Positions 1-64,000 of a stretch of DNA of 64,000 nucleotides are shown piece after piece (positions within the stretch are counted from its first letter, which is position 1; each line of letters begins with the position of its first letter). The notes beneath the pieces are model-generated. The model ran no database searches. It was given only the letters and a program-made list of their open reading frames with translations, and was not told the DNA's origin. The stretch is from Pedobacter sp. HMWF019 (GTDB lineage: Bacteria > Bacteroidota > Bacteroidia > Sphingobacteriales > Sphingobacteriaceae). Where the stretch lies: assembly GCF_003061025.1 (NCBI RefSeq), contig NZ_QAIL01000141.1:15059-79058 (forward strand). The letters run 5' to 3'. The position numbers were made by a program, and so were the translations under genes.

Positions 1-142
1 TCAATGCCTTCTCGCAGACACAGTAGATTTTGCTTGCGCCATAAGCAGGGGGGAGATCCAGGTAGGATGCAGAGAAGGAAATGGTGTTTGTGCTGTTTTT
101 TAATATGAATAGGATTTGCGAATTGCAGGTATGAAACTTTGC
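1..142. other. Unassigned left edge
   Basis: No gene is recognised here. One plus-strand frame is open from the window edge to a TAA at 101-103, and a minus-strand frame is also open to the edge. Either could be the end or start of a gene outside the window. The strong hairpin that follows would suit the end of a plus-strand gene. Confidence 0.25.
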
Positions 143-240
143 AAAAAAAAGAGGAATGCTGTTGAGAGGCCTTGGCGGGTTTGCGCCCCCTTCAGGGCGC
201 CTAAGCCGGCGCAGCCTTGAAACAGCATTCCTCTTTTTTT
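143..240. terminator. Large nested hairpin, probable bidirectional terminator
   Basis: A perfect 20-bp inverted repeat (144-163 with 221-240) has an A-run on one side and a T-run on the other, so either strand would form a stem followed by U residues. The 57-nt interior is GC-rich, unlike the flanks, and contains its own hairpin (GCGCCC 183-188 with GGGCGC 195-200) plus an AGGC/GCCT pairing. It lies downstream of the minus-strand HsdR-N-like gene and could also end a plus-strand gene at the left edge. A structured small RNA or an inserted palindromic repeat is also possible. Confidence 0.6.
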
Positions 241-285
241 CTATTCTTTAAGCAAAGCCAATTGTATTTTTTTATCAACGCCAGT

Positions 286-747
286 TTACAGGGCAGGATA
301 CAAAGGCAACTCTTCTACGAAGAGAAAACGGCTTTCCAGGTGGTTGATCAGTGCGTAGCAATGCTTCAATCCATTGGTAACGACAAGCCATTTGGCCTTG
401 TGTACAGAATTGTATCTGGCGGCCTGGTCAAAGACAGCTTGGGAGATTTTAACGGAGGGCGCTTTACACTCGATAACCATGATGCGTTCGCCGTTTGTGT
501 TGTAGATTACGATGTCTGTTCTTTTTTGTAGTTTGTTCAGTGTTAAGCCGCCTTCAATCTGGATGAGTGATTTTGGGAACTTTCTCTCTAGGATCAGGAA
601 CTGGATAAAGTGCTGGCGTACCCATTCTTCTGGCGTCAGCACAAGATGCTTTTTGCGGATTTCGTCGAAAATATAGAGCTGTTCTTCCTTCCTGGTAATT
701 TTGAAAGGATAGGCAGGAAGATTAAGCGGAACAAGGTTAAATGCCAT
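286..747 (-). CDS. HsdR N-terminal-like nuclease-fold protein
   Basis: This 153-residue protein resembles the N-terminal domain of type I restriction enzyme R subunits (HSDR_N_2 type), a PD-(D/E)xK nuclease-like fold. Visible elements are a TDIVIYN stretch followed by VIECKAP, which fits the D...ExK core, and a later WLVVTNG strand. There is no helicase domain and no hsdS or hsdM neighbour, so this is a free-standing domain rather than a restriction system. It is transcribed away from holA, with 56 bp between the two starts. Its substrate is unknown. The family call is from motif recognition only. Confidence 0.7.
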   Translation of the reverse strand: MAFNLVPLNLPAYPFKITRKEEQLYIFDEIRKKHLVLTPEEWVRQHFIQFLILERKFPKSLIQIEGGLTLNKLQKRTDIVIYNTNGERIMVIECKAPSVKISQAVFDQAARYNSVHKAKWLVVTNGLKHCYALINHLESRFLFVEELPLYPAL

Positions 748-803
748 TTGTGCAAAAATAACCTTTAATATTTAGTTTTTAGCCGTTACATTTGGATAAT
801 TAT

Positions 804-1829
804 ATGACTGCTTCAGATATTATAAAAGACCTCAAAGCCAAAAAGTTTAAACCTGTTTATTTATTGCATGGTGAAGAACCCTATTATATAGACCAGATTA
901 TTCATTACATGGAAGAACATGTGCTGAATGATATGGAAAAAGGGTTCAACCAAACTGTGCTATACGGCAAGGACACCGATATGGCTACGATACTGAATGC
1001 AGCGAAGAGATATCCCATGATGTCTGATTACCAATTGGTGGTGATTAAAGAAGCACAGGATCTAAAATGGGGAAAAGAAACAGAAGGCAGCAGTAAAGAA
1101 GCAGAATTTGTACAAAGCTATTTTGAAAAGCCCCTGACTTCAACCATTCTGGTGCTGGGGTACAAATATGCCAATTTCGATAAACGGAAAAAGCTTTTTA
1201 AATCAATATCAAAGTCAGGTCTGGTTTTTCAGTCGGATCCGGTAAGAGATTATAAACTGGCACAGTGGATAGAGGAACTGGTTAAAGAAAAAGGCTATAA
1301 AATAGCTCCTCAGGCTGCTGCTTTAATGGCTGAATATCTGGGTACAGACCTTTCCAAGATCGCTAACGAGGTGGAGAAACTCATGCTCAACATCAGCAGG
1401 GAAACCACTATAGATACCGATCTGGTACAAAGAAACATCGGGATCAGTAAAGAATACAATGTATTTGAACTGCAGAAGGCGCTGGCCGTAAGAGATGTTT
1501 TGAAATGCAACCAGATTATAAATTATTTTGCCAATAACCCCAAAGCCAATCCAATGGTGATGGTGATGGCCAATTTGAATTCTTACTTTTCTAAAATACT
1601 TAAATATCATTACCTGCCCAATAAGAGTGATGCGGCTAAAGAACTGGGTGTAAATCCATATTTTGTGAAAGATTATGAAACCGCGGCCAGAACTTTTAGT
1701 CTCAATAAAACCTTTGATATTATTGCCTTGCTTAGGGAATATGATTTGAAAAGCAAGGGGGTAGACAGCAGCGGCAATACAACAGATGGTGAACTGTTAA
1801 AAGAATTGTTGTTTAAAATGATTCATTAA
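804..1829 (+). CDS. holA: DNA polymerase III subunit delta
   Basis: HolA opens the beta sliding clamp as part of the clamp loader. The 341-residue length fits. The N-terminal part has the family-typical YLLHGEEPYYIDQI segment, with the degenerate nucleotide-binding fold expected for delta, and the C-terminal collar part ends LLKELLFKMIH. I start at ATG 804; a TTG at 792 in the same frame would add only four residues and is less likely. The HsdR-N-like gene diverges from it. Confidence 0.93.
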   Translation: MTASDIIKDLKAKKFKPVYLLHGEEPYYIDQIIHYMEEHVLNDMEKGFNQTVLYGKDTDMATILNAAKRYPMMSDYQLVVIKEAQDLKWGKETEGSSKEAEFVQSYFEKPLTSTILVLGYKYANFDKRKKLFKSISKSGLVFQSDPVRDYKLAQWIEELVKEKGYKIAPQAAALMAEYLGTDLSKIANEVEKLMLNISRETTIDTDLVQRNIGISKEYNVFELQKALAVRDVLKCNQIINYFANNPKANPMVMVMANLNSYFSKILKYHYLPNKSDAAKELGVNPYFVKDYETAARTFSLNKTFDIIALLREYDLKSKGVDSSGNTTDGELLKELLFKMIH

Positions 1830-1869
1830 TTTATCGCTTTGTAACTGCAAAGTTATAAAGGGAGTATGC

Positions 1870-1898
1870 TTGAATACCGTTAAAGCCGCTTATCTTTG
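1870..1898 (+). promoter_or_regulatory. Bacteroidetes-type promoter of the metalloprotease gene
   Basis: TTG at 1870-1872 is followed after 18 bp by TATCTTTG at 1891-1898, a full match to the Bacteroidetes -7 consensus TAnnTTTG. The ATG of the metalloprotease lies 33 bp downstream. Confidence 0.6.
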
Positions 1899-1930
1899 CA
1901 GGGAACATTCAAATAACCCTAACTGAATTC

Positions 1931-4471
1931 ATGAAAAAAACCTTATTAATACCGGCCATGGTAATGGCGGGTATATGCTCTGTTTATGCCCAAACCAAAC
2001 CGGTTATACCTCCGGTGGTGGCAGATTCTACAAAAAAAGGCCCAGGTGCTTTTGGTGATCCGAAAGCTAAATCAGGACCGAAACCCTATGCTACGGTGAT
2101 TACCGACAAGGCAGTTACCCGTAAAGGGATGATCACGGTTCATAAACTGGACGATAAATTTTTCTTTGAACTGGCAGATTCCACGCTTGGAAGAGAAATT
2201 CTTGTCGTAAGCCGGATTTCAAAAGCAGGGGCAGAAGTGCGTTCTGCATCCGGATATGCAGGAGATCAGATCGGTAGCAGTGTGATCCGCTTTGACAAGG
2301 GACCTAACAATAAGATTTTTATGCGGAAGCTGTCTTTCAGGACATATGGCCCTGATAGTACTACTGCAATGTACCAGTCTCTGCAAAATTCCAATATTCA
2401 GGCAATTGCCGCTTCTTTCAACATCGCTGCCTATACAACAGATAAAAAAGGTAGTGTTATTGATGTGACGGATTATATCAACAGTGATAATGAGATCTTC
2501 AATTTTGGTTCTCCAATGGCTAAAACCCAGTTCCGCATCGGAATGCTGAATGCGGATAGAAGTTATATCCAGAATGTGCGCAGTTTTCCCAAAAATGTAG
2601 AGATCAGTACGGTTAAAACTTATTCTCTTGCAGCAGCACCAGGTCCGGGCGGCCCTCCTTCAGGCGGTGCTTCGGGGTCTACAACCATGGAACTGAACAC
2701 TTCACTGGTGATCTTACCTAAGGTTCCTATGAAAGCCAGGTATTTTGATCCGCGTGTGGGTTATTTTGCTGTGGGGTATACCGATTTCGATCTGAATCCG
2801 CAGGGTGTAAAAGAAGTTCAGATCATCAAAAGATGGAGATTGGAACCTAAGCCTTCGGATATGGCTAAATACAAAAGAGGGGAGTTGGTAGAGCCGGTTA
2901 AACCGATTATTTTCTATATTGATCCTGCTACACCAAAAAAATGGGTGCCTTATCTGATGGCTGGCGTTAATGACTGGCAGAAGGCTTTTGAACAGGCTGG
3001 TTTTAAAAATGCCGTGCAGGCAAAACTGGCACCTACTGCCAAACAGGATTCTACCTGGAGCCTGGATGATGCAACGCATTCTGCGATTGTGTATAAACCA
3101 TCTGAAATCGCTAACGCCAGCGGACCTAGTATTGCTGATCCAAGAAGTGGAGAAATTATTGAAAGCCATATCAACTGGTATCATAATGTGATGAAGCTGG
3201 TACACGACTGGTATATGATCCAGGCGGCAGCGATCGATCCAAGAGCACGTAAAATGGAATTCAGCGACGAATTGATGGGAGACCTGATCCGTTTTGTATC
3301 CTCACACGAAGTGGGACATACCCTTGGTTTACGCCACAATTATGGATCAAGCTCCACAGTTCCGGTAGAAAAACTGCGCGATAAAGCTTTTGTGGAAGCC
3401 AATGGACATACGCCGTCTATTATGGATTATGCGCGTTTTAACTATGTGGCGCAGCCTGAAGATAAAATTTCTCCTAAAGGAATCTATCCGAGAATAGGTG
3501 ACTATGATAAATGGGCTATTGAGTGGGGCTATAAATTGTTGCCAGAAGCTAAAACTCCAGTTGCTGAAGTTCCTGTACTGAATAAGGTTGCTGTAGAGAG
3601 ATTGAAAAACAAACGTTTGTGGTTTGGTACGGAAATGAATCCAGATGATCCGCGCTCACAGAATGAGGATTTGGGAGATAACGCTATGATTGCAAGTACC
3701 TACGGGATCAAGAACCTGAAAGTGATCCTGGCAAAATTACCGGAATGGACCAGAAGTTCAAATGAAGGTTATGACAATCTTGACAATATGTATGGCCAGC
3801 TGACTAGCCAGTTTAGCCGCTATATGGGCCATGTGGCAAAGAATGTTGGCGGTATTTATGAAACGCCAAAAACAGTAGAACAAACTGGAACGGTTTACCA
3901 AAGAACACCGGCAGCCTTGCAGAAAGACGCAATTGCATTTTTAGATCAGAATCTGTTCCATACGCCTTCTTGGTTATTGAACCAGGATATTCTAAACAAT
4001 ACCGGGGCAGATCCGGTAGAATTGATCAATAAGTTGCAGGCACCAGTATTGGGTAGGTTATTAAGTTCGGCAACTTTATCGAAGTTAATTTCGGCAGAGG
4101 CTGCAGATGGAGAGTCTGCATACAAGATAACAGATTTGTTTACTGATCTTCAGGGCAGTGTATTTACTGAACTGAAAACCAATAGTAATATCGACGTTTA
4201 TCGCCGTAACCTGCAGAAAGCTTATGTAGAAAATCTGATTGCGGTATTGAAACCGACGCCTGCGCCTGCCCCTTCCGGACCTTTATCTATGGGAGGAATG
4301 GACAGAAGAATGAGTCCTTCCAGGAACGATGTGGTTTCTGTGGTTAAGGCGCAGTTAAGATCGCTAAATTCGGCGATTAAATCTGCAACTACACAGGCAT
4401 CTGGTTTGAGTAAGTATCATTTGCAGGATCTTTCTGAAAGGATTGATAGCGCATTGGAGCCAAAGGGTTAA
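1931..4471 (+). CDS. Secreted zinc-dependent metalloprotease (DUF5117/DUF4953 type)
   Basis: An 846-residue exported protein with a signal peptide ending near VYAQ (residue 21). The gluzincin-like signature HEVGHTLGLRHN begins at His459, giving zinc ligands His459, His463 and probably His469, with Glu460 as catalytic base; IMDYARFNY follows as the Met-turn region. The order matches the Bacteroidetes family built of DUF5118, DUF5117 and DUF4953 (metzincin-like) domains. A Pro/Gly-rich low-complexity stretch lies near residues 237-250. Substrate unknown. It has its own promoter and a terminator right behind it, so it is probably transcribed alone. Confidence 0.88.
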   Translation: MKKTLLIPAMVMAGICSVYAQTKPVIPPVVADSTKKGPGAFGDPKAKSGPKPYATVITDKAVTRKGMITVHKLDDKFFFELADSTLGREILVVSRISKAGAEVRSASGYAGDQIGSSVIRFDKGPNNKIFMRKLSFRTYGPDSTTAMYQSLQNSNIQAIAASFNIAAYTTDKKGSVIDVTDYINSDNEIFNFGSPMAKTQFRIGMLNADRSYIQNVRSFPKNVEISTVKTYSLAAAPGPGGPPSGGASGSTTMELNTSLVILPKVPMKARYFDPRVGYFAVGYTDFDLNPQGVKEVQIIKRWRLEPKPSDMAKYKRGELVEPVKPIIFYIDPATPKKWVPYLMAGVNDWQKAFEQAGFKNAVQAKLAPTAKQDSTWSLDDATHSAIVYKPSEIANASGPSIADPRSGEIIESHINWYHNVMKLVHDWYMIQAAAIDPRARKMEFSDELMGDLIRFVSSHEVGHTLGLRHNYGSSSTVPVEKLRDKAFVEANGHTPSIMDYARFNYVAQPEDKISPKGIYPRIGDYDKWAIEWGYKLLPEAKTPVAEVPVLNKVAVERLKNKRLWFGTEMNPDDPRSQNEDLGDNAMIASTYGIKNLKVILAKLPEWTRSSNEGYDNLDNMYGQLTSQFSRYMGHVAKNVGGIYETPKTVEQTGTVYQRTPAALQKDAIAFLDQNLFHTPSWLLNQDILNNTGADPVELINKLQAPVLGRLLSSATLSKLISAEAADGESAYKITDLFTDLQGSVFTELKTNSNIDVYRRNLQKAYVENLIAVLKPTPAPAPSGPLSMGGMDRRMSPSRNDVVSVVKAQLRSLNSAIKSATTQASGLSKYHLQDLSERIDSALEPKG

Positions 4472-4490
4472 TCTGCTTTGAAGGTATATT

Positions 4491-4528
4491 AAGAAAAGCA
4501 TCCTGAATTCTCAGGATGCTTTTCTTTT
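4491..4528. terminator. Bidirectional terminator between metalloprotease and GH110
   Basis: Perfect stem AAAAGCATCCTGA with TCAGGATGCTTTT around an ATTC loop (4494-4523), with T residues on both strands. It separates two convergent genes. Confidence 0.85.
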
Positions 4529-4551
4529 AACAGGATGAATGATACTTAGCC

Positions 4552-6366
4552 TTAAAATTTCAAATCTTGTCTAAGTTCACCGTTTTCCATGTTGATTAGC
4601 GAGATGTTTTTGAGCTTAAAGTCATCAGGTAATTCGTTTCTCCTGATTTGCACCTGTTTGCAGGCATCCAGCAAGAATGGCGGATGCTTGGAGAAGGAGT
4701 GATAGGTATTGGTTTTGTAAACTTTATTATTGGTAAAGGAAAGATTTTGAACGGATCTTGCAAACAGCAAAGCCCGATCAAAATGCCTGAAGATGTTGTT
4801 CCGGATCTTAATGTTCTGATGGTATGGGAACTGATGTTTCGCTTTAATCGATGGTGTAATGGTAATCACTGCTTCACCCCATTCGGGGCCCGAGGTCAGG
4901 CAGTCTTCAAAGACATTATTGCGGATCAGGACATTCCTGTTTGCTCCGGACTCAAACCAGTAATTCAGGTCTCCTTCGATCAGAATTGCAGCTCCAGCGG
5001 TATTAAAATAATTGTTTTCGATAATTACATCCTTTGGTGTGGTGACCAAAATGCCTCTTGCCCTGTGTTTTTTCAGGATTCTGCAGTTCCTTAGTTCCAG
5101 ACTTGCGGTCCAGGTTTTGTTTTCCAGGTAATGACCTTCTCCAATATTTTCAGGGATATTTTTATCCATCGTCAGTTCGTAACTGGTTACGGTTCCTTGA
5201 TTTCGTAACGTATCGATCTTGACAATTTTGGCTGACCAGTTTCTTTGCATGCTTGCGCTGTCTACAAAGAACAGTTCATCGCCAACCTCACTTAGCCGGA
5301 AGGCGGATCTTCCTCTTGCGGATACTTCGATGTTGCGGCTGTCTGTTCTGCGGAGAATCTTAAAATAAGCACCATGGACATTGATAAAGTCGTCACCCAT
5401 TCCGCTATGTGTGCAGCCATCGATGATAATTTTTCCCTTGCAGTTGACGAAGTGGGAAGCATCGGCAACGATACTGAAAACCCGGCCTTTGTCTTCGTTG
5501 ACAGTCATGCTGGAGTTGAGCATGGAAATGTTTTCGCTTCTTTCTCCAAGTACGCCATGGCTGAGTGCATGGTAAATCTTTACTTTTTCAATAGTCGTAT
5601 TTTTACTGTAGGAAATTTCAATTCCAGGGATAATGTATCGTCCATGATATAGCGTTACAATAGTGCCATTTTCGGGTTTTAAGGGCGTTTTTCCACAGAA
5701 TCTTATCGTGTTTTTTGCAATGATTTCGGCTTTGCCCAAAAATATATTTCCCAATGGGTTGTCTCTGGTTTGGTAGAGGATCTCCCTTTTATCTTTATCA
5801 TATAAGGTGTGGAGATTTGTAAATTCCGATCTGAGCTGGTTTTCCCAGCCCTCGCCTATAAAAGTGAGTATGCCGTTCTCCATATGGTATGGATATTTTA
5901 CGGAATCGATCTTCAGATCGATAAACGCATGGCTGGTCTTTATAATTTCTCCCTGAGAAATGTAAGGCCGGTCCCAATCAATGCTAAAATCCTTAAGTTT
6001 GACATTGGTGCTGCCCTTAATCAGAAAGGGACGCATTTTTCCATGGAAGACAAACGCCGAACCATGGCCATCAATCAACACATTTTTTAGATTTTTTAAT
6101 TCGAAACCGTTAATTGAGGTCATCTTGGTTACTGAATCAATGGGCGTAAAATCGTATCTTCCTTTTTGAAAATGCAGTTCTATTGAGAGGTCTTTTGCGT
6201 GCTTCTCAAAAATCTTTTTTAGAACCGGGACCATATTTTTTCCATCGGAGGGTTGGATGCCCCAATCACTTAACCTGATTATAACCGGGCACTGGGCCTG
6301 AACTGAGAATGCTATGTAGAGCAACAAAAAGGCTGCAACCATAGATTTTTTTGTTTTGTTATGCAT
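4552..6366 (-). CDS. GH110 alpha-1,3-galactosidase-like beta-helix enzyme
   Basis: A 604-residue exported right-handed beta-helix protein (signal peptide ending near VQAQ), close to the usual GH110 length of about 600. GH110 enzymes remove terminal alpha-1,3-linked galactose, as in blood group B or linear alpha-Gal epitopes. The spacing Asp302 (VADASHF) to Asp325-Asp326 (GMGDDF) matches the reported catalytic Asp321, Asp344, Asp345 of Pseudoalteromonas PdGH110B (numbers from memory). IDWDRPYISQGEI and a KYPY segment further support the family. I start at ATG 6366, which overlaps the end of the upstream hybrid regulator as ATGCATAA, so translation is probably coupled. A TTG at 6372 is less likely. 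Specificity cannot be read from sequence. Confidence 0.8.
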   Translation of the reverse strand: MHNKTKKSMVAAFLLLYIAFSVQAQCPVIIRLSDWGIQPSDGKNMVPVLKKIFEKHAKDLSIELHFQKGRYDFTPIDSVTKMTSINGFELKNLKNVLIDGHGSAFVFHGKMRPFLIKGSTNVKLKDFSIDWDRPYISQGEIIKTSHAFIDLKIDSVKYPYHMENGILTFIGEGWENQLRSEFTNLHTLYDKDKREILYQTRDNPLGNIFLGKAEIIAKNTIRFCGKTPLKPENGTIVTLYHGRYIIPGIEISYSKNTTIEKVKIYHALSHGVLGERSENISMLNSSMTVNEDKGRVFSIVADASHFVNCKGKIIIDGCTHSGMGDDFINVHGAYFKILRRTDSRNIEVSARGRSAFRLSEVGDELFFVDSASMQRNWSAKIVKIDTLRNQGTVTSYELTMDKNIPENIGEGHYLENKTWTASLELRNCRILKKHRARGILVTTPKDVIIENNYFNTAGAAILIEGDLNYWFESGANRNVLIRNNVFEDCLTSGPEWGEAVITITPSIKAKHQFPYHQNIKIRNNIFRHFDRALLFARSVQNLSFTNNKVYKTNTYHSFSKHPPFLLDACKQVQIRRNELPDDFKLKNISLINMENGELRQDLKF

Positions 6367-9300
6367 TTTCAATAACTCCCGAAGTTTTAATGTATTCTTT
6401 TGGAGAAATGCCGTACATCTCCTTAAAATATCTGTTAAAGTGTGCGTTGCTTGATATGCCGATTTCGAACATAACTTCTGAAATTCTTCTTGAACCGCTG
6501 GCTAAAAGCTGACCAGCTCTTTTCATGCGGATCTCTCTGATGAACTCTGATGCGGTTTTGCCGATAATGGCGTGTAACCTGCGGTGAAGGTTCATCCGGC
6601 TCATTCCAATATGATCGCACATTTTTTCTACGCTGAGGTTATTGTCGGCCATATTTTCTTCCACGTAAGCGACAATCTTGCTCAGCAATTCTTTGTCCGG
6701 CGACGGAATGCAGACTTCTGAAGGATTTGTCAGGTCTTGTTTATGAATATTCAGCACGAGTTGGTTTTTCGATTTCAGGATGTTGTTGACTTTCAGGGTG
6801 AGCATGGTATAATCGTATGGTTTGGCAATGAAATCATCGGCCCCTGCCAATAAAGCATTTTTTACGCTTTGGGTTGTATTGTTGATGCTGTGCACGATGA
6901 CCGGGATGTGGCTGGTTTTTGCATTTGATTTTACCCGCCTGCAAACATCGGTACCATCCAGCGAAGGCATCATCAGATCCGTAATAACAATGTCCGGCAG
7001 GCTTTTTTGAGCGATTTCTATGCCGTCAATACCGTTGCTGGCCTCTAGAACATGAAAATGTGGCAAGAGACATTCTTTTAAGTAAGCACGCTGGTCTTCA
7101 TTGTCTTCAACGATCAGTATTGTTTTTTTTGACAGGTTAATTTCATCTTTAACCGGTTTTGACATGTTCCGTGGAACTGCATCTTTTTTAAGCTCACTTT
7201 CCTGGATGTTTTCCGCCTTATACCGGGCTTTACTGATGGGAAATGTGATCGTAAATTTAGAGCCGGTATCCAATGCGGTTTCCAGCTCAATTCCACCACC
7301 ATGCATTTCGATGAGTTTTTTGGAGATGGATAAACCTATTCCTGTACCGGAATTGTAATGTGAAGTACTTTGGTAATACATTTCAAAAATCCTGTCTTTC
7401 TCTTCCTCATGGATGCCTATTCCGCTGTCCTGGATCGTAATAATGGCCAGTTCGGCCTCAATTTCCAGCGCAACGGCAATTTTTCCTCCAGAGGGGGTGT
7501 ACTTAAAGGCATTCGAAATGAGATTGAAGACGACTTTTTCCACTTTATCACGGTCAAACCAGGCCTTTTGTGTTCTTGGGCTCTGGAAATCGAAGCGGAT
7601 ATTGTTTTGATTTGCCTGCCAGTCAAAAGATTCCTTGACATTAAGCAGCGTCTGAACCAGATCTGATTCTCTAACGATTAATTTTTCGGCATCGGATGCT
7701 ATTTTTCTCAAATCCAGTACCTGGTTGATCAGGGCATGCAGTTTTAAGGAATTTCTGTGTATGATCTTTAACCGCATGGCCGTAAAGTGGTCATATACAG
7801 TGGAAACACTGAGCAGGTCTTGCAATGGGCTTAGGATGAGGTTGAGCGGTGTTCTGATTTCATGAGTAATTGTGGTGAAGAAACTGAGCTTGATGTCATT
7901 GAGTTCGGTTACTTTCTCTTTTTCCAGTTTTTCTTTGAAAATTTCGTTCTTGAACCGGTTTTTTGTCCTGAAATAATTAATTAAAAGGGAAACGGATACC
8001 GCAAAAACCAGAAAATAAAATGTTTTTGCCCACCAGGTTGCCCATGGGGCTGGTGTGATCTCAAAGTCGATGCTCCGGATTTCCTTTGGGAAGGTACCAT
8101 CATTGTTCGATGAACTGAGCAAGAACCTGTAATGTCCTGGATCAAGGTTGGAATACGCTGCAATTCTTTGATCATAGCCTGTTGTGATCCAGTCTTTGTC
8201 GTAACCTTCAAGTTTATAGCGGAATCTGTTGTTTTCGGGTGCAACGAAGTGTAGTGAAGAGAAAGCGAGTGCAAAATCTTTGTGCCTGTAAGAAAGCACA
8301 ATATTTTTGGTGTAATTGATATCTGCGGATAATATGGCCTCTCCATCAATTTTTTCATTGATTTTTACCTTTTTATTGGAAACTCTGAATTCTGTAAATG
8401 CCGTACTGGTCGTGAATGGGTTGTTCCTGATCGTTTTGGGCTGGAAATAGTTCAATCCATTGATCCCGCCAAAATACATGATGCCCAATTTGTTTTTATA
8501 GGCGGCCTCGGTCAGGGTATTGCTCTGCAGGCCATCCTGATAGGTATATCTTTTTGCGGTATTGTGGTCAATACTGTATTTGAACAGCCCCTGGCTGCTG
8601 CTTAACCAGAGGTTTTTTACATCATCTTCTAATATTGCCATAATCTTCTGGTCGCTCAAAAGTGGTGTATTGACCGTTCTGTAATTGTTGATCTTACCTG
8701 TTTTATCCAGTGACAATGCATTTAAACCAGCGTCGGTACCGATCCAAAGGATGTTGCGCTGGTCGCGGTAGATGGACCAAACATGGTTGCTGCTTAAGCT
8801 ATTGATGTTGTTTTCCATGTGCTTGTACACCAAGATTTTTATGTTTTCCGTACTGTCGTAACGGATGGCGTTCAGGCCGCCGCCAATAGTACCGATCCAT
8901 ATGATCGGGACGTAGGGATCCTGGTAAACTGCATAGACCGAGTTAGATGAAATGCCGTTTGCAAGGGTAAGGGTGGTAAACTGGTTGTTTTTGGGGTTAT
9001 ATTTATACAGCCCTGTAAAACTTGCTATCCACAGATTTCCAAAATTGTCTTCACAAATGGACCGTGCAATAAAACCACTTTTAACGGCCAGTATTTTTTT
9101 TCGGCCGCTTGAAGCAATGTTTAAGACCTTATACAGGCCATCGTTACCGCCGATCCAGATGGTTTTGTCTTTGCTCTGCTGGATACTGCAGATCGATGGT
9201 GAACTGATTTCGCTTTTGTAAGAATCGATCTGTCGGGTGGCTTTATCATAGATATAAAGGCCCTCATTGAAGGTTCCTATCCAGAGGTCCCGGTCGGTTT

Positions 9301-10411
9301 CTGCCAATGCAGAAACATATTTACCCTGATAGCCGAATATGCCTTCCCTGTTTTTCATCAAAGGGAAAAAGGAATAGAAATTCTTTGAGGAGAGATCGGT
9401 ATAGTTTATTCCACTCTGATAGGTACCTACCCAAAGGGTATTCGAGCGGTCTATAAAAAGTGTGTTTGCTGCGTTTTCTGAGAGGTTACAGAACAGCTTT
9501 TCAGTGGTGTATTGATTGATCTGCCCGATGTTGGACCGGCTATCCAGGTTGACCTTAAAAATTCCATCTACTTTTGAACCTACCCATAGGTCGCCGTTCA
9601 AATCCTGCCGAAGCGAGGTTATCTCTGCCGTTTTGGGCAAAGTATAGGTATAGGGTATTTCTTTAAAATTACTGCTAATCCGGTATAGCTGATGGACTGA
9701 ACCTACCCAGATATGGCCATTATGATCTTGGAACAGGGAAGAGATCCAGGCATTTTCGATGATCGTTTCCGGTCTGCTTCTTTTGACATCTTTTAGTGCA
9801 GCTGTTTTAAATATATAGAGGCCTTTATCTGTTGCGACCCAGATATTTCCTTTTTTATCCGTCAACAGGGATTTGATGTTCCTGTTTTTCAGATCAGCAG
9901 GAAAAAAAACCTGCTTCGCTCCTGTAGTTTTCCCTTTAATAATGGCCAGGCCTTTGATCGTTCCCGCCCAGATGTTGCCGGCCTGATCGGTGGTGATGGT
10001 CTGCACGGTATTGCTGGCGATGTCGTTCGTTTTGATATCAAAATGTGTCATGCTGTCCAAACGCGGATCAAGTACATTGATGCCCCCGCCATCGGTACCG
10101 ATCAGGATCTGTTCCTGTTGATTTTCATAAAGGCTCAGTACACGGTTATCTGACAGACTGTTCCTGTTATTGGAAATATGGCGTTTGGTCTGTACCGAAA
10201 ATCCGTCAAAACGGTTTAATCCGTCATAAGTCCCAATCCAGATAAATCCCTTTTTATCCTGGATGATGGCTGTAATGGAGTTCTGTGACAACCCGTTATT
10301 TACAGATAGATATCTAAAGGAATAATTCTGAGAAAAGTCCATTCCATAGGGTTCGGTGCTCTTGCCTGAAAATGGAAACAACAATAGGGAGAGGATAAAG
10401 AAAAATCTCAT
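6359..10411 (-). CDS. Hybrid two-component system sensor/regulator (HTCS)
   Basis: A single-chain sensor, kinase and transcription factor of about 1350 residues, typical of PUL control. Order: signal peptide; two-component propeller repeats (many NIWVAT/LWIGT-like motifs, roughly residues 30-700); Y_Y_Y domain (about 735-800); membrane helix near 810-828; histidine kinase with His850 (THEIRTP); ATPase with N-box (NLISNAFKYTP) and GTGIGLSISK; receiver with Asp1145 (VITDLMMP); C-terminal AraC-type helix-turn-helix. I chose ATG 10411, which directly begins the signal peptide, over an in-frame GTG at 10429. It is divergent from the GH2 operon and is the likely activator of both PUL promoters. Confidence 0.95.
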   Translation of the reverse strand: MRFFFILSLLLFPFSGKSTEPYGMDFSQNYSFRYLSVNNGLSQNSITAIIQDKKGFIWIGTYDGLNRFDGFSVQTKRHISNNRNSLSDNRVLSLYENQQEQILIGTDGGGINVLDPRLDSMTHFDIKTNDIASNTVQTITTDQAGNIWAGTIKGLAIIKGKTTGAKQVFFPADLKNRNIKSLLTDKKGNIWVATDKGLYIFKTAALKDVKRSRPETIIENAWISSLFQDHNGHIWVGSVHQLYRISSNFKEIPYTYTLPKTAEITSLRQDLNGDLWVGSKVDGIFKVNLDSRSNIGQINQYTTEKLFCNLSENAANTLFIDRSNTLWVGTYQSGINYTDLSSKNFYSFFPLMKNREGIFGYQGKYVSALAETDRDLWIGTFNEGLYIYDKATRQIDSYKSEISSPSICSIQQSKDKTIWIGGNDGLYKVLNIASSGRKKILAVKSGFIARSICEDNFGNLWIASFTGLYKYNPKNNQFTTLTLANGISSNSVYAVYQDPYVPIIWIGTIGGGLNAIRYDSTENIKILVYKHMENNINSLSSNHVWSIYRDQRNILWIGTDAGLNALSLDKTGKINNYRTVNTPLLSDQKIMAILEDDVKNLWLSSSQGLFKYSIDHNTAKRYTYQDGLQSNTLTEAAYKNKLGIMYFGGINGLNYFQPKTIRNNPFTTSTAFTEFRVSNKKVKINEKIDGEAILSADINYTKNIVLSYRHKDFALAFSSLHFVAPENNRFRYKLEGYDKDWITTGYDQRIAAYSNLDPGHYRFLLSSSNNDGTFPKEIRSIDFEITPAPWATWWAKTFYFLVFAVSVSLLINYFRTKNRFKNEIFKEKLEKEKVTELNDIKLSFFTTITHEIRTPLNLILSPLQDLLSVSTVYDHFTAMRLKIIHRNSLKLHALINQVLDLRKIASDAEKLIVRESDLVQTLLNVKESFDWQANQNNIRFDFQSPRTQKAWFDRDKVEKVVFNLISNAFKYTPSGGKIAVALEIEAELAIITIQDSGIGIHEEEKDRIFEMYYQSTSHYNSGTGIGLSISKKLIEMHGGGIELETALDTGSKFTITFPISKARYKAENIQESELKKDAVPRNMSKPVKDEINLSKKTILIVEDNEDQRAYLKECLLPHFHVLEASNGIDGIEIAQKSLPDIVITDLMMPSLDGTDVCRRVKSNAKTSHIPVIVHSINNTTQSVKNALLAGADDFIAKPYDYTMLTLKVNNILKSKNQLVLNIHKQDLTNPSEVCIPSPDKELLSKIVAYVEENMADNNLSVEKMCDHIGMSRMNLHRRLHAIIGKTASEFIREIRMKRAGQLLASGSRRISEVMFEIGISSNAHFNRYFKEMYGISPKEYIKTSGVIENA

Positions 10412-10473
10412 AAAGGATATTTGGTACACAATTGTAACTATTTATCGCGTATAAATAAATCTTTAAGGAGCTA

Positions 10474-10541
10474 TTGTTACATAAGCTCATTTTTTTGTTA
10501 CGTGTGTAATCTTGGAAGTGGAATTATCGCAATAACATTGT
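10474..10541 (+). promoter_or_regulatory. Candidate HTCS operator and promoter of the GH2 operon
   Basis: Two direct copies of TTGTTAC (10474-10480 and 10495-10501) start 21 bp apart, about two helical turns. CAATAACATTGT follows at 10530-10541. Its inner TAACATTG is one base off the TAnnTTTG -7 box, with TTG 18 bp upstream (10512-10514). The same three blocks occur with identical spacing before susC at 19136-19203. The role as HTCS binding site is inferred. Confidence 0.65.
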
Positions 10542-10598
10542 ATGTCTGATTTTATGATCTAAATCAGCTTACTGTTAAACACACTAACCAAATATATA

Positions 10599-13271
10599 AT
10601 GAAATACAAAAAATCTGCTTATCCTAAGGTACTTCTACTCGCCCTGATGTCTTTATCGATGTCGGCGCCCAAAGTGGTAATGGGGCAAAAAACAGTTGGT
10701 CCGAAACCGGCATTTTCAGTGGCCGGATTCTATCCCCAAAGCGATAGTCCACGCAAGGTCTATAATTTTAATCCTGGCTGGCGTTTTTTTAAAGGCAATA
10801 TAAAAGGGGCTGAACAGGTAGGGTTTAACGATTCGGCCTGGGCGCAGGTTTCGCTGCCGGATGGTCTGGAAATTTTGCCTGAAAATGCAAGTGGAATGCG
10901 CAATTACCAGGGGCCGGCCTGGTACCGGAAAACTTTTAAAACCGCATCAACCAATGGAAAAAGCTTTATTTACTTTGAGGGGGTGATGGGGAAGGCTGTT
11001 GTTTATCTTAACGGTATAAAGGTAAAAGAGCACTTTGGAGGTTATCTGCCATTTGTGGTAGACATCGATAATTCTACATTGACCAAAAATGGGAACAATG
11101 TTATTGCTGTTCTTGCGGATAACTCAAACGATGAATCTTATCCTCCGGGGAAAGCGCAGGACAATCTGGATTTTGCTTATCTGGGCGGGATCTACAGGGA
11201 TGTTTATTGGATTGAAACACCATCTCTTCATCTCAGCTTTCCTGAGCTGAGTAAAACCATAGCTGGGGGTGGGGTATTTGTAGCGGTAAAAGATGTAAAT
11301 GGAAACAGTGCCAATATTGAGGTAAGGACGGAGGTACAGAATGAAGGTAATGCAGATGTAAAGCTTTCGGTCCGTTCTACACTTGAGGATAGGGATGGAA
11401 AAGTGATATTGACCAAAACTGGTACTTTAAAGGTAATTAAAGGAGGCTCGCAACAGATGATTCAGCAACTGGATGTGAAGAACGTACACCTGTGGCATCC
11501 GGATGATCCTTATCTGCATTTTATAAAAACAGAGGTGCTTGAAAATGGCAAAGTGGTAGACAGCTACCGCACACGTTTTGGTATCCGCTTGTTCGAAATG
11601 CGTGGCGACGATGGCTTTTTTGTAAATAAAAAATATATTGGTCATAAACTTTCTGGGGTAAATCGTCATCAGGATTATGTGTATGTTGGAAATGCTGTTC
11701 CAAATACGAGCCAGTACCGCGATGCAAAACTGCTGAGGGAGGCTGGATCTACCATTGTACGTGCTGCGCACTACCCCTTGGATCCTGCTTTTATGGATGC
11801 CTGTGATGAACTTGGACTTCTGGTTACCTCGGCAAATCCGGGCTGGCAGTTTTACAATGACAAAGATCCCCGTTTTGAGAAGTTTCTTGCTGAAGATACC
11901 CATAATCTGGTTAGAAGGGACCGCAACCGTGCCGCATTGTTACTTTGGGAAACTGCCATCAATGAGACGCCTTGGCAGCCTGCATCGGTGATGAATAACC
12001 TTCACCGTATTGTCCATCAGGAATTTCCTTATCCTGGAGCCTTTACGGCGGCAGATGTAGATGAAGCTAAAAAGGCGGGTTTTGATTTTTATTATCACGG
12101 CGGGATGCAGGAAGAAAAAAATTCCTTTACCCGTGAGTATGGTGATGGAGGAGAGGTGGATAATTTCTATTCACAGAATGCAATGAGCAGGGTAAAAAGG
12201 GAATGGGGCGAACTTGCGCTGCTCAATCAGGCCAATATCAGGGCTCAGGGGCTGAACGAAATCTTCAATACGCCCCCAAAAAGGATTGGCGCAGCCTTAT
12301 GGGCAGGTATCGATCACCAGCGAGGTTACCACCCCGACCCATTTTTGGGTGGCTTGCTCGATGTTTACCGCATGCCTAGATATTCTTTCTATTTGTTTAA
12401 AAGTCAATACGATCCCTCTTTTAAGCTTCCGGGTATAGAGACAGGACCAATGGTGTATATTGCCCATGAATTGACCCAGGTATCGGGCGGGGACATTACT
12501 GTTTTCAGCAACTGTGAAGAGGTGAGGCTGACCTGGCTAGGTAAGGTGATTGGCACTGTCAGACCCGACAGCACGATGAAAAATATGCCGCATGCACCAT
12601 TTGTATTTAAAAATGTGTTCAATTTCCATGAGATCAGTACAAACTGGAGAAATAAGACGAAGGAGATCAATCTGATTGCAGAAGGCCTGATTGGCGGGAA
12701 AGTAGTAGTGAGTTCGGTAAAAAAATATCCGGAAAGAACAACTGGAATTAAGCTGGATATTGACAGCGCCGGATTGGGACTATATGCAGATGGTTCTGAT
12801 TTTATCCCTGTTCGGGCCACCATAGTGGATAATAATGGTGTAGCCAAAGTTCTGGCTTCGGAAAATGTCCATTTTGAGGTAGAAGGAGAAGGAACGGTTA
12901 TTGGAAGTGAAGAAAACCAGGCCAATCCGATGAAAACACAGTTTGGTACGGCGACTGTCCTGGTTAGGGCAACAACAAGGGCGGGCAAAATCAAAGTAAA
13001 GGCTTATGTAAATGGTTTGAAGGCCGACGAAATCACATTTAATTCTATACCTGCCGCGCTTCCGCTACTCTTTTCAGATCAGTCTAAACCCATAGCAAAA
13101 AATCCTGGCCCAATAAGTAAACTTGGCCAGGATACAGGAAACCAAAAAAAATCTGCTGAAATGGGTGAGGTAAAGGACCTTAAAGACAGGATTAAACGCC
13201 TGGAGCTTGAGGTGACCAGTCGTGATCAGGATATTATGGAATTGAGAAGCAAAAAAGACAGTAAACATTAA
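10599..13271 (+). CDS. GH2 family beta-galactosidase-like enzyme
   Basis: An exported 890-residue glycosidase. After a signal peptide (about residues 1-30) come the GH2 sugar-binding jelly roll (WRFFKGNIKGAEQ, WYRKTF), an Ig-like domain and the TIM barrel. The likely acid/base is Glu456 in WETAINETPW and the nucleophile Glu513 in FTREYGDGG. Later beta domains resemble those of Bacteroidetes GH2 enzymes. The last 35 or so residues are charged and heptad-like (KDLKDRIKRLELEV), predicting a short coiled coil after a Pro/Lys-rich linker, unusual for the family. It is first in the operon behind the candidate HTCS operator. Beta-galactosidase activity is the likeliest call, but other GH2 activities cannot be excluded. 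Confidence 0.88.
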   Translation: MKYKKSAYPKVLLLALMSLSMSAPKVVMGQKTVGPKPAFSVAGFYPQSDSPRKVYNFNPGWRFFKGNIKGAEQVGFNDSAWAQVSLPDGLEILPENASGMRNYQGPAWYRKTFKTASTNGKSFIYFEGVMGKAVVYLNGIKVKEHFGGYLPFVVDIDNSTLTKNGNNVIAVLADNSNDESYPPGKAQDNLDFAYLGGIYRDVYWIETPSLHLSFPELSKTIAGGGVFVAVKDVNGNSANIEVRTEVQNEGNADVKLSVRSTLEDRDGKVILTKTGTLKVIKGGSQQMIQQLDVKNVHLWHPDDPYLHFIKTEVLENGKVVDSYRTRFGIRLFEMRGDDGFFVNKKYIGHKLSGVNRHQDYVYVGNAVPNTSQYRDAKLLREAGSTIVRAAHYPLDPAFMDACDELGLLVTSANPGWQFYNDKDPRFEKFLAEDTHNLVRRDRNRAALLLWETAINETPWQPASVMNNLHRIVHQEFPYPGAFTAADVDEAKKAGFDFYYHGGMQEEKNSFTREYGDGGEVDNFYSQNAMSRVKREWGELALLNQANIRAQGLNEIFNTPPKRIGAALWAGIDHQRGYHPDPFLGGLLDVYRMPRYSFYLFKSQYDPSFKLPGIETGPMVYIAHELTQVSGGDITVFSNCEEVRLTWLGKVIGTVRPDSTMKNMPHAPFVFKNVFNFHEISTNWRNKTKEINLIAEGLIGGKVVVSSVKKYPERTTGIKLDIDSAGLGLYADGSDFIPVRATIVDNNGVAKVLASENVHFEVEGEGTVIGSEENQANPMKTQFGTATVLVRATTRAGKIKVKAYVNGLKADEITFNSIPAALPLLFSDQSKPIAKNPGPISKLGQDTGNQKKSAEMGEVKDLKDRIKRLELEVTSRDQDIMELRSKKDSKH

Positions 13272-13287
13272 TGACGCCCATTTGAAC

Positions 13288-15042
13288 ATGAAATTATTTT
13301 TAATGAAATTAATGGCTACCCTGGTCTGCAGCCTGATTATTTTTACAGCAAAGGCAGAGGATAAAACGGTGGATATTGCCGATTTTGCGAAATACAGGAG
13401 GGCCGATGATGCCGCACCAATGATAAGGGTAGCGATAGCGTATTGCAAACAGATAAGAGCGACCAAACTTATTTTTCCGAAAGCTACTTATTATTTTAAG
13501 CGTGATTTAGCTGCTGAGAAATATGTTTTCATGAGTAATAACGATGAAGGCCTGAAGCGTTTTGTTTTCGATCTTTCGGGTATGGAGAACCTGGAGATCG
13601 ACGGACAGGGTTCGAAGTTTATCCTTACTGGATTTTTGAGTCCATTTTTGCTGGAGAACTGCCGGAATATTTCATTGAGGAATTTCTCGATCGATTATGT
13701 GCGTACTTTTCACAGCGAGGCTAAAATCTTAAGTGTAGATAAAAGCGGTATGACGGTACAGTTTGATCGGAAGTTCCCCTACAAACTGGATCATCAGACT
13801 TTGATCTTTACCGATAGCGCAGGCGTGGTGTATCCCTGGAGCGATTTACTGGAATTTGATCCTTTAAAAAAGGAAACAGCCTTTATGGCTAATGACCTTT
13901 GGGTGGGTTCTAATGTTCCCGTCAAAGAGATAAAACCCGGAACTGTTAAACTTTTATTGCCACAGATTACCGGTATACCCGGAAACGTAATGGTTTTTGC
14001 CTCAGCATTTCGTCTGGTTCCTGCCTTCAATATCTCCGGTAGTGTTAATATTAGTTTCAGCGGCATCGATATTTTTCATTGTGGAGGAATGGGGATTGTT
14101 GCACAGAACAGCCGGGATCTTTTTTTGGATCATGTCAGGGTAACGCCATCGCCAGGCAGTGGTCGTATTGTGAGCATTACGGCGGATGCAACACACTTTT
14201 CAAATTGTTCTGGAAAAATTACAATAGAGAACTGTCTTTTTGAGAACCAAAAGGATGATGCTACCAATATCCATGGCATTTATAGCAAGATCACCAGAAT
14301 TAATACTCCCTACGAGATTGAGGTAGAACTGGTCCATAAACAACAGTTTGGTTTTGAGTATCTGAAGCCGGATATGAAGGTGGAATTTGCTGATGCTACA
14401 AGTATTGTCACCTATGCCAATAACTCGGTAAAAAGCACCGAAAGGATAAATAAAGAGTTTACCAGAGTGGTTTTTGCGGACCCCATTTCGCCCAATACAA
14501 AACTGGGTGATGTCATTGCCTGTTCGACGGATTATCCGGAGGTTCTGATCAGAAATTGTGTGATCCGGGGGAACCGGGCGCGTGGAATTTTGTTAAACTC
14601 AAGGGGGAAAACAGTTGTAGAGCACAATACTTTTCATGTGCCCGGAGCGGCCATTTTATTTGAAGGTGATGCGAGTTTCTGGTTTGAACAATCGGGTGTA
14701 AATGGTGTGACTATCCGGAACAATACTTTTGATAACTGCAATTATGGGGTATGGGGAAATGCCTGTATCCAGGTCGGATCGGGAATCCTGAAGCGTGTTC
14801 GTTCGAAAAGCCGTTACCATAAAGATATCAGTATTGTTGGTAATACTTTTAAGATTTTTGATCCACGGATTATTAATGCCTACTGTGTGGATGGATTGAT
14901 CTTTAAGGATAATAAAATAGAGCAAAGCGAAGCTTACCGTTCGAATTTTTCAGATGGTAAAGCTTTTGTGATCGACGCCTGTTCGAACGTGTCCATTGAT
15001 GGATATGACATTAGGAATGCGGTAGATCATGTTAAAAAGTAA
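13288..15042 (+). CDS. Second GH110-like beta-helix enzyme
   Basis: A 584-residue exported beta-helix protein (signal peptide ending near TAKAED). It resembles the enzyme at 4552-6366 throughout, and has the same catalytic spacing: Asp300 (TADATHF) to Asp323-Asp324 (QKDDATNIHG). The stretch YVFMSNNDEG before the helix also looks GH110-like. The start ATG 13288 is 16 bp after the GH2 stop; a TTG at 13282 is less likely. Two divergent GH110 copies in one locus suggest different linkages or chain positions rather than redundancy. Confidence 0.78.
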   Translation: MKLFLMKLMATLVCSLIIFTAKAEDKTVDIADFAKYRRADDAAPMIRVAIAYCKQIRATKLIFPKATYYFKRDLAAEKYVFMSNNDEGLKRFVFDLSGMENLEIDGQGSKFILTGFLSPFLLENCRNISLRNFSIDYVRTFHSEAKILSVDKSGMTVQFDRKFPYKLDHQTLIFTDSAGVVYPWSDLLEFDPLKKETAFMANDLWVGSNVPVKEIKPGTVKLLLPQITGIPGNVMVFASAFRLVPAFNISGSVNISFSGIDIFHCGGMGIVAQNSRDLFLDHVRVTPSPGSGRIVSITADATHFSNCSGKITIENCLFENQKDDATNIHGIYSKITRINTPYEIEVELVHKQQFGFEYLKPDMKVEFADATSIVTYANNSVKSTERINKEFTRVVFADPISPNTKLGDVIACSTDYPEVLIRNCVIRGNRARGILLNSRGKTVVEHNTFHVPGAAILFEGDASFWFEQSGVNGVTIRNNTFDNCNYGVWGNACIQVGSGILKRVRSKSRYHKDISIVGNTFKIFDPRIINAYCVDGLIFKDNKIEQSEAYRSNFSDGKAFVIDACSNVSIDGYDIRNAVDHVKK

Positions 15043-15050
15043 TTCATTAA

Positions 15051-15282
15051 ACCAACCAAATATAATTAATTATGAAAAAAATCTACTCCATTTTTTATCC
15101 GATAGAAAACCAATTTCTAATTTATTACGGGCGTTGGAAATCGAGTTCAAAAGAATTCGGAGCTACAGATTGATTTTGCCGGGGATAAGGGGCAGATCCG
15201 GACTGCTCCGTTATTTCCAGCTTGGTGTACTGTAGCAGATTGCACGGTAAATTTTATCAAGAACCAACCAAAATTTAAAATT
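15051..15282 (+). pseudogene. Possible decayed small gene with an intact leader
   Basis: ACCAACCAAA at 15051-15060 stands 21 nt before ATG 15072, and ACCAACCAAA at 15263-15272 stands 20 nt before the next true ATG at 15283. This suggests that 15072 was once a gene start. The reading frame from 15072 closes after 33 codons. A second open frame (from about 15130) joins the downstream gene's frame without a stop. No homology is recognised. A short real peptide or a plain spacer is also possible. Confidence 0.3.
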
Positions 15283-18249
15283 ATGAGATTTATTTACATG
15301 AGGTTAATCCTGTTTACAGGGTTAATGGGATTCTTTTTGCCTGTCTGGGCCCAGGATATTACCTCTGGTATTGATGCCTGGTATAAGTTTGATTATCAGC
15401 CGAACGATACTTATCTAAAAGATTATTCGGGCAACAACAGGCGTATTACAGCTATTAAAGCCGGACAGCAACAGGATTTCGGCAGCAATTTCCAGTGGAA
15501 TGCGGTAACTATTAATGGTACTCCGCAAAATTCAGTATATTTTCCGGCAGGACGAGATGGAGCTGTCATCTTATCGAATGCAACCGGTAATACCTGGCTG
15601 GGCCAATCAGGAGCTGCGGCAAGAACTTTTTGTGCATGGGTAAAAATAGACCCCGGAGCAGACGAGAATGCAGGCCGGATTTTATTTGCTTATGGTGATG
15701 ACAGCCAGCCCGGTGGAAGATTCGAAATTGACTTAAAAGGACACAAAATCGAATTTGAAAATGCGGTAAATACAGCATCGAACGGGTGGAAAAACAGGAG
15801 TGTTGCGCAGCTTAACAACACAGATCATCCTCAGGGTCAATGGTTACATATTGGCCTGGTCTACGATGGGATAGGGAATAGACAAACCGGATTAAAACTG
15901 TATGTTAATGGCAAAAGACTGCCTCTGACACCGGTAAGCAATGATGCTGATTTTGCGATCAATACAGCATTGCAATATGCGCCTGAGATTGGTAACTATA
16001 TGGAGAAGATGGCTATGGCAGATGTTCGTTTTTACAACAGGGCATTAACGAAGGCAGATATCAATGTGATCTGCCCCGACAATACCCCTCCAAACCCGCC
16101 CTTTTCGATTGCAAGGTTAAGAGAGATCATTCAGACAGCGGTGGATGATCAGGTTGCCGAAGTCACTATTCCCCCTGGAACCTACACGGGAACTGTGGCA
16201 GAAACCGCGTTTATTTCTATAAACGGTGCAAATAATTTAAAGATTATTGCCGACGGGGTAACATTGGTTTGCAGCAAAAAGACCAGGGCACTTTCCTTAT
16301 CTGACTCAAAGAATATAACCATCCAGGGTTTAAAAATTGACTATAATCCTTTGCCATTTACTCAGGGCGATATCATTGCAACAGGATCTGGTTATGTTGA
16401 TATTAAGATCCATAAGGGATATGATGTTAAGCCCTATAGCCGGATCGATATTATTGATCCGGCCACCCGTTTCCGGAAGAAGGGAAATGTATTTCTCTGG
16501 GGTTCAATAGCAGCACTGATCAGTGATTCTGTTGTCCGGGTAACGCAGCCTGCATTGCCAGGTATAGCCGTTGTTGGCGATATGGCCAGTTTAAGCACGG
16601 GAAATGATGATGGTATCCCCCATGCTGTTGCTATTGAGGCAAACCGTGGTGGGATCAAACTACAGAATGTTTCTGTGTTTTGTGCGCCGGGTTTTGGAAT
16701 ATTTGAAGCTGGCGGCGAGGGAGGTACGATATTGGATGGCTGTAAGATTGTTCCGGGCCCACTTCCGTCAGGTGCAGCACAGGAACGTTTGCTGTCTTCT
16801 TCTTGGGATGCCATTCAGCATTCACTGACCCGTGTTGGCCCAACGGTAGAAAACTGTGAGGTCAAAGATGCAGGCGACGATTCGTGGAGTGTAACCTGGG
16901 ATGGTGAATATATGGTGAATGCAGTTTCAGGGAATATCCTGACCCTTTCCAGGACTACCCTGCAGGTGGGTGATTCACTGCGTACTTCTTTGATTTCGGA
17001 TTTTGCTGTGGTCACCGGGAAATCCGGATCGAATGTGACCTTAGACCGTGCTTCGCCATGGGCGGTGGGGGCCAGGTTATATTCTCCAAACAGAAGATGC
17101 GAAAACTTTGTCCTGAGGAACAATAATTTCCGGAGTGCAGGGCGGGTGCTTATTAAAGCTGGGCATGGTCTTATTGAAAACAATACTTTTGATACCGGTC
17201 ATAGCGGGGTGACGGTGAATACGGAGATTGCACCTGGTGCGTCAAGTATTTATAAGCTGATCATCAGGAACAACATCATCCGCTCAACAGGTTATTTCAA
17301 TCCGGCTCCATGGAGTAACCAGGCCGGTGCGATATCCATAGCCGATGGTGCGGGGTACGATCTCTCCCCGGCAGGTGTATTCGATGACATCGTTATAGAG
17401 AAAAATACTTTTGAAGATGTCCTTGGTGTAAACCTGGTGGTTTCATCGGCGAGTAATGTGAAAATTAAGGAAAATAAGTTTTACAGAACAGGGCTGAGCA
17501 TGTCAAATTCTACCGGGTCGCAGTATGGCATCAACCAGCATACGGTTGTTTTTCTTAAGAACCTTAAAAATATAGTGTTGGACAGCAATGAAGTGATCGT
17601 TCAGGGATTGACCTCTTTGCTGGATTCAACAAATTTAAAGGAGTTTACCAAACTGCGGAGGGGAATCTTTATCCGGTCGGAACAGCCCACAGTGATCTCG
17701 GTTTTTTTGACCAGTCCAACGGCAAATGCAAAATTTAAGCCTGGCAGCGATGTTCCTTTGCAGGCGGCTATTACCAGTAATGTTAAGATCGCAAAAGTAG
17801 AGTTTTATCGCGGCTCAGATAAACTGGGCGAAGTGACCAAAACGCCTTATGTATTTAATTGGCCTAAAGTAGCCAAAGGCAATTACAGAATTACTGCCAG
17901 AGCCATTGGTGAGGATAATGTGGCTTCGGTGTCCCAGCAGATCGATATTTCGGTGGAGGATAAAACTGTACTGGAAAAGGACGGGAAACCAGCCCTGAAC
18001 CCACGCAACCTCTTAACCCCAAATGGCGATGGTAAGAATGACTATTGGGAAATTGAAAACATAGCGCACTATCCCGAATTGAAAGTTACGGTTTTTAACC
18101 GGCAGGGACAACAGGTGCTCAGTTCTGAGTCTTTTGAAAGGTGGGATGGGAACTTCAATGGTTCACCTGCTCCGACCGGGATTTATTTCTATTCGATTAC
18201 AGAAAATGGTAAAATAGTTAAAAGTGGAAGTATCACACTAATCCGATAA
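15283..18249 (+). CDS. T9SS type-B-sorted LamG/GH110-like beta-helix protein
   Basis: A 988-residue exported multidomain protein. After the signal peptide (ending near VWAQ) come a LamG/concanavalin-like domain (about 40-260), a right-handed beta-helix (about 270-780), an Ig-like domain (about 800-885, VEFYRGSDKLGEV) and a C-terminal type-B T9SS sorting domain (LLTPNGDGKNDYWEI ... GIYFYSI). The helix contains Asp509 (SWDAIQHS) and Asp532-Asp533 (AGDDSW), the same Asp-x22-Asp-Asp spacing as the two GH110 neighbours, and IDYNPLPFTQGDI parallels their IDWDRPYISQGEI. It is therefore probably a divergent GH110-related enzyme exported by T9SS. The next gene, 2 bp away, is its likely PorP/SprF partner. 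Activity is unproven. Confidence 0.8.
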   Translation: MRFIYMRLILFTGLMGFFLPVWAQDITSGIDAWYKFDYQPNDTYLKDYSGNNRRITAIKAGQQQDFGSNFQWNAVTINGTPQNSVYFPAGRDGAVILSNATGNTWLGQSGAAARTFCAWVKIDPGADENAGRILFAYGDDSQPGGRFEIDLKGHKIEFENAVNTASNGWKNRSVAQLNNTDHPQGQWLHIGLVYDGIGNRQTGLKLYVNGKRLPLTPVSNDADFAINTALQYAPEIGNYMEKMAMADVRFYNRALTKADINVICPDNTPPNPPFSIARLREIIQTAVDDQVAEVTIPPGTYTGTVAETAFISINGANNLKIIADGVTLVCSKKTRALSLSDSKNITIQGLKIDYNPLPFTQGDIIATGSGYVDIKIHKGYDVKPYSRIDIIDPATRFRKKGNVFLWGSIAALISDSVVRVTQPALPGIAVVGDMASLSTGNDDGIPHAVAIEANRGGIKLQNVSVFCAPGFGIFEAGGEGGTILDGCKIVPGPLPSGAAQERLLSSSWDAIQHSLTRVGPTVENCEVKDAGDDSWSVTWDGEYMVNAVSGNILTLSRTTLQVGDSLRTSLISDFAVVTGKSGSNVTLDRASPWAVGARLYSPNRRCENFVLRNNNFRSAGRVLIKAGHGLIENNTFDTGHSGVTVNTEIAPGASSIYKLIIRNNIIRSTGYFNPAPWSNQAGAISIADGAGYDLSPAGVFDDIVIEKNTFEDVLGVNLVVSSASNVKIKENKFYRTGLSMSNSTGSQYGINQHTVVFLKNLKNIVLDSNEVIVQGLTSLLDSTNLKEFTKLRRGIFIRSEQPTVISVFLTSPTANAKFKPGSDVPLQAAITSNVKIAKVEFYRGSDKLGEVTKTPYVFNWPKVAKGNYRITARAIGEDNVASVSQQIDISVEDKTVLEKDGKPALNPRNLLTPNGDGKNDYWEIENIAHYPELKVTVFNRQGQQVLSSESFERWDGNFNGSPAPTGIYFYSITENGKIVKSGSITLIR

Positions 18250-18251
18250 CC

Positions 18252-19127
18252 ATGAAATATTTATTAGCAGTTCTGATGCTCGCCCTTTTTGGTGAGAAAA
18301 GTTTTCCTCAGGTCAGCTCATACAACCATTATTATAATCATCCTTTTATGTATAATCCTGCATTTGCAGGTATTGAAGATATGGGCCAGCTTACTGCTGT
18401 TTCGCGTATGCAATGGGCAGGTTCGGAACGTGTTGTTTCCTCTGCCTTTATCACGGCGGAATTACCACTCAAAAAGAATATAGCCATTGGCGGTCGGTTT
18501 TATAGCGATAAGCAGGGATTGATTAACCATAGTGGCGGTCTTTTTACACTTGCTTATCATTTGCCCTTAAGCAGTAACTCAAAACTGAGTTTTGGCATTT
18601 CTGCCGGTGCATCAAAGCGGAGCGTCAGCACCGGGAACCTGAATGTGTCCAGTCCGGATGATCCCATAGTTGGGAACCCCGAAAATAATAGGGGAGGTCT
18701 TGATGGTGACTTTGGAGTGAATTATAATTATAAGGGGCTGAACCTAGGTGTTGCAATGCCCTCTCTTTTTGGATCGGACAAGGATGACATCCGTTTTGGA
18801 CAGCAGAAAGGACAGTTGGTTTTACTGTCCGCTGCCTATAAGATCAATACTGATTTTGCATCAATTGTGCCGCAGGTTATTTATAGGAGTAAAAGCGAAT
18901 TCCAGGGGAAAACGGAAACCATGCTCACCTTGTATTTTAAGCAGAATTTTTGGGGTGGTAGCTTATATCGATTTGGGTATGGGCCGGCATTTTACGGTGG
19001 CTTTAAGATCAATCCGCATTTTAGTCTGGGTTATGCTTACGAAACTGGCCCGGGTGGCCGATCGGTGTCCATCAGCGGCACGCATGAAATTTCTCTGAGT
19101 TATCAATTTGCCAAAAAAGACACTTAA
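18252..19127 (+). CDS. PorP/SprF family outer-membrane protein
   Basis: A 291-residue outer-membrane barrel protein with signal peptide. YYNHPFMYNPAFAG and VSRMQWAG are hallmarks of the PorP/SprF family of T9SS. Members are typically paired with type-B sorted cargo and help export or hold it at the surface. Here it follows such a cargo by 2 bp, so it is probably a dedicated partner and not the core PorP, which would sit with porK-N genes. Confidence 0.9.
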   Translation: MKYLLAVLMLALFGEKSFPQVSSYNHYYNHPFMYNPAFAGIEDMGQLTAVSRMQWAGSERVVSSAFITAELPLKKNIAIGGRFYSDKQGLINHSGGLFTLAYHLPLSSNSKLSFGISAGASKRSVSTGNLNVSSPDDPIVGNPENNRGGLDGDFGVNYNYKGLNLGVAMPSLFGSDKDDIRFGQQKGQLVLLSAAYKINTDFASIVPQVIYRSKSEFQGKTETMLTLYFKQNFWGGSLYRFGYGPAFYGGFKINPHFSLGYAYETGPGGRSVSISGTHEISLSYQFAKKDT

Positions 19128-19135
19128 AATGTCTG

Positions 19136-19203
19136 TTGTTACAAAAAGACGCTTTTTTGTTACAGTGCAATAGCTGTAAGTGCGTTTTTAACAATAACAT
19201 TGT
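19136..19203 (+). promoter_or_regulatory. Candidate HTCS operator and promoter of the susCD operon
   Basis: TTGTTAC at 19136-19142 and 19157-19163, then CAATAACATTGT at 19192-19203. All spacings are identical to those before GH2 (21 bp between repeats, 29 bp from the last repeat base to the third block). The inner TAACATTG would be the -7 box; the -33 position holds CTG rather than TTG, which suits a promoter that needs an activator. Distance to the susC ATG is 93 bp, against 98 bp for GH2. Confidence 0.65.
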
Positions 19204-19255
19204 TGCTGCCAAACAAACAATACAAACTAACCAATATATAAACCAAATATTTCAA

Positions 19256-22200
19256 ATGATGATTTTTAATTTACGGGCTAATCTTAGGGTCAGGTGTAAG
19301 CCGTACAGGCAATTTTCTGCCATCAAAATGTTGGGTCTGCTGTTGCTTTTCATGCTTTTTGTTCCAGACGGAGCGGTATCTGCAAAACTGCAGATGAAAA
19401 CTACAGTCAGATTGTCCATTGATATAATCAGAGGAAAGATTACTGATGGAAAAGGAGCAGGCTTGCCAGGGGTAAGTGTTAAACTCAAAGGGACAAAAAC
19501 AGGTGCCGTGACGGATGCGGAGGGAAACTATTCGCTGAAGGTAGAAAAAGCAGAGGGTACCTTGGTCTTCTCTTTTATAGGCTATGAAACCCAGGAGGTT
19601 GAACTTAATGGAAAAAGCACGATTGATGTTGTACTGAAAGAGGCTGAAAATACAATGGACGATGTTGTTGTGGTCGGCTTTGGAACACAAAAAAAGAGCA
19701 CTCTTGTGGGTGCGGTATCAACCGTAAAGGTATCAGATATAAAGATCGCCGCCGGTCGCTCGCTGACCAATACTTTGGCGGGTAAGGTTGCCGGGGTGAT
19801 CTCGGTACAAAGAAGCGGAGAGCCAGGTAAAGACGATGCGCAGTTTTGGATCCGCGGCATCAGCACTTTTGGTGCGGGCAGGGAGCCTTTGGTACTGGTA
19901 GATGGGGTAGAACGGCCAATGAACAATGTAGAGCCAGAGGATGTAGATAATTTTTCGGTACTAAAAGATGCTACGGCAACAGCAATTTATGGTATCCGTG
20001 GTGCAAACGGTGTCATCCTGATTACTACGCGCAGGGGTAAAATGGCAAAACCCGCAGTAAATTTTAAATATGAACAGGGAAGATTGCAGGCGACCTCGAA
20101 ACCAAAATTTGTGGATGCCCCGACTTATTTGACTTTACTCAATGAGGCCAATCTGGCCACAAATCCAAATTATGTTACGCCTTACACCCCTGATGTCATT
20201 GAGAAATATCGTTCAGGTGTTGATCCGCTCTTGTATCCGAACGTGGATTGGATGGGGTTGATGATGAAGGACTTTTCCAATAACCAACGGGCAACAATGA
20301 ATGTTAGCGGAGGGTCGGAAAAGGCAAAATATTATGTTTCCGGAAGTTATTATGATGAATCGGGTATTTGGAGTACGGATGCACTTAAAACATACAATTC
20401 GCAGAGCAAACTCCAGCGGATAAATTTCCGTTCGAATATTGATCTGCAGCTGCGTACCGATATGGAACTGAGCTTGGGAATGGGCGGTTATCTGATGCTC
20501 AATAATTATCCTGGCGATGGGAATTCTGGCGCGATCTGGTACAATATGATGCTGGCTACTCCGGCAAAATATGCACCTACGGCTCCAGATCCGGAAGATC
20601 CGAGAAAGGTGATCTACCTGAACAGCGGGGGATCGGGTAACTTTAATCCTTACCAGTATCTGGTGGATAGGGGTTATACCAACCAATGGGCAAATACGCT
20701 TCAGACCGATATTACCTTAAAATATGATGCGGATAAGCTGCTGAAAGGTTTAAAATCCTCTGTTAAGTTTGCTTATGATGCGTATTCCTACAACAACGTG
20801 CAGCGTTTAAGGAGCGGGGATAGCTGGACAATCGTTCCTCCCGGAAGAGATCCGGTTACCGGACAACTGGTTTTACAGAAAAGTTATACGGGTTCAAAGG
20901 ATCTGTCGTATACCAAATCAGCAGGTGGAAACAGGCGTATTTATTTTGTGGGCCAACTGGATTACAACCGTCAGTTTGGAGACCATACGGTTTCGGGTAT
21001 GATGGCTTACAATCAGCAGGATTACCAGAATGGTGATGCTGCAAACGCAATGGCCGCTCTTCCATTCCGCTTTATGGGATTGGTGAGCAGGGCAACTTAT
21101 GCATATAAATCCAGGTATTTCTTTGAAGCAAATGCGGGTTATAACGGTTCGGAAAACTTTGCCGCTGGCCATAGGTTTGGCCTGTTTCCTTCAGCAGGTC
21201 TGGGCTGGATTGCATCAGAAGAATCCTTCTTTAAGAATCTTATCAGTCAGGATTATGTGAGTTTTTTAAAGTTAAGAGCGTCAATAGGGATGAAAGGTAA
21301 TGACAACCTGGGGGCCCGCCGTTTTGCTTACTTAACGACAGTTGGTGGCGGATATGGTGCTTATCTTCTTGGGCAGGATGTCAATGTAAACTGGGGAAGT
21401 GTTGGAGAGAATGAATGGGGCGCTGATCTGACCTGGGAAAAGGAAAGAGAAGTTAACCTTGGTTTCGAACTGCGTTTTTTAAAGGGATTTTATCTGCAGG
21501 CTGATTTCTTTAACCGTCACCGTAAAGGGATCTTTCTGCAAAGGAATTCTATCCCACAAACAGCTGGTTTAAACCAGAAGCCATGGGGCAATATCGGAGA
21601 GTTTAAAAACCATGGTATTGATGCAACACTGGAGTATTCTAAAAATATTGGGGAGGTCAATGTTGCGGTTCGTGGTAATTATACTTTTGCAAGGAACAAC
21701 CTGCTCGACAATGATGAACCTGATTATGTGTATACCTATCAAAATGCAAAAGGTAAACGTTTAGGACAGCCATTTGGTTTGATCGCAGAAGGACTTTTCA
21801 CTTCTCAGGAAGAAATCAACAGTTCACCAAGACAGACATTTGGTGCGGTCCGTGTAGGGGATATCAAATATAAGGATGTTAACGGCGATGGGGTGATTGA
21901 TACTTATGATGATGTGGCGATCGGTAACTCGGACGTCCCGGAGGTGGTATACGGCTTTGGAACTTCTGTTTCTTATAAGGGGTTTGACGTTTCTGTATTC
22001 TTCCAGGGCGCGGCAAATATGGATTTTATGCTTGGGGGCGATGGATTCTTTCCTTTTACCAGGGGAGAGACGCAGGGGGGTGTAACCTATTATGCAACAG
22101 ATAGATGGATGCCGGAAAATCCAAGTCAGAATGTTCTTTTTCCGCGCTTAAGTTCTGGGTCTAACCCGAACAACTACCGCAATTCTACCTGGTGGCAAAG

Positions 22201-22423
22201 AAAGGCAGATTACCTGAGATTGAAAACTGCTGAAATAGGTTACAGTTTGCCAAAAAGATGGACGCAAAAGGCAAAAATATCTGTTTTGAGGGTGTATGCC
22301 TCGGGAATGAACCTCTATACCTTTAGCAGTTTTAAATTCTGGGATCCGGAATTGGGGAACGGAAACGGTGCGTCTTATCCCTTACAGAAAACATTTATTC
22401 TTGGCGTAAACATTAATTTTTAA
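19256..22423 (+). CDS. SusC/RagA-type TonB-dependent glycan importer
   Basis: An outer-membrane barrel of about 1055 residues that imports oligosaccharides with its SusD lid, using TonB energy. Order: long n-region plus signal peptide (ending near AVSAKL), carboxypeptidase-regulatory-like domain (IRGKITDGKGAGLPGVSV), TonB-box-like DDVVVVGFGTQKK, plug (LAGKVAGVISVQRSGEPG) and the barrel ending GVNINF. I start at ATG 19256, with ATG 19259 next to it; an upstream TTG frame extension covers the operator and is rejected. susD follows after 4 bp. Confidence 0.95.
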   Translation: MMIFNLRANLRVRCKPYRQFSAIKMLGLLLLFMLFVPDGAVSAKLQMKTTVRLSIDIIRGKITDGKGAGLPGVSVKLKGTKTGAVTDAEGNYSLKVEKAEGTLVFSFIGYETQEVELNGKSTIDVVLKEAENTMDDVVVVGFGTQKKSTLVGAVSTVKVSDIKIAAGRSLTNTLAGKVAGVISVQRSGEPGKDDAQFWIRGISTFGAGREPLVLVDGVERPMNNVEPEDVDNFSVLKDATATAIYGIRGANGVILITTRRGKMAKPAVNFKYEQGRLQATSKPKFVDAPTYLTLLNEANLATNPNYVTPYTPDVIEKYRSGVDPLLYPNVDWMGLMMKDFSNNQRATMNVSGGSEKAKYYVSGSYYDESGIWSTDALKTYNSQSKLQRINFRSNIDLQLRTDMELSLGMGGYLMLNNYPGDGNSGAIWYNMMLATPAKYAPTAPDPEDPRKVIYLNSGGSGNFNPYQYLVDRGYTNQWANTLQTDITLKYDADKLLKGLKSSVKFAYDAYSYNNVQRLRSGDSWTIVPPGRDPVTGQLVLQKSYTGSKDLSYTKSAGGNRRIYFVGQLDYNRQFGDHTVSGMMAYNQQDYQNGDAANAMAALPFRFMGLVSRATYAYKSRYFFEANAGYNGSENFAAGHRFGLFPSAGLGWIASEESFFKNLISQDYVSFLKLRASIGMKGNDNLGARRFAYLTTVGGGYGAYLLGQDVNVNWGSVGENEWGADLTWEKEREVNLGFELRFLKGFYLQADFFNRHRKGIFLQRNSIPQTAGLNQKPWGNIGEFKNHGIDATLEYSKNIGEVNVAVRGNYTFARNNLLDNDEPDYVYTYQNAKGKRLGQPFGLIAEGLFTSQEEINSSPRQTFGAVRVGDIKYKDVNGDGVIDTYDDVAIGNSDVPEVVYGFGTSVSYKGFDVSVFFQGAANMDFMLGGDGFFPFTRGETQGGVTYYATDRWMPENPSQNVLFPRLSSGSNPNNYRNSTWWQRKADYLRLKTAEIGYSLPKRWTQKAKISVLRVYASGMNLYTFSSFKFWDPELGNGNGASYPLQKTFILGVNINF

Positions 22424-22427
22424 GATA

Positions 22428-24251
22428 ATGAAAATGGCTTTAGCAAAAATCAGATATGCAATGCTTATTGTTTTAAGCATGCTGGCATTATCCTCGTGTA
22501 AGAAGTTTCTGGACAAACAGCCGGACGATATGCTTACCATAGACGAGGTTTTTAAATCGAGGACGCAGACTCAGGCATACCTGAGCAGTGTATATTCTTT
22601 TATCCCCGATATCCTTTCCATGCAGAATAATTATAACACTCTTGGTATTACCGATGAGGGCGATTTTATCTGGGCGGCTTCATGGGCGGGCCAGATGAAC
22701 AATGGAAACTGGAATCCATCAAGTGGTTATTATGATAAATGGGGCGATTTTTATAAAGGAATCCGTTCTGCATCGATTTTTATCAACCGGGTTGATAAGT
22801 GTGATGACCCTACGTTATCTCTTGAAATGAGAAAGAGCTGGAAGCAGGAGGCCAGGGCTTTGCGTGCAATTTATTATTTCTTCCTGGTACGCCAGTATGG
22901 ACCAGTGGTTATGCTTCCACTGGAAACAACTGATGTGAATGCGAGCAACGAGGAACTGCAGATGCCACGTAAACCTTTTGACGAATGTATGAACTTCATC
23001 ATCAGCGAATTTGATGCGGTGCTGAATAGTCCAGACCTGCCGGAGCGTTTTGTCAGTGCAAATGATAAAGGCAGGATAGACAAGTTAACAATTATGGGAT
23101 TTAAGTCTCGTGCACTTTTATTGTCTGCTAGTCCTTTGTTTAATGGAAACCCGGATTATGCCGGTTTTAAGAACCTTGATGGAACAGCTTTGATGAACAG
23201 TACTTATGATGCTTCAAAATGGCAGAAAGCAGCTGATGCTGCAAAGGCCCTGATTGATAAAATGCCTGCCGGGCTGTACAAAAAGATCCCGGATGGCCAA
23301 TCTGTCTTTGATCCTTTCGTCTCTTACCGGGATTTGTTCCTGGACCGCTGGAACAACGAGGTGATCTATGCCCGCCCACAGATGGCATCATCGGGTGCAG
23401 ATGTTGGCTGGGAACGTCACTGTGCGCCGCGTTTTGTGAACGGGTGGAATGGAGTGGGTATCTCTCAGCAGATGATCGATGCCTACTTTATGGTGAATGG
23501 CAAGAAAATCAATGAAGAAGGATCTCAGTATTCTGAAGTGGGCTTTAGTGCTGTGGCGGGAAAATATACAAAGACCAGTACCTTCAATATGTACGTTAAC
23601 CGGGAACCCCGCTTTTATGTGTCCATTATGTACAATGGAGCAGACTGGATTTATAAACAGGACGGTAAACCGGCCCAGACCGTTGAACTTTTCTTTACTG
23701 GAAACAGCGGAAAGCAAGGTTCTCATGACCATTCGGCAACAGGTTATTTAACCAGTAAGAATATCAGTCCGAATTCTAACCTGGTGGAATGGACGGGTGC
23801 ATTGCGGTCTTTGGTACTTATCCGTTTGGGTGAGATCTATTTGAACTATGCAGAGGCTTTGAATGAGATTTCTGATAATCAGGCCAGCCGTGAACAGGCA
23901 GCAGTCTATATTGACAAGATTCGCGAGAGGGCAGGGATTCCGGCACTTACCGCGGATAAAAAGGCTTCACAGAATGCGTTCAGAGAGGCTGTCCGGGATG
24001 AAAGGCGTGTTGAGCTCGCATTTGAAGGTTTTAGGGCATGGGATACCAGAAGATGGAAAATTGCAGAGCAAACCGATGGGGCTCCTCTAATGGGGATGAA
24101 TGTTGATGGAGGCAAAAGCCTGACCGATTTAGAGTTTTATAAAAGGACGGTGATCGAAAAGCGTGTTTTCCTGAAATCATACTATTTATGGCCGATCCCG
24201 CAGTTCGATATCGTGCGTAATAAAAAATGTGTTCAAAACCCTGGATGGTAA
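22428..24251 (+). CDS. SusD/RagB-type glycan-binding lipoprotein
   Basis: A 607-residue surface lipoprotein that captures glycan and closes the SusC pore. The lipobox is LALSSCKK. The N-terminal KKFLDKQPDDML and C-terminal blocks (IRLGEIYLNYAEALNE, RRVELAFEGFRAWDTRRW, YLWPIPQFDI) are classic for the family. It is immediately behind susC and 14 bp before the next lipoprotein gene. Confidence 0.96.
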   Translation: MKMALAKIRYAMLIVLSMLALSSCKKFLDKQPDDMLTIDEVFKSRTQTQAYLSSVYSFIPDILSMQNNYNTLGITDEGDFIWAASWAGQMNNGNWNPSSGYYDKWGDFYKGIRSASIFINRVDKCDDPTLSLEMRKSWKQEARALRAIYYFFLVRQYGPVVMLPLETTDVNASNEELQMPRKPFDECMNFIISEFDAVLNSPDLPERFVSANDKGRIDKLTIMGFKSRALLLSASPLFNGNPDYAGFKNLDGTALMNSTYDASKWQKAADAAKALIDKMPAGLYKKIPDGQSVFDPFVSYRDLFLDRWNNEVIYARPQMASSGADVGWERHCAPRFVNGWNGVGISQQMIDAYFMVNGKKINEEGSQYSEVGFSAVAGKYTKTSTFNMYVNREPRFYVSIMYNGADWIYKQDGKPAQTVELFFTGNSGKQGSHDHSATGYLTSKNISPNSNLVEWTGALRSLVLIRLGEIYLNYAEALNEISDNQASREQAAVYIDKIRERAGIPALTADKKASQNAFREAVRDERRVELAFEGFRAWDTRRWKIAEQTDGAPLMGMNVDGGKSLTDLEFYKRTVIEKRVFLKSYYLWPIPQFDIVRNKKCVQNPGW

Positions 24252-24265
24252 CTAATCCTTAGATC

Positions 24266-25330
24266 ATGACGAAAAATTATTTTAACGGCGCAAAACTTGT
24301 GCTGACAATGCTTAGTATAGTATTTTTAAATGCCTGCAAGGTGGATACGCTGGAGCAACTCGGGACACTTGGACAAAAGGTCTCACTTGTACAGGTGACC
24401 AGTGGACAACTGCTGCTCAAAACTGATAATATTGTAGTGGATAAACCGAATTTTCTGGTGAGAAGGGCATTTGGTCTTGCCCTTTCCGGATTGGAAGAAA
24501 ATTCCGGCTTTAGTGCCGATGTACAACTTGATTTTAACGACGTGCCATTAGGTTATGATAAGCTGAACTCAGCGGAGTGCTTTTTATCTGCTTCGGCCAG
24601 TTCTAAAGATCCGGTCACTACAGTGAATGTTCCGGCTGGGATGCCACAGGGTGCTTTTTACATCAACATCACCAAAGCGGCGATCGATGCACATGGAGGG
24701 CGGCCTGTAGCGGTAAAGGTCGTGTTGTTAAAAACAAGTAAATATACCATTAATACGACTGCCCAATCCGCTTATGTACTGATGAATACCTCGGAATTCG
24801 GTACCATTAAAACCAACATTACCGATACGTATTTCAAAAATGCCATTTTTGCCCGTCAACCGGGAACAACCGATAGGTTTGTAAACCTGGCGGACTGGAC
24901 AGCCAATGATGCGTTGAAAAAGTCCCGTCCGACGGGTGCTGGTTATGATCAGAACGTGGGTTACCTGGGTATTGAGCGGTGGAGCAGTGGCGATAGTCCG
25001 ATCATCAACGGTAAAATCTATCAGACTTTTACCCTCCCTGCGGGGAATTACACGATCGATGTAGATATGAAAAAGGTTGCTGCTGATAGAGACTCTTATT
25101 TCATTGTGAATGAGGGTACAGCCATCCCCGATGCAAATGGGATTTCGGGTGCACTGGTACAAAAAGGGATCACCAATGATTACAACAATAAAATCCTGAC
25201 GGTCGACTTTAAGCTGACGGCATCAAAGCAGGTATCGATTGGGTTTTTGATCAATATTGATCAGGGAACGCAGAAAATCATACAGGCGAGCGGTATCAAA
25301 ATGTATAAGATAGAGAACTTGTTTGAATAG
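24266..25330 (+). CDS. DUF1735/DUF5013 surface lipoprotein of the PUL
   Basis: A 354-residue lipoprotein (lipobox FLNACKV). The N-terminal half has the DUF1735 look common after susD (VQLDFNDVPLGYDKL, NITKAAIDAHGG), and the C-terminal half resembles DUF5013, a carbohydrate-binding-like beta sandwich (YQTFTLPAGNYTIDV). It is the third gene of the susCD operon and is likely an accessory glycan-binding protein at the cell surface. Confidence 0.82.
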   Translation: MTKNYFNGAKLVLTMLSIVFLNACKVDTLEQLGTLGQKVSLVQVTSGQLLLKTDNIVVDKPNFLVRRAFGLALSGLEENSGFSADVQLDFNDVPLGYDKLNSAECFLSASASSKDPVTTVNVPAGMPQGAFYINITKAAIDAHGGRPVAVKVVLLKTSKYTINTTAQSAYVLMNTSEFGTIKTNITDTYFKNAIFARQPGTTDRFVNLADWTANDALKKSRPTGAGYDQNVGYLGIERWSSGDSPIINGKIYQTFTLPAGNYTIDVDMKKVAADRDSYFIVNEGTAIPDANGISGALVQKGITNDYNNKILTVDFKLTASKQVSIGFLINIDQGTQKIIQASGIKMYKIENLFE

Positions 25331-25344
25331 GAATTAAGTTTTTG

Positions 25345-25378
25345 GCCCTGTTCCTGGAATGAGGAGCAGGGCTTTTTT
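25345..25378 (+). terminator. Terminator of the susCD operon
   Basis: GCCCTGTTCCT pairs with AGGAGCAGGGC (one G-T pair) around a 6-nt loop, followed by TTTTTT. Confidence 0.85.
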
Positions 25379-25387
25379 GAAAGTAAT

Positions 25388-25834
25388 ATGGAGTACACTG
25401 TACAGATATGGAGGCAGTGTCGTTCAGACCCCGAACCGAAGCTTACTGTAGAATGGGCCTCTGAAAAGGAGATATCGAATACAGCAGTTCTATACCTATC
25501 TTTCTTGCTGCTGAGCCCATTTGCCACAGCTGCGGTGCTTTATTCAGTAGTTAAAATGGTACATATAACCACCCCATTTTCTTTAAATGCATGTATTGTT
25601 TATTGGTCTGATCATCATACTTTATATGGCTGCGGGAGGACTGTGGGCCATTTTGGTGACCGATGTGGTCCAGTTGTCAATGGCGGTTGTTGGTTTAGGC
25701 ATTACGATTCTGGTATCATGGCAAAGGAGTTTTCGGGCATTGTAATAGCCGTTGGGGTTTTGATATTCCTGCTGTCGATCATAATCTTCTGGAGTATCCA
25801 CAATCGGGAGAAAAGATCTTTAGGTACGTTGTAA
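25388..25834 (+). pseudogene. Remains of a sodium/solute symporter
   Basis: A 52-codon frame at 25587-25745 reads LYMAAGGLWAILVTDVVQ, a segment characteristic of the SSS (SGLT-type) symporter family near its middle membrane helices, then stops. A different frame (148 codons across 25388-25834) ends with a hydrophobic helix and IHNREKRSLG, possibly the old C-terminus. The rest of a roughly 500-residue symporter is missing. Placed right after the PUL terminator, it may once have imported a released sugar. Assignment of the parts outside 25587-25745 is weak. Confidence 0.6.
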
Positions 25835-25990
25835 TCTTGACCTCTCCTGTTGGTATTCTCATGGCGGGTGCACTTGATTTTAAGGCTGGCCGGTAGAAAT
25901 ATATAAATGGTTTGTTGGAGTTTGTTATTTTTGCACAAATGGATACATCAATCTATTTGTCAACAGAAATATTAAAACATACTTAGGAGC

Positions 25991-26404
25991 ATGTCAAAAG
26001 CACAATATTGGTTAGTTAAATCAGAACCTTTCAAATACAGCTGGGAAAAATTTAATCAGGATGGTCTTACCTTTTGGGACGGTGTACGCAATTATCAGGC
26101 ACGTAATAACCTCAAAGAAATGAAGGAAGGCGATCTTGTCCTTTTTTATCATAGTAATGAAGGTAAGCATGTGGTAGGTGTAGCTAAAGTAGTTAAAGAA
26201 TTCTATCAGGATCCGACTACCGATGATGCCAATTGGGTAGTAGTGGATCTGGCACCCGTAGAAACTTTAAAGCATCCGGTTACACTGGAGCAGATCAAGG
26301 CGGAAGAAAGCTTGAAAGATATATCTCTGGTTAAACAGGGACGGCTGTCTGTGATGAAATTGAAGGCTGAAGAATTTGACAAAATTCTGGAAATGGGAAG
26401 TTAG
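25991..26404 (+). CDS. EVE domain protein
   Basis: A 137-residue cytoplasmic protein that is all EVE domain, a PUA-like fold related to YTH that recognises modified bases. YWLVKSEPFKYSW at the start, then FWDGVRNYQARNNL and GDLVLFYHSN, are typical and include the aromatic cage region. A TATTTTTG box at 25926-25933 may be its -7 element. Target base unknown. Confidence 0.9.
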   Translation: MSKAQYWLVKSEPFKYSWEKFNQDGLTFWDGVRNYQARNNLKEMKEGDLVLFYHSNEGKHVVGVAKVVKEFYQDPTTDDANWVVVDLAPVETLKHPVTLEQIKAEESLKDISLVKQGRLSVMKLKAEEFDKILEMGS

Positions 26405-26484
26405 AAATTACTTTTTTTTGACAATTTTAAAACTTTATTTGATTTACCGCGGTTATTTCCTAAATTGGAATAAAATAACTGCTT

Positions 26485-27057
26485 ATGAAAAGACATGTCT
26501 GTACCCTTCTCACTTGCCTTTTAATTGTAAGTAAATTAAAGAGCTCTGCGCAGGTTAAGCCCTGCATGGCATTGATCAATACCGGGAAAGAAGTATTTAA
26601 AGGTGTTTTATATCAGGTTACTCCAGATAGTATCGGCGTTAAGGGAGATACTTCACTTGTTTTTTTTAAACCAGGAGAGATCAAGAATATAAAACTCAAA
26701 GAGATCAAAGCCTTTGAGTATAAGAAGTACCTGAACTACGAACCCAAAAGTTACGATAAATTTTCAACCAAAATGGTTCCCGTACGTAAATGGGGCGAAA
26801 AAGATCCAACCATAGAAGAAGAACTCAGCGGCAGGATCATCACCAGCTTTTACAATACTGCACTTAACAGTTTAACCTCGTCCTGGGGCTTTATGAATAA
26901 AAGTCTGGCTAATATTAAGGTAAATTACGACGAACGTATTTATAAAGAAGAACTTAAAGATCTTACTTATCGTTCGCTGGCTTATCAGCTGGATCCGGAG
27001 CACAATACTACTGCACCAGAGGAACTGAGGGCTGCTTTAAGTATTAAAGACAACTAG
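26485..27057 (+). CDS. Exported protein of unknown function
   Basis: This 190-residue protein is not recognised. It has a signal peptide (ending near KSSAQ), a beta-rich N-terminal half (GVLYQVTPDSIGVKG) and a helical second half. No lipobox, membrane helix or catalytic motif is evident. It is probably transcribed alone and converges with the antiporter gene 4 bp away. Confidence 0.7.
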   Translation: MKRHVCTLLTCLLIVSKLKSSAQVKPCMALINTGKEVFKGVLYQVTPDSIGVKGDTSLVFFKPGEIKNIKLKEIKAFEYKKYLNYEPKSYDKFSTKMVPVRKWGEKDPTIEEELSGRIITSFYNTALNSLTSSWGFMNKSLANIKVNYDERIYKEELKDLTYRSLAYQLDPEHNTTAPEELRAALSIKDN

Positions 27058-27061
27058 ACGG

Positions 27062-28249
27062 TCATTCCTCAATGGCTTTTACCTTTTTCTTGGAGGCAAG
27101 AAGGCCTATACTCATGATCAAACTTGATCCAAGTACAACCATAAATAAGAATGCGGGTCCTACCTGGGGCATTTTTAACGATGCTGGCAGATTAAAATAA
27201 AGCAGGATACTGATTAAGCCTCTTGGTGCTATAAATGCTTCAGCCCCACTATTATCTTTCCTGAACAGTTTTAAATAGGTAAACCTGATCACGAATATGG
27301 AGCCTAGTATAAATAATCCGTTGGCAATGATGTCAAAATTGTTCAGATCGTAGATATTCATGGTGAAACCAAAGATCACAAAGAAAAATGTCCGTATAAT
27401 AAAGGCACTTTCTGCCGAGAGCTGGTAGAGTTGTGTCAAGTCATTAGAAAGATTCTTATAGATAAATATTCCTCTGAACCAGGCATGTTCTATGGCGTCA
27501 GCATTATTCAGGAACAATCCAAAAGACAAGATGAGTACCAGGGAAGATAAGTGATAAGATTGCCCGATGGCATAGACCAGGATCAGAATGGAAATGATCA
27601 GGAAGAATTTGATATGATGGGATAATTTTCCCATCAGGTAAAGCAATAATATACAGGATATCGCCGAAAAAATAATAATCAGAGCGGTATTCATGGCCAG
27701 TCCTGTAAAAGAAGAGATAGAGATGTTTGGATTGGAAATGGCAAAGTTAAACAGGATAATCCCCAGTATATCTGAAAAAGAGGATTCATAAATAATGAAC
27801 TCTTTGCCTTTACCAGTGAGTGCCGCTGCCGAAGGAATGGCTATGGCAGAACTGATAACGCTAAAAGGAATGGCATTGGTAAAACAAACGTATAATTCTC
27901 TGCCGGTGATCTGATAGATGATAAAGGTAATGATGCTTACTGTGGCAAAGAGAATAACCAGGGCCGAAAGAAAAGCCCCTTTGATCAGTTTGTTTTTGTG
28001 CCGGTCATATTTAAGTTCCAGCGAGCCCTCAAATACGATGAGAATCAAACCAACAGTTCCCAGTGCTGGCAGGATACCCATAAAATTATAGGGATGGACA
28101 TTCAGTTTGTCTACCAGCAGTCTTAAACCAATTCCTAAAAGGAGTAGTAAAAGAACCGAGGGCAGTTTTGTTTTACTTGCTACCAGGTCAAACAGATATG
28201 AAAATATGACCAGGCCGCTTAAAATGATAAGTGTTGTATAGGTGGTCAT
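27062..28249 (-). CDS. Cation:proton antiporter
   Basis: An integral membrane protein of 395 residues with about 11-12 hydrophobic helices, matching the Na+/H+ exchanger superfamily (CPA). Visible features are LGIGLRLLVDKL near the first helices, VFEGSLELKYD and the SSFSDILGIILFNFA helix with the functional Asp position. It is shorter than members with TrkA tails and has no soluble C-terminal domain. The ion transported cannot be read from sequence. Confidence 0.82.
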   Translation of the reverse strand: MTTYTTLIILSGLVIFSYLFDLVASKTKLPSVLLLLLLGIGLRLLVDKLNVHPYNFMGILPALGTVGLILIVFEGSLELKYDRHKNKLIKGAFLSALVILFATVSIITFIIYQITGRELYVCFTNAIPFSVISSAIAIPSAAALTGKGKEFIIYESSFSDILGIILFNFAISNPNISISSFTGLAMNTALIIIFSAISCILLLYLMGKLSHHIKFFLIISILILVYAIGQSYHLSSLVLILSFGLFLNNADAIEHAWFRGIFIYKNLSNDLTQLYQLSAESAFIIRTFFFVIFGFTMNIYDLNNFDIIANGLFILGSIFVIRFTYLKLFRKDNSGAEAFIAPRGLISILLYFNLPASLKMPQVGPAFLFMVVLGSSLIMSIGLLASKKKVKAIEE

Positions 28250-28265
28250 AATTAAGTGCTGTTAG

Positions 28266-28787
28266 TTATTCCTTAAAAAATAGAGCTTTGAGTTCAAGGG
28301 CGTCATTTGCTTTCATTTTTCCGCCAAGAATAAGACGAAGCTGTCTGCGTCGTAAAGCACCTTCAAATAATTCAACTTCATCGGTTGTTTCTGGAACAAG
28401 TTCCGGTACAGGGATCGTTCTGCCACTTTGATCAACCGCGACAAAAGTGTAATAGGCTTCATTGGATTTTACACGGCTTCCTGAAGGAATGTTTTCCGCC
28501 CATACATCCAGACGAACTTCAACAGAGGTATTAAAGGCTCTGGTAACTTTCGCTTCAATTGTAATTACATCTCCAAGCTTTATGGCCTGCTTAAAGGAAA
28601 CGTTGTCTACAGATGCGGTCACGACGATCCGGTTGCAATGTTTTTGTGCGGATATGGCTGCTGCAATATCCATCCAGTGAAGTAATCTTCCCCCCATCAG
28701 ATTGTTTAATGTATTGGTATCGTTTGGCAATACCAGTTCATTCATGATGGTGAATGAATCCTTAGGGGTTTTAACTTTTATACTCAT
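28266..28787 (-). CDS. Acyl-CoA thioesterase, hotdog fold
   Basis: A protein of about 173 residues of the YciA/BFIT-like acyl-CoA thioesterase family. NTLNNLMGGRLLHWMDIAAA carries the conserved Asn/Gly/Asp catalytic region, and VDNVSFKQAIKLGDVI the second hotdog motif. I start at ATG 28787 (MSIKVKTP); the frame remains open upstream for 20 residues, but that stretch does not look like family sequence and overlaps the divergent intergenic region. Confidence 0.88.
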   Translation of the reverse strand: MSIKVKTPKDSFTIMNELVLPNDTNTLNNLMGGRLLHWMDIAAAISAQKHCNRIVVTASVDNVSFKQAIKLGDVITIEAKVTRAFNTSVEVRLDVWAENIPSGSRVKSNEAYYTFVAVDQSGRTIPVPELVPETTDEVELFEGALRRRQLRLILGGKMKANDALELKALFFKE

Positions 28788-28867
28788 AATCTCAGCAAAA
28801 ATAAACAAATTGTGCAACTTCATGTTATGGTATTGCATAAGCATCAAAAAAGCACCACAATTACAGC

Positions 28868-30358
28868 ATGACCAATCAACTATTGATCCAGTATTTTCAC
28901 TGGTATTATAATGAAAATGAACAACTTTGGGAGAAAACTGCGCGGGAAGCCAGAAATTTAAGTGCTCTTGGTGTTACCGGTGCCTGGTTGCCTCCAGCCT
29001 ATAAGGCCACATCAGGCGGATATTCAGTAGGTTACGATTGTTATGATCTGTTTGATCTTGGTGAGTTTGACCAGAAAGGCAGCATACCTACTAAATATGG
29101 TACTAAAGAAACTTATCTTAAGGCAGTTAAAGCCTTAAACGATGCTGGAGTTTCTACGATAGCAGATATGGTCTTTAACCATAAAGCAGGTGCCGATGAG
29201 CTGGAGACTATAAAAGTACGGAAGGTGGATCCGGATAACCGTTTGGAGTTTATTTCTGATGTGATGGACATCGAAGCCTGGACCAAATTTACTTTTCCGG
29301 GAAGAAAGGGTTTGTATTCAGACTTTGTTTGGGACCACCAGTGTTTTAGTGGTATTGACCGTTCTGAGAATCCGCCGGAAGATGGTATTTTTTCCATTCA
29401 AAATGAATATGGAGAAGGTTGGGAAGAGGTACCCTCAACAGAATATGGTAATTATGATTACCTGATGTTCAATGATATTGAATTCAGAAATCCTGCAGTG
29501 CGGGAAGAATTGAAGCGTTGGGGGGAGTGGTATTATGAGACCTGTGGTATGGATGGTTTTAGGCTGGATGCGGTAAAACATATATCTGCTGATTTTCTGA
29601 ATGAATGGCTGGACCATATGAAAAGTACTTTTAAAAGGGAATTTTTTGTTGTAGCTGAAAACTGGATTATAGAAGGTGTGGAAGAACTGGATGCTTACCT
29701 GCAGCGTACAGATGGAAGGATGCAGTTGTTTGATTCTATTCTGCATCATAACCTTTATCTGGCTGGTAAAGAGGGAGAAGATTATGACCTCAGTAAAATC
29801 TTTGAAGGAACATTGGTGGCCTATCATCCGGAATTATCGGTCACTTTTGTAGATAATCATGATTCGCAACCACTTCAGGCGCTGGAATCTTATGTGGATT
29901 TTTGGTTCAGGCCCATGGCTTATGCGTTGATTCTGTTGCGTGAACAGGGAATTCCCTGTTTATTCTATCCTGATCTATATGGTTGTAAGTATACGGATAA
30001 GAATGAAGAGGGGGAGGATGTAGAGGTGGAGCTTGTTGCCCTTGAAGAATTACCTTTACTTTGTCAGATCAGGAAAGAGCGTGCTTTTGGTGTGCAGCGG
30101 GATTATCTTGATTATCCAAGTTGCATTGGCTGGACCAGGGAAGGAGTGGATGAAATGCCCGGCTCAGGTTTTGCAGTGGTGATGAGCAACAGCAACGAGG
30201 GGTTTAAAGATATGGAGATTGGCACGAGGCATGCTGGCCAGGTATTTATAGATGCACTAGGACGTATGGCAGAAGAGGTAGTGATCAATGAAGAAGGATG
30301 GGCACAGTTTGCCTGCATAGCAGGGAACATTTCTGTCTGGATATTGAAAGAGGATTAG
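28868..30358 (+). CDS. Cytoplasmic alpha-amylase (GH13)
   Basis: A 496-residue enzyme without signal peptide, resembling the cytoplasmic AmyS/AmyA group (GH13_5) that hydrolyses alpha-1,4-glucan. All four GH13 blocks are present: DMVFNHK, GFRLDAVKH with nucleophile Asp234, VVAENW with acid/base Glu264, and FVDNHDSQ with Asp332. It probably handles internal maltodextrin or glycogen and is not part of the PUL. Its stop overlaps the end of the convergent plug gene by 4 bp. Confidence 0.93.
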   Translation: MTNQLLIQYFHWYYNENEQLWEKTAREARNLSALGVTGAWLPPAYKATSGGYSVGYDCYDLFDLGEFDQKGSIPTKYGTKETYLKAVKALNDAGVSTIADMVFNHKAGADELETIKVRKVDPDNRLEFISDVMDIEAWTKFTFPGRKGLYSDFVWDHQCFSGIDRSENPPEDGIFSIQNEYGEGWEEVPSTEYGNYDYLMFNDIEFRNPAVREELKRWGEWYYETCGMDGFRLDAVKHISADFLNEWLDHMKSTFKREFFVVAENWIIEGVEELDAYLQRTDGRMQLFDSILHHNLYLAGKEGEDYDLSKIFEGTLVAYHPELSVTFVDNHDSQPLQALESYVDFWFRPMAYALILLREQGIPCLFYPDLYGCKYTDKNEEGEDVEVELVALEELPLLCQIRKERAFGVQRDYLDYPSCIGWTREGVDEMPGSGFAVVMSNSNEGFKDMEIGTRHAGQVFIDALGRMAEEVVINEEGWAQFACIAGNISVWILKED

Positions 30359-31623
30359 CGCTTTACTGAATCTATATTGGTATAGCCAACCAGCTCGTCC
30401 CAGCGGCTACCAGGTCTGCGGTAATAGACAAATACCTGATAAGTATTTTCTGTTTCAAAGAAAGAACCTTCAAAAACAGTATTATTTATTTTACCGGTTT
30501 GTTGGTCTTTCCAGATGTATTTGAAGTCGTATAAACCTTGTTTGACAAGGATATGTCCATAATATCTTCTTTTTCCAGGATCGTAGTTTAATTTATTTTG
30601 TTCTGTAAGATTATAGTTGTTGAATCTTCCAACAACATATACATCACCTTTAGGACTTGGGAGCTGTGTGTTTAAGGTGAATAATACCTGGACATAATCA
30701 CTTTCTGTATTGTCATCTCTCCCGTCCTGGTTCCTGATGAAGAAGTTGCCATTTTCGTCAAACTGACTGGTGTATTTTTGGGTAGTGGCTACAATGTCAG
30801 GGAATAAAATTGCATTGTAGATGCTGTCTTTAAAGATTTGTTGCACATGATCTCCCGGATATCTTAAGCTTCTGAGGTCAAACTTTCTGAATTCGTTTCC
30901 GCCTTTAAAATCATTGGTGGTCACGTCGTTATATATCAAATTATCTGGTTTGACAAATGAGGGTTTGGTATTGATGATGGCTGTTTCCGGATCCAGGTTT
31001 TGCATGACAACCGCCTTAATATCTGTGTACGGGTTTTGTACAGTTAGTCCTTTATGGAAAATAGACAGGTTAAGTTTTTGATTGTAAGGTCTTTCTGGAG
31101 TTTGAAGGCTGGGGGTAATTTCAATTCCTGCATTTACACGGTTATCCGTCACGTAGAACCTTTGTGTAACCACCAGTTTTTTCGGGTCTCCATCTTCATA
31201 GACCTTAAGCAGATAATTACCAGAGATTTTTAATTTGATCTGGTCGTTTGGAAGATTAAGGCTGTAATGGGTGAATTTTTGAAGCGTTGCAAAGGAATAT
31301 TTGTAATCTATAATCCGGTCTTCGGCAAAAGATTCTACATAATCGAGTGTCGATATTCTGGAAGATTTCCAGTCTGAGGTACAATGTTCAACGGAATACC
31401 AATAGTTTTTACTGCCTCCGTTGAGGTCGTCAAAAGAGAAAAGAAGCTGCTCTCCCGATTTCAGGCCGATAACAGGGGCAGATTGTTCTTTTTGTTTATT
31501 ATAACACTGTGTGGTTTTAATTTGAGGTAAATAAACCTTGTTATCATAGACAAGTGTTTGCTGTGCAAGAGCCAACTGGACACTTATCATTAAAAAAAAG
31601 AACAATCTGCCTGTTTTTATCAT
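30355..31623 (-). CDS. Type IX secretion system plug protein (DUF5103)
   Basis: A 422-residue exported protein (signal peptide ending near LALAQ) of the DUF5103 family, recognised by GLKSGEQLLFSFDDL, YWYSVEHCTSDWK and the late FNNYNLTEQNKLNYD. A family member in Flavobacterium johnsoniae binds the SprA translocon and seals its periplasmic side. Its presence fits the T9SS cargo at 15283. The start overlaps the ABC-F stop as ATGA. Confidence 0.87.
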   Translation of the reverse strand: MIKTGRLFFFLMISVQLALAQQTLVYDNKVYLPQIKTTQCYNKQKEQSAPVIGLKSGEQLLFSFDDLNGGSKNYWYSVEHCTSDWKSSRISTLDYVESFAEDRIIDYKYSFATLQKFTHYSLNLPNDQIKLKISGNYLLKVYEDGDPKKLVVTQRFYVTDNRVNAGIEITPSLQTPERPYNQKLNLSIFHKGLTVQNPYTDIKAVVMQNLDPETAIINTKPSFVKPDNLIYNDVTTNDFKGGNEFRKFDLRSLRYPGDHVQQIFKDSIYNAILFPDIVATTQKYTSQFDENGNFFIRNQDGRDDNTESDYVQVLFTLNTQLPSPKGDVYVVGRFNNYNLTEQNKLNYDPGKRRYYGHILVKQGLYDFKYIWKDQQTGKINNTVFEGSFFETENTYQVFVYYRRPGSRWDELVGYTNIDSVKR

Positions 31624-33539
31624 TTGCCTTCCATTTCCATAATTTCAGATGCCAGGTCTTCCCATGTATTTTGTGCAGTGTCGAGCAGGTGCTTGGCATC
31701 CAGATATTTTTTATTGGCTGCAGCTAACTTAACCGGGTCTGCGTAAACCTGGTCGCTGGCCAGTTCTTCTTCAATGTTTTTTACGTTTTTTTCCAGTTCA
31801 GCAATTTCAGTTTCTGCTTTTTGAAGCTGATCATTCAACTTCTTAAGTTGCTGTTGTGTATTTGGTGCTGCTGCTTTCTTTTCCTCAACTTTTGGTTTGG
31901 TTTCTTTCTCTTGTTTATAAGGAATACTTGTAGCCGCCACAGGTGGTCTTTTGGCATTCCATTCTTCGTATTCTGCGTAGGTTCCGGGATACTCTTTAAT
32001 GTCCCTGTCTTCAATGAACCATATTTTGTTGGCTACATTATCCAGGAAGTACCTGTCGTGGGAAACGGCAATGAATGTACCTTCATATTGTGTCAGGGCC
32101 TGGATCAGAATGTTTACAGACTGGATGTCCAGGTGGTTGGTTGGCTCATCCAGAATCAGGAAGTTGGAATCTGTAGTCAGCGATTTTGCTAAAGCTACCC
32201 TTGACTTTTCTCCTCCGGATAATACCCGGATCTTTTTAAATACATCATCACCCGTAAACAGGAAACAACCAAGTATAGAGCGAAGTTCTGTATCGGTATG
32301 TTTAGGTGCAAAGGCCTGCAGTTCTTCCAGAATGGTATTGTCCAGGTGCAGGGATTCCAGCTGGTGCTGGGCAAAGAAAGTGGTGGTCACATTATGACCC
32401 GTTTCACACTTACCATCAAAGCCTTCTGCACCGGCAATGATTCTCAATAAGGTCGATTTACCTTTACCGTTTGCTCCGATAAGTGCAATTTTATCTCCTT
32501 TTTCGATTACGCCCTCTGCATTTTCTAATATATGTACATTCGGATAGCTTTTATTGGCTTCCTCAATCCTAATGACGTGGCGGCCTGAAGGCTTGGTGAA
32601 CTTGAAGCTGAAGTTAACTGTTGGGTTATCATCATCGACATCTTCTACGCGTTCCATTTTGTCGAGGGCTTTCATACGTGACTGGGCCATTTTTGCTTTA
32701 CTGGCTTTGGCTCTAAAGCGTTCAATCAGGCGTTCTTCCTGTTTGATTTTGGCCTGTTGGTTTTTATATTCTCCTTTTTGGATTTCCCCTCTTAATGCTT
32801 TTTCTTCCAGGTAGAATGAATAGTTTCCGGCGTAGGCGGTGAGTTTTCCTTTGCGGGATTCTACAGTACGGTTGACCACTTTATCCAGGAAATACCTATC
32901 ATGAGAAACGATCACAATGGCACCTTCAAAACTCATTAAATAGGTTTCCAGCCATTTAATAGAAGGTAAGTCCATGTGGTTGGTCGGCTCATCCAGTAAG
33001 AGGATGTCTGGGGTTTGCAAGAGGATCTTAGCCAGCATAACGCGCATTCTCCATCCTCCGGAAAAAGTGTTCAGTGGTCTGTGCTGATCTTCGGTGCTAA
33101 AACCAAGACCGGCAAGGATCTCATTGGCCCTATATTCAATATTGTAACCATCCAGGGCTTCGAATTCCTGTTGTTTATCACTTAACTTATTTAAAACGTC
33201 TTCAGAATAGTCTGTTTCAATTTTTTTAAGCAGCGCTTCAATTTCATCATGAAGCTGGTTTTGACGTTCGAACGCTTCCATCGCCACGTGCAGGATGCTA
33301 TGGTGGGAATCGTAAGAAAGAAGATCCTGGTTCAGATAACCTATCTTAAGATCTTTAGACATGGAAATCGAACCTGAAGAAGGTGCGTATTCTCCAACAA
33401 TTATTTTTAAAAGGGTAGATTTTCCGGTTCCATTGGCGCCAATAAGGCCCACTCTGTCCCCGGGTTTAATATGCCAGTTTGCTTCATCATATAAAGCTCT
33501 GGAGCCTATAAGGAATGTTAAGTCGTTTATCGAAATCAT
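31620..33539 (-). CDS. ABC-F family ATPase
   Basis: A soluble 639-residue protein with two ATP-binding cassettes and no membrane part: Walker A GANGTGKS and GANGKGKS, signatures SGGWRMRV and SGGEKSRV, and an interdomain linker with Lys/Arg-rich helices. A charged coiled-coil tail follows (about residues 555-639). The layout fits the Uup/YdiF-like ABC-F subgroup that acts at the ribosome. Antibiotic protection cannot be inferred. It is coupled by a 4-bp overlap to the plug gene. Confidence 0.92.
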   Translation of the reverse strand: MISINDLTFLIGSRALYDEANWHIKPGDRVGLIGANGTGKSTLLKIIVGEYAPSSGSISMSKDLKIGYLNQDLLSYDSHHSILHVAMEAFERQNQLHDEIEALLKKIETDYSEDVLNKLSDKQQEFEALDGYNIEYRANEILAGLGFSTEDQHRPLNTFSGGWRMRVMLAKILLQTPDILLLDEPTNHMDLPSIKWLETYLMSFEGAIVIVSHDRYFLDKVVNRTVESRKGKLTAYAGNYSFYLEEKALRGEIQKGEYKNQQAKIKQEERLIERFRAKASKAKMAQSRMKALDKMERVEDVDDDNPTVNFSFKFTKPSGRHVIRIEEANKSYPNVHILENAEGVIEKGDKIALIGANGKGKSTLLRIIAGAEGFDGKCETGHNVTTTFFAQHQLESLHLDNTILEELQAFAPKHTDTELRSILGCFLFTGDDVFKKIRVLSGGEKSRVALAKSLTTDSNFLILDEPTNHLDIQSVNILIQALTQYEGTFIAVSHDRYFLDNVANKIWFIEDRDIKEYPGTYAEYEEWNAKRPPVAATSIPYKQEKETKPKVEEKKAAAPNTQQQLKKLNDQLQKAETEIAELEKNVKNIEEELASDQVYADPVKLAAANKKYLDAKHLLDTAQNTWEDLASEIMEMEGK

Positions 33540-33649
33540 GTGGCTGCAAAAATACGATTTTTACCTACATTAATTTGTTGTGAGGAGGTAAGAATACGCT
33601 TATTTATAGCTTTTTATTGGCAGATTCTTTAAAAAGTTAACTGAATGGC

Positions 33650-33680
33650 TTTGTGATCGGTAAAAACGTTCCTATCTTCG
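33650..33680 (+). promoter_or_regulatory. pyrD promoter, giving a leaderless or near-leaderless mRNA
   Basis: TTTG at 33650-33653, a 19-bp spacer and TATCTTCG at 33673-33680 fit the Bacteroidetes consensus with one mismatch. The pyrD ATG is only 4 bp past the -7 box, so transcription would begin at or next to the start codon. Confidence 0.55.
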
Positions 33681-33684
33681 CTGC

Positions 33685-34713
33685 ATGTATCGCATAATAA
33701 AACCTGTTTTCTTTCAGTTTGATCCGGAAAAAGTACACCACTTTGTGGTTAAAAGGCTAAAATGGTTTAATGATTATTTTCCTCTTGGGAAAACCATTTT
33801 GAGAAGTAGTTTTGATGTGAATATAAAAGGGCTGGAGCGTGAGGTTTTTGGAATCAAGTTTAAAAACCCTGTTGGATTGGCGGCTGGTTTTGATAAAAAC
33901 GGAGAATATATTGAGGCCTTGAGCAATCTTGGTTTTGGATTTATTGAAGTGGGAACGGTAACACCCATGCCTCAGCCAGGAAATGATAAACCAAGAATGT
34001 TCCGCCTGGAAGAAGATCAGGCGATCATTAACCGGATGGGCTTTAATAATAAAGGTGTTGATACGCTTGCAGAACGATTAAGAATTTTAAAGAAAAAGGA
34101 TTCCAGTATTGTTATTGGTGGAAATATCGGAAAGAATAAAACGACACCTAACGAAGAGGCGGTTAACGACTATATTAAGTGCTTTGACCGTCTTTTTGAT
34201 GTAGTAGATTATTTTGTGGTGAATGTAAGTTCTCCTAATACACCAGGCTTAAGGGAACTCCAGGAAAAGGAACCTTTAACCAATTTGTTGAAAACCTTAC
34301 AGGATCGGAACGCTAAAAATGGTGTAAGCAGACCTATCTTGCTGAAGATTGCTCCGGATCTGACCAATGATCAATTGAATGATATTGTTGAGATTGTACA
34401 AACCACTGGAATAGCTGGTGTGATCGCGACCAATACCACCATTGACAGAAATGGATTATATGCTTCTGAAACGATTACTAAGGAAACAGGAGGTTTAAGT
34501 GGCAAGCCCTTAACCAGCCGCTCTACTGAAGTGATTCGTTATCTTTCGCAGCAATCTAAAGGTTCATTTCCGATCATCGGAGTGGGAGGGATACATTCAC
34601 CGGAAGATGCAAAAGAAAAACTGGATGCGGGTGCTTCTCTGATCCAGCTTTATACCGGTTTTATTTATGAAGGTCCGGGAATCATTAAAAGAATTTGTAA
34701 AGGACTATTGTAA
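33685..34713 (+). CDS. pyrD: Quinone-dependent dihydroorotate dehydrogenase (class 2)
   Basis: A 342-residue enzyme oxidising dihydroorotate to orotate in pyrimidine synthesis, membrane-associated through its N-terminal helices. [31 protein letters not shown] with the class 2 catalytic Ser, and [20 protein letters not shown] (FMN phosphate site) are all present. The extended N-terminus ([18 protein letters not shown]) is the class 2 quinone-binding region. Confidence 0.96.
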
Positions 34714-34717
34714 TAGT

Positions 34718-34770
34718 CGCTATCGACAGCCCTTGGCAAAGAACGTTAGGGAGCTGCGGATAACGATAGG
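34718..34770. other. Imperfect long hairpin after pyrD
   Basis: CTATCG (34720-34725) pairs with CGATAG (34764-34769), and inside it CAGCCCT pairs with AGGGAGCTG with one bulge. It lies between the pyrD stop and the terminator. It may be 3' UTR structure or a small RNA; no known family is recognised. Confidence 0.35.
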
Positions 34771-34777
34771 CTTAAAC

Positions 34778-34815
34778 AAAAAAGAGGGTGAATCTTATGA
34801 TTCACCCTCTTTTTT
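34778..34815. terminator. Bidirectional terminator between pyrD and the 58-residue gene
   Basis: Perfect stem AAAAGAGGGTGAATC with GATTCACCCTCTTTT around TTAT, with T-runs on both strands. It serves two convergent units. Confidence 0.88.
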
Positions 34816-34842
34816 GTTTCTTTAGAAGACTTAAAGAACTAC

Positions 34843-35019
34843 TTATGCCTGAGCAGTAAGTTTAGCGATAACAGCGTTATTGATTGCTAATTGATCTTTA
34901 GTAGACTGTTTTGAACGGCTTCCTAATTCAAGATTTGTAGCCAATTTCAAATGTTTTACTTCTAAACGTGAAGTAGTTTTATTTTTTCTGTCTTTTCTTT
35001 TTAATCTTGTAACTGCCAT
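34843..35019 (-). CDS. Conserved 58-residue basic protein
   Basis: A short gene encoding a highly basic protein that begins MAVTRLKRKDRKNKTTSRLE and continues with a helical, Lys/Leu-rich part ending IAKLTAQA. I recall near-identical small proteins across Bacteroidetes, usually annotated hypothetical. The basic, Thr-rich N-terminus would suit RNA or ribosome contact, but that is inference. It starts about 36 nt after the tRNA-Cys gene on the same strand and probably shares its transcript. Confidence 0.8.
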   Translation of the reverse strand: MAVTRLKRKDRKNKTTSRLEVKHLKLATNLELGSRSKQSTKDQLAINNAVIAKLTAQA

Positions 35020-35054
35020 GGTTGTAACCTTTATGTTTTTAATTTAAATAAATC

Positions 35055-35128
35055 TGGAGGTCGAGAGCGGATTCGAACCGCTGTACGAGGTTTTGCAGAC
35101 CTCTGCCTAGCCACTCGGCCACTCGACC
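35055..35128 (-). tRNA. tRNA-Cys (GCA)
   Basis: A complete cloverleaf of 71 nt plus encoded CCA (35055-35057). Acceptor stem GGTCGAG/CTCGACC, discriminator U (the Cys identity base), anticodon loop CTGCAAA with GCA, and T-arm TTCGAAT are all in place. Confidence 0.95.
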
Positions 35129-35146
35129 CTGTTAAATTTCAGGTTG

Positions 35147-35176
35147 CAAAAATAGCAATTATAAGTTAGTATGCAA
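35147..35176 (-). promoter_or_regulatory. Promoter of the tRNA-Cys/small protein unit
   Basis: On the minus strand TTG, a 19-bp spacer, then TATTTTTG, a perfect match to the Bacteroidetes consensus. The -7 box lies 18 nt before the tRNA 5' end. Confidence 0.65.
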
Positions 35177-35177
35177 T

Positions 35178-35927
35178 TTATTTCTTAAAATTTCTTGAAA
35201 TATCTGAGCATAAAATCCCAGCAGAAATCGCAACATTCAAAGACTCAGCTAGTCCCACTCTTGGAATCGTAACAGGAAATTGAATAAATTTTTTCACTTC
35301 CGTTGTAATTCCTTGTCCTTCGTTTCCTAAAATGAGAATTCCTTCGTTTCCCCATTCCATTTCATAGCTGCTTTTACCCTCCAGTAATGCGCCAAATATA
35401 GGAATATTTACCTTTTCCAGCAACTCAGAAACGTTTTGATAAAAAATATTTACCCGACAGAGCGAACCCATTGTTGCCTGTATAGTTTTTGGATTGTAAA
35501 CTTCAACCGTATTTAAAGAACAAATCACATTTTTAAAACCAAACCAATCCGCTGTTCTGATGATGGTTCCCAGGTTTCCCGGATCTTGTACACCATCTAG
35601 CAAGATGGAAAATGTATTTTGTAGCACTTTGTCATTTACTGGCACACTTTTGGGTATGTGGACCAGTGCCAGTATGCCTTGGGGAGCTTGTAAAGTACTA
35701 ATCTTGTCCAGTTCGGCATTGTTTACTTCAAATAACTTTATATTTGAAGGTAAATTGGGCAGTAAAGACTTATATTCAGCAAGATAATAAATGCTGTGTA
35801 TATGGTAAGCTGATGGAACGAACTCTATTATTGATTTTATGCCTTCAATAATAAAAATTCCATTTTCTTTACGGAACTTTTTTTGATGTAATGATTTAAT
35901 AAAACCTATCTGTGATTTTGAAAGCAT
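35178..35927 (-). CDS. TrmH/SpoU family RNA 2'-O-methyltransferase
   Basis: A 249-residue SPOUT-fold methyltransferase with a small N-terminal substrate-binding domain. Motif 1 is DPGNLGTIIRTADWFG, motif 2 ILGNEGQGI and motif 3 IPRVGLAESLNVAISAGI, forming the trefoil-knot AdoMet site. The target nucleotide (rRNA or tRNA) is not evident. It overlaps the start of the divergent TamL-like gene by 16 bp. Confidence 0.92.
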   Translation of the reverse strand: MLSKSQIGFIKSLHQKKFRKENGIFIIEGIKSIIEFVPSAYHIHSIYYLAEYKSLLPNLPSNIKLFEVNNAELDKISTLQAPQGILALVHIPKSVPVNDKVLQNTFSILLDGVQDPGNLGTIIRTADWFGFKNVICSLNTVEVYNPKTIQATMGSLCRVNIFYQNVSELLEKVNIPIFGALLEGKSSYEMEWGNEGILILGNEGQGITTEVKKFIQFPVTIPRVGLAESLNVAISAGILCSDISRNFKK

Positions 35928-38287
35928 ACTCTATTTATAAAACGAAGATCCAGTTTCCTGCAATATTACTATTTATTATTCTTTTTGTTACTGCATGTTC
36001 TTCTACAAAATACATACAGGATTATCAATCCGTTGTAAAAGAGGTGCATATAGATAGTTTACCTCCAAAACTTCAGGAAGAAGCTTTCAGTTATGTACAG
36101 AAAGATATCAGGCCGGCTCCTAAATTGGGCATTAACGTAGGCTTATACAATTTGTTTTATACTTTATTTAAAACAAAGTCTGTTGGAAATCCGGCGCCTC
36201 TGCTGGACAGTACACTGGTTGAGATTTCCCGTAACCAGATTGAAAAGTTTTTAAATAGTAAAGGTTATTTTAATGCAAAAGTAAGTTCAGACATTACGGT
36301 CAAAAGGCAGCGGGCAAAGGTGTATTTTAAAGCCAATCCCGGCCCGGCATTCTTTGTTAAGAAATTAAGTTATGATATCGAAGATGCCAAAATGAAAGAT
36401 ATTTATTTCAATAGCAAACAGAAATTTACCCATTTAAGGGAAGGAATGCAATATGATGATGATTCTCTTGCTTATGAAAGGGATCAGATTTATGAATTGA
36501 TGAAGCATCATGGTTATTTCGACTTTGCCAGACCTTATATTAAATTTACGGTGGATTCGAATTCTAACAATGGCCAGACAAAGGTGATGCTGATTGTAGA
36601 CAATCCCGAGGGCAAGACAGAACATGCACAATTTAAAATTGGAGAAACTAATGTCATTGTAGCGCCAAGTACTGAAGGATTTCCTGATTCTATACGGTTT
36701 AATCCTAAAATCATTAGGGGGACAAGGTTTACAGACCTGTCCGGACATTTCAGACGCAACCCTATTTTGCGGTATAATTTTATCCGGCAAGGCGAGTTGT
36801 ATGACAATAAAAACGAAACCCTGACCTACGACAGGCTTTATGAGTTGAATGTCTTTAAAAATGTAAAGATTGATTACATCAAGCCTGCAGATAGTGTGAA
36901 TACGGTAAACCCGGTTATCCGGTTGATACCGCAAAAGCGGATGAGCAACAGGGTGGAGGGAGAGCTGCCTTTTAATGCGGGTACTGTGGGCTTTACACTC
37001 AGTAACACTTATATTAACAATAATATGTTCAGAGGTGCTGAACGCTTTGAATTTCAAATCAAAGGTGGTTTGCAATCCAGGCTTGGTCAGGGTAAATCGG
37101 TCTTTAATGATGTGTATCAACGGGATTTCTCTTTAAGTACAAGCCTGGCTATTCCAAGACTTATGGTTCCTTTTCATGTCCCTGTGATGGGTAAAAATGG
37201 AATGCCTTTCACTTCATTTGGTATTAGTTATGTGTACGGGCTTCAGAAAGATGTCTTTTCAAGAAAAGTATTCCAAACCTCTATAACCTACGACTGGTAT
37301 GAAACAAAATTTAAGGTGCATTCCTTTACACCTTTGAACTTTGAATACCGGTTGGGATCATTGTTACTGGATACGGTAAATAATCCGGATAATGCTGCGC
37401 TGGTTAAAGACAATGCTTATAATCTGATGTTGCTGAACAGGAAAGACATTACCCTTGGTATGAAATATAGCTATACCTTGAACCAGGCGAAACTTTTGAT
37501 TCCCGGCACCTTTGTTTACTTTAGAGGGAGCATGGATATCGCAGGGAATATGTTACAGGGAATAACCCGTTTGTTTGGAAGTGTGCATCATGCTTCAGAA
37601 GGGGATTATTCTGAAATCCTTGGGTTGCCTTATAATCAATATGTACGACCTGAAATTGATTTGAGGTGGTATAAAAATCTTGGTGGTGTAAGACAGTTTG
37701 TAGCAAGAATAAATGCCGGAATTGCTGTTGCTTATGGAAATTCTATTGCAATACCCTTTGAAAAAAAGTTCTTTGCTGGGGGATCCAGTGGGGTAAGGGC
37801 TTGGCAAGCCAGAACATTAGGCCCAGGGAATTATAACCGGGACGTTCTGACTCAGGATCAGCGTACAATTTTGTATGGGCTGGATCAGCTGGGCGATATG
37901 CATATTGAAACCAATCTGGAGTACAGGTATAAAATGCTCAATAAGTTTTTTGGTGCGCAGCTTAAAGGAGCAGTTTTTCTGGATGCGGGTAACGTATGGA
38001 ACGTTTCATCGGGACAACCTGCAGAAACTTATTTTAAATTTCAGAAATTATTTGATCAGATTGCAATTGGAACGGGTGTGGGTTTAAGGTATGATGTAGA
38101 TTATTTTGTATTCAGATTTGATATTGGATTAAAACTTAAAGATCCTCAGTTCAGTGGCTCTGACCAATGGGTTATTGCTAAGTATCTGAGTGGAGCAAAA
38201 GACTTTAAAAATGAGTATAACACTACTCATGCACCGGATACTTATCGTTTTGTACAGTATAATTTCGGAATAGGGATGCCTTTTTAA
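35912..38287 (+). CDS. TamL-like BamA/TamA family outer-membrane lipoprotein
   Basis: A protein of about 790 residues with a lipobox (LFVTACSS), POTRA-like repeats (about 100-330, KFLNSKGYFNAKV) and an Omp85 barrel containing GGSSGVRAWQARTLGPG and a C-terminal beta strand ending FGIGMPF. A lipidated TamA (TamL) is typical of Bacteroidetes and assists envelope biogenesis. No tamB gene follows, which is unlike many relatives. The start is a GTG at 35912 or TTG at 35918; there is no nearby ATG. The frame overlaps the divergent methyltransferase gene. Confidence 0.87.
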   Translation: MILKAYSIYKTKIQFPAILLFIILFVTACSSTKYIQDYQSVVKEVHIDSLPPKLQEEAFSYVQKDIRPAPKLGINVGLYNLFYTLFKTKSVGNPAPLLDSTLVEISRNQIEKFLNSKGYFNAKVSSDITVKRQRAKVYFKANPGPAFFVKKLSYDIEDAKMKDIYFNSKQKFTHLREGMQYDDDSLAYERDQIYELMKHHGYFDFARPYIKFTVDSNSNNGQTKVMLIVDNPEGKTEHAQFKIGETNVIVAPSTEGFPDSIRFNPKIIRGTRFTDLSGHFRRNPILRYNFIRQGELYDNKNETLTYDRLYELNVFKNVKIDYIKPADSVNTVNPVIRLIPQKRMSNRVEGELPFNAGTVGFTLSNTYINNNMFRGAERFEFQIKGGLQSRLGQGKSVFNDVYQRDFSLSTSLAIPRLMVPFHVPVMGKNGMPFTSFGISYVYGLQKDVFSRKVFQTSITYDWYETKFKVHSFTPLNFEYRLGSLLLDTVNNPDNAALVKDNAYNLMLLNRKDITLGMKYSYTLNQAKLLIPGTFVYFRGSMDIAGNMLQGITRLFGSVHHASEGDYSEILGLPYNQYVRPEIDLRWYKNLGGVRQFVARINAGIAVAYGNSIAIPFEKKFFAGGSSGVRAWQARTLGPGNYNRDVLTQDQRTILYGLDQLGDMHIETNLEYRYKMLNKFFGAQLKGAVFLDAGNVWNVSSGQPAETYFKFQKLFDQIAIGTGVGLRYDVDYFVFRFDIGLKLKDPQFSGSDQWVIAKYLSGAKDFKNEYNTTHAPDTYRFVQYNFGIGMPF

Positions 38288-38814
38288 AAGAGCTTCTTCA
38301 GGCCGTCAAATACTGTTTCAAAAAAAGTTGGTATACTCAAACCGTTACTGTGGTTAAAGTAGAAGAAGATCAACAGGAGAATGACAGCAAAGATGAGAAA
38401 TTTCCTGAACGCAAAGGCCAGCAGAACAATGATGAGCGGGATTAGCACCAGCCACATACTATTAAATGCATAAGGGCTTAGGTCTCCGTCTTTTTTATAT
38501 ACATAAACCAGTTTGCTGTGCGTACCCTTATCATTGATATGTTTAATATAGACAAAAGAGGAGCGTTCCAGTTGAAGAGGCAATATAGCAACACCATCAT
38601 TGAATTTTAATGATTGGGTGAAACCACTTACACTGAAGGTGTAGATCCCGTTGATCTGCTCCTGGGGCTTGTCCAGGGAGTCGGCGGCAATAATAGCGAG
38701 TTTGCTGTTTTTTAACAAACTCTCTTTTACAATAAAGTTATTGATATCCGAACGTTGTGCAAAACCGGTACTGGTTAGGAATAACAAAAGGAAAAATAAG
38801 TAAGCTGGTCTCAT
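38284..38814 (-). CDS. Membrane protein of unknown function
   Basis: A 176-residue protein with a signal peptide (ending near GFAQ), an exported beta-rich domain and two adjacent hydrophobic helices near residues 120-155, then a short tail. No family is recognised. Its start overlaps the stop of the patatin gene as ATGA, so the two are probably translated together and may work together at the envelope. Confidence 0.7.
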   Translation of the reverse strand: MRPAYLFFLLLFLTSTGFAQRSDINNFIVKESLLKNSKLAIIAADSLDKPQEQINGIYTFSVSGFTQSLKFNDGVAILPLQLERSSFVYIKHINDKGTHSKLVYVYKKDGDLSPYAFNSMWLVLIPLIIVLLAFAFRKFLIFAVILLLIFFYFNHSNGLSIPTFFETVFDGLKKLF

Positions 38815-41129
38815 TCTAATGATCGTTTATTGTAAATTAAATATCCCAAATGTAGTAAAACGCCGTTTCTTTTTGTGTGGTCATCGTATAAATTATAACT
38901 AAAGCTGATTGGACCTACAGGGGTATGGTACACAAGGCCTGCTGTTCCTGCATAATGCCATTTGCTAAATGCTTTGTTGTTGTCTACATCCTGGAATCCT
39001 TCCTGCTGAATTTCTTTGTAAGGAAGAAAAACATAGGCTTCTACCCTAAGGTCAAGGTTCCGTTTTAAGGTATAGACGTTTTTAAGCCCTCCGGCCAGAT
39101 AGCTCGCTGCCCTGAATTTTTCCAGGAAAAGTGATCTGCTGTCCTGTAATGGGTAAAATGCCGGGGCAACCAGTAATGTGGAGTAGTAATTTGAAAACAA
39201 GGGTAGATTGGAAAGTACAGCTTCTGCCAGATAACCAAGGCTATAATAGTTCTTGTGAAAAAAGTAATTTTCATCGCTGACTTTGACACTGCCCCAGTTT
39301 TTGTTATGACTCTGTACATCCAACTGGTTATAGAAGGAGGCGTTTCTTGCAATATTTCCCGGGGTGTAGTTTTCTTTTCCGGTATAGTAATTAACACTTA
39401 AAGTGAAGTTTCTTCCTTTGTTGGCATACTGTTTCCGGTTAAATGTGTTTTGCTCAAAAGTAAGGTTCGGCCTGAATCCATTAAATGTAGTGCGATCAAG
39501 TATGTCACCTACATTAAAGGTATTGGTTGGGCTGTAATGGTCGGAATTGTTGAATGCGGCAGCGCTGAGCGTTATTTTGGTTCCTCTGTTCAAAGGGATC
39601 CCAAATTTAAAGTCTATTTTTCTGTCCGTTTGTTCTATATAAGTTGGGCTTGGATTTTCAATAAAAATGGAGCTGGTACTGTAATAATTAAAATGGTTAA
39701 AGGTCATCTCAGCAGCCAGAAACATGGGTAGGCTGGTTGGGAAGTCAACCCGCGCATTTAGCTGGGCCGCCTCGTAGAACCTGCCGGAATAGAAATTTAC
39801 ACCAAAGGTGTAGGCTTTTCTGTTTAGATAGTTGTATTGCACGCCTAAATAAACATTGCTGATGGGGCGAGTCGAGATATTGCCACCCAGATCTATTTTA
39901 AAGCTTCTTTTTGGTCTGGCTACGATTTCAAAGGTATAGCTGTCTGATGGTTGGTTATAGGATATTTTCGGGTAAACGGTTTCAAAAGTTTCATCTGCAA
40001 CCAATTTATAATAGCCTTGTTTAATGTCGGAGAGATTGAATGTTGCTTTATCTTTCTTAAACAAACGCTCTATATATTTTTTTTGCTGGTCATTAACACC
40101 GCTTACGCTGATGGAGCTGAAAAAGAGGTCTGGCTTTTTATTGTTGAAATTGTTCCTTTTGATGCTAAGATCTTCAGGGTTTGTTCTTCTGGTAACTGCT
40201 TTTTTGATTTGGGCCATATTTGCCATTGCTGCATCATAACCTTGTTTGATCAGTTCTGCTACTGGATAAAAATTCGTAGAGGTATAGTCAGTAAGATTGG
40301 GCTGGATGTAAATTCCATTTTCTCCTATCATTGTAGAATCAGATTTGGCCAGGAACATATAGATCAGCGATCGGTTGAGTAAGCGGTCACCATTGTCTTT
40401 AGGATACTCCTTAAATGTTTTGGAAGATACGTTTACCCCAATAACATAGTCTGGTTTAAATTCCTTTTTCATAATGTCTACAGGGAAATTGTTATAAATT
40501 CCTCCATCAAAAACATATTTTCCGTCTACCCGTATAGGTCTGTAGACAAAGGGAACGGTCATGGTAGCCCTTACCGCTTCTGCAAGACTTCCGCTTTTCA
40601 GGGTAATACTGTTTTGCAGCAGTACATCAGAAACCATGCAACGGTAGGGGATAAATAAATTATCAAAATTATCTTTGGCAACGGCTGATGCCTGGGAAAA
40701 AAGTTCGAGCAGTGCAAAATTTAAAGGAATATCATTTACAAGGTTGGATCTGAAACTGAGCCGGAGGCTAGTGTCTATACTCAGTTTTGCAGATAGGGCA
40801 GAAGCATTTACATTGTTTTTTTGGAAAAAGAGGCTATAATCGCTGGTGTATTTTCCGCTAACCCAGTCTTGAAAGTCCTTGCTCAGCGCTATTTTTTCCA
40901 TTTGTGCGGGTGTATAGCCTGCGGCATACATGGCGCCAACAATCCCCCCCATTGAAGTTCCTGTAATATAATCTACTGGAATGTTGTTTTCTTCCAGGGC
41001 TTTGAGTGTGCCTATATGGGCAAGTCCTTTTGCTCCGCCACCACTTAAAACCAGGCCAACTTTTTGCGCATGGCCATATAATGCACAAAAAGTGAATAAA
41101 AATGGTAAGAGGTATCTATAAGCTATCAC
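38811..41129 (-). CDS. Patatin-like phospholipase with outer-membrane barrel
   Basis: A 772-residue exported protein (signal peptide ending near YGHAQ). The patatin domain has the oxyanion loop GGGAKG, nucleophile Ser59 in GTSMG and catalytic Asp208 in FDGGIYNNFP. The C-terminal half has a POTRA-like part and BamA-like beta strands, resembling PlpD-type autotransported lipases. It likely hydrolyses phospholipids. Overlap with the next gene is 4 bp. Confidence 0.9.
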   Translation of the reverse strand: MIAYRYLLPFLFTFCALYGHAQKVGLVLSGGGAKGLAHIGTLKALEENNIPVDYITGTSMGGIVGAMYAAGYTPAQMEKIALSKDFQDWVSGKYTSDYSLFFQKNNVNASALSAKLSIDTSLRLSFRSNLVNDIPLNFALLELFSQASAVAKDNFDNLFIPYRCMVSDVLLQNSITLKSGSLAEAVRATMTVPFVYRPIRVDGKYVFDGGIYNNFPVDIMKKEFKPDYVIGVNVSSKTFKEYPKDNGDRLLNRSLIYMFLAKSDSTMIGENGIYIQPNLTDYTSTNFYPVAELIKQGYDAAMANMAQIKKAVTRRTNPEDLSIKRNNFNNKKPDLFFSSISVSGVNDQQKKYIERLFKKDKATFNLSDIKQGYYKLVADETFETVYPKISYNQPSDSYTFEIVARPKRSFKIDLGGNISTRPISNVYLGVQYNYLNRKAYTFGVNFYSGRFYEAAQLNARVDFPTSLPMFLAAEMTFNHFNYYSTSSIFIENPSPTYIEQTDRKIDFKFGIPLNRGTKITLSAAAFNNSDHYSPTNTFNVGDILDRTTFNGFRPNLTFEQNTFNRKQYANKGRNFTLSVNYYTGKENYTPGNIARNASFYNQLDVQSHNKNWGSVKVSDENYFFHKNYYSLGYLAEAVLSNLPLFSNYYSTLLVAPAFYPLQDSRSLFLEKFRAASYLAGGLKNVYTLKRNLDLRVEAYVFLPYKEIQQEGFQDVDNNKAFSKWHYAGTAGLVYHTPVGPISFSYNLYDDHTKRNGVLLHLGYLIYNKRSLE

Positions 41130-41172
41130 ATCCTAAAAATAGGATTTTCGATGATCAAATCCTTGATTTGTT

Positions 41173-41661
41173 TTAATTTAAGCTATAAATGCTATAGGTG
41201 AGTAGGGCTGCGAAACTTACCCATAGTATATAGGGAATGAAAAGTAGTCCGGCTATTTTGTCGATCTTGTAAAATACTCTGGCATTGGTGATGATAACGG
41301 CCAGTAAAATGAAAATCTCTATCAGTGCAATTCCTATTTCCCTGGCGTAGAAAAAGATAAAAGACCACATTAAGTTCAAGATGAGTTGTATGAAATAAAG
41401 GGCCAGTGTTCGGGGGAAGTGGACAATTTGTTCTCTTTTTCTCCAGACCAGGTAAGCTGAGATACCGATCAGAATAAAGAGAAACGTCCATACCGGTGGA
41501 AAAATGGTATTGGGCGGATTAAATGAAGGCTTAGTTAATGTGGGATACCATGTTTTTACAGAAGTAGCTGTCAATAAACCACCTAGAGATCCAATGGCAA
41601 TAGGGATGGCCAGATTAAGAAGAAAAGCGCCTATATGAAAAGGTTTGTTCTGTGCAGCCAT
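41173..41661 (-). CDS. TspO/MBR family membrane protein
   Basis: A 162-residue, five-helix membrane protein of the tryptophan-rich sensory protein family, which binds tetrapyrroles. KTWYPTLTKPSFNPP and the Trp-rich PVWTFLFILIG are diagnostic. I start at ATG 41661 (MAAQNKPF); the longer open frame upstream reads through the tRNA-Arg gene and is not coding. Role in this organism unknown. Confidence 0.9.
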   Translation of the reverse strand: MAAQNKPFHIGAFLLNLAIPIAIGSLGGLLTATSVKTWYPTLTKPSFNPPNTIFPPVWTFLFILIGISAYLVWRKREQIVHFPRTLALYFIQLILNLMWSFIFFYAREIGIALIEIFILLAVIITNARVFYKIDKIAGLLFIPYILWVSFAALLTYSIYSLN

Positions 41662-41690
41662 GGGGACAAGTTTAAATCCTGTATAATCAA

Positions 41691-41718
41691 CAAAAGCTGT
41701 CAGGATTGACAGCTTTTG
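41691..41718 (-). terminator. Hairpin terminator after tRNA-Arg
   Basis: CAAAAGCTGTCA and TGACAGCTTTTG form a perfect 12-bp stem with a GGAT loop, 10 nt past the tRNA 3' end in the direction of tRNA transcription. The trailing T-run is short. Confidence 0.6.
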
Positions 41719-41727
41719 TAAGAAATG

Positions 41728-41799
41728 TGCCCCTGGAGGGATTCGAACCCCCATCGATGGTACCGGAAACCATAATTCTATCCATTGAACTACAGGGAC
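41728..41799 (-). tRNA. tRNA-Arg (CCG)
   Basis: A 72-nt cloverleaf. Acceptor stem GTCCCTG/CAGGGGC, discriminator A, anticodon stem ATGGT/ACCAT with loop TTCCGGT giving anticodon CCG, and T-arm TTCGAAT. CCA is not encoded, unlike the tRNA-Cys in this window. TATCTTTG on the minus strand (41808-41815) is a probable -7 box. Confidence 0.94.
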
Positions 41800-42015
41800 A
41801 ATTTGCGCAAAGATATAAAAAAAACACAATTGTAAATCTAAATTATAAAGTATTGCAAAAGACAATCATTTTTTGTCTGTTTTAGCGTTCTGTTGGCACG
41901 CGGAATTACAAAGAATTTAAGATTTCAGGGCTTGTTTTGTCCGTTTGAACGGGAGTTGCTGTGGAAAAATGCCGGATAGTCTTGATATTTGGAAAGCGTT
42001 CTATATTTGTAACCT

Positions 42016-43065
42016 ATGATGTCAAAAAAACTTATAGATAACCTGATCAGGGCAAGCAGTTGGTTTTCGATTGGTTTGGGTGTTTTTGTGTTCAGTGCAG
42101 TTTTAATGGAAGTTGGCAGTGCTACAGATGCGCTGGGAAGAGCAGTTTTTACCCTGTCGTCTTTATTTACGGCATGTATGTGTAACCTAATGGTGATCTG
42201 GTTGTTTGAGCGAATGAAGCTTACGGAAGCTCCTCAGTTTACCATTTGCCGGTATGCAGTGAGTATGATTCTTATGCTTCTTGTTTCAAGCGGTTTCAAT
42301 ATTCTGTATATAGAGCTAAACAGGATCGGCTGGCTGCCTCAAACACCTCTGCTTAGGTTTTCACAGACCAAGTTCTATCTGTACACCGTTGTTCAGACAG
42401 CAATGATGAGCGGAATCATCTGGATTCTTCATGGTTATATTCTGGAACAGGATGCTAAGGTAAGGGCTGAATTGGAAAACTCCCGTTTGATGGCCAGCAG
42501 AACAGAAGCTGCTTATCAGATGCTGTTGCAGCAGATCCACCCTCATTTTCTATTTAACGCTCTTAATACGCTTAAATCTATGATCAGAAAATATCCTGAC
42601 CAGGCGGAAGATTATTTGATTCGTTTGTCCGATTTCCTGCGTGCTTCTTTATCTACAGGTAATCAGGAAATCAGCAGCCTAAAAGATGAGTTGAAACTTT
42701 GCGAAGATTATCTCGAAATGCAGCGCATCAGGTTAGGAAGCGCTTTACAAGTCAGAATCGACATAGGAGAAAATGAGCCAGCCGATAGGATGCTGCCCGT
42801 TTTTTCTTTACAACCCTTGCTGGAGAATGCCATTAAACATAATGAACTTACCGAAGAATCTCCTTTACATATCGATATTTCAGTTGAAGATGACTGGATC
42901 ACCATTCAGAATAATGTTAAACTGAAAACGATCACAGAAAATTCGACAGGAAGCGGGCTGGCTAATATTTCTGAACGCCATAAACTACTTACTGGTCTAA
43001 ATATCAGGATTAAAGATACAGGACCTGAATTTTCGGTAAGCCTCAAAATGCTTAAACAAATTTAA
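42016..43065 (+). CDS. LytS-type sensor histidine kinase
   Basis: A 349-residue kinase with four N-terminal membrane helices (about residues 15-145) and a His_kinase domain. His175 lies in LLQQIHPHFLFNALN, and the ATP-binding domain has LQPLLENAIKHN and GSGLANI. There is no extracytoplasmic sensor domain. It is followed after 15 bp by its LytTR regulator. Confidence 0.93.
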   Translation: MMSKKLIDNLIRASSWFSIGLGVFVFSAVLMEVGSATDALGRAVFTLSSLFTACMCNLMVIWLFERMKLTEAPQFTICRYAVSMILMLLVSSGFNILYIELNRIGWLPQTPLLRFSQTKFYLYTVVQTAMMSGIIWILHGYILEQDAKVRAELENSRLMASRTEAAYQMLLQQIHPHFLFNALNTLKSMIRKYPDQAEDYLIRLSDFLRASLSTGNQEISSLKDELKLCEDYLEMQRIRLGSALQVRIDIGENEPADRMLPVFSLQPLLENAIKHNELTEESPLHIDISVEDDWITIQNNVKLKTITENSTGSGLANISERHKLLTGLNIRIKDTGPEFSVSLKMLKQI

Positions 43066-43080
43066 ACAGCAAAGCTTTAT

Positions 43081-43845
43081 ATGAAGATTGTAATTATAGA
43101 GGATGAGAAATTAACTGCTGAACACCTGGCAGATATCATACAACTGGTTGATCCCGAAATAGAGATTGTTGCTTATTTACGTTCGGTAAAACAGGCTGTA
43201 GATTATTTTATGCAAAACCCTGATCCTGATCTGATTTTCAGCGATATTCAATTAGGAGATGGGCTGAGCTTTGAGATCTATGAAGCTACGGATATACAGG
43301 TGCCGGTTATTTTTTGCACGGCTTATGATGAATATGCTTTAAATGCTTTCCAGGTAAACGGGATTGATTATATTCTAAAACCCTTCAATAGAGATTCTAT
43401 TGCGAAAGCACTGCAAAAATATCAATTGCTTAAACAGAGTTTTTCGAATAAGCAAATTTCTTACGAGGGTATTATGGAATTGTTTTCCAGGCAAACGGCT
43501 CCCAAAGCTTCGAGTATACTGGTCCATTACAAAGATAAGATCGTTCCAGTTAAAATGGAGGGGATCGCTTTATTTTACATTGAACATGAAGAGCCCCGTT
43601 TGCTGACACTTAACCAGGAAATCTATCCGGCAGGGAAAAATCTGGAGGAACTGGAGAAATTAACCGGTTCTGGTTTTTTTAGGGTAAACCGTCAGTTCCT
43701 GGTCAACAGGAAAGCCATAAAAGATGCAGCTCATTTTTTTTCCAGAAAACTGATTCTGAATCTGAATATTCCTTTTGACCAGCAGATAACTGTGAGTAAG
43801 GAAAAAACACCTTCATTTTTAGACTGGCTTTCCCGTAGTCATTAG
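43081..43845 (+). CDS. LytTR family response regulator
   Basis: A 254-residue regulator: receiver domain with phosphoacceptor Asp55 (IFSDIQLGDG) and Lys in YILKPF, then a LytTR DNA-binding domain (about 150-250, FFRVNRQFLVNRKAI). Partner of the kinase just upstream. Its targets are not evident. Confidence 0.94.
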   Translation: MKIVIIEDEKLTAEHLADIIQLVDPEIEIVAYLRSVKQAVDYFMQNPDPDLIFSDIQLGDGLSFEIYEATDIQVPVIFCTAYDEYALNAFQVNGIDYILKPFNRDSIAKALQKYQLLKQSFSNKQISYEGIMELFSRQTAPKASSILVHYKDKIVPVKMEGIALFYIEHEEPRLLTLNQEIYPAGKNLEELEKLTGSGFFRVNRQFLVNRKAIKDAAHFFSRKLILNLNIPFDQQITVSKEKTPSFLDWLSRSH

Positions 43846-43970
43846 CTGCGGGATTCAGATGCATTTTTGTCCGGTTCAGTCCATATTCGCTGGTTTTATC
43901 TTTTTATAAAGCTGATCTTTAAATTCCCCGGAAATAATAAGATTATGTTAGACGAAGAAGCGCATAAAGA

Positions 43971-44210
43971 ATGATGTACATTACTATTTTTAAGACCTCG
44001 GTACCAGACAGGGAAAGTCTGGTGAGGATTGAGCCGGCCCTGGATTCGGCTTTCGGGAAAGGAAACTGGTCTTTTGCCTTTGAAGATACAGACAAAATAT
44101 TCCGCGTAGTAAGCAATAGTCCGTGTACGGAAACAGCGTTACACTTGTTGTCGGAGTACGGATTTCTAGGTGAAGAGCTTCCTTATTCCCTCGACGAATT
44201 TAAGGTGTAA
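43971..44210 (+). CDS. Small protein, possibly HMA-like ferredoxin fold
   Basis: A 79-residue protein. The pattern ITIFKTSV, a long helix, DTDKIFRVVSNS and a C-terminal YGFLGEEL resembles short Bacteroidetes proteins with a heavy-metal-associated-like fold that lack the CxxC motif. Function unknown. It lies 125 bp after the LytTR gene. Confidence 0.6.
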   Translation: MMYITIFKTSVPDRESLVRIEPALDSAFGKGNWSFAFEDTDKIFRVVSNSPCTETALHLLSEYGFLGEELPYSLDEFKV

Positions 44211-44397
44211 TCCGGCCTTTTTTTCTTTTGTTGCACTCAGGCACTAAAATTCCTGACCCTTATGAGCAATTGTTAATAATTAACTGTAAGGTTGGAATGA
44301 ATTTTGGGTAATAAAAATGGCATTATTGAAAATAAAACCTCACTTTTGCAATCCTGATAAAGCAACAGAAGCATGTAAAAAATAGTCGAATTATTTT

Positions 44398-45774
44398 ATG
44401 GAAGAATTAATTGTTGAAGAAGTAGTTGAGCTGATTGAGAAGGGCGACGATGCACAATTAAAAGTTTATTTGGATGATCTGAACATTTCAGATGTAGAAC
44501 ATCTGATAGACGAGCTTCCCCAGCATGCAGTAAAATTTATAGATACTTTATCTATAAAAAGGGCAGTAAACGTTTTCAGGATTCTGGACTTTCCTACACA
44601 GGAAAGGATTCTTAAGAAACTTTCTGGTGTTAAACTGGCGGAGCTGATTAATCTGATGCCACCGGATGACCGGACTGCCTTATTTAGTGAACTTAAAGGC
44701 GATGCAGTAGCGAAGCTGATTAAGTTGCTCCCGGCAAAAGACCGTGTAGAGGCGCTTTCTCTGTTGGGGTATAAAGAAGACAGTGTTGGCCGTTTGATGA
44801 CGCCGGATTATGTTGCTGTGAAAAAGGACTGGACAGTAACCCGGGTATTGGAACATATCAGACGTTTTGGAAAAGATTCTGAGACGATCGATGTGATTTA
44901 TGTTATTGATAAAGGCGGTGTTCTTTTAGATGATATACGGATCAGAGAGATTCTCCTGGCAGATCCGGAAGCAAAAATTGGAGATTTGGCGGATAACCGT
45001 TCTATTGCGTTAAATGTAAACGATCCTCAGGAGGATGCGATCAATGTGTTCAGAATGAACAACCGTGTGGCTTTACCTGTGGTTGACGATAGCGATGTAT
45101 TACTCGGTATTGTAACTGTAGATGATATTCTATGGATTGCAAATGAAGAATATACAGAGGATATGCATAAGATAGGGGGTACCGAGGCCTTGGATGAACC
45201 TTACCTGGATATGCCTATCATAAAACTTGTTAAAAAGCGGGCAAGTTGGCTTATCGTATTGTTTTTAGGAGAAATGCTGACTGCAACAGCGATGCAGCAT
45301 TTTGAGATCGAACTTCAAAAAGCGATAGTTTTATCACTCTTTATTCCTTTGATTATGAGTAGTGGCGGGAATAGCGGTTCACAGGCATCGACATTAATTA
45401 TTCAGGCAATGGCGCTTGGAGAAGTTACTATTGCCGAATGGTGGAAAGTCATGAGGAGAGAGATTATATCTGGACTTGCCCTTGGTGTGATTCTGGGAAG
45501 CATAGGTTTGCTGAGGATTATCATTTGGCAAAACCTTCATTTTTATGATTATGGTACGCATTGGTTTCTCATTGCGATTACCATATTCTTTACCCTTATT
45601 GGGATTGTGCTCTGGGGAAGCTTAATTGGTTCAATGATGCCTATTATTATGAAGAAACTTAAGCTGGACCCTGCAACTTCATCAGCTCCATTTGTTGCTA
45701 CCATGGTGGATGTGACGGGTATAGTGATTTATTTCAGCGTTGCTGTTATTGTATTAAAAGGCATATTGCTATAA
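44398..45774 (+). CDS. mgtE: Magnesium transporter MgtE
   Basis: A 458-residue Mg2+ channel: MgtE N-domain (about 15-130, LMPPDDRTALFSEL), paired CBS domains (about 135-255, RLMTPDYVAV) and five membrane helices (about 285-458) with SSGGNSGSQASTLIIQAMALG forming the pore. No Mg2+ riboswitch was recognised in the 187 bp upstream. A terminator follows immediately. Confidence 0.95.
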   Translation: MEELIVEEVVELIEKGDDAQLKVYLDDLNISDVEHLIDELPQHAVKFIDTLSIKRAVNVFRILDFPTQERILKKLSGVKLAELINLMPPDDRTALFSELKGDAVAKLIKLLPAKDRVEALSLLGYKEDSVGRLMTPDYVAVKKDWTVTRVLEHIRRFGKDSETIDVIYVIDKGGVLLDDIRIREILLADPEAKIGDLADNRSIALNVNDPQEDAINVFRMNNRVALPVVDDSDVLLGIVTVDDILWIANEEYTEDMHKIGGTEALDEPYLDMPIIKLVKKRASWLIVLFLGEMLTATAMQHFEIELQKAIVLSLFIPLIMSSGGNSGSQASTLIIQAMALGEVTIAEWWKVMRREIISGLALGVILGSIGLLRIIIWQNLHFYDYGTHWFLIAITIFFTLIGIVLWGSLIGSMMPIIMKKLKLDPATSSAPFVATMVDVTGIVIYFSVAVIVLKGILL

Positions 45775-45775
45775 T

Positions 45776-45811
45776 AAAAAAAGGCAGTTCCATATGGAAC
45801 TGCCTTTTTTT
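45776..45811. terminator. Bidirectional terminator between mgtE and ychF
   Basis: AAAAAAAGGCAGTTCC and GGAACTGCCTTTTTTT form a perfect stem around ATAT, between convergent genes. Confidence 0.9.
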
Positions 45812-45831
45812 AAGTGTTCTTAATTCTATGT

Positions 45832-46926
45832 TTAAACATTGAAACGGAAGTGCATGATATCACCATCTTCCACAACATAAGTTTTTCCTTCTACGCCTAA
45901 TTTACCGGCATCTTTACAAGCATTTTCAGAACCCAGGGTTACAAAATCATTGTATTTAATTACCTCTGCACGGATAAATCCTTTTTCAAAGTCTGTGTGG
46001 ATTACTCCTGCAGCCTGTGGAGCTGTAAAACCTTTTGTAATGGTCCAGGCCCTTACTTCCTGCACCCCAGCAGTGAAATAGGTATATAGGTCTAATAAGC
46101 GGTAAGCTGCACGGATCAATTTATTTACACCTGATTCTGTTAAACCAAGATCTGCCAGGAATTCCTGACGCTCTTCGTAGCTTTCCAGTTCAGCAATTTC
46201 AGATTCAATCTTGGCTGAGATCACCAACACTTCTGCGTTTTCATCTTTTACGGCTTCTTTAACCCTGTCTACATAAGCATTTCCATCGATTACGGAGTTC
46301 TCATCTACGTTACAAACGTACATTACAGGTTTTTGCGTCAATAAGCCCAGATCTTGAATAAATTCAAAATCATCAGCATCAACTGCTGCTGAACGAACAG
46401 ATTTTCCAGATTCCAGATGGGTTTTAATAACACTGAGTACATCAAAAGTTCTTTTGGCATCTTTATCTGTTTTTGCCATCTTTTCTACTTTCTGGATGCG
46501 TTTAGTTACCGTATCCAGATCTTTTAACTGTAATTCAGTATCGATAATCTCTTTATCACGGATCGGGTCAACAGAACCATCTACGTGGATCACATTTCCA
46601 TCATCAAAACAACGCAGCACGTGAATAATGGCATTGGTTGCCCTAATATTTCCAAGAAACTGGTTACCCAGGCCTTCGCCTTTGGATGCCCCTTTTACCA
46701 AACCGGCAATATCTACGATTTCAATAGTGTTGGGAACAACACGGTTTGGCTTTACCAGCTCTTCCAGTTTGGTAAGCCTGTCGTCGGGAACAGTGATTAC
46801 GCCAATATTAGGCTCTATAGTACAAAAAGGAAAGTTTGCTGCCTGAGCTTTTGCGTTCGATAAACAGTTAAATAAGGTAGATTTCCCAACATTCGGTAAA
46901 CCTACTATACCACATTGTAATGCCAT
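45832..46926 (-). CDS. ychF: Ribosome-binding ATPase YchF
   Basis: A 364-residue Obg-family P-loop protein that prefers ATP. G1 motif GLPNVGKST, switch [20 protein letters not shown], and a C-terminal TGS domain ending [13 protein letters not shown] start at ATG 46926 (MALQCG); the 70-residue upstream extension overlaps the divergent gene and is rejected. TACCTTTG on the minus strand (46951-46958) is a probable -7 box. Confidence 0.95.
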
Positions 46927-47053
46927 GAATAGTTTTGTCTTAATTTGGCGCAAAGGTACCAATTTTTTTGAAATCAGACACTCAATAAACTTGCAGGGAA
47001 GGTAAATAATAATTATGTTTATAAAACTGAAAATATAAATTAACATTATCACT

Positions 47054-47569
47054 ATGGAAAATTTCGAAGAAACTGAAGATACGAACGCATTGCCTGAGAA
47101 CGAGACTCCTGTTGAACAGCCACAGATCAAACTCATTGTAACTGAAGATATTCGCAGTTATCTATATGATATGGCAAAATGGACCAAGTTCCTGGGGATA
47201 TTTGGATTTGTTATTTCAGCCTTGCTGGTGATGTGTGCATTTGGAGCAACTGCCTTTATTGCTGTTCTTTCAAAATACAGTCCAGGAACTCAGATGGGGT
47301 CTTTAGGGGCCGGATTTATTATGGTCTATTTCATATTCCTGGCACTTTTATATTTCTATCCTAGCCTGATGTTGTTCAAGCATGCTTCTGCAGCTCAGAA
47401 AGCAGTTTTATTTGGTGATCAGCTTAGTCTGAGTGCTTCGATGAGCAATCTGAAGTCTTTTTTTAAGTTTTGGGGTATCCTGCTGATCGTATTGATCGCG
47501 ATGTATGTGCTGATTTTTGTCTTTGCTGGTATTGTTGGTATAGCAGGTACAGCCATGGGGGGGCATTAA
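47054..47569 (+). CDS. DUF5362 family membrane protein
   Basis: A 171-residue protein with an acidic N-terminus (about 45 residues), then four hydrophobic helices in two pairs (about 52-78, 88-110, 140-165). DIRSYLYDMAKWTKFLGI and SNLKSFFKFWGILLI match DUF5362. Function unknown. Confidence 0.78.
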   Translation: MENFEETEDTNALPENETPVEQPQIKLIVTEDIRSYLYDMAKWTKFLGIFGFVISALLVMCAFGATAFIAVLSKYSPGTQMGSLGAGFIMVYFIFLALLYFYPSLMLFKHASAAQKAVLFGDQLSLSASMSNLKSFFKFWGILLIVLIAMYVLIFVFAGIVGIAGTAMGGH

Positions 47570-47614
47570 AATAAAGAGCTAATTTTGAAAAAGGCCGGCC
47601 TTTTTTATATCTTG

Positions 47615-48316
47615 TCAGATAAAAACAGGTGTTCTGTTTTCAATATGATATTTGAAATTTTTAATTTCCTTTTTTAGTAAATGCTCAAAATATGGATTAA
47701 GTATCCTGGATAATCCAATTCCAAGCCCACCACCCATTGGCCGGTAGGAGAGCACAATTTTTAACAGCGTATTCTGGCTGCCGGCTAAAGGTTCAAACTC
47801 TACCCTGCCTACATGCTGGAACAGGGAGCTACGGTCTGATCTCCATCCGATAAGACGTCCGGGTTCATCTTTGACAATCTCTGCATTCCATTCTACAGAA
47901 AACAGGTTGCCAAGTACATTAGACTTCCAGGTGGACAGTTTCTCGTCTACCACTTTCACATCGAGCAGACGTTTAATACCATGAGGAAGATGATTTAAAT
48001 TTCTCCATTGGGCATAAACTTCTTGTGCCGGCAGATCGATTTCAAATTCTCCTCTAATGTTTACCGCATGAGGTTTATTACTGTCTATGCCAAGGTAATC
48101 ATAGAAAAAGCATTTTCCTGTTATGCCGCGATAGGCGAGATAAGCTCCATATAGTATCCTGGATTTAAAAGGGTTTTTGAGGGTGCTTCCAATTAATATG
48201 CCCCCAAGTAACAAAGAAAACATGCGTTCATTTGCTCCTACGTTCTCGTAGTGCTGTTTTTCAATAGAAAATTTTCCCGAACGGGGTTTGAGGGTGTGTA
48301 GTTTTAGCTCAGCCAT
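47615..48316 (-). CDS. DUF2892/SRPBCC domain protein
   Basis: A 233-residue protein. An N-terminal DUF2892-like membrane hairpin (about 25-75, NVGANERMFSLLLGG) is joined to an SRPBCC (START-like) ligand-binding domain (about 90-225, RGEFEIDLPAQEVYAQWRNL). The start is ATG 48316 (MAELKLH); the longer open frame overlaps the terminator region. Ligand unknown. Confidence 0.82.
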   Translation of the reverse strand: MAELKLHTLKPRSGKFSIEKQHYENVGANERMFSLLLGGILIGSTLKNPFKSRILYGAYLAYRGITGKCFFYDYLGIDSNKPHAVNIRGEFEIDLPAQEVYAQWRNLNHLPHGIKRLLDVKVVDEKLSTWKSNVLGNLFSVEWNAEIVKDEPGRLIGWRSDRSSLFQHVGRVEFEPLAGSQNTLLKIVLSYRPMGGGLGIGLSRILNPYFEHLLKKEIKNFKYHIENRTPVFI

Positions 48317-48371
48317 ACCAGAATAGTTTGATTGAGATATAAACAGATAAAACGCATTTGTGTTTGAACAC

Positions 48372-48437
48372 CTAAAAAAAATGTGTTTGACAGGGAGCGT
48401 CAAGACCTGCCAATCTTTAACGCCCCTGTGCAAACAC
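48372..48437 (-). terminator. Terminator of the RND efflux operon
   Basis: On the minus strand, GTGTTTGCACAGGGGCGT pairs imperfectly with ACGCTCCCTGTCAAACAC around an approximately 20-nt loop (48383-48437) and is followed by ATTTTTTTT. A second small hairpin (CCGGAG...CTCCGG, about 48450-48467) precedes it. Confidence 0.75.
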
Positions 48438-48473
48438 GACCTAACCAACCGGAGATCCCGCTCCGGTTATCGT

Positions 48474-51400
48474 TTATGCCCCTGCTTCAGCAACGGGCTT
48501 TATCGTTTCTTTTACTTTTTTCTGGTAAGACCAGTAAAATACTATTGGATAAACAAACAAACAGAATATCGTATTGGTAATTAATCCACCTATCACTACA
48601 ATAGCTAAGGGTTTAGAGGCTTCAGACCCTATTCCTGTTGACAAGGCCGCTGGCATCAAACCAATTGCAGCCATCATAGCCGTCATAATCACGGGTCTGA
48701 GTCTGGCGGCTACACCATCTTTGACCGCATCAGCAAAGGTCCAGGTTGGATGGTGTTTCAATTCTGTAATATTACTCTTAAATCTGGTGATCAGGATCAC
48801 ACCGTTCTGTACACAAATACCAAACAAGGCAATAAAACCTATACCTGCAGAGATGTTAAAGTTTACATGCGTAATTAACAGCGCAAGAATACCACCAATC
48901 AAAGCAAACGGTACATTGTTTAATACCAATAGCGAATCTTTAAAATTCCCAAATAATACAAAGAGGATGAAAAAGATCAGCAGTAAACTGATGGGCACCG
49001 CTTGAGATAACCTTGCAGTAGCCCTTTGCTGATTTTCAAAATCTCCTGCCCATTCCAGTTTATATTCTTTAGGAAGTTTGATCTGTGCATTAACTTTTGC
49101 CTGCGCTTCGGCAATGGTGCTACCCATGTCACGCCCCCTGATGGAGAACTTGATGGCACCATATCTTTGGTGTCTGTCTCTGTAGATAATACTTGGACCT
49201 GTAATTTTACTAATGGTAGAGATTTCGCTAAGAGGAACTTTTGCTCCTGAAAGTGTTGGGATTCGAAGGGCGCCGATGGAAGCCTCATCCTTTCTGAAAT
49301 CTTCGGGGTAGCGGATTCTCAGGTCAAATTTACGCTCACCTTCATAGATCTGCGTAGCCGCTTTACCGCCAATTGCCATTTCAATGATAGAGTTGGCATC
49401 ATCGGTTCTCACACCATATAAGGCCATTTTACTCTGATCGAGTTTGATCTGCAACTCCGGTTGACCTAAGTTTCTTAAAATCCCTAAATCTTCTATCCCA
49501 TTCACGGTTTTTAAGATGTCAAATATTTTTTGTTCATGTTTTTCAATGAAATCGTAGTCATTACCAAACATCTTAACCACAATAGAACCCTTTACACCGG
49601 ATACCGCTTCTTCCACGTTATCTGAGATAGGCTGGGAAAAGTTCAGACTAATACCCGGATAACCCTTTAGTTTTTCCTGCATGCGCTCTACCAGCTGCTC
49701 TTTGGTTTCCTTACGTTTCCATTCCGATTTAGGGTATATATCCACCAGGAATTCCATGTTGTAAAATCCAGTGGCATCTGTACCATCATTAGGACGACCT
49801 GTTTGCGAGATCACTTGTCTGACTTCTTCGAAACTCAAAAAGATTTTCCTCATTTCATTGGCTAGTTTCTTGGTTTCTGTTAAAGAAACACTTAGCGGAG
49901 CACTTGCTCTTACATAAATGGAGCCTTCATCCAGTGTTGGTAAGAATTCTGTTCCAAGAAATTTAAAGCTGAACAAGCCAAGAACAAGAACAATCAGGGC
50001 ACTAAAAAACACCAGCTTACGTGCTTTAAAGCAAGCATTGTAAATACGCAATACACCACGGGTGAGGTATTCCAGGAAGAGATTATGTTTTTCTTTTACA
50101 TTTTTTCTAAGCAATACGCTGGCCATCGCCGGAACCAAGGTGAAAGTAAGCAATAATGCGCCCAGTAAGGCAAAACTCAGTGTCCAGGCTAGGGGAGAGA
50201 ACATTTTACCTTCTACTTTCTCAAAAGTGAAAATAGGCATTAAGCCGGTAATGATGATCAGTTTCGCAAAGAAGATTCCTTTTCCGTTTTCAAGACAGGC
50301 TTTTTTAATGATACCAAGTTTACTCATCCGGTTGAATTTCTCCATTCCGTTTTTATGGGAGTTGTAGTCAAGGGCAACAAAGATCCCTTCCACCATCACC
50401 ACCGCACCATCAATAATGATCCCAAAATCTATAGCACCCATAGACAGCAGGTTGGCCGACATCCCTTTTAATTTTAAACAGATAAAGGCAAAAAGGAGTG
50501 CCAGAGGAATAATCAGAGATACAATCAGTGTTGTTCTCCAGTCTGCCATAAACAGGAATACAATCAGTGTCACAAAAATGATTCCTTCCAGCATATTGTG
50601 CATAACGGTGTGCGTAGCGAAGTTCACCAGGTCCTCACGGTCATAAAAGGCATTGATCTTCACATCACCCGGTAGGATGTTATCGTTCACGTCCTTGATC
50701 TTTTCCTTAAGATTATGGATCACTTCGCTTGGGTTTTCACCTTTTCGCATCACCACTATACCTTCCACAACATCGGGATCACGGTCACGGCCAACTTGTC
50801 CAAGTCTTGGTAAAGCTGATTCTGTTACCTCAGCAATGGTTTTTACGTAAACAGGAGTCCCGTTAAAATTATCAACAATAATGTTTTTGATGTTGTCAAT
50901 ATTGTTTAATACACCAATACCACGAACCACATAGGCTTGTCCACTTTGTTCAATGACGTCGCCACCCACATTAATATTACTCTTGGACACGGCATCAAAA
51001 AGTTCGGTTGCCGTAACACCATATTGTATAGATTTTTGAGGATCAACAGTGATCTGATAGGTTTTTACTTCACCACCAAAGCTCACGACATCCGCAACTC
51101 CGGGAACAGAAAGCAACTCTCGTTGCACCACCCAGTCCTGAAGGGTTTTTAATTCTCTGACCGACTTTTTATCACTCTTTAAGGTATAACGGAAAATTTC
51201 TCCGGTAGGGCCGTATGGGGGTTCAACCTCTGGTTTGGCACCAGAAGGAAGATCCGCCTCATCGAGGTGATTGTTTACCTGTACTCTTGCAAACTGGTAA
51301 TCTACATTGTCTTCAAATGTAATTTTAACCACAGATAAACCAAAAAGGGAGGAAGAGCGGATACTGGTTCTTCTTTCGGTTGGGTTCATGGCAATTTCCA

Positions 51401-51614
51401 ATGGCCTGGTTACAAACTTTTCTACCTCCTCGGCGCTGCGGCCGGGCCATTGGGTAATGATGGTAATATTTGTATTAGTTACATCAGGAAACGCCTCAAT
51501 AGTGGTGTTTTTAAAACTCAGGTACCCGGCCAGAACCAGAATGAAAGTGGCAAAGAATATGAAATACTTATTCTTTAGTGCAAAATTTATGATAGACTTA
51601 ATGAATTTATTCAT
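48474..51614 (-). CDS. CzcA/CusA-type heavy-metal RND efflux pump
   Basis: A 1046-residue inner-membrane proton/metal antiporter with 12 membrane helices and two large periplasmic loops. The helix-4 motif DFGIIIDGAVVMVE matches the HME-RND group, with the charged residues typical of Co/Zn/Cd-type CzcA pumps rather than the Cu/Ag type. It is last in the operon, 28 bp after the adaptor gene. Exact metal specificity is not certain. Confidence 0.93.
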   Translation of the reverse strand: MNKFIKSIINFALKNKYFIFFATFILVLAGYLSFKNTTIEAFPDVTNTNITIITQWPGRSAEEVEKFVTRPLEIAMNPTERRTSIRSSSLFGLSVVKITFEDNVDYQFARVQVNNHLDEADLPSGAKPEVEPPYGPTGEIFRYTLKSDKKSVRELKTLQDWVVQRELLSVPGVADVVSFGGEVKTYQITVDPQKSIQYGVTATELFDAVSKSNINVGGDVIEQSGQAYVVRGIGVLNNIDNIKNIIVDNFNGTPVYVKTIAEVTESALPRLGQVGRDRDPDVVEGIVVMRKGENPSEVIHNLKEKIKDVNDNILPGDVKINAFYDREDLVNFATHTVMHNMLEGIIFVTLIVFLFMADWRTTLIVSLIIPLALLFAFICLKLKGMSANLLSMGAIDFGIIIDGAVVMVEGIFVALDYNSHKNGMEKFNRMSKLGIIKKACLENGKGIFFAKLIIITGLMPIFTFEKVEGKMFSPLAWTLSFALLGALLLTFTLVPAMASVLLRKNVKEKHNLFLEYLTRGVLRIYNACFKARKLVFFSALIVLVLGLFSFKFLGTEFLPTLDEGSIYVRASAPLSVSLTETKKLANEMRKIFLSFEEVRQVISQTGRPNDGTDATGFYNMEFLVDIYPKSEWKRKETKEQLVERMQEKLKGYPGISLNFSQPISDNVEEAVSGVKGSIVVKMFGNDYDFIEKHEQKIFDILKTVNGIEDLGILRNLGQPELQIKLDQSKMALYGVRTDDANSIIEMAIGGKAATQIYEGERKFDLRIRYPEDFRKDEASIGALRIPTLSGAKVPLSEISTISKITGPSIIYRDRHQRYGAIKFSIRGRDMGSTIAEAQAKVNAQIKLPKEYKLEWAGDFENQQRATARLSQAVPISLLLIFFILFVLFGNFKDSLLVLNNVPFALIGGILALLITHVNFNISAGIGFIALFGICVQNGVILITRFKSNITELKHHPTWTFADAVKDGVAARLRPVIMTAMMAAIGLMPAALSTGIGSEASKPLAIVVIGGLITNTIFCLFVYPIVFYWSYQKKVKETIKPVAEAGA

Positions 51615-51642
51615 TATAGTAATATTAAGTGATAAGGAAAGG

Positions 51643-52740
51643 TTAAGGTTTTAGGCTGTCGTAAAGGAACAACTGCTTGGAAGCCACGACACGGTCTCCT
51701 GCTTTTAATCCTTTACTGATGTAGGCCTTATCTTCAAACTTTCTGCCGAGTTCAACTTCCTGTATGCGCACTTTTTTTACCGGATCGAGTATCACCACAT
51801 AATATTTGTTGTTGTCGAAAATGAGGCAATCTGCACTAACCACTGGCAAACTAGCACCGTTCGTTGTGGAAATCTGCACAGTTGCCATCATTCCCGGTTT
51901 CAACAAATACCCAGTATTTTTAATCACCACACGGGCATTCATAACTTTGCTGTCATTATCCATTACATTGTAGATCTTACTGATCTTACCCTTAAATGAT
52001 TTATCCGGATAAGAAAGAATCGAGATGTTCACTTCATCTCCCTCTTTGATCTTGGAAATGTCCGATTCATAGATATTGATTAGTGCCCAAACATCCGAAA
52101 GATCAGCTACAGTAAATAAATTCTGGCTATTGTCTGGTCTCACCTGCATATTGGTGGTCACATTTTTATCTACCACGAATCCCGAGATGGGAGACCTCAA
52201 AGTATATGCGCCATTTTTGCTGCCGCCATTTAAAGAAAGGATGGATCTGGTGCGGCGGTCTTCAGCCTGCTTAACCATCAGGTCATTTTTAGCCTGTTCC
52301 AAATCTCTCGCAGAGGCCAGACCGCTTTTATACATGTCTTCAGTGAGTTTGGCATTTCGTTGTGCATTCCGCAAGTCTGCAGATGAACTGATACTTTCTT
52401 TATCAAAACCCGCCATTTCTGCACTGGTCATGGTGGCCAGTACCTGACCTTTGCTCACAGCATCTCCTAATTTTACCGGTGCACTTTGTACACGACCGCT
52501 CACCATAGGATAGATTTTAGCCATTTTTTCTTCGTTGGCTGTGATCTTGGCAGAGAAATTCAGGTCAGCCTGATTATTTGCTCCCTGAACGGTGTCAATT
52601 TCCAGTCTTTTAATCAGAGAGTCTGTTACTATAAATTTGTCTTCTTTGGGCGCTTCTTTTTTCTGTTCTGAGCAGGCAGATAAAATAAGGACGGCGGAGA
52701 TGGCAGTCAGTGCGCCGATGTTTTGGATAATCTTTTGCAT
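51643..52740 (-). CDS. RND efflux periplasmic adaptor (membrane fusion protein)
   Basis: A 365-residue lipoprotein (lipobox LILSACSE). A lipoyl-like half-motif (VQSAPVKLGDAVSKGQVLATM), an alpha-hairpin (about 115-175), the second half-motif (LRSPISGFVV), and a beta-barrel domain (KIKEGDEVNISILSYP). It links the RND pump to the TolC-like exit duct. Seven bp separate it from the TolC gene. Confidence 0.93.
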   Translation of the reverse strand: MQKIIQNIGALTAISAVLILSACSEQKKEAPKEDKFIVTDSLIKRLEIDTVQGANNQADLNFSAKITANEEKMAKIYPMVSGRVQSAPVKLGDAVSKGQVLATMTSAEMAGFDKESISSSADLRNAQRNAKLTEDMYKSGLASARDLEQAKNDLMVKQAEDRRTRSILSLNGGSKNGAYTLRSPISGFVVDKNVTTNMQVRPDNSQNLFTVADLSDVWALINIYESDISKIKEGDEVNISILSYPDKSFKGKISKIYNVMDNDSKVMNARVVIKNTGYLLKPGMMATVQISTTNGASLPVVSADCLIFDNNKYYVVILDPVKKVRIQEVELGRKFEDKAYISKGLKAGDRVVASKQLFLYDSLKP

Positions 52741-52747
52741 GTGTGCG

Positions 52748-54022
52748 TTATTTGAAAATGTTAGATCCGGTCACAAAATTGATTTCTTCTTTAGCGTTCA
52801 TACGCTGGTATTTCAGGGTATTCATTTGAAGTGTACTGGCCTTGTAAGAATCATAGAAATCCAGGAATTCAATTAAGCTGATGTTCCTGTTTTTAAAGTT
52901 CTTGATCACCTCACTGATCAGTTTGTCAAAGTCAGCATTGAAATTCTTATCAAAGCCGTGGTAAAGATTTTCTGTGCGCAAGGCCGACGCGTAACTGTTG
53001 TACACTTCATTCTCCAGAATGGCATCTTGCTGATTTAAACTGGCCTTTCCTGCATCGATGGCAATTTTAGCCTTTTTAATTTCCCCCTGGTTGCGGTTGA
53101 ATAAGGGAATAGGTAATTTTACACCAATCCCGGTATATTTTGTTGGATAGCTACCCTGCAGATCATAGGTTAATGAAAGTTCTACATCAGGTATGGCATT
53201 GGCTTTCTGGAGCTTTAAATTATTCTCTGCATATACAATTCCGGTTTTTGCCAGTTGAAGATCCGCGCGATTGTTGCGTGCTGAATCCAGTAAGTTGGTA
53301 TAAACCTGTTTGTCCAGCTGATAATTTTCTTCCTCTTCAGGAGACACGACCAGGGCAAGTTTTGCATCTGGTTTGATATTGGTCAGGAGCTTAATCTGGG
53401 TTTGAAGGTCTTCAATATCATTCATCAGACTGCTGTATTCTCCCTGTAAACTATATAACAAAGATTTTATCCGGATGATATCTTTCATAGCCACATTTCC
53501 CATCTTTAACTGCTGCTCATTTGCGCTTAACAGGAGCTTTAATGAATTGATCTGCTGTTCATAGACTTTAGCTGATTGCTGGTCATAATAAGTTTTATAG
53601 AAGGTAGAAGTCAGGCTGAAGCGGAGTGTCCGCATAAGGTCAAAGTACTGGTATTCGCTCAATTTTACCCCGGCTGTGGCCAGCTGTATATTTTTATTGC
53701 GCTTACCGGCAAGTTTAATGACCTGCGACAAGGCTGCCTGATATTCTCCGGTTGTACTGTTAGTTTGCAGAAACTTTTTGGTTTCATGGTTATACAACTG
53801 GTTTTCGTAGCTGATTTCCGGGTTGTCAAATAAACGTGCGGTAATGACATCAGCTTTAGCCTGGTCAGTCTGGTATTGCTGGGCAATCAGCTGGTAGTTG
53901 TTTTTAACAAAGAGCTTTTCGGCCTCAGGCAAACTTAATTTCAGTGAGTCGGTGTTTTGTGCCGATGCACCAGCAGCCAGGCATAGCAGTGCAAGGCAGC
54001 TTAAAAGTTTTGGGATTCTCAT
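52748..54022 (-). CDS. TolC family outer-membrane efflux protein
   Basis: A 424-residue outer-membrane channel with signal peptide ending near GASAQ and two repeats of long coiled helices (KLSLPEAEKLFVKNNYQL; LALVVSPEEEE; GVKLPIPLFNRNQGEIKKAK). First gene of the efflux operon. The start is ATG 54022 (MRIPKLLS); an 11-residue extension in frame would enter the operator region. Confidence 0.92.
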   Translation of the reverse strand: MRIPKLLSCLALLCLAAGASAQNTDSLKLSLPEAEKLFVKNNYQLIAQQYQTDQAKADVITARLFDNPEISYENQLYNHETKKFLQTNSTTGEYQAALSQVIKLAGKRNKNIQLATAGVKLSEYQYFDLMRTLRFSLTSTFYKTYYDQQSAKVYEQQINSLKLLLSANEQQLKMGNVAMKDIIRIKSLLYSLQGEYSSLMNDIEDLQTQIKLLTNIKPDAKLALVVSPEEEENYQLDKQVYTNLLDSARNNRADLQLAKTGIVYAENNLKLQKANAIPDVELSLTYDLQGSYPTKYTGIGVKLPIPLFNRNQGEIKKAKIAIDAGKASLNQQDAILENEVYNSYASALRTENLYHGFDKNFNADFDKLISEVIKNFKNRNISLIEFLDFYDSYKASTLQMNTLKYQRMNAKEEINFVTGSNIFK

Positions 54023-54070
54023 TGGGATCTGGTCATTTATAAAATTATTGACCAAACCTACCCCGGATGC

Positions 54071-54109
54071 ATTAAAGAGAAATTAAAGAGAAATTAAAAA
54101 GGAATTAAA
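54071..54109 (-). promoter_or_regulatory. Four-copy 11-bp operator before the RND operon
   Basis: On the minus strand TTTAAT occurs four times at exactly 11-bp steps (complement ATTAAA at 54071, 54082, 54093, 54104). The middle two are full repeats of TTTAATTTCTC. It lies about 50-90 bp upstream of the TolC-family start and overlaps the stop codon of the kinase gene. Tandem direct repeats of one-turn period are typical binding sites of OmpR-family regulators, and one is encoded next door. Confidence 0.65.
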
Positions 54110-55466
54110 ATTTAGGAAAAAAGACCTCAAAGATGGTTCCTTTGTCTTTTTGTGACTTTACAGTGATGTTTCCCTTGTACAGGGTCACAATTTTATAAGC
54201 CATATATAGCCCCATTCCGTTGCCCGCGTGTGCGGTTTTCGAAGAAGAACTATAGAATGGTTTGAATATATGGTCTAATTGCTGTGGCTCCATACCCACA
54301 CCCTGATCAACAATAAAAATATGAATGCCGATTTCATTAATTTCCAGAATACATTTTACCGGAAGCTGATCAGAAAACTTAAAGGCATTGGAGATGATGT
54401 TGTCCAAGGCGATCTGTAGTAGGGTGGGGTTACAATTTACTGTCAATAATTCTTCCTCCATTGGCAGGTCTTTAACCTCCACCAGGAGCTGGTAATTTCC
54501 TGGTTTTTTAGTCCATTCTTCCTGGATGGACCAGATCATTTCATCTATTCTCAATTTAACCAAATTGGTTTCACCGTATTCCAGATCTGTTTGCGCCAGG
54601 TTGAGCAAGCTGCTGATGATATTTTCCAGCTTCTCTGCATCTTCCAGAACAGAGTGTAAAGCCCGTTGATAATCTTCTTTGCTTCTTTCCTGGGAAAGGG
54701 AAATCTCTGCACCAATAATCATCCTGGTAATAGGGGTTCTGAGTTCGTGTGAAGCATTAGCTACAAAAGTTTTCTGTAAAATAAAAGACTGTTCCAGGTG
54801 CTCCATTAAATTGTTGAAATTCTGGGCAAGAAGGTGAATCTCGTCTTTATTGGTACCCTCGCTTACCCTAAAGTGCAGATTGTTTGATTTAATGAGTTTT
54901 ACCTGTTCAATGAATTCATTTAATGGAAGAAGGATTCGTTTGGCAATCCACCTCACAGAAAGGAGTAAGCCAATAAAAATAGTCAGAAAGGTCACCACCA
55001 TGATTTTCCATAGTTTTTCTACGCGGTTGATGGTGCTTTGATCTATTGCAGAAGCGAGGATCACGAAGTCACCCTGGTTGTCCTTATAATAAATGCCCAC
55101 CACCTGCCTGAGACCTTCTCTGAACTGCAGTTTTTTTGCATGCCTTACTTTTTCAATGGTTTCAATGTTCCAATATTGCTGGTCGTCCCCGATAAATGTT
55201 GCATCATTTTTATCGTTGTAAATCCGGATTACCTCGCCGTTTAGTTTTTCTAGGTATTGCTCCCGAACCCTGCTCAGCGAGTCGCTCGAAATCTCGTCTG
55301 CTTCCAAGTAGAGTTTTGCGGTCACCATAGTCCGGTCTGTAAGCCTGGAAAAAAATTCGGCCTGCATAAATTTCAAGAAAGTAAAATAGACAGCAAACAG
55401 TACGCAAAGAAGAATCAAAGTACTGATTAAGGTGAAATACAAGGCTAAACGATCCTTTATCTTCAT
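54105..55466 (-). CDS. Sensor histidine kinase of the efflux locus
   Basis: A 453-residue kinase with two membrane helices (about 10-32 and 153-175) enclosing a periplasmic sensor domain, a HAMP domain, HisKA with His240 (ASHELRTPITRM) and an ATPase domain (IISNAFKFSD, GNGMGLYMAYKI). Partner of the regulator whose gene it overlaps by 4 bp. Metal sensing is inferred from context. Confidence 0.93.
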   Translation of the reverse strand: MKIKDRLALYFTLISTLILLCVLFAVYFTFLKFMQAEFFSRLTDRTMVTAKLYLEADEISSDSLSRVREQYLEKLNGEVIRIYNDKNDATFIGDDQQYWNIETIEKVRHAKKLQFREGLRQVVGIYYKDNQGDFVILASAIDQSTINRVEKLWKIMVVTFLTIFIGLLLSVRWIAKRILLPLNEFIEQVKLIKSNNLHFRVSEGTNKDEIHLLAQNFNNLMEHLEQSFILQKTFVANASHELRTPITRMIIGAEISLSQERSKEDYQRALHSVLEDAEKLENIISSLLNLAQTDLEYGETNLVKLRIDEMIWSIQEEWTKKPGNYQLLVEVKDLPMEEELLTVNCNPTLLQIALDNIISNAFKFSDQLPVKCILEINEIGIHIFIVDQGVGMEPQQLDHIFKPFYSSSSKTAHAGNGMGLYMAYKIVTLYKGNITVKSQKDKGTIFEVFFPKF

Positions 55467-56143
55467 GCTTCTTTGAGGATATAGCCCATGCCAATCTTTG
55501 TGTGGATCAGTCGTTTGTCAAAATCTTTGTCTATTTTCTTTCTCAGGAAGTTTACGTAAACATCTATCACGTTGGTTCCCGTGTCAAAAGTAATGTCCCA
55601 GGCATTTTCTGCAATGTACTGACGGGAAAGAAGCCGGTTTGGGTTTTTGAGGAACAATTCGAGCAAGGTATATTCTTTGGCCGTCAGTTCAATCTGTTTG
55701 CCTGCTCTTTCCACAGTTTTACTATAGGTATCGATTGTAATATCAGCAAAACTGAGTTGATTTTTTGGAGCGAAATTTTTATGGCTTCTTCTTAAAAGTG
55801 CTTCCAGACGGGCCAGTAATTCTTTAAAATGGAAAGGTTTGAGCAGGTAATCATCTGCTCCTGAATTGAGCCCGATCACTTTATCTTCAATAGAGCCCAA
55901 AGCGGTAAGGATCAATATAGGAAGATCCTTGTTATTCATTCTGAGCTGACGGCAAACTTCTATGCCATTTAGGCCTGGCATCATAATATCCAGGATAACC
56001 AGATCGTAGGGGTTGGCCTGAAATTCGATCAACGCTTCTGTTCCATCAGCAATCGACGTTACATCGTATTGATGTTCTTCCAGACCTGCTTTGATCAGGC
56101 TGGCAATTTTAATGTCGTCTTCTGCTAATCCAATTTTGAACAT
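55463..56143 (-). CDS. OmpR-family response regulator of the efflux locus
   Basis: A 226-residue regulator: receiver with Asp52 (VILDIMMPGLNG) and Lys in LLKPFHF, then a winged-helix domain (about 130-222, ELTAKEYTLLELFL, NVIDVYVNFLRKKID). Likely binds the 11-bp repeats at 54071-54109 and activates the RND operon. It is overlapped by the kinase start. Confidence 0.94.
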   Translation of the reverse strand: MFKIGLAEDDIKIASLIKAGLEEHQYDVTSIADGTEALIEFQANPYDLVILDIMMPGLNGIEVCRQLRMNNKDLPILILTALGSIEDKVIGLNSGADDYLLKPFHFKELLARLEALLRRSHKNFAPKNQLSFADITIDTYSKTVERAGKQIELTAKEYTLLELFLKNPNRLLSRQYIAENAWDITFDTGTNVIDVYVNFLRKKIDKDFDKRLIHTKIGMGYILKEA

Positions 56144-56251
56144 AGCACAAATATATAGATCATTTACGGATTTATCTGCTACGGTTAATCAGGTCAATCG
56201 TTTGCGCAAAGAAACATATTTTTATTGTGCATATATTAATTACCTTAAACT

Positions 56252-58693
56252 ATGTTATTAAAACAAACATTATGCTCTTTTTTGCTCCTTTTTATTGGAA
56301 CAGATCTGTTTGCTCAGCAGGCAGCCAATCACCTCACTTTTAATCGGCCAGCCTCAAGCTATCTTGAAGCTATGCCCCTTGGGAATGGAAGGATAGGTGC
56401 TATGGATTTTGGCGGGACGAATAAAAACAGGATCATTTTAAACGAAAAGTCACTTTGGTCGGGCGGAATCCAGGATGCAGACAACGATAGTGCTCATCTG
56501 TATTTGCCTGAAATTCAGGATTTGCTGCTCAAAGGAGACAATAAAGCTGCCCAGGAATTGCTGCAGAAAAAATTTGTAAGCAAAGGAACAGGAAGCGGTT
56601 ATGGGCAGGGGGCTAATGATCATTACGGATGTTATCAGATCCTTGGTGATTTGTGGATCCAATGGCAGGACACTACTTCAAAGATAAGCGATTACCACCG
56701 CCAGCTGCAACTGGACAAGGCGCTTGCCACAACCACTTGGAAAAGGGGAGGCGTAGAATTTAGCCAGGAAACCTTTGTGAGTATGGCAGGTAATTTTATG
56801 GCCGTAGAAATCAAATCGTCCAAAAAGAATGGAATTGGTTTGTTCCTGAATTTAAGCCGGGCGAAAGATGCTTCTGTCAGCAGAAAACAGAATTTCCTGG
56901 TGATGAAGGGACAATTGCTTAATAAGGACAAAAAGGGTATGCGTTATGCTTCTGCTATTTGTCCGGTGGTTAAAGATGGCAGTGTCCGGTTTAGTGAAAA
57001 AGGGATAGAAATTAAAAATGCCAGTTCAGTAGTGATTTACTTCAGCGCGGCTACAGACTATAATATTGATGATCCAGGTAAGCCTCTTACAGATCCTTTA
57101 TCTGTTATAGCCAATACCATTGAAAAGGCGCTCAAACAAACCTTTATAGCTGCAAAGACAGCACATATACAGGCATATTCGCCATTTTATCAAAGAAGTA
57201 GTTTTACGCTGAACAATCGGCAGCCGGACATCGAAAAGCTCAGTACTGAGGAGAGACTTGCCGCTTTCTCCAAAGGTAATTCAGATGCTCAATTGCCAGT
57301 TTTGTACTATAATTTTGGAAAATATCTGCTGATTTGTTCCTCTCAAAAAGGGACTTTACCAGCTAACCTGCAGGGAATATGGGCACCAGAATACCAAACA
57401 CCATGGAATGGAGATTACCATTTAAATATTAATCTTCAGATGAATTACTGGCTGGCAGAACCTATGGGACTTGGTGACCTGGCAGACCCACTTTTTGAAT
57501 ACACAGCCAGTTTGGTAGCACCTGGGGAAAAAACGGCAAAAGCCTATTATAATGCTCCGGGGTGGGTGGCACATGTGATTGCAAATCCCTGGAAATACAC
57601 TTCGCCGGGAGAAGGAGCTGATTGGGGTTCCACATTAACAGGAGGTGCCTGGCTTTGTGAGCATATTTGGGAACACTATCGTTTTACCGGCGACAAGAAT
57701 TTTTTAAAGAAATACTATCCCGTTCTGAAGGGAGCCGCACAGTTCTTGTCCTCTATTTTAATAAAAGAACCTAAACATGGCTGGTTGGTCACTGCACCAT
57801 CTAATTCACCTGAACATGCCTATATTACACCTGAGGGTTTTGAAGGGAATACCTGTATGGGACCCACTATGGACATGCAGATTTGCCGCGAAGTTTTCGA
57901 TTATACCATAAAAGCTGCAAAAATACTGAACACAGATCCATCCTGGGCAGATAGCCTGCAAATTAAACGTAATGCACTCGCTCCTTTACAAATTGGTGCT
58001 GCGGGTGATGTGAACGAATGGCTGGAAGACTGGAAAGATTCCGATCCCCACCATCGCCACACCTCGCATTTGTATGGCTTACACCCTTACGATGAAATTA
58101 CCCCCTGGGACAGTCCTGAAATGGCTGCTGCGGCCCGTAAAACCCTTGAACAAAGAGGCGATGGAGGAACAGGATGGTCTAAAGCTTGGAAGATCAATTT
58201 CTGGGCGAGACTTGGTGACGGGGACCATGCTCTGGTATTGCTTAAACAACTTCTAAAACCGACAGGGACCTTTAGTGGGGTGAATTACGGAAACGCGGGA
58301 GGAACTTATCCGAACCTCTTTTGTGCACACCCTCCATTTCAGATAGATGGCAATTTCGGCGGAGCTGCCGGGATTGGGGAGATGCTGGTTCAAAGTCAGG
58401 GCAAGGAGGAAGTGATTCGTCTTTTACCGGCTTTACCAGGTAGCAAAGACTGGGCGGACGGTTCTATAAAAGGCTTCAGAACCCGGGGTGGATTTAAGAT
58501 AGACATGAACTGGGAAAATGGCCGGGTAACCCAGGCTGCAATTACAGCCCTGAAGTCGGGGAAATGCCGTCTGCTATTACCTGAAGGCAAAACATTAGAT
58601 CTGAAGATACCCAAAAATCAACTGCAAGAGAAAAACGGAATCTTAGAATTTGCAGCTATTGAAGGAAATACCTACCTGTTGACATCAAAATAG
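56252..58693 (+). CDS. GH95 alpha-L-fucosidase-like enzyme
   Basis: An 813-residue exported enzyme (signal peptide ending near DLFAQQ) with a family-typical N-terminal beta domain (LEAMPLGNGRIGAMDFGG) and (alpha/alpha)6 barrel. By comparison with Bifidobacterium AfcA (from memory), Asn392/Asn394 (DYHLNIN), Glu521 (SNSPEHAY) and Asp699 (QIDGNFGG) match the catalytic set. GH95 includes alpha-1,2-L-fucosidases and some alpha-L-galactosidases; the specificity here is open. GH20 follows after 9 bp. Confidence 0.9.
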   Translation: MLLKQTLCSFLLLFIGTDLFAQQAANHLTFNRPASSYLEAMPLGNGRIGAMDFGGTNKNRIILNEKSLWSGGIQDADNDSAHLYLPEIQDLLLKGDNKAAQELLQKKFVSKGTGSGYGQGANDHYGCYQILGDLWIQWQDTTSKISDYHRQLQLDKALATTTWKRGGVEFSQETFVSMAGNFMAVEIKSSKKNGIGLFLNLSRAKDASVSRKQNFLVMKGQLLNKDKKGMRYASAICPVVKDGSVRFSEKGIEIKNASSVVIYFSAATDYNIDDPGKPLTDPLSVIANTIEKALKQTFIAAKTAHIQAYSPFYQRSSFTLNNRQPDIEKLSTEERLAAFSKGNSDAQLPVLYYNFGKYLLICSSQKGTLPANLQGIWAPEYQTPWNGDYHLNINLQMNYWLAEPMGLGDLADPLFEYTASLVAPGEKTAKAYYNAPGWVAHVIANPWKYTSPGEGADWGSTLTGGAWLCEHIWEHYRFTGDKNFLKKYYPVLKGAAQFLSSILIKEPKHGWLVTAPSNSPEHAYITPEGFEGNTCMGPTMDMQICREVFDYTIKAAKILNTDPSWADSLQIKRNALAPLQIGAAGDVNEWLEDWKDSDPHHRHTSHLYGLHPYDEITPWDSPEMAAAARKTLEQRGDGGTGWSKAWKINFWARLGDGDHALVLLKQLLKPTGTFSGVNYGNAGGTYPNLFCAHPPFQIDGNFGGAAGIGEMLVQSQGKEEVIRLLPALPGSKDWADGSIKGFRTRGGFKIDMNWENGRVTQAAITALKSGKCRLLLPEGKTLDLKIPKNQLQEKNGILEFAAIEGNTYLLTSK

Positions 58694-58702
58694 TATTTAT
58701 AT

Positions 58703-61042
58703 ATGATTAGAATAAAGAATATACCTGTTGGTATCCTGTTCCTACTTTCAGCCCCAATATTTGCCCAAAAGAATAAGCAAAATGTGCCTTTGGTAGCAGA
58801 TATTGGTATCGTTCGTTCAGGTGAAAAAAATATCGTTTTTCCAACGGGGCCAGCGGGATATCAGTTGATCTACCGCGGAAGTGACCGCTCACCTGTTATC
58901 GATAGTACCGGAACCATTACAGCTCCATTGGTTGATACAAAAGTAAATCTCTACTTTCAGTTGATCAGTACAGCTATCGATACACTTAAATATGATGTGT
59001 CTAAACAAGTTCTGATTCCTGGTAAATTTCCGGACAAAGGGACTAACCCACAGCCTTTTGTAATTCCTGCATTGCGAGAATGGCATGGAGGCCAGGGAAG
59101 CTATACATTGAATTCTTCCAGCCGGATTGTTTTAGATCCAGTTAGTGAAAATACTTTGCAAAAAGCAGCAGATATCCTGAAAAAGGAATTGAAGGCGCAA
59201 AGCGGATTTAATTTAAACATCACCTCTGGCAAGCCCCAAAAAGGAGACCTTTATTTAACGCTCGGAGAGAAAGACCGGAGCATAGGAGAAGAAGGATATT
59301 ACTTTAGATCTGATGCGTACCTGACTATAAGTGCACTAAAATATCAGGGATTGTTCTGGGGAACAAGAACATTGCTCCAGCTACTCGAACAGAATAAAAA
59401 TATTCCAAAAGGTGTGGCCAGAGATTATCCTGAATTTAAAGTCAGAGGATTTGTACTGGATGCTGGCCGTAAATTCTTTAGCCTTCAGTTTTTACAGGAT
59501 TACGTAAAACTCATGTCTTACTATAAAATGAATGATTTCCAGGTCCATCTAAATGACAATGGTTTCAAGAAATATTTTGGAGATCAGTGGGACAATACGT
59601 ATTCGGCCTTTCGATTGGAAAACTCAACCTATCCAGGCCTAACGGCTAAAGACGGATCATACTCTAAAAAAGAATTTATTGAATTGCAGCAGCTGGCACA
59701 AGATTATGGCCTTCGGGTTATTCCCGAAATAGATGTTCCTGCGCATGCTCTGGCCTTTACGAAAGTTGTTCCCGAAATAGGGAGCAAGCTTTATGGAATG
59801 GATCATTTAGACTTGAAAAATCCTAAAACCGTTGAAGTCGTTGAAAACGTATTTAAAGAGTATTTAGGTGGCGAACACCCGGTGTTTACCGGAAATGAAA
59901 TACATATTGGAACAGATGAATATGCAAAAAAAGAAGCGGAAGCTTTCCGTGCATTTACTGATCATATGATTAAATATGTACAAGGGTATGGAAAAGAAGT
60001 GAGGGTATGGGGGGCATTGACCCACGCAGCGGGTACAACACCTGTAACTGTTAAAAACGTTACGATGAATACCTGGTACAATGGCTATGCTCAACCTGTA
60101 GAAATGAAGAAACTGGGTTATAAACAAATCAGTACGCCAGACGGGTGGCTGTACATAGTGCCTGCTGCAGGCTATTATTTTGATTACCTGGATTATAAGA
60201 ATATTTATGAGAACTGGAGTCCGCTGCAGATTGGTGAGGTCCGTTTTCCTGCAGGCGATCCGGGGATTATTGGAGGCTCATTTGCAGAATGGAACGATAT
60301 TGTGGGAAATGGAATTACAGAAAAGGACGTACACGACCGTGTTTTTCCGGCGATGCAGGTGGTGGCAGAAAAAATGTGGGGCGGAGATCAAACTATAAAT
60401 ACCTTTGAGGTTTTTGATGCCAAAAGAAAACAAATAGGTGAGGGGCCTTTTTTAAACATCAGAGGTAAAATTGGAAAAGTAAACGAAGCGCTGGTGGCCT
60501 CTTATTCTTTTGATCAGCCTGGTAAAAATATTCTACTGCATCAGGCCGGATATTCAAAAGGAGCAAAAGGGAAGGCGCTAACTTTTACAGGAAAAAACAG
60601 CTTTGCTGAACTTCCTTATAAAGAAATTGGCTATGATTATACGGTTTCTTTCTGGATTAATCCTTCCGGTAATTCAGAAGACAATGTTACTGTTTTCAAA
60701 TCATCGAATTCGGTGGTTAAATTAAAACAGGGCAATACTGGTAAACTAGGTTTCTCGAGGGAAGGGTATGATTATGATTTTGACTATGCCATTCCGGAAA
60801 ATACCTGGACGCATGTGGTGATCTCAGGAACTTCAAAAGGGACTAGCCTGTATATTAATGGGAATTTGCAAAAGCGACTGTATGACAATTGGATACAATT
60901 TGCAGATAAGGAGAAAACAAAGGTTCGTAAAGTGGAAACCTTGTTCTTTCCACTGCAGCAGATTGGAGGATTCAAAGGTCAGTTAGATGAATTGCAAATT
61001 TGGAACAAGGTATTGACAGACCAGGAAATTAGCTCTATGTAA
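58703..61042 (+). CDS. GH20 beta-N-acetylhexosaminidase with C-terminal LamG
   Basis: A 779-residue exported enzyme (signal peptide ending near PIFAQ). After an N-terminal module and the GH20b domain (about 150-235), the GH20 barrel carries Asp405-Glu406 in HIGTDEYAKKE, the substrate-assisted catalytic pair. GTDEY differs from the common GGDE and resembles lacto-N-biosidase-like and some Bacteroidetes members. The C-terminus is a LamG/concanavalin-like domain (about 605-775). Cotranscribed with GH95, suggesting action on fucosylated GlcNAc/GalNAc-containing glycans. Confidence 0.88.
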   Translation: MIRIKNIPVGILFLLSAPIFAQKNKQNVPLVADIGIVRSGEKNIVFPTGPAGYQLIYRGSDRSPVIDSTGTITAPLVDTKVNLYFQLISTAIDTLKYDVSKQVLIPGKFPDKGTNPQPFVIPALREWHGGQGSYTLNSSSRIVLDPVSENTLQKAADILKKELKAQSGFNLNITSGKPQKGDLYLTLGEKDRSIGEEGYYFRSDAYLTISALKYQGLFWGTRTLLQLLEQNKNIPKGVARDYPEFKVRGFVLDAGRKFFSLQFLQDYVKLMSYYKMNDFQVHLNDNGFKKYFGDQWDNTYSAFRLENSTYPGLTAKDGSYSKKEFIELQQLAQDYGLRVIPEIDVPAHALAFTKVVPEIGSKLYGMDHLDLKNPKTVEVVENVFKEYLGGEHPVFTGNEIHIGTDEYAKKEAEAFRAFTDHMIKYVQGYGKEVRVWGALTHAAGTTPVTVKNVTMNTWYNGYAQPVEMKKLGYKQISTPDGWLYIVPAAGYYFDYLDYKNIYENWSPLQIGEVRFPAGDPGIIGGSFAEWNDIVGNGITEKDVHDRVFPAMQVVAEKMWGGDQTINTFEVFDAKRKQIGEGPFLNIRGKIGKVNEALVASYSFDQPGKNILLHQAGYSKGAKGKALTFTGKNSFAELPYKEIGYDYTVSFWINPSGNSEDNVTVFKSSNSVVKLKQGNTGKLGFSREGYDYDFDYAIPENTWTHVVISGTSKGTSLYINGNLQKRLYDNWIQFADKEKTKVRKVETLFFPLQQIGGFKGQLDELQIWNKVLTDQEISSM

Positions 61043-61044
61043 AT

Positions 61045-61638
61045 TTAGCATAAGATCACTCCAAAAATAAGCAGCAGGCCAATTTCAGGATTCTTATGTA
61101 AGTATTCTTTAATAAAGCTGATCGACTTCACCATATGGCTGTTCACAGTAGCTATAGAAATGCCAAGTTCATCGGCTGCCTGCTGGTAAGTTTTACCTTC
61201 CATTTTGCAGAGTATGAAAACTTTTTTTCTGGATTCAGACAATTTATCGATTGCTTGTTGAATGATCGCTGCAGTTTCCTTTCCGATTAAAGCTTCTTCT
61301 GTTTGCATATAATAATCAACAGCATTGATCAGCAGAGTGGCCTGAAGTCTTTTATCTCTGGATACTTTTCTCAGGTAATCGTAAACCAGGTTTTGGGCCA
61401 CAGTATATAGAAAAGCAACAAAAGAATGGTCTATATTGATGAGCCTGCGTTTGTCCCATATTTTAAGAAAAAGGTCCTGCAAGAGTTCTTCTGCAACATC
61501 ATCATCTTTAACAATACTATTGATCTTGCGGTACAACACTTTGGCGTAAGTACTATAGAGCTGATTAAAAGCAGGCTCATCCCCCTGTCTGAATTGCAGG
61601 AGTAATGCTCTTAATTGTGGTTCGCTCAGGGTATCCAT
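61045..61638 (-). CDS. FecI-like ECF sigma-70 factor
   Basis: A 197-residue sigma factor: region 2 (FNQLYSTYAKVLYRKI, DVAEELLQDLFLKIWDKR) and region 4 (KVFILCKMEGKTYQQAADELGIS). It has the short hydrophobic tail common in the Bacteroidetes expansion of FecI-like factors. The divergent FecR gene encodes its likely anti-sigma. Its stop lies 2 bp from that of the convergent GH20. A hairpin ends 4 bp before its ATG. Confidence 0.93.
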   Translation of the reverse strand: MDTLSEPQLRALLLQFRQGDEPAFNQLYSTYAKVLYRKINSIVKDDDVAEELLQDLFLKIWDKRRLINIDHSFVAFLYTVAQNLVYDYLRKVSRDKRLQATLLINAVDYYMQTEEALIGKETAAIIQQAIDKLSESRKKVFILCKMEGKTYQQAADELGISIATVNSHMVKSISFIKEYLHKNPEIGLLLIFGVILC

Positions 61639-61642
61639 GTGT

Positions 61643-61666
61643 GTTTAGGCCTTATCGGGCCTAAAC
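61643..61666 (-). promoter_or_regulatory. Hairpin directly before the sigma factor start codon
   Basis: GTTTAGGCC and GGCCTAAAC form a perfect 9-bp stem with a 6-nt loop. Only 4 nt separate it from the ATG, so in mRNA it would occupy the ribosome-binding position. Either translational control or a DNA palindrome bound by a regulator would fit. Confidence 0.45.
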
Positions 61667-61827
61667 TAAGTAAAAATCATCTTATCCAGTGAATTATTTC
61701 AAAATCCAGCTTCTAAATTTTATTTGATTGTAAATAAGTTGGTTGTATGTTTTTTTTATTTTGGCATCAATGTATTTCTGTTCAGCTACGTATTGCTTTT
61801 ATATCTCTCTGATAAAAGCCTTAACTT

Positions 61828-63027
61828 ATGGATCAGCCCCAGACACTCTTTAACCGTTACATGCAGAATCAATGTACAACAGAAGAAATTCAAGTGCTGA
61901 TGCAGTATTTTTCTTCAGCAGAACAAGGGCCCGAGTTAAAGCAAGCCATTCTTGAAGCATTGGCTAAATCGCCAGTGGTAGAAGAAACAGATGAAGATTG
62001 TCTTGACGAACGCATTAAACGGGTGCAAATCCATCTGAATAACAAGTTCAGTAGCCCATCACGAAAGTTAGGCCCGGTATTTTTTAAATACGCTGCAGCA
62101 GCAGTACTTCTTATAACACTTTCAGTTGGCTATCTTTTCTTTGGCCCTTCAAATAAACAGAATTTAGAGCATCTGGCCGCCGAAAAACAAGATGCCCAAC
62201 CGGGCAGCAATAAAGCCGTACTAACGCTTTCTGACGGTTCCCAGGTTTCCTTAACCGATGCTGATCCGGGTATCCTGGCCAAACAGGCAGGTATCAGCAT
62301 AACAAAAACAAAAGATGGTCAGTTGGTGTATACCGCTCAGACGCAACATCAAGGAGATAAGGTTCTAACAAGTGTTTCTAACAGGATTTCTACTCCACGA
62401 GGTGGGCAATACCGGGTTAATTTACCTGACGGCACTAAAGTATGGCTCAATGCGGCCTCTTCCCTTAAATTCCCAGCAAGTTTTGCAAATGCAGTTAAAC
62501 GCCGAGTTGAGCTTAACGGAGAGGCTTATTTCGAAGTTGCCAAGGATAAAACCAAACCATTTATTGTTGCTACTGGACCTTCGGGCTCTGGTCAGGGGCA
62601 GGAAACAGAAGTGCTGGGAACTCATTTTAACTTAAATAATTATCCTGAACAAGGTCGCACAGTGACCACACTTATGGAGGGAAGTGTGAAAATTACCGGA
62701 ATCAGGACCGGAGCATCAGGTGTACTTAAGCCTGGGCAGCAGTCTGTTTTAGATTGTTGTCTTCAAATCTATCATGCAGATATAGAAGCTGCTATGGACT
62801 GGAAAAATGGAAATTTTTATTTTAATGATGAAAACATTCAAAACATCATGCTGAAACTCTCCCGCTGGTACGATATAGATGTAGAATATAAAGGGAAAGT
62901 ACCTGAGTTTGGTTTTGGCGGTGAAATATCCAGAACCAAAAAGCTCTCAGAAGTATTGAAAGTACTGGAAACAACGGGGGCTGTTCATTTTATTATTGAA
63001 GGAAGGAGGGTAATCGTTATGAATTAA
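61828..63027 (+). CDS. FecR-type anti-sigma factor
   Basis: A 399-residue single-span membrane protein: cytoplasmic sigma-binding N-terminus (about 1-85), helix near 87-110 (YAAAAVLLITLSVGYLFFG), periplasmic FecR domain (about 180-290, GGQYRVNLPDGTKVWLNAASSLKFP) and C-terminal DUF4974 (about 325-395). It would relay a signal from the TonB-dependent receptor encoded downstream to the sigma factor encoded divergently. Confidence 0.94.
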   Translation: MDQPQTLFNRYMQNQCTTEEIQVLMQYFSSAEQGPELKQAILEALAKSPVVEETDEDCLDERIKRVQIHLNNKFSSPSRKLGPVFFKYAAAAVLLITLSVGYLFFGPSNKQNLEHLAAEKQDAQPGSNKAVLTLSDGSQVSLTDADPGILAKQAGISITKTKDGQLVYTAQTQHQGDKVLTSVSNRISTPRGGQYRVNLPDGTKVWLNAASSLKFPASFANAVKRRVELNGEAYFEVAKDKTKPFIVATGPSGSGQGQETEVLGTHFNLNNYPEQGRTVTTLMEGSVKITGIRTGASGVLKPGQQSVLDCCLQIYHADIEAAMDWKNGNFYFNDENIQNIMLKLSRWYDIDVEYKGKVPEFGFGGEISRTKKLSEVLKVLETTGAVHFIIEGRRVIVMN

Positions 63028-63139
63028 TTCTACTTCATAAAAGATGAAAAACCAGGAGTGCTTGGAACCACCCCTGGAATAGTAGTCTGGTGATCAATTC
63101 GCATGCTTCGCACAATTAAACTAACTAAACCAAACCATC

Positions 63140-63158
63140 CCCATGATTTTATCATGGG
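63140..63158 (+). other. Hairpin in the leader of the TonB-dependent receptor gene
   Basis: CCCATGAT, loop TTT, ATCATGGG: a perfect 8-bp stem 14 bp before the first possible start of the receptor gene. It may act in mRNA structure or as weak termination after fecR; its T-run is absent. Confidence 0.35.
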
Positions 63159-63172
63159 CTAAATCCAAATGT

Positions 63173-64000
63173 ATGAATTTTTATGCGCTATTTAAGCACA
63201 GGTATTTTACCCGTGTGGCACAACCATTTGTTCGTGTTATGGATTCGGTTTTAGAGCAAATCCATAAGGCAGATAAAAGAAAACTGATTATGCGATTCAA
63301 CCTAACCGTAATCCTTTTAACCACCTTCCTGCTGCAAGTCAGTGCAGCAGGATATGCCCAAAGGATCAACTTAACCAAAAACAATATATCCTTAACGGAA
63401 GTGTTCAAAGAGATCAGGATCCAGAGCGGATATGATTTTGTGTATGCTACGCCTCAAATTAAACTGGCCAGAAAAGTAGATATTCTGGCAAGAAATGCTT
63501 CTGTATTGGAAGTGTTGGAGCGGTGTTTCATCAACCAGCCTTTTACTTTTGAAATCCAGAACAAAACTATTGTGATCAAAGAGCGTGCTGGTGCCGTTCA
63601 AAACAGAAGAATCAGAGGACAGGTGCTGGACCGGAAAGATGGAAAAGCAATTCCGGGGGCAACAGTTGCTATAAAAGGTACCAGAGCCCTGGTCCAAACA
63701 GATAACTATGGAAAGTTTGTGTTGGATGTGCCTACGGGTGGTACCATTCTGGTTGTCCGTTTCCTGGGGTATAAAACACAGGAAATCCTTTTATCTGATT
63801 TTGAATCTTTTGTCATCAAACTGGATGAGGACCAGCAACTTTTAGACCAGGTGGTGGTATCCACAGGATACCAAACCATTGCCAAAGACAGAGCAACCGG
63901 CTCCTTTTCACAGATCAAACAAGAGGATATGGAGCGAAAGCTGACTTTGAATCTGGTTGATAAAATGGAAGGCATGGCCAGTGGTTTGCTCCTTACAAGT
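63173..64000 (+). CDS. TonB-dependent receptor with secretin/STN domain (partial)
   Basis: The frame is open from ATG 63173 to the window edge (276 codons seen). An unusually long n-region precedes the signal peptide (MRFNLTVILLTTFLLQVSAA, from ATG 63290, which is the alternative start). Then come an STN domain (ISLTEVFKEIRIQSGYDFVY), a carboxypeptidase-regulatory-like domain (IRGQVLDRKDGKAIPGATV) and a TonB-box/plug start (DQVVVSTGYQTIAKDRATG). The STN domain marks a transducer that signals through FecR and FecI. A SusD partner is expected beyond the edge. Confidence 0.93.
   Translation, partial: MNFYALFKHRYFTRVAQPFVRVMDSVLEQIHKADKRKLIMRFNLTVILLTTFLLQVSAAGYAQRINLTKNNISLTEVFKEIRIQSGYDFVYATPQIKLARKVDILARNASVLEVLERCFINQPFTFEIQNKTIVIKERAGAVQNRRIRGQVLDRKDGKAIPGATVAIKGTRALVQTDNYGKFVLDVPTGGTILVVRFLGYKTQEILLSDFESFVIKLDEDQQLLDQVVVSTGYQTIAKDRATGSFSQIKQEDMERKLTLNLVDKMEGMASGLLLTS

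Follow-up and report, generated by a model that had tools for sequence, protein, structure and literature searches.

The window, the whole 64,000-nucleotide stretch of Pedobacter sp. HMWF019 DNA that was analyzed, comes from a soil bacterium. It contained a SusC/SusD pair, a regulator, and CAZyme-encoding ORFs together, as in a SusCD polysaccharide utilization locus (PUL), in the order P0001, HTCS, GH2, GH110 (P0002), P0003, PorP/SprF, SusC, SusD, and DUF5013. Annotated ORFs and the junction relevant to this study were as follows.

4552 to 6372, minus strand: P0001, a divergent GH110 protein (sequence search, residue comparison); the ATG at 6366 is the likely start
6359 to 10429, minus strand: HTCS hybrid two-component regulator of the cluster (profile match)
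10599 to 13271, plus strand: GH2 enzyme, beta-galactosidase-like, under the curated GalA cutoff (profile match)
13282 to 15042, plus strand: P0002, a GH110 alpha-galactosidase (sequence search, tree); TTG start as listed, with the ATG at 13288 likely
15043 to 15282, plus strand: junction that holds an S1_15-type sulfatase gene in sister Pedobacter and Desertivirga clusters, absent in the window
15283 to 18249, plus strand: P0003, 988 residues, with signal peptide, LamG, GH110-like core, Ig, and T9SS type B regions (domains, profiles, model)
18252 to 19127, plus strand: PorP/SprF, a T9SS partner protein adjoining the secreted enzyme gene (profile match)
19136 to 22423, plus strand: SusC-like TonB-dependent transporter (profile match); an ATG near 19256 is the likely start
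22428 to 24251, plus strand: SusD-like lipoprotein, predicted to bind glycan (profile match)
24266 to 25330, plus strand: DUF5013 protein of the cluster (profile match)

The gene cluster, its counterparts, and the architecture of P0003

A core of HTCS, GH2, P0003, SusCD, and DUF5013 was kept in Pedobacter, Desertivirga, Dyadobacter, and Coprobacter, and the gene order of the window recurred in Desertivirga and in a Pedobacter MAG (within the portion of the MAG locus read). In the latter two, an ORF predicted to encode an S1_15-type 6-sulfatase lay between the GH110 and P0003 ORFs (L018:7491-8987; L019:7656-9140). No remnant of this sulfatase was found at 15043 to 15282 of the window; because the gene is cleanly missing there while the downstream flank is conserved, it was probably lost in the window lineage. 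A sulfatase with 60% identity was encoded elsewhere in the host genome. The P0003 clusters of Dyadobacter and Coprobacter contained no GH110 ORF within the 21.6-kb locus examined, and both genomes hold GH110 elsewhere.

A P0001 ortholog (57.6% identical) was located just past the HTCS gene in Desertivirga, whose cluster also included an 819-residue protein with no Pfam match (L019:3426-5885). In Coprobacter, P0001-like and P0002-like GH110 ORFs were found in another cluster, together with a member of the wider family described below. The second gut cluster of Coprobacter secundus (L151:1-20000 and L152) also contained four GH43 ORFs, a GH2 ORF, and a GH27 ORF, and its content hints at an arabinogalactan-like target.

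The GH110-like beta-helix core of P0003 spanned approximately residues 274 to 790, with the following mapped features.

15613 to 16065, plus strand: LamG/concanavalin-like domain, residues 111 to 261 (PF13385, E = 1.7e-13)
16807 to 16809, plus strand: Asp509, counterpart of the base Asp321 of PdGH110B (hhalign register, 72/72 invariant)
16876 to 16881, plus strand: Asp532-Asp533, counterparts of the acid Asp344 and base Asp345 (hhalign register)
18004 to 18237, plus strand: T9SS type B sorting domain, residues 908 to 985 (PF13585, TIGR04131)

The LamG, Ig, and T9SS domains had been assigned to this protein in an earlier, sequence-only reading, and profile matches bore them out, the Ig domain corresponding to Big_7 (PF17957). 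LamG was also present in the Dyadobacter and Coprobacter orthologs. T9SS tails, of type B or type A, were found on P0003 orthologs of Pedobacter, Desertivirga, and Dyadobacter, and none was detected by profile search on the Coprobacter ortholog, P0001, P0002, or the GH2 proteins tested. The PorP/SprF ORF directly follows the P0003 gene and is present in the clusters of Pedobacter and Desertivirga as well; no such ORF was found in the locus of Dyadobacter, whose P0003 ortholog has a type A tail. A match to PF08480 (disaggregatase) was discounted as a short match to beta-helix repeats.

The shared aspartate motif and the two GH110 proteins

The sequence-only reading had noted an Asp-x22-Asp-Asp spacing common to three beta-helix proteins, and the motif occurred exactly once in each. 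It lies at D304/D327-328 in P0001 when numbering starts at the TTG at 6372 (302/325-326 with the internal ATG as start), at D302/D325-326 in P0002, numbered from its TTG (300/323-324 with the internal ATG as start), and at D509/D532-533 in P0003; the earlier numbering of P0001 and P0002 was two lower only because it had begun at the internal ATG. The ID[WY] strand and the related turn that follows it, described in the same reading, were recovered in the alignment as FSIDW...SQGEI (P0001), FSIDY...SEAKI (P0002), and LKIDY...TQGDI (P0003). The catalytic residues of PdGH110B named in that reading are correct, being the acid Asp344 and the bases Asp321 and Asp345 (PMC7939477).

The spacing by itself is weak evidence, because it appeared in 6%, 16%, and 17% of shuffled copies of the three proteins (17% for P0003) and in two unrelated ORFs of the window (SusD, 22428 to 24251, and the ORF at 45832 to 47136). 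Homology takes the motif beyond chance: the exact spacing was present in 76 of 80 relatives of P0003, and all three Asp residues were invariant in the 72 relatives that were aligned.

P0002 matched PdGH110B (7JW4; E = 5.5e-142) and was its sister in the tree (support, 100). It contains the triad (D302, D325, and D326) and a complete -1 subsite of the PdGH110B type (N86, R244, N329, R434, E461, W467, and E469), without the +1 residues Lys207 and Arg208 of PdGH110B, and it belongs to GH110 by sequence, triad, and full -1 subsite. P0001 matched AmGH110 (8PVS; E = 4.7e-78), and its membership rests on sequence and the catalytic triad; N331, R439, E466, W472, and E474 are also kept, the Asn85 loop is deleted, and a Tyr occupies the Arg265 position. 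By sequence, both proteins are ordinary GH110 members, with P0001 the divergent one, and the specificity of P0001 may differ from that of known GH110 enzymes. P0001 grouped with a sequence from locus L113.

Relationship of P0003 to GH110 and its sugar-contact residues

A single-sequence phmmer search with P0003 produced no significant match to a characterized GH110 protein (best E = 0.038), and neither P0003 nor 18 close relatives matched the Pfam models of the GH110 barrel (PF23763/PF23764). Likeness to GH110 was found at the profile level only. A four-sequence alignment, scanned against genome contigs, recovered 206 relatives of P0003, of which 80 were kept; the family alignment comprised 72 sequences. 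The 80 kept came from Verrucomicrobiota, Planctomycetota, Lentisphaerota, Bacteroidota, Spirochaetota, Pseudomonadota, and other phyla; none was found on viral contigs. A profile of the 18 closest members, compared to the PDB, matched GH110 chains alone with significance (E = 9e-15; next non-GH110 match, E = 0.14).

The 988-residue protein had been placed beforehand in a new GH110-related group, and these comparisons uphold that placement. Alignment of the 72-sequence family with 15 GH110 sequences (hhalign; probability, 100; E = 8e-64; 493 columns) was end to end and colinear through both barrel insertions. The triad was in register, with counterparts of Asp321, Asp344, and Asp345 in 72/72 sequences (Asp509, Asp532, and Asp533 in P0003), so that by alignment the GH-N-type arrangement of one Asp plus an Asp pair occupies homologous positions. 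No curated family covers the protein, and no other family claimed P0003 in profile searches. An AF2 model of the core with the 72-sequence alignment as input had a pLDDT of 93.1 and a pTM of 0.92 (pLDDT from the single sequence, 41.5). Searched against the PDB with Foldseek, the model returned GH110 structures for all of the best 15 matches (E = 8.5e-24 to 4e-20; TM, 0.69 to 0.75), followed by GH28 (E = 1.6e-7; TM, 0.39), consistent with the GH110 beta-helix fold. Alignment and predicted model together show that the fold, topology, and catalytic residues of P0003 are those of GH110.

GH110 and the sister family were separated in the tree (quick search) by a branch of 1.21 substitutions per site (support, 100), and the P0003 clade formed one side of a branch, also with a support of 100. 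The clade is rare in the family, with 2 members among 301 strong matches, the host genome itself supplying one; apart from that genome, none of the 395 Bacteroidota sampled contained a member. The sister family (loci L034 to L097) carries the pattern DxFHSK...GDD...RSRGILIKAS...PE.W.E. It has no curated Pfam family beyond generic beta-helix models, and no description of it was found in the open-license literature.

In PdGH110B, galactose is contacted by Asn85, Arg265, Asn348, Arg453, Glu480, Trp486, and Glu488, and Arg451 belongs to the +1 site (PMC7939477). Among the 54 relatives outside the P0003 clade, Trp486 and Glu488 were each kept in 51, Arg451 in 49, Arg453 in 47, and Glu480 in 46; the full set of these five was present in 40 of the 54, versus none of 18 in the P0003 clade. 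Neither the Asn85 loop nor Arg265 occurred anywhere in the sister family (hhalign). Judged from the galactose-binding residues that it does keep, the wider sister family likely comprises inverting alpha-galactosidases or enzymes close to them.

Within the P0003 clade, the Glu480 counterpart (Glu648 in P0003; 18/18 members) was the only residue of the set clearly kept in the alignment. P0003 lacks Trp486, Glu488, Asn348, Arg265, the Asn85 loop, and Arg451 of PdGH110B. DDSWS in the clade corresponds to DDxxN in GH110 and, in most of the wider family, to DDxxN or DDxxA; R-x-R-G is replaced in the clade by S-x-G-R. Misalignment is an unlikely cause of the loss of Trp486 and Glu488, since the segment past Glu480 has neither a Trp nor a Glu at the corresponding positions in any clade member. 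Around residues 617 to 621 (the R-x-R-G region), the alignment of P0003 is ambiguous by one residue, and Arg621 might replace Arg453. The clade conserves a set of its own, consisting of Trp535, Ser536, Arg621, Arg398, and Trp406. The alignment shows that P0003 has other residues in place of those that bind sugar in the -1 subsite, with fold and triad unchanged; Glu648 might still bind a galactose-like sugar.

Predicted function of P0003 and comparison with known systems

The reading we favor, with a probability of about two-thirds, is that P0003 belongs to the GH110 lineage as a secreted, inverting glycoside hydrolase with a remodeled pocket and is not a GH110 alpha-galactosidase. Judged from its fold and triad, it should use the catalytic machinery of GH110; it is likely active and probably cuts a sugar other than galactose. 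It should not be filed as GH110, because both the sequence comparison and the comparison of the galactose subsite speak against membership. We hold more tentatively, at somewhat less than even odds, the broader proposal that P0003 founds an uncharacterized family of the GH110/GH-N lineage in which galactose recognition was exchanged for that of another sugar, acting as a secreted first-cutting enzyme in Bacteroidota and forming a branch of a large sister family across Verrucomicrobiota, Planctomycetota, Lentisphaerota, and other phyla.

As in PdGH110B, Asp532 of P0003 would be the proton donor, and Asp509 and Asp533 would activate water; these roles predict cleavage of an alpha (axial) bond with inversion. 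Given the lost galactose contacts, the -1 site would accommodate a sugar other than plain terminal galactose. More speculatively, P0003 may open the polymer extracellularly, possibly in endo mode, or remove a nongalactose cap, because it lacks the pocket-forming Trp and Glu together with the Asn85 loop and because no other enzyme of the locus carries a secretion tail. It would then stand upstream of GH2 and GH110, in the place held by GH150 in the lambda-carrageenan cascade (PMC12549532), with SusCD importing fragments to periplasmic GH2 and GH110 exo-enzymes.

Three paralogous enzymes had been taken in the sequence-only reading to point to a glycan with several alpha-galactoside linkages, a claim that did not survive: the 1.21-substitution branch, the absent galactose contacts, and the Dyadobacter and Coprobacter clusters without GH110 all count against it. 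An origin of the three as recent paralogs is rejected by the same well-supported branch. A proposal in line with the sequence-only reading, that P0003 is a GH110-like exo-alpha-galactosidase with a rearranged pocket and that the three enzymes address different alpha-galactose linkages, is improbable. It would account for the shared fold and triad, the Glu480 counterpart in every clade member, the position of P0003 beside P0002, close kin of PdGH110B, and a possible Arg453 role for Arg621, but it has to accommodate the absence of Trp486, Glu488, Asn348, Arg451, Arg265, and the Asn85 loop, although most of the set is kept in the wider sister family, as well as loci of Dyadobacter and Coprobacter with no adjacent GH110.

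We consider it very unlikely that P0003 has no catalytic activity and serves as a beta-helical glycan-binding protein at the surface or in the medium. The three Asp residues are invariant in 72 sequences from phyla that lie far apart, among them short proteins of a single domain from Verrucomicrobiota and Planctomycetota, even though the LamG, Ig, and secretion tail would fit a binding protein and most GH110 sugar-contact residues are gone. Still less credible is a lyase or epimerase on a beta-helix scaffold: alginate epimerases and PL6 lyases did appear lower in the Foldseek results, but with E values near 1e-5 and TM scores of 0.3 to 0.4, versus 1e-23 and 0.73 for GH110, and the GH-N-type Asp triad is strictly kept. 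Under the favored reading, that of a GH110-lineage hydrolase with a remodeled pocket, P0003 represents a testable substrate change on a fixed catalytic center, in which the glycone pocket changes around three constant Asp residues; the wider sister family, which keeps the galactose pocket, provides the comparison group. The analysis also points to a GH110-sister family with more than 200 members in one scan, and the conserved secreted P0003 may decide which glycan this type of cluster attacks.

Compared to the structures of GH110 alpha-1,3-galactosidases (PdGH110B, 7JW4/7JWF; PdGH110A, 9BEH; AmGH110, 8PVS; PpaGal, 9I4F; AgaBb, 8YK1), P0003 has the same right-handed beta-helix core, with the Asp-x22-Asp-Asp triad in register. 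Unlike them, it shows only approximately 17% identity in structural alignment and no Pfam barrel match, has its -1 galactose contacts replaced, and carries its own LamG, Ig, and T9SS modules. In clan GH-N (GH28, GH49, and GH87), a single Asp and an Asp pair are carried on a beta-helix (PMC7939477). Both GH28 and GH87 appeared in the Foldseek results for P0003, and 7 of 72 relatives touched the GH28 Pfam model; however, the structural match was much weaker (TM, approximately 0.4), and the clade profile had no significant match.

The lambda-carrageenan PUL of Pseudoalteromonas distincta comprises GH110A, GH110B, GH2, S1_15, S1_8, and GH150 (PMC12549532). The present cluster resembles that gene set in its two GH110 ORFs and GH2 ORF, in the S1_15-type Gal/GalNAc-6-sulfatase of the sister genomes, and in the grouping of P0002 with PdGH110B. 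It differs in that neither GH150 nor S1_8 was seen in the loci read and that the window cluster is without a sulfatase, and the passages of PMC12549532 consulted describe no counterpart of P0003. Because GH150 and S1_8 were not seen despite the set of GH110, GH2, and S1_15, the target glycan is more likely another alpha/beta-galactan or a galactose-decorated polymer than lambda-carrageenan.
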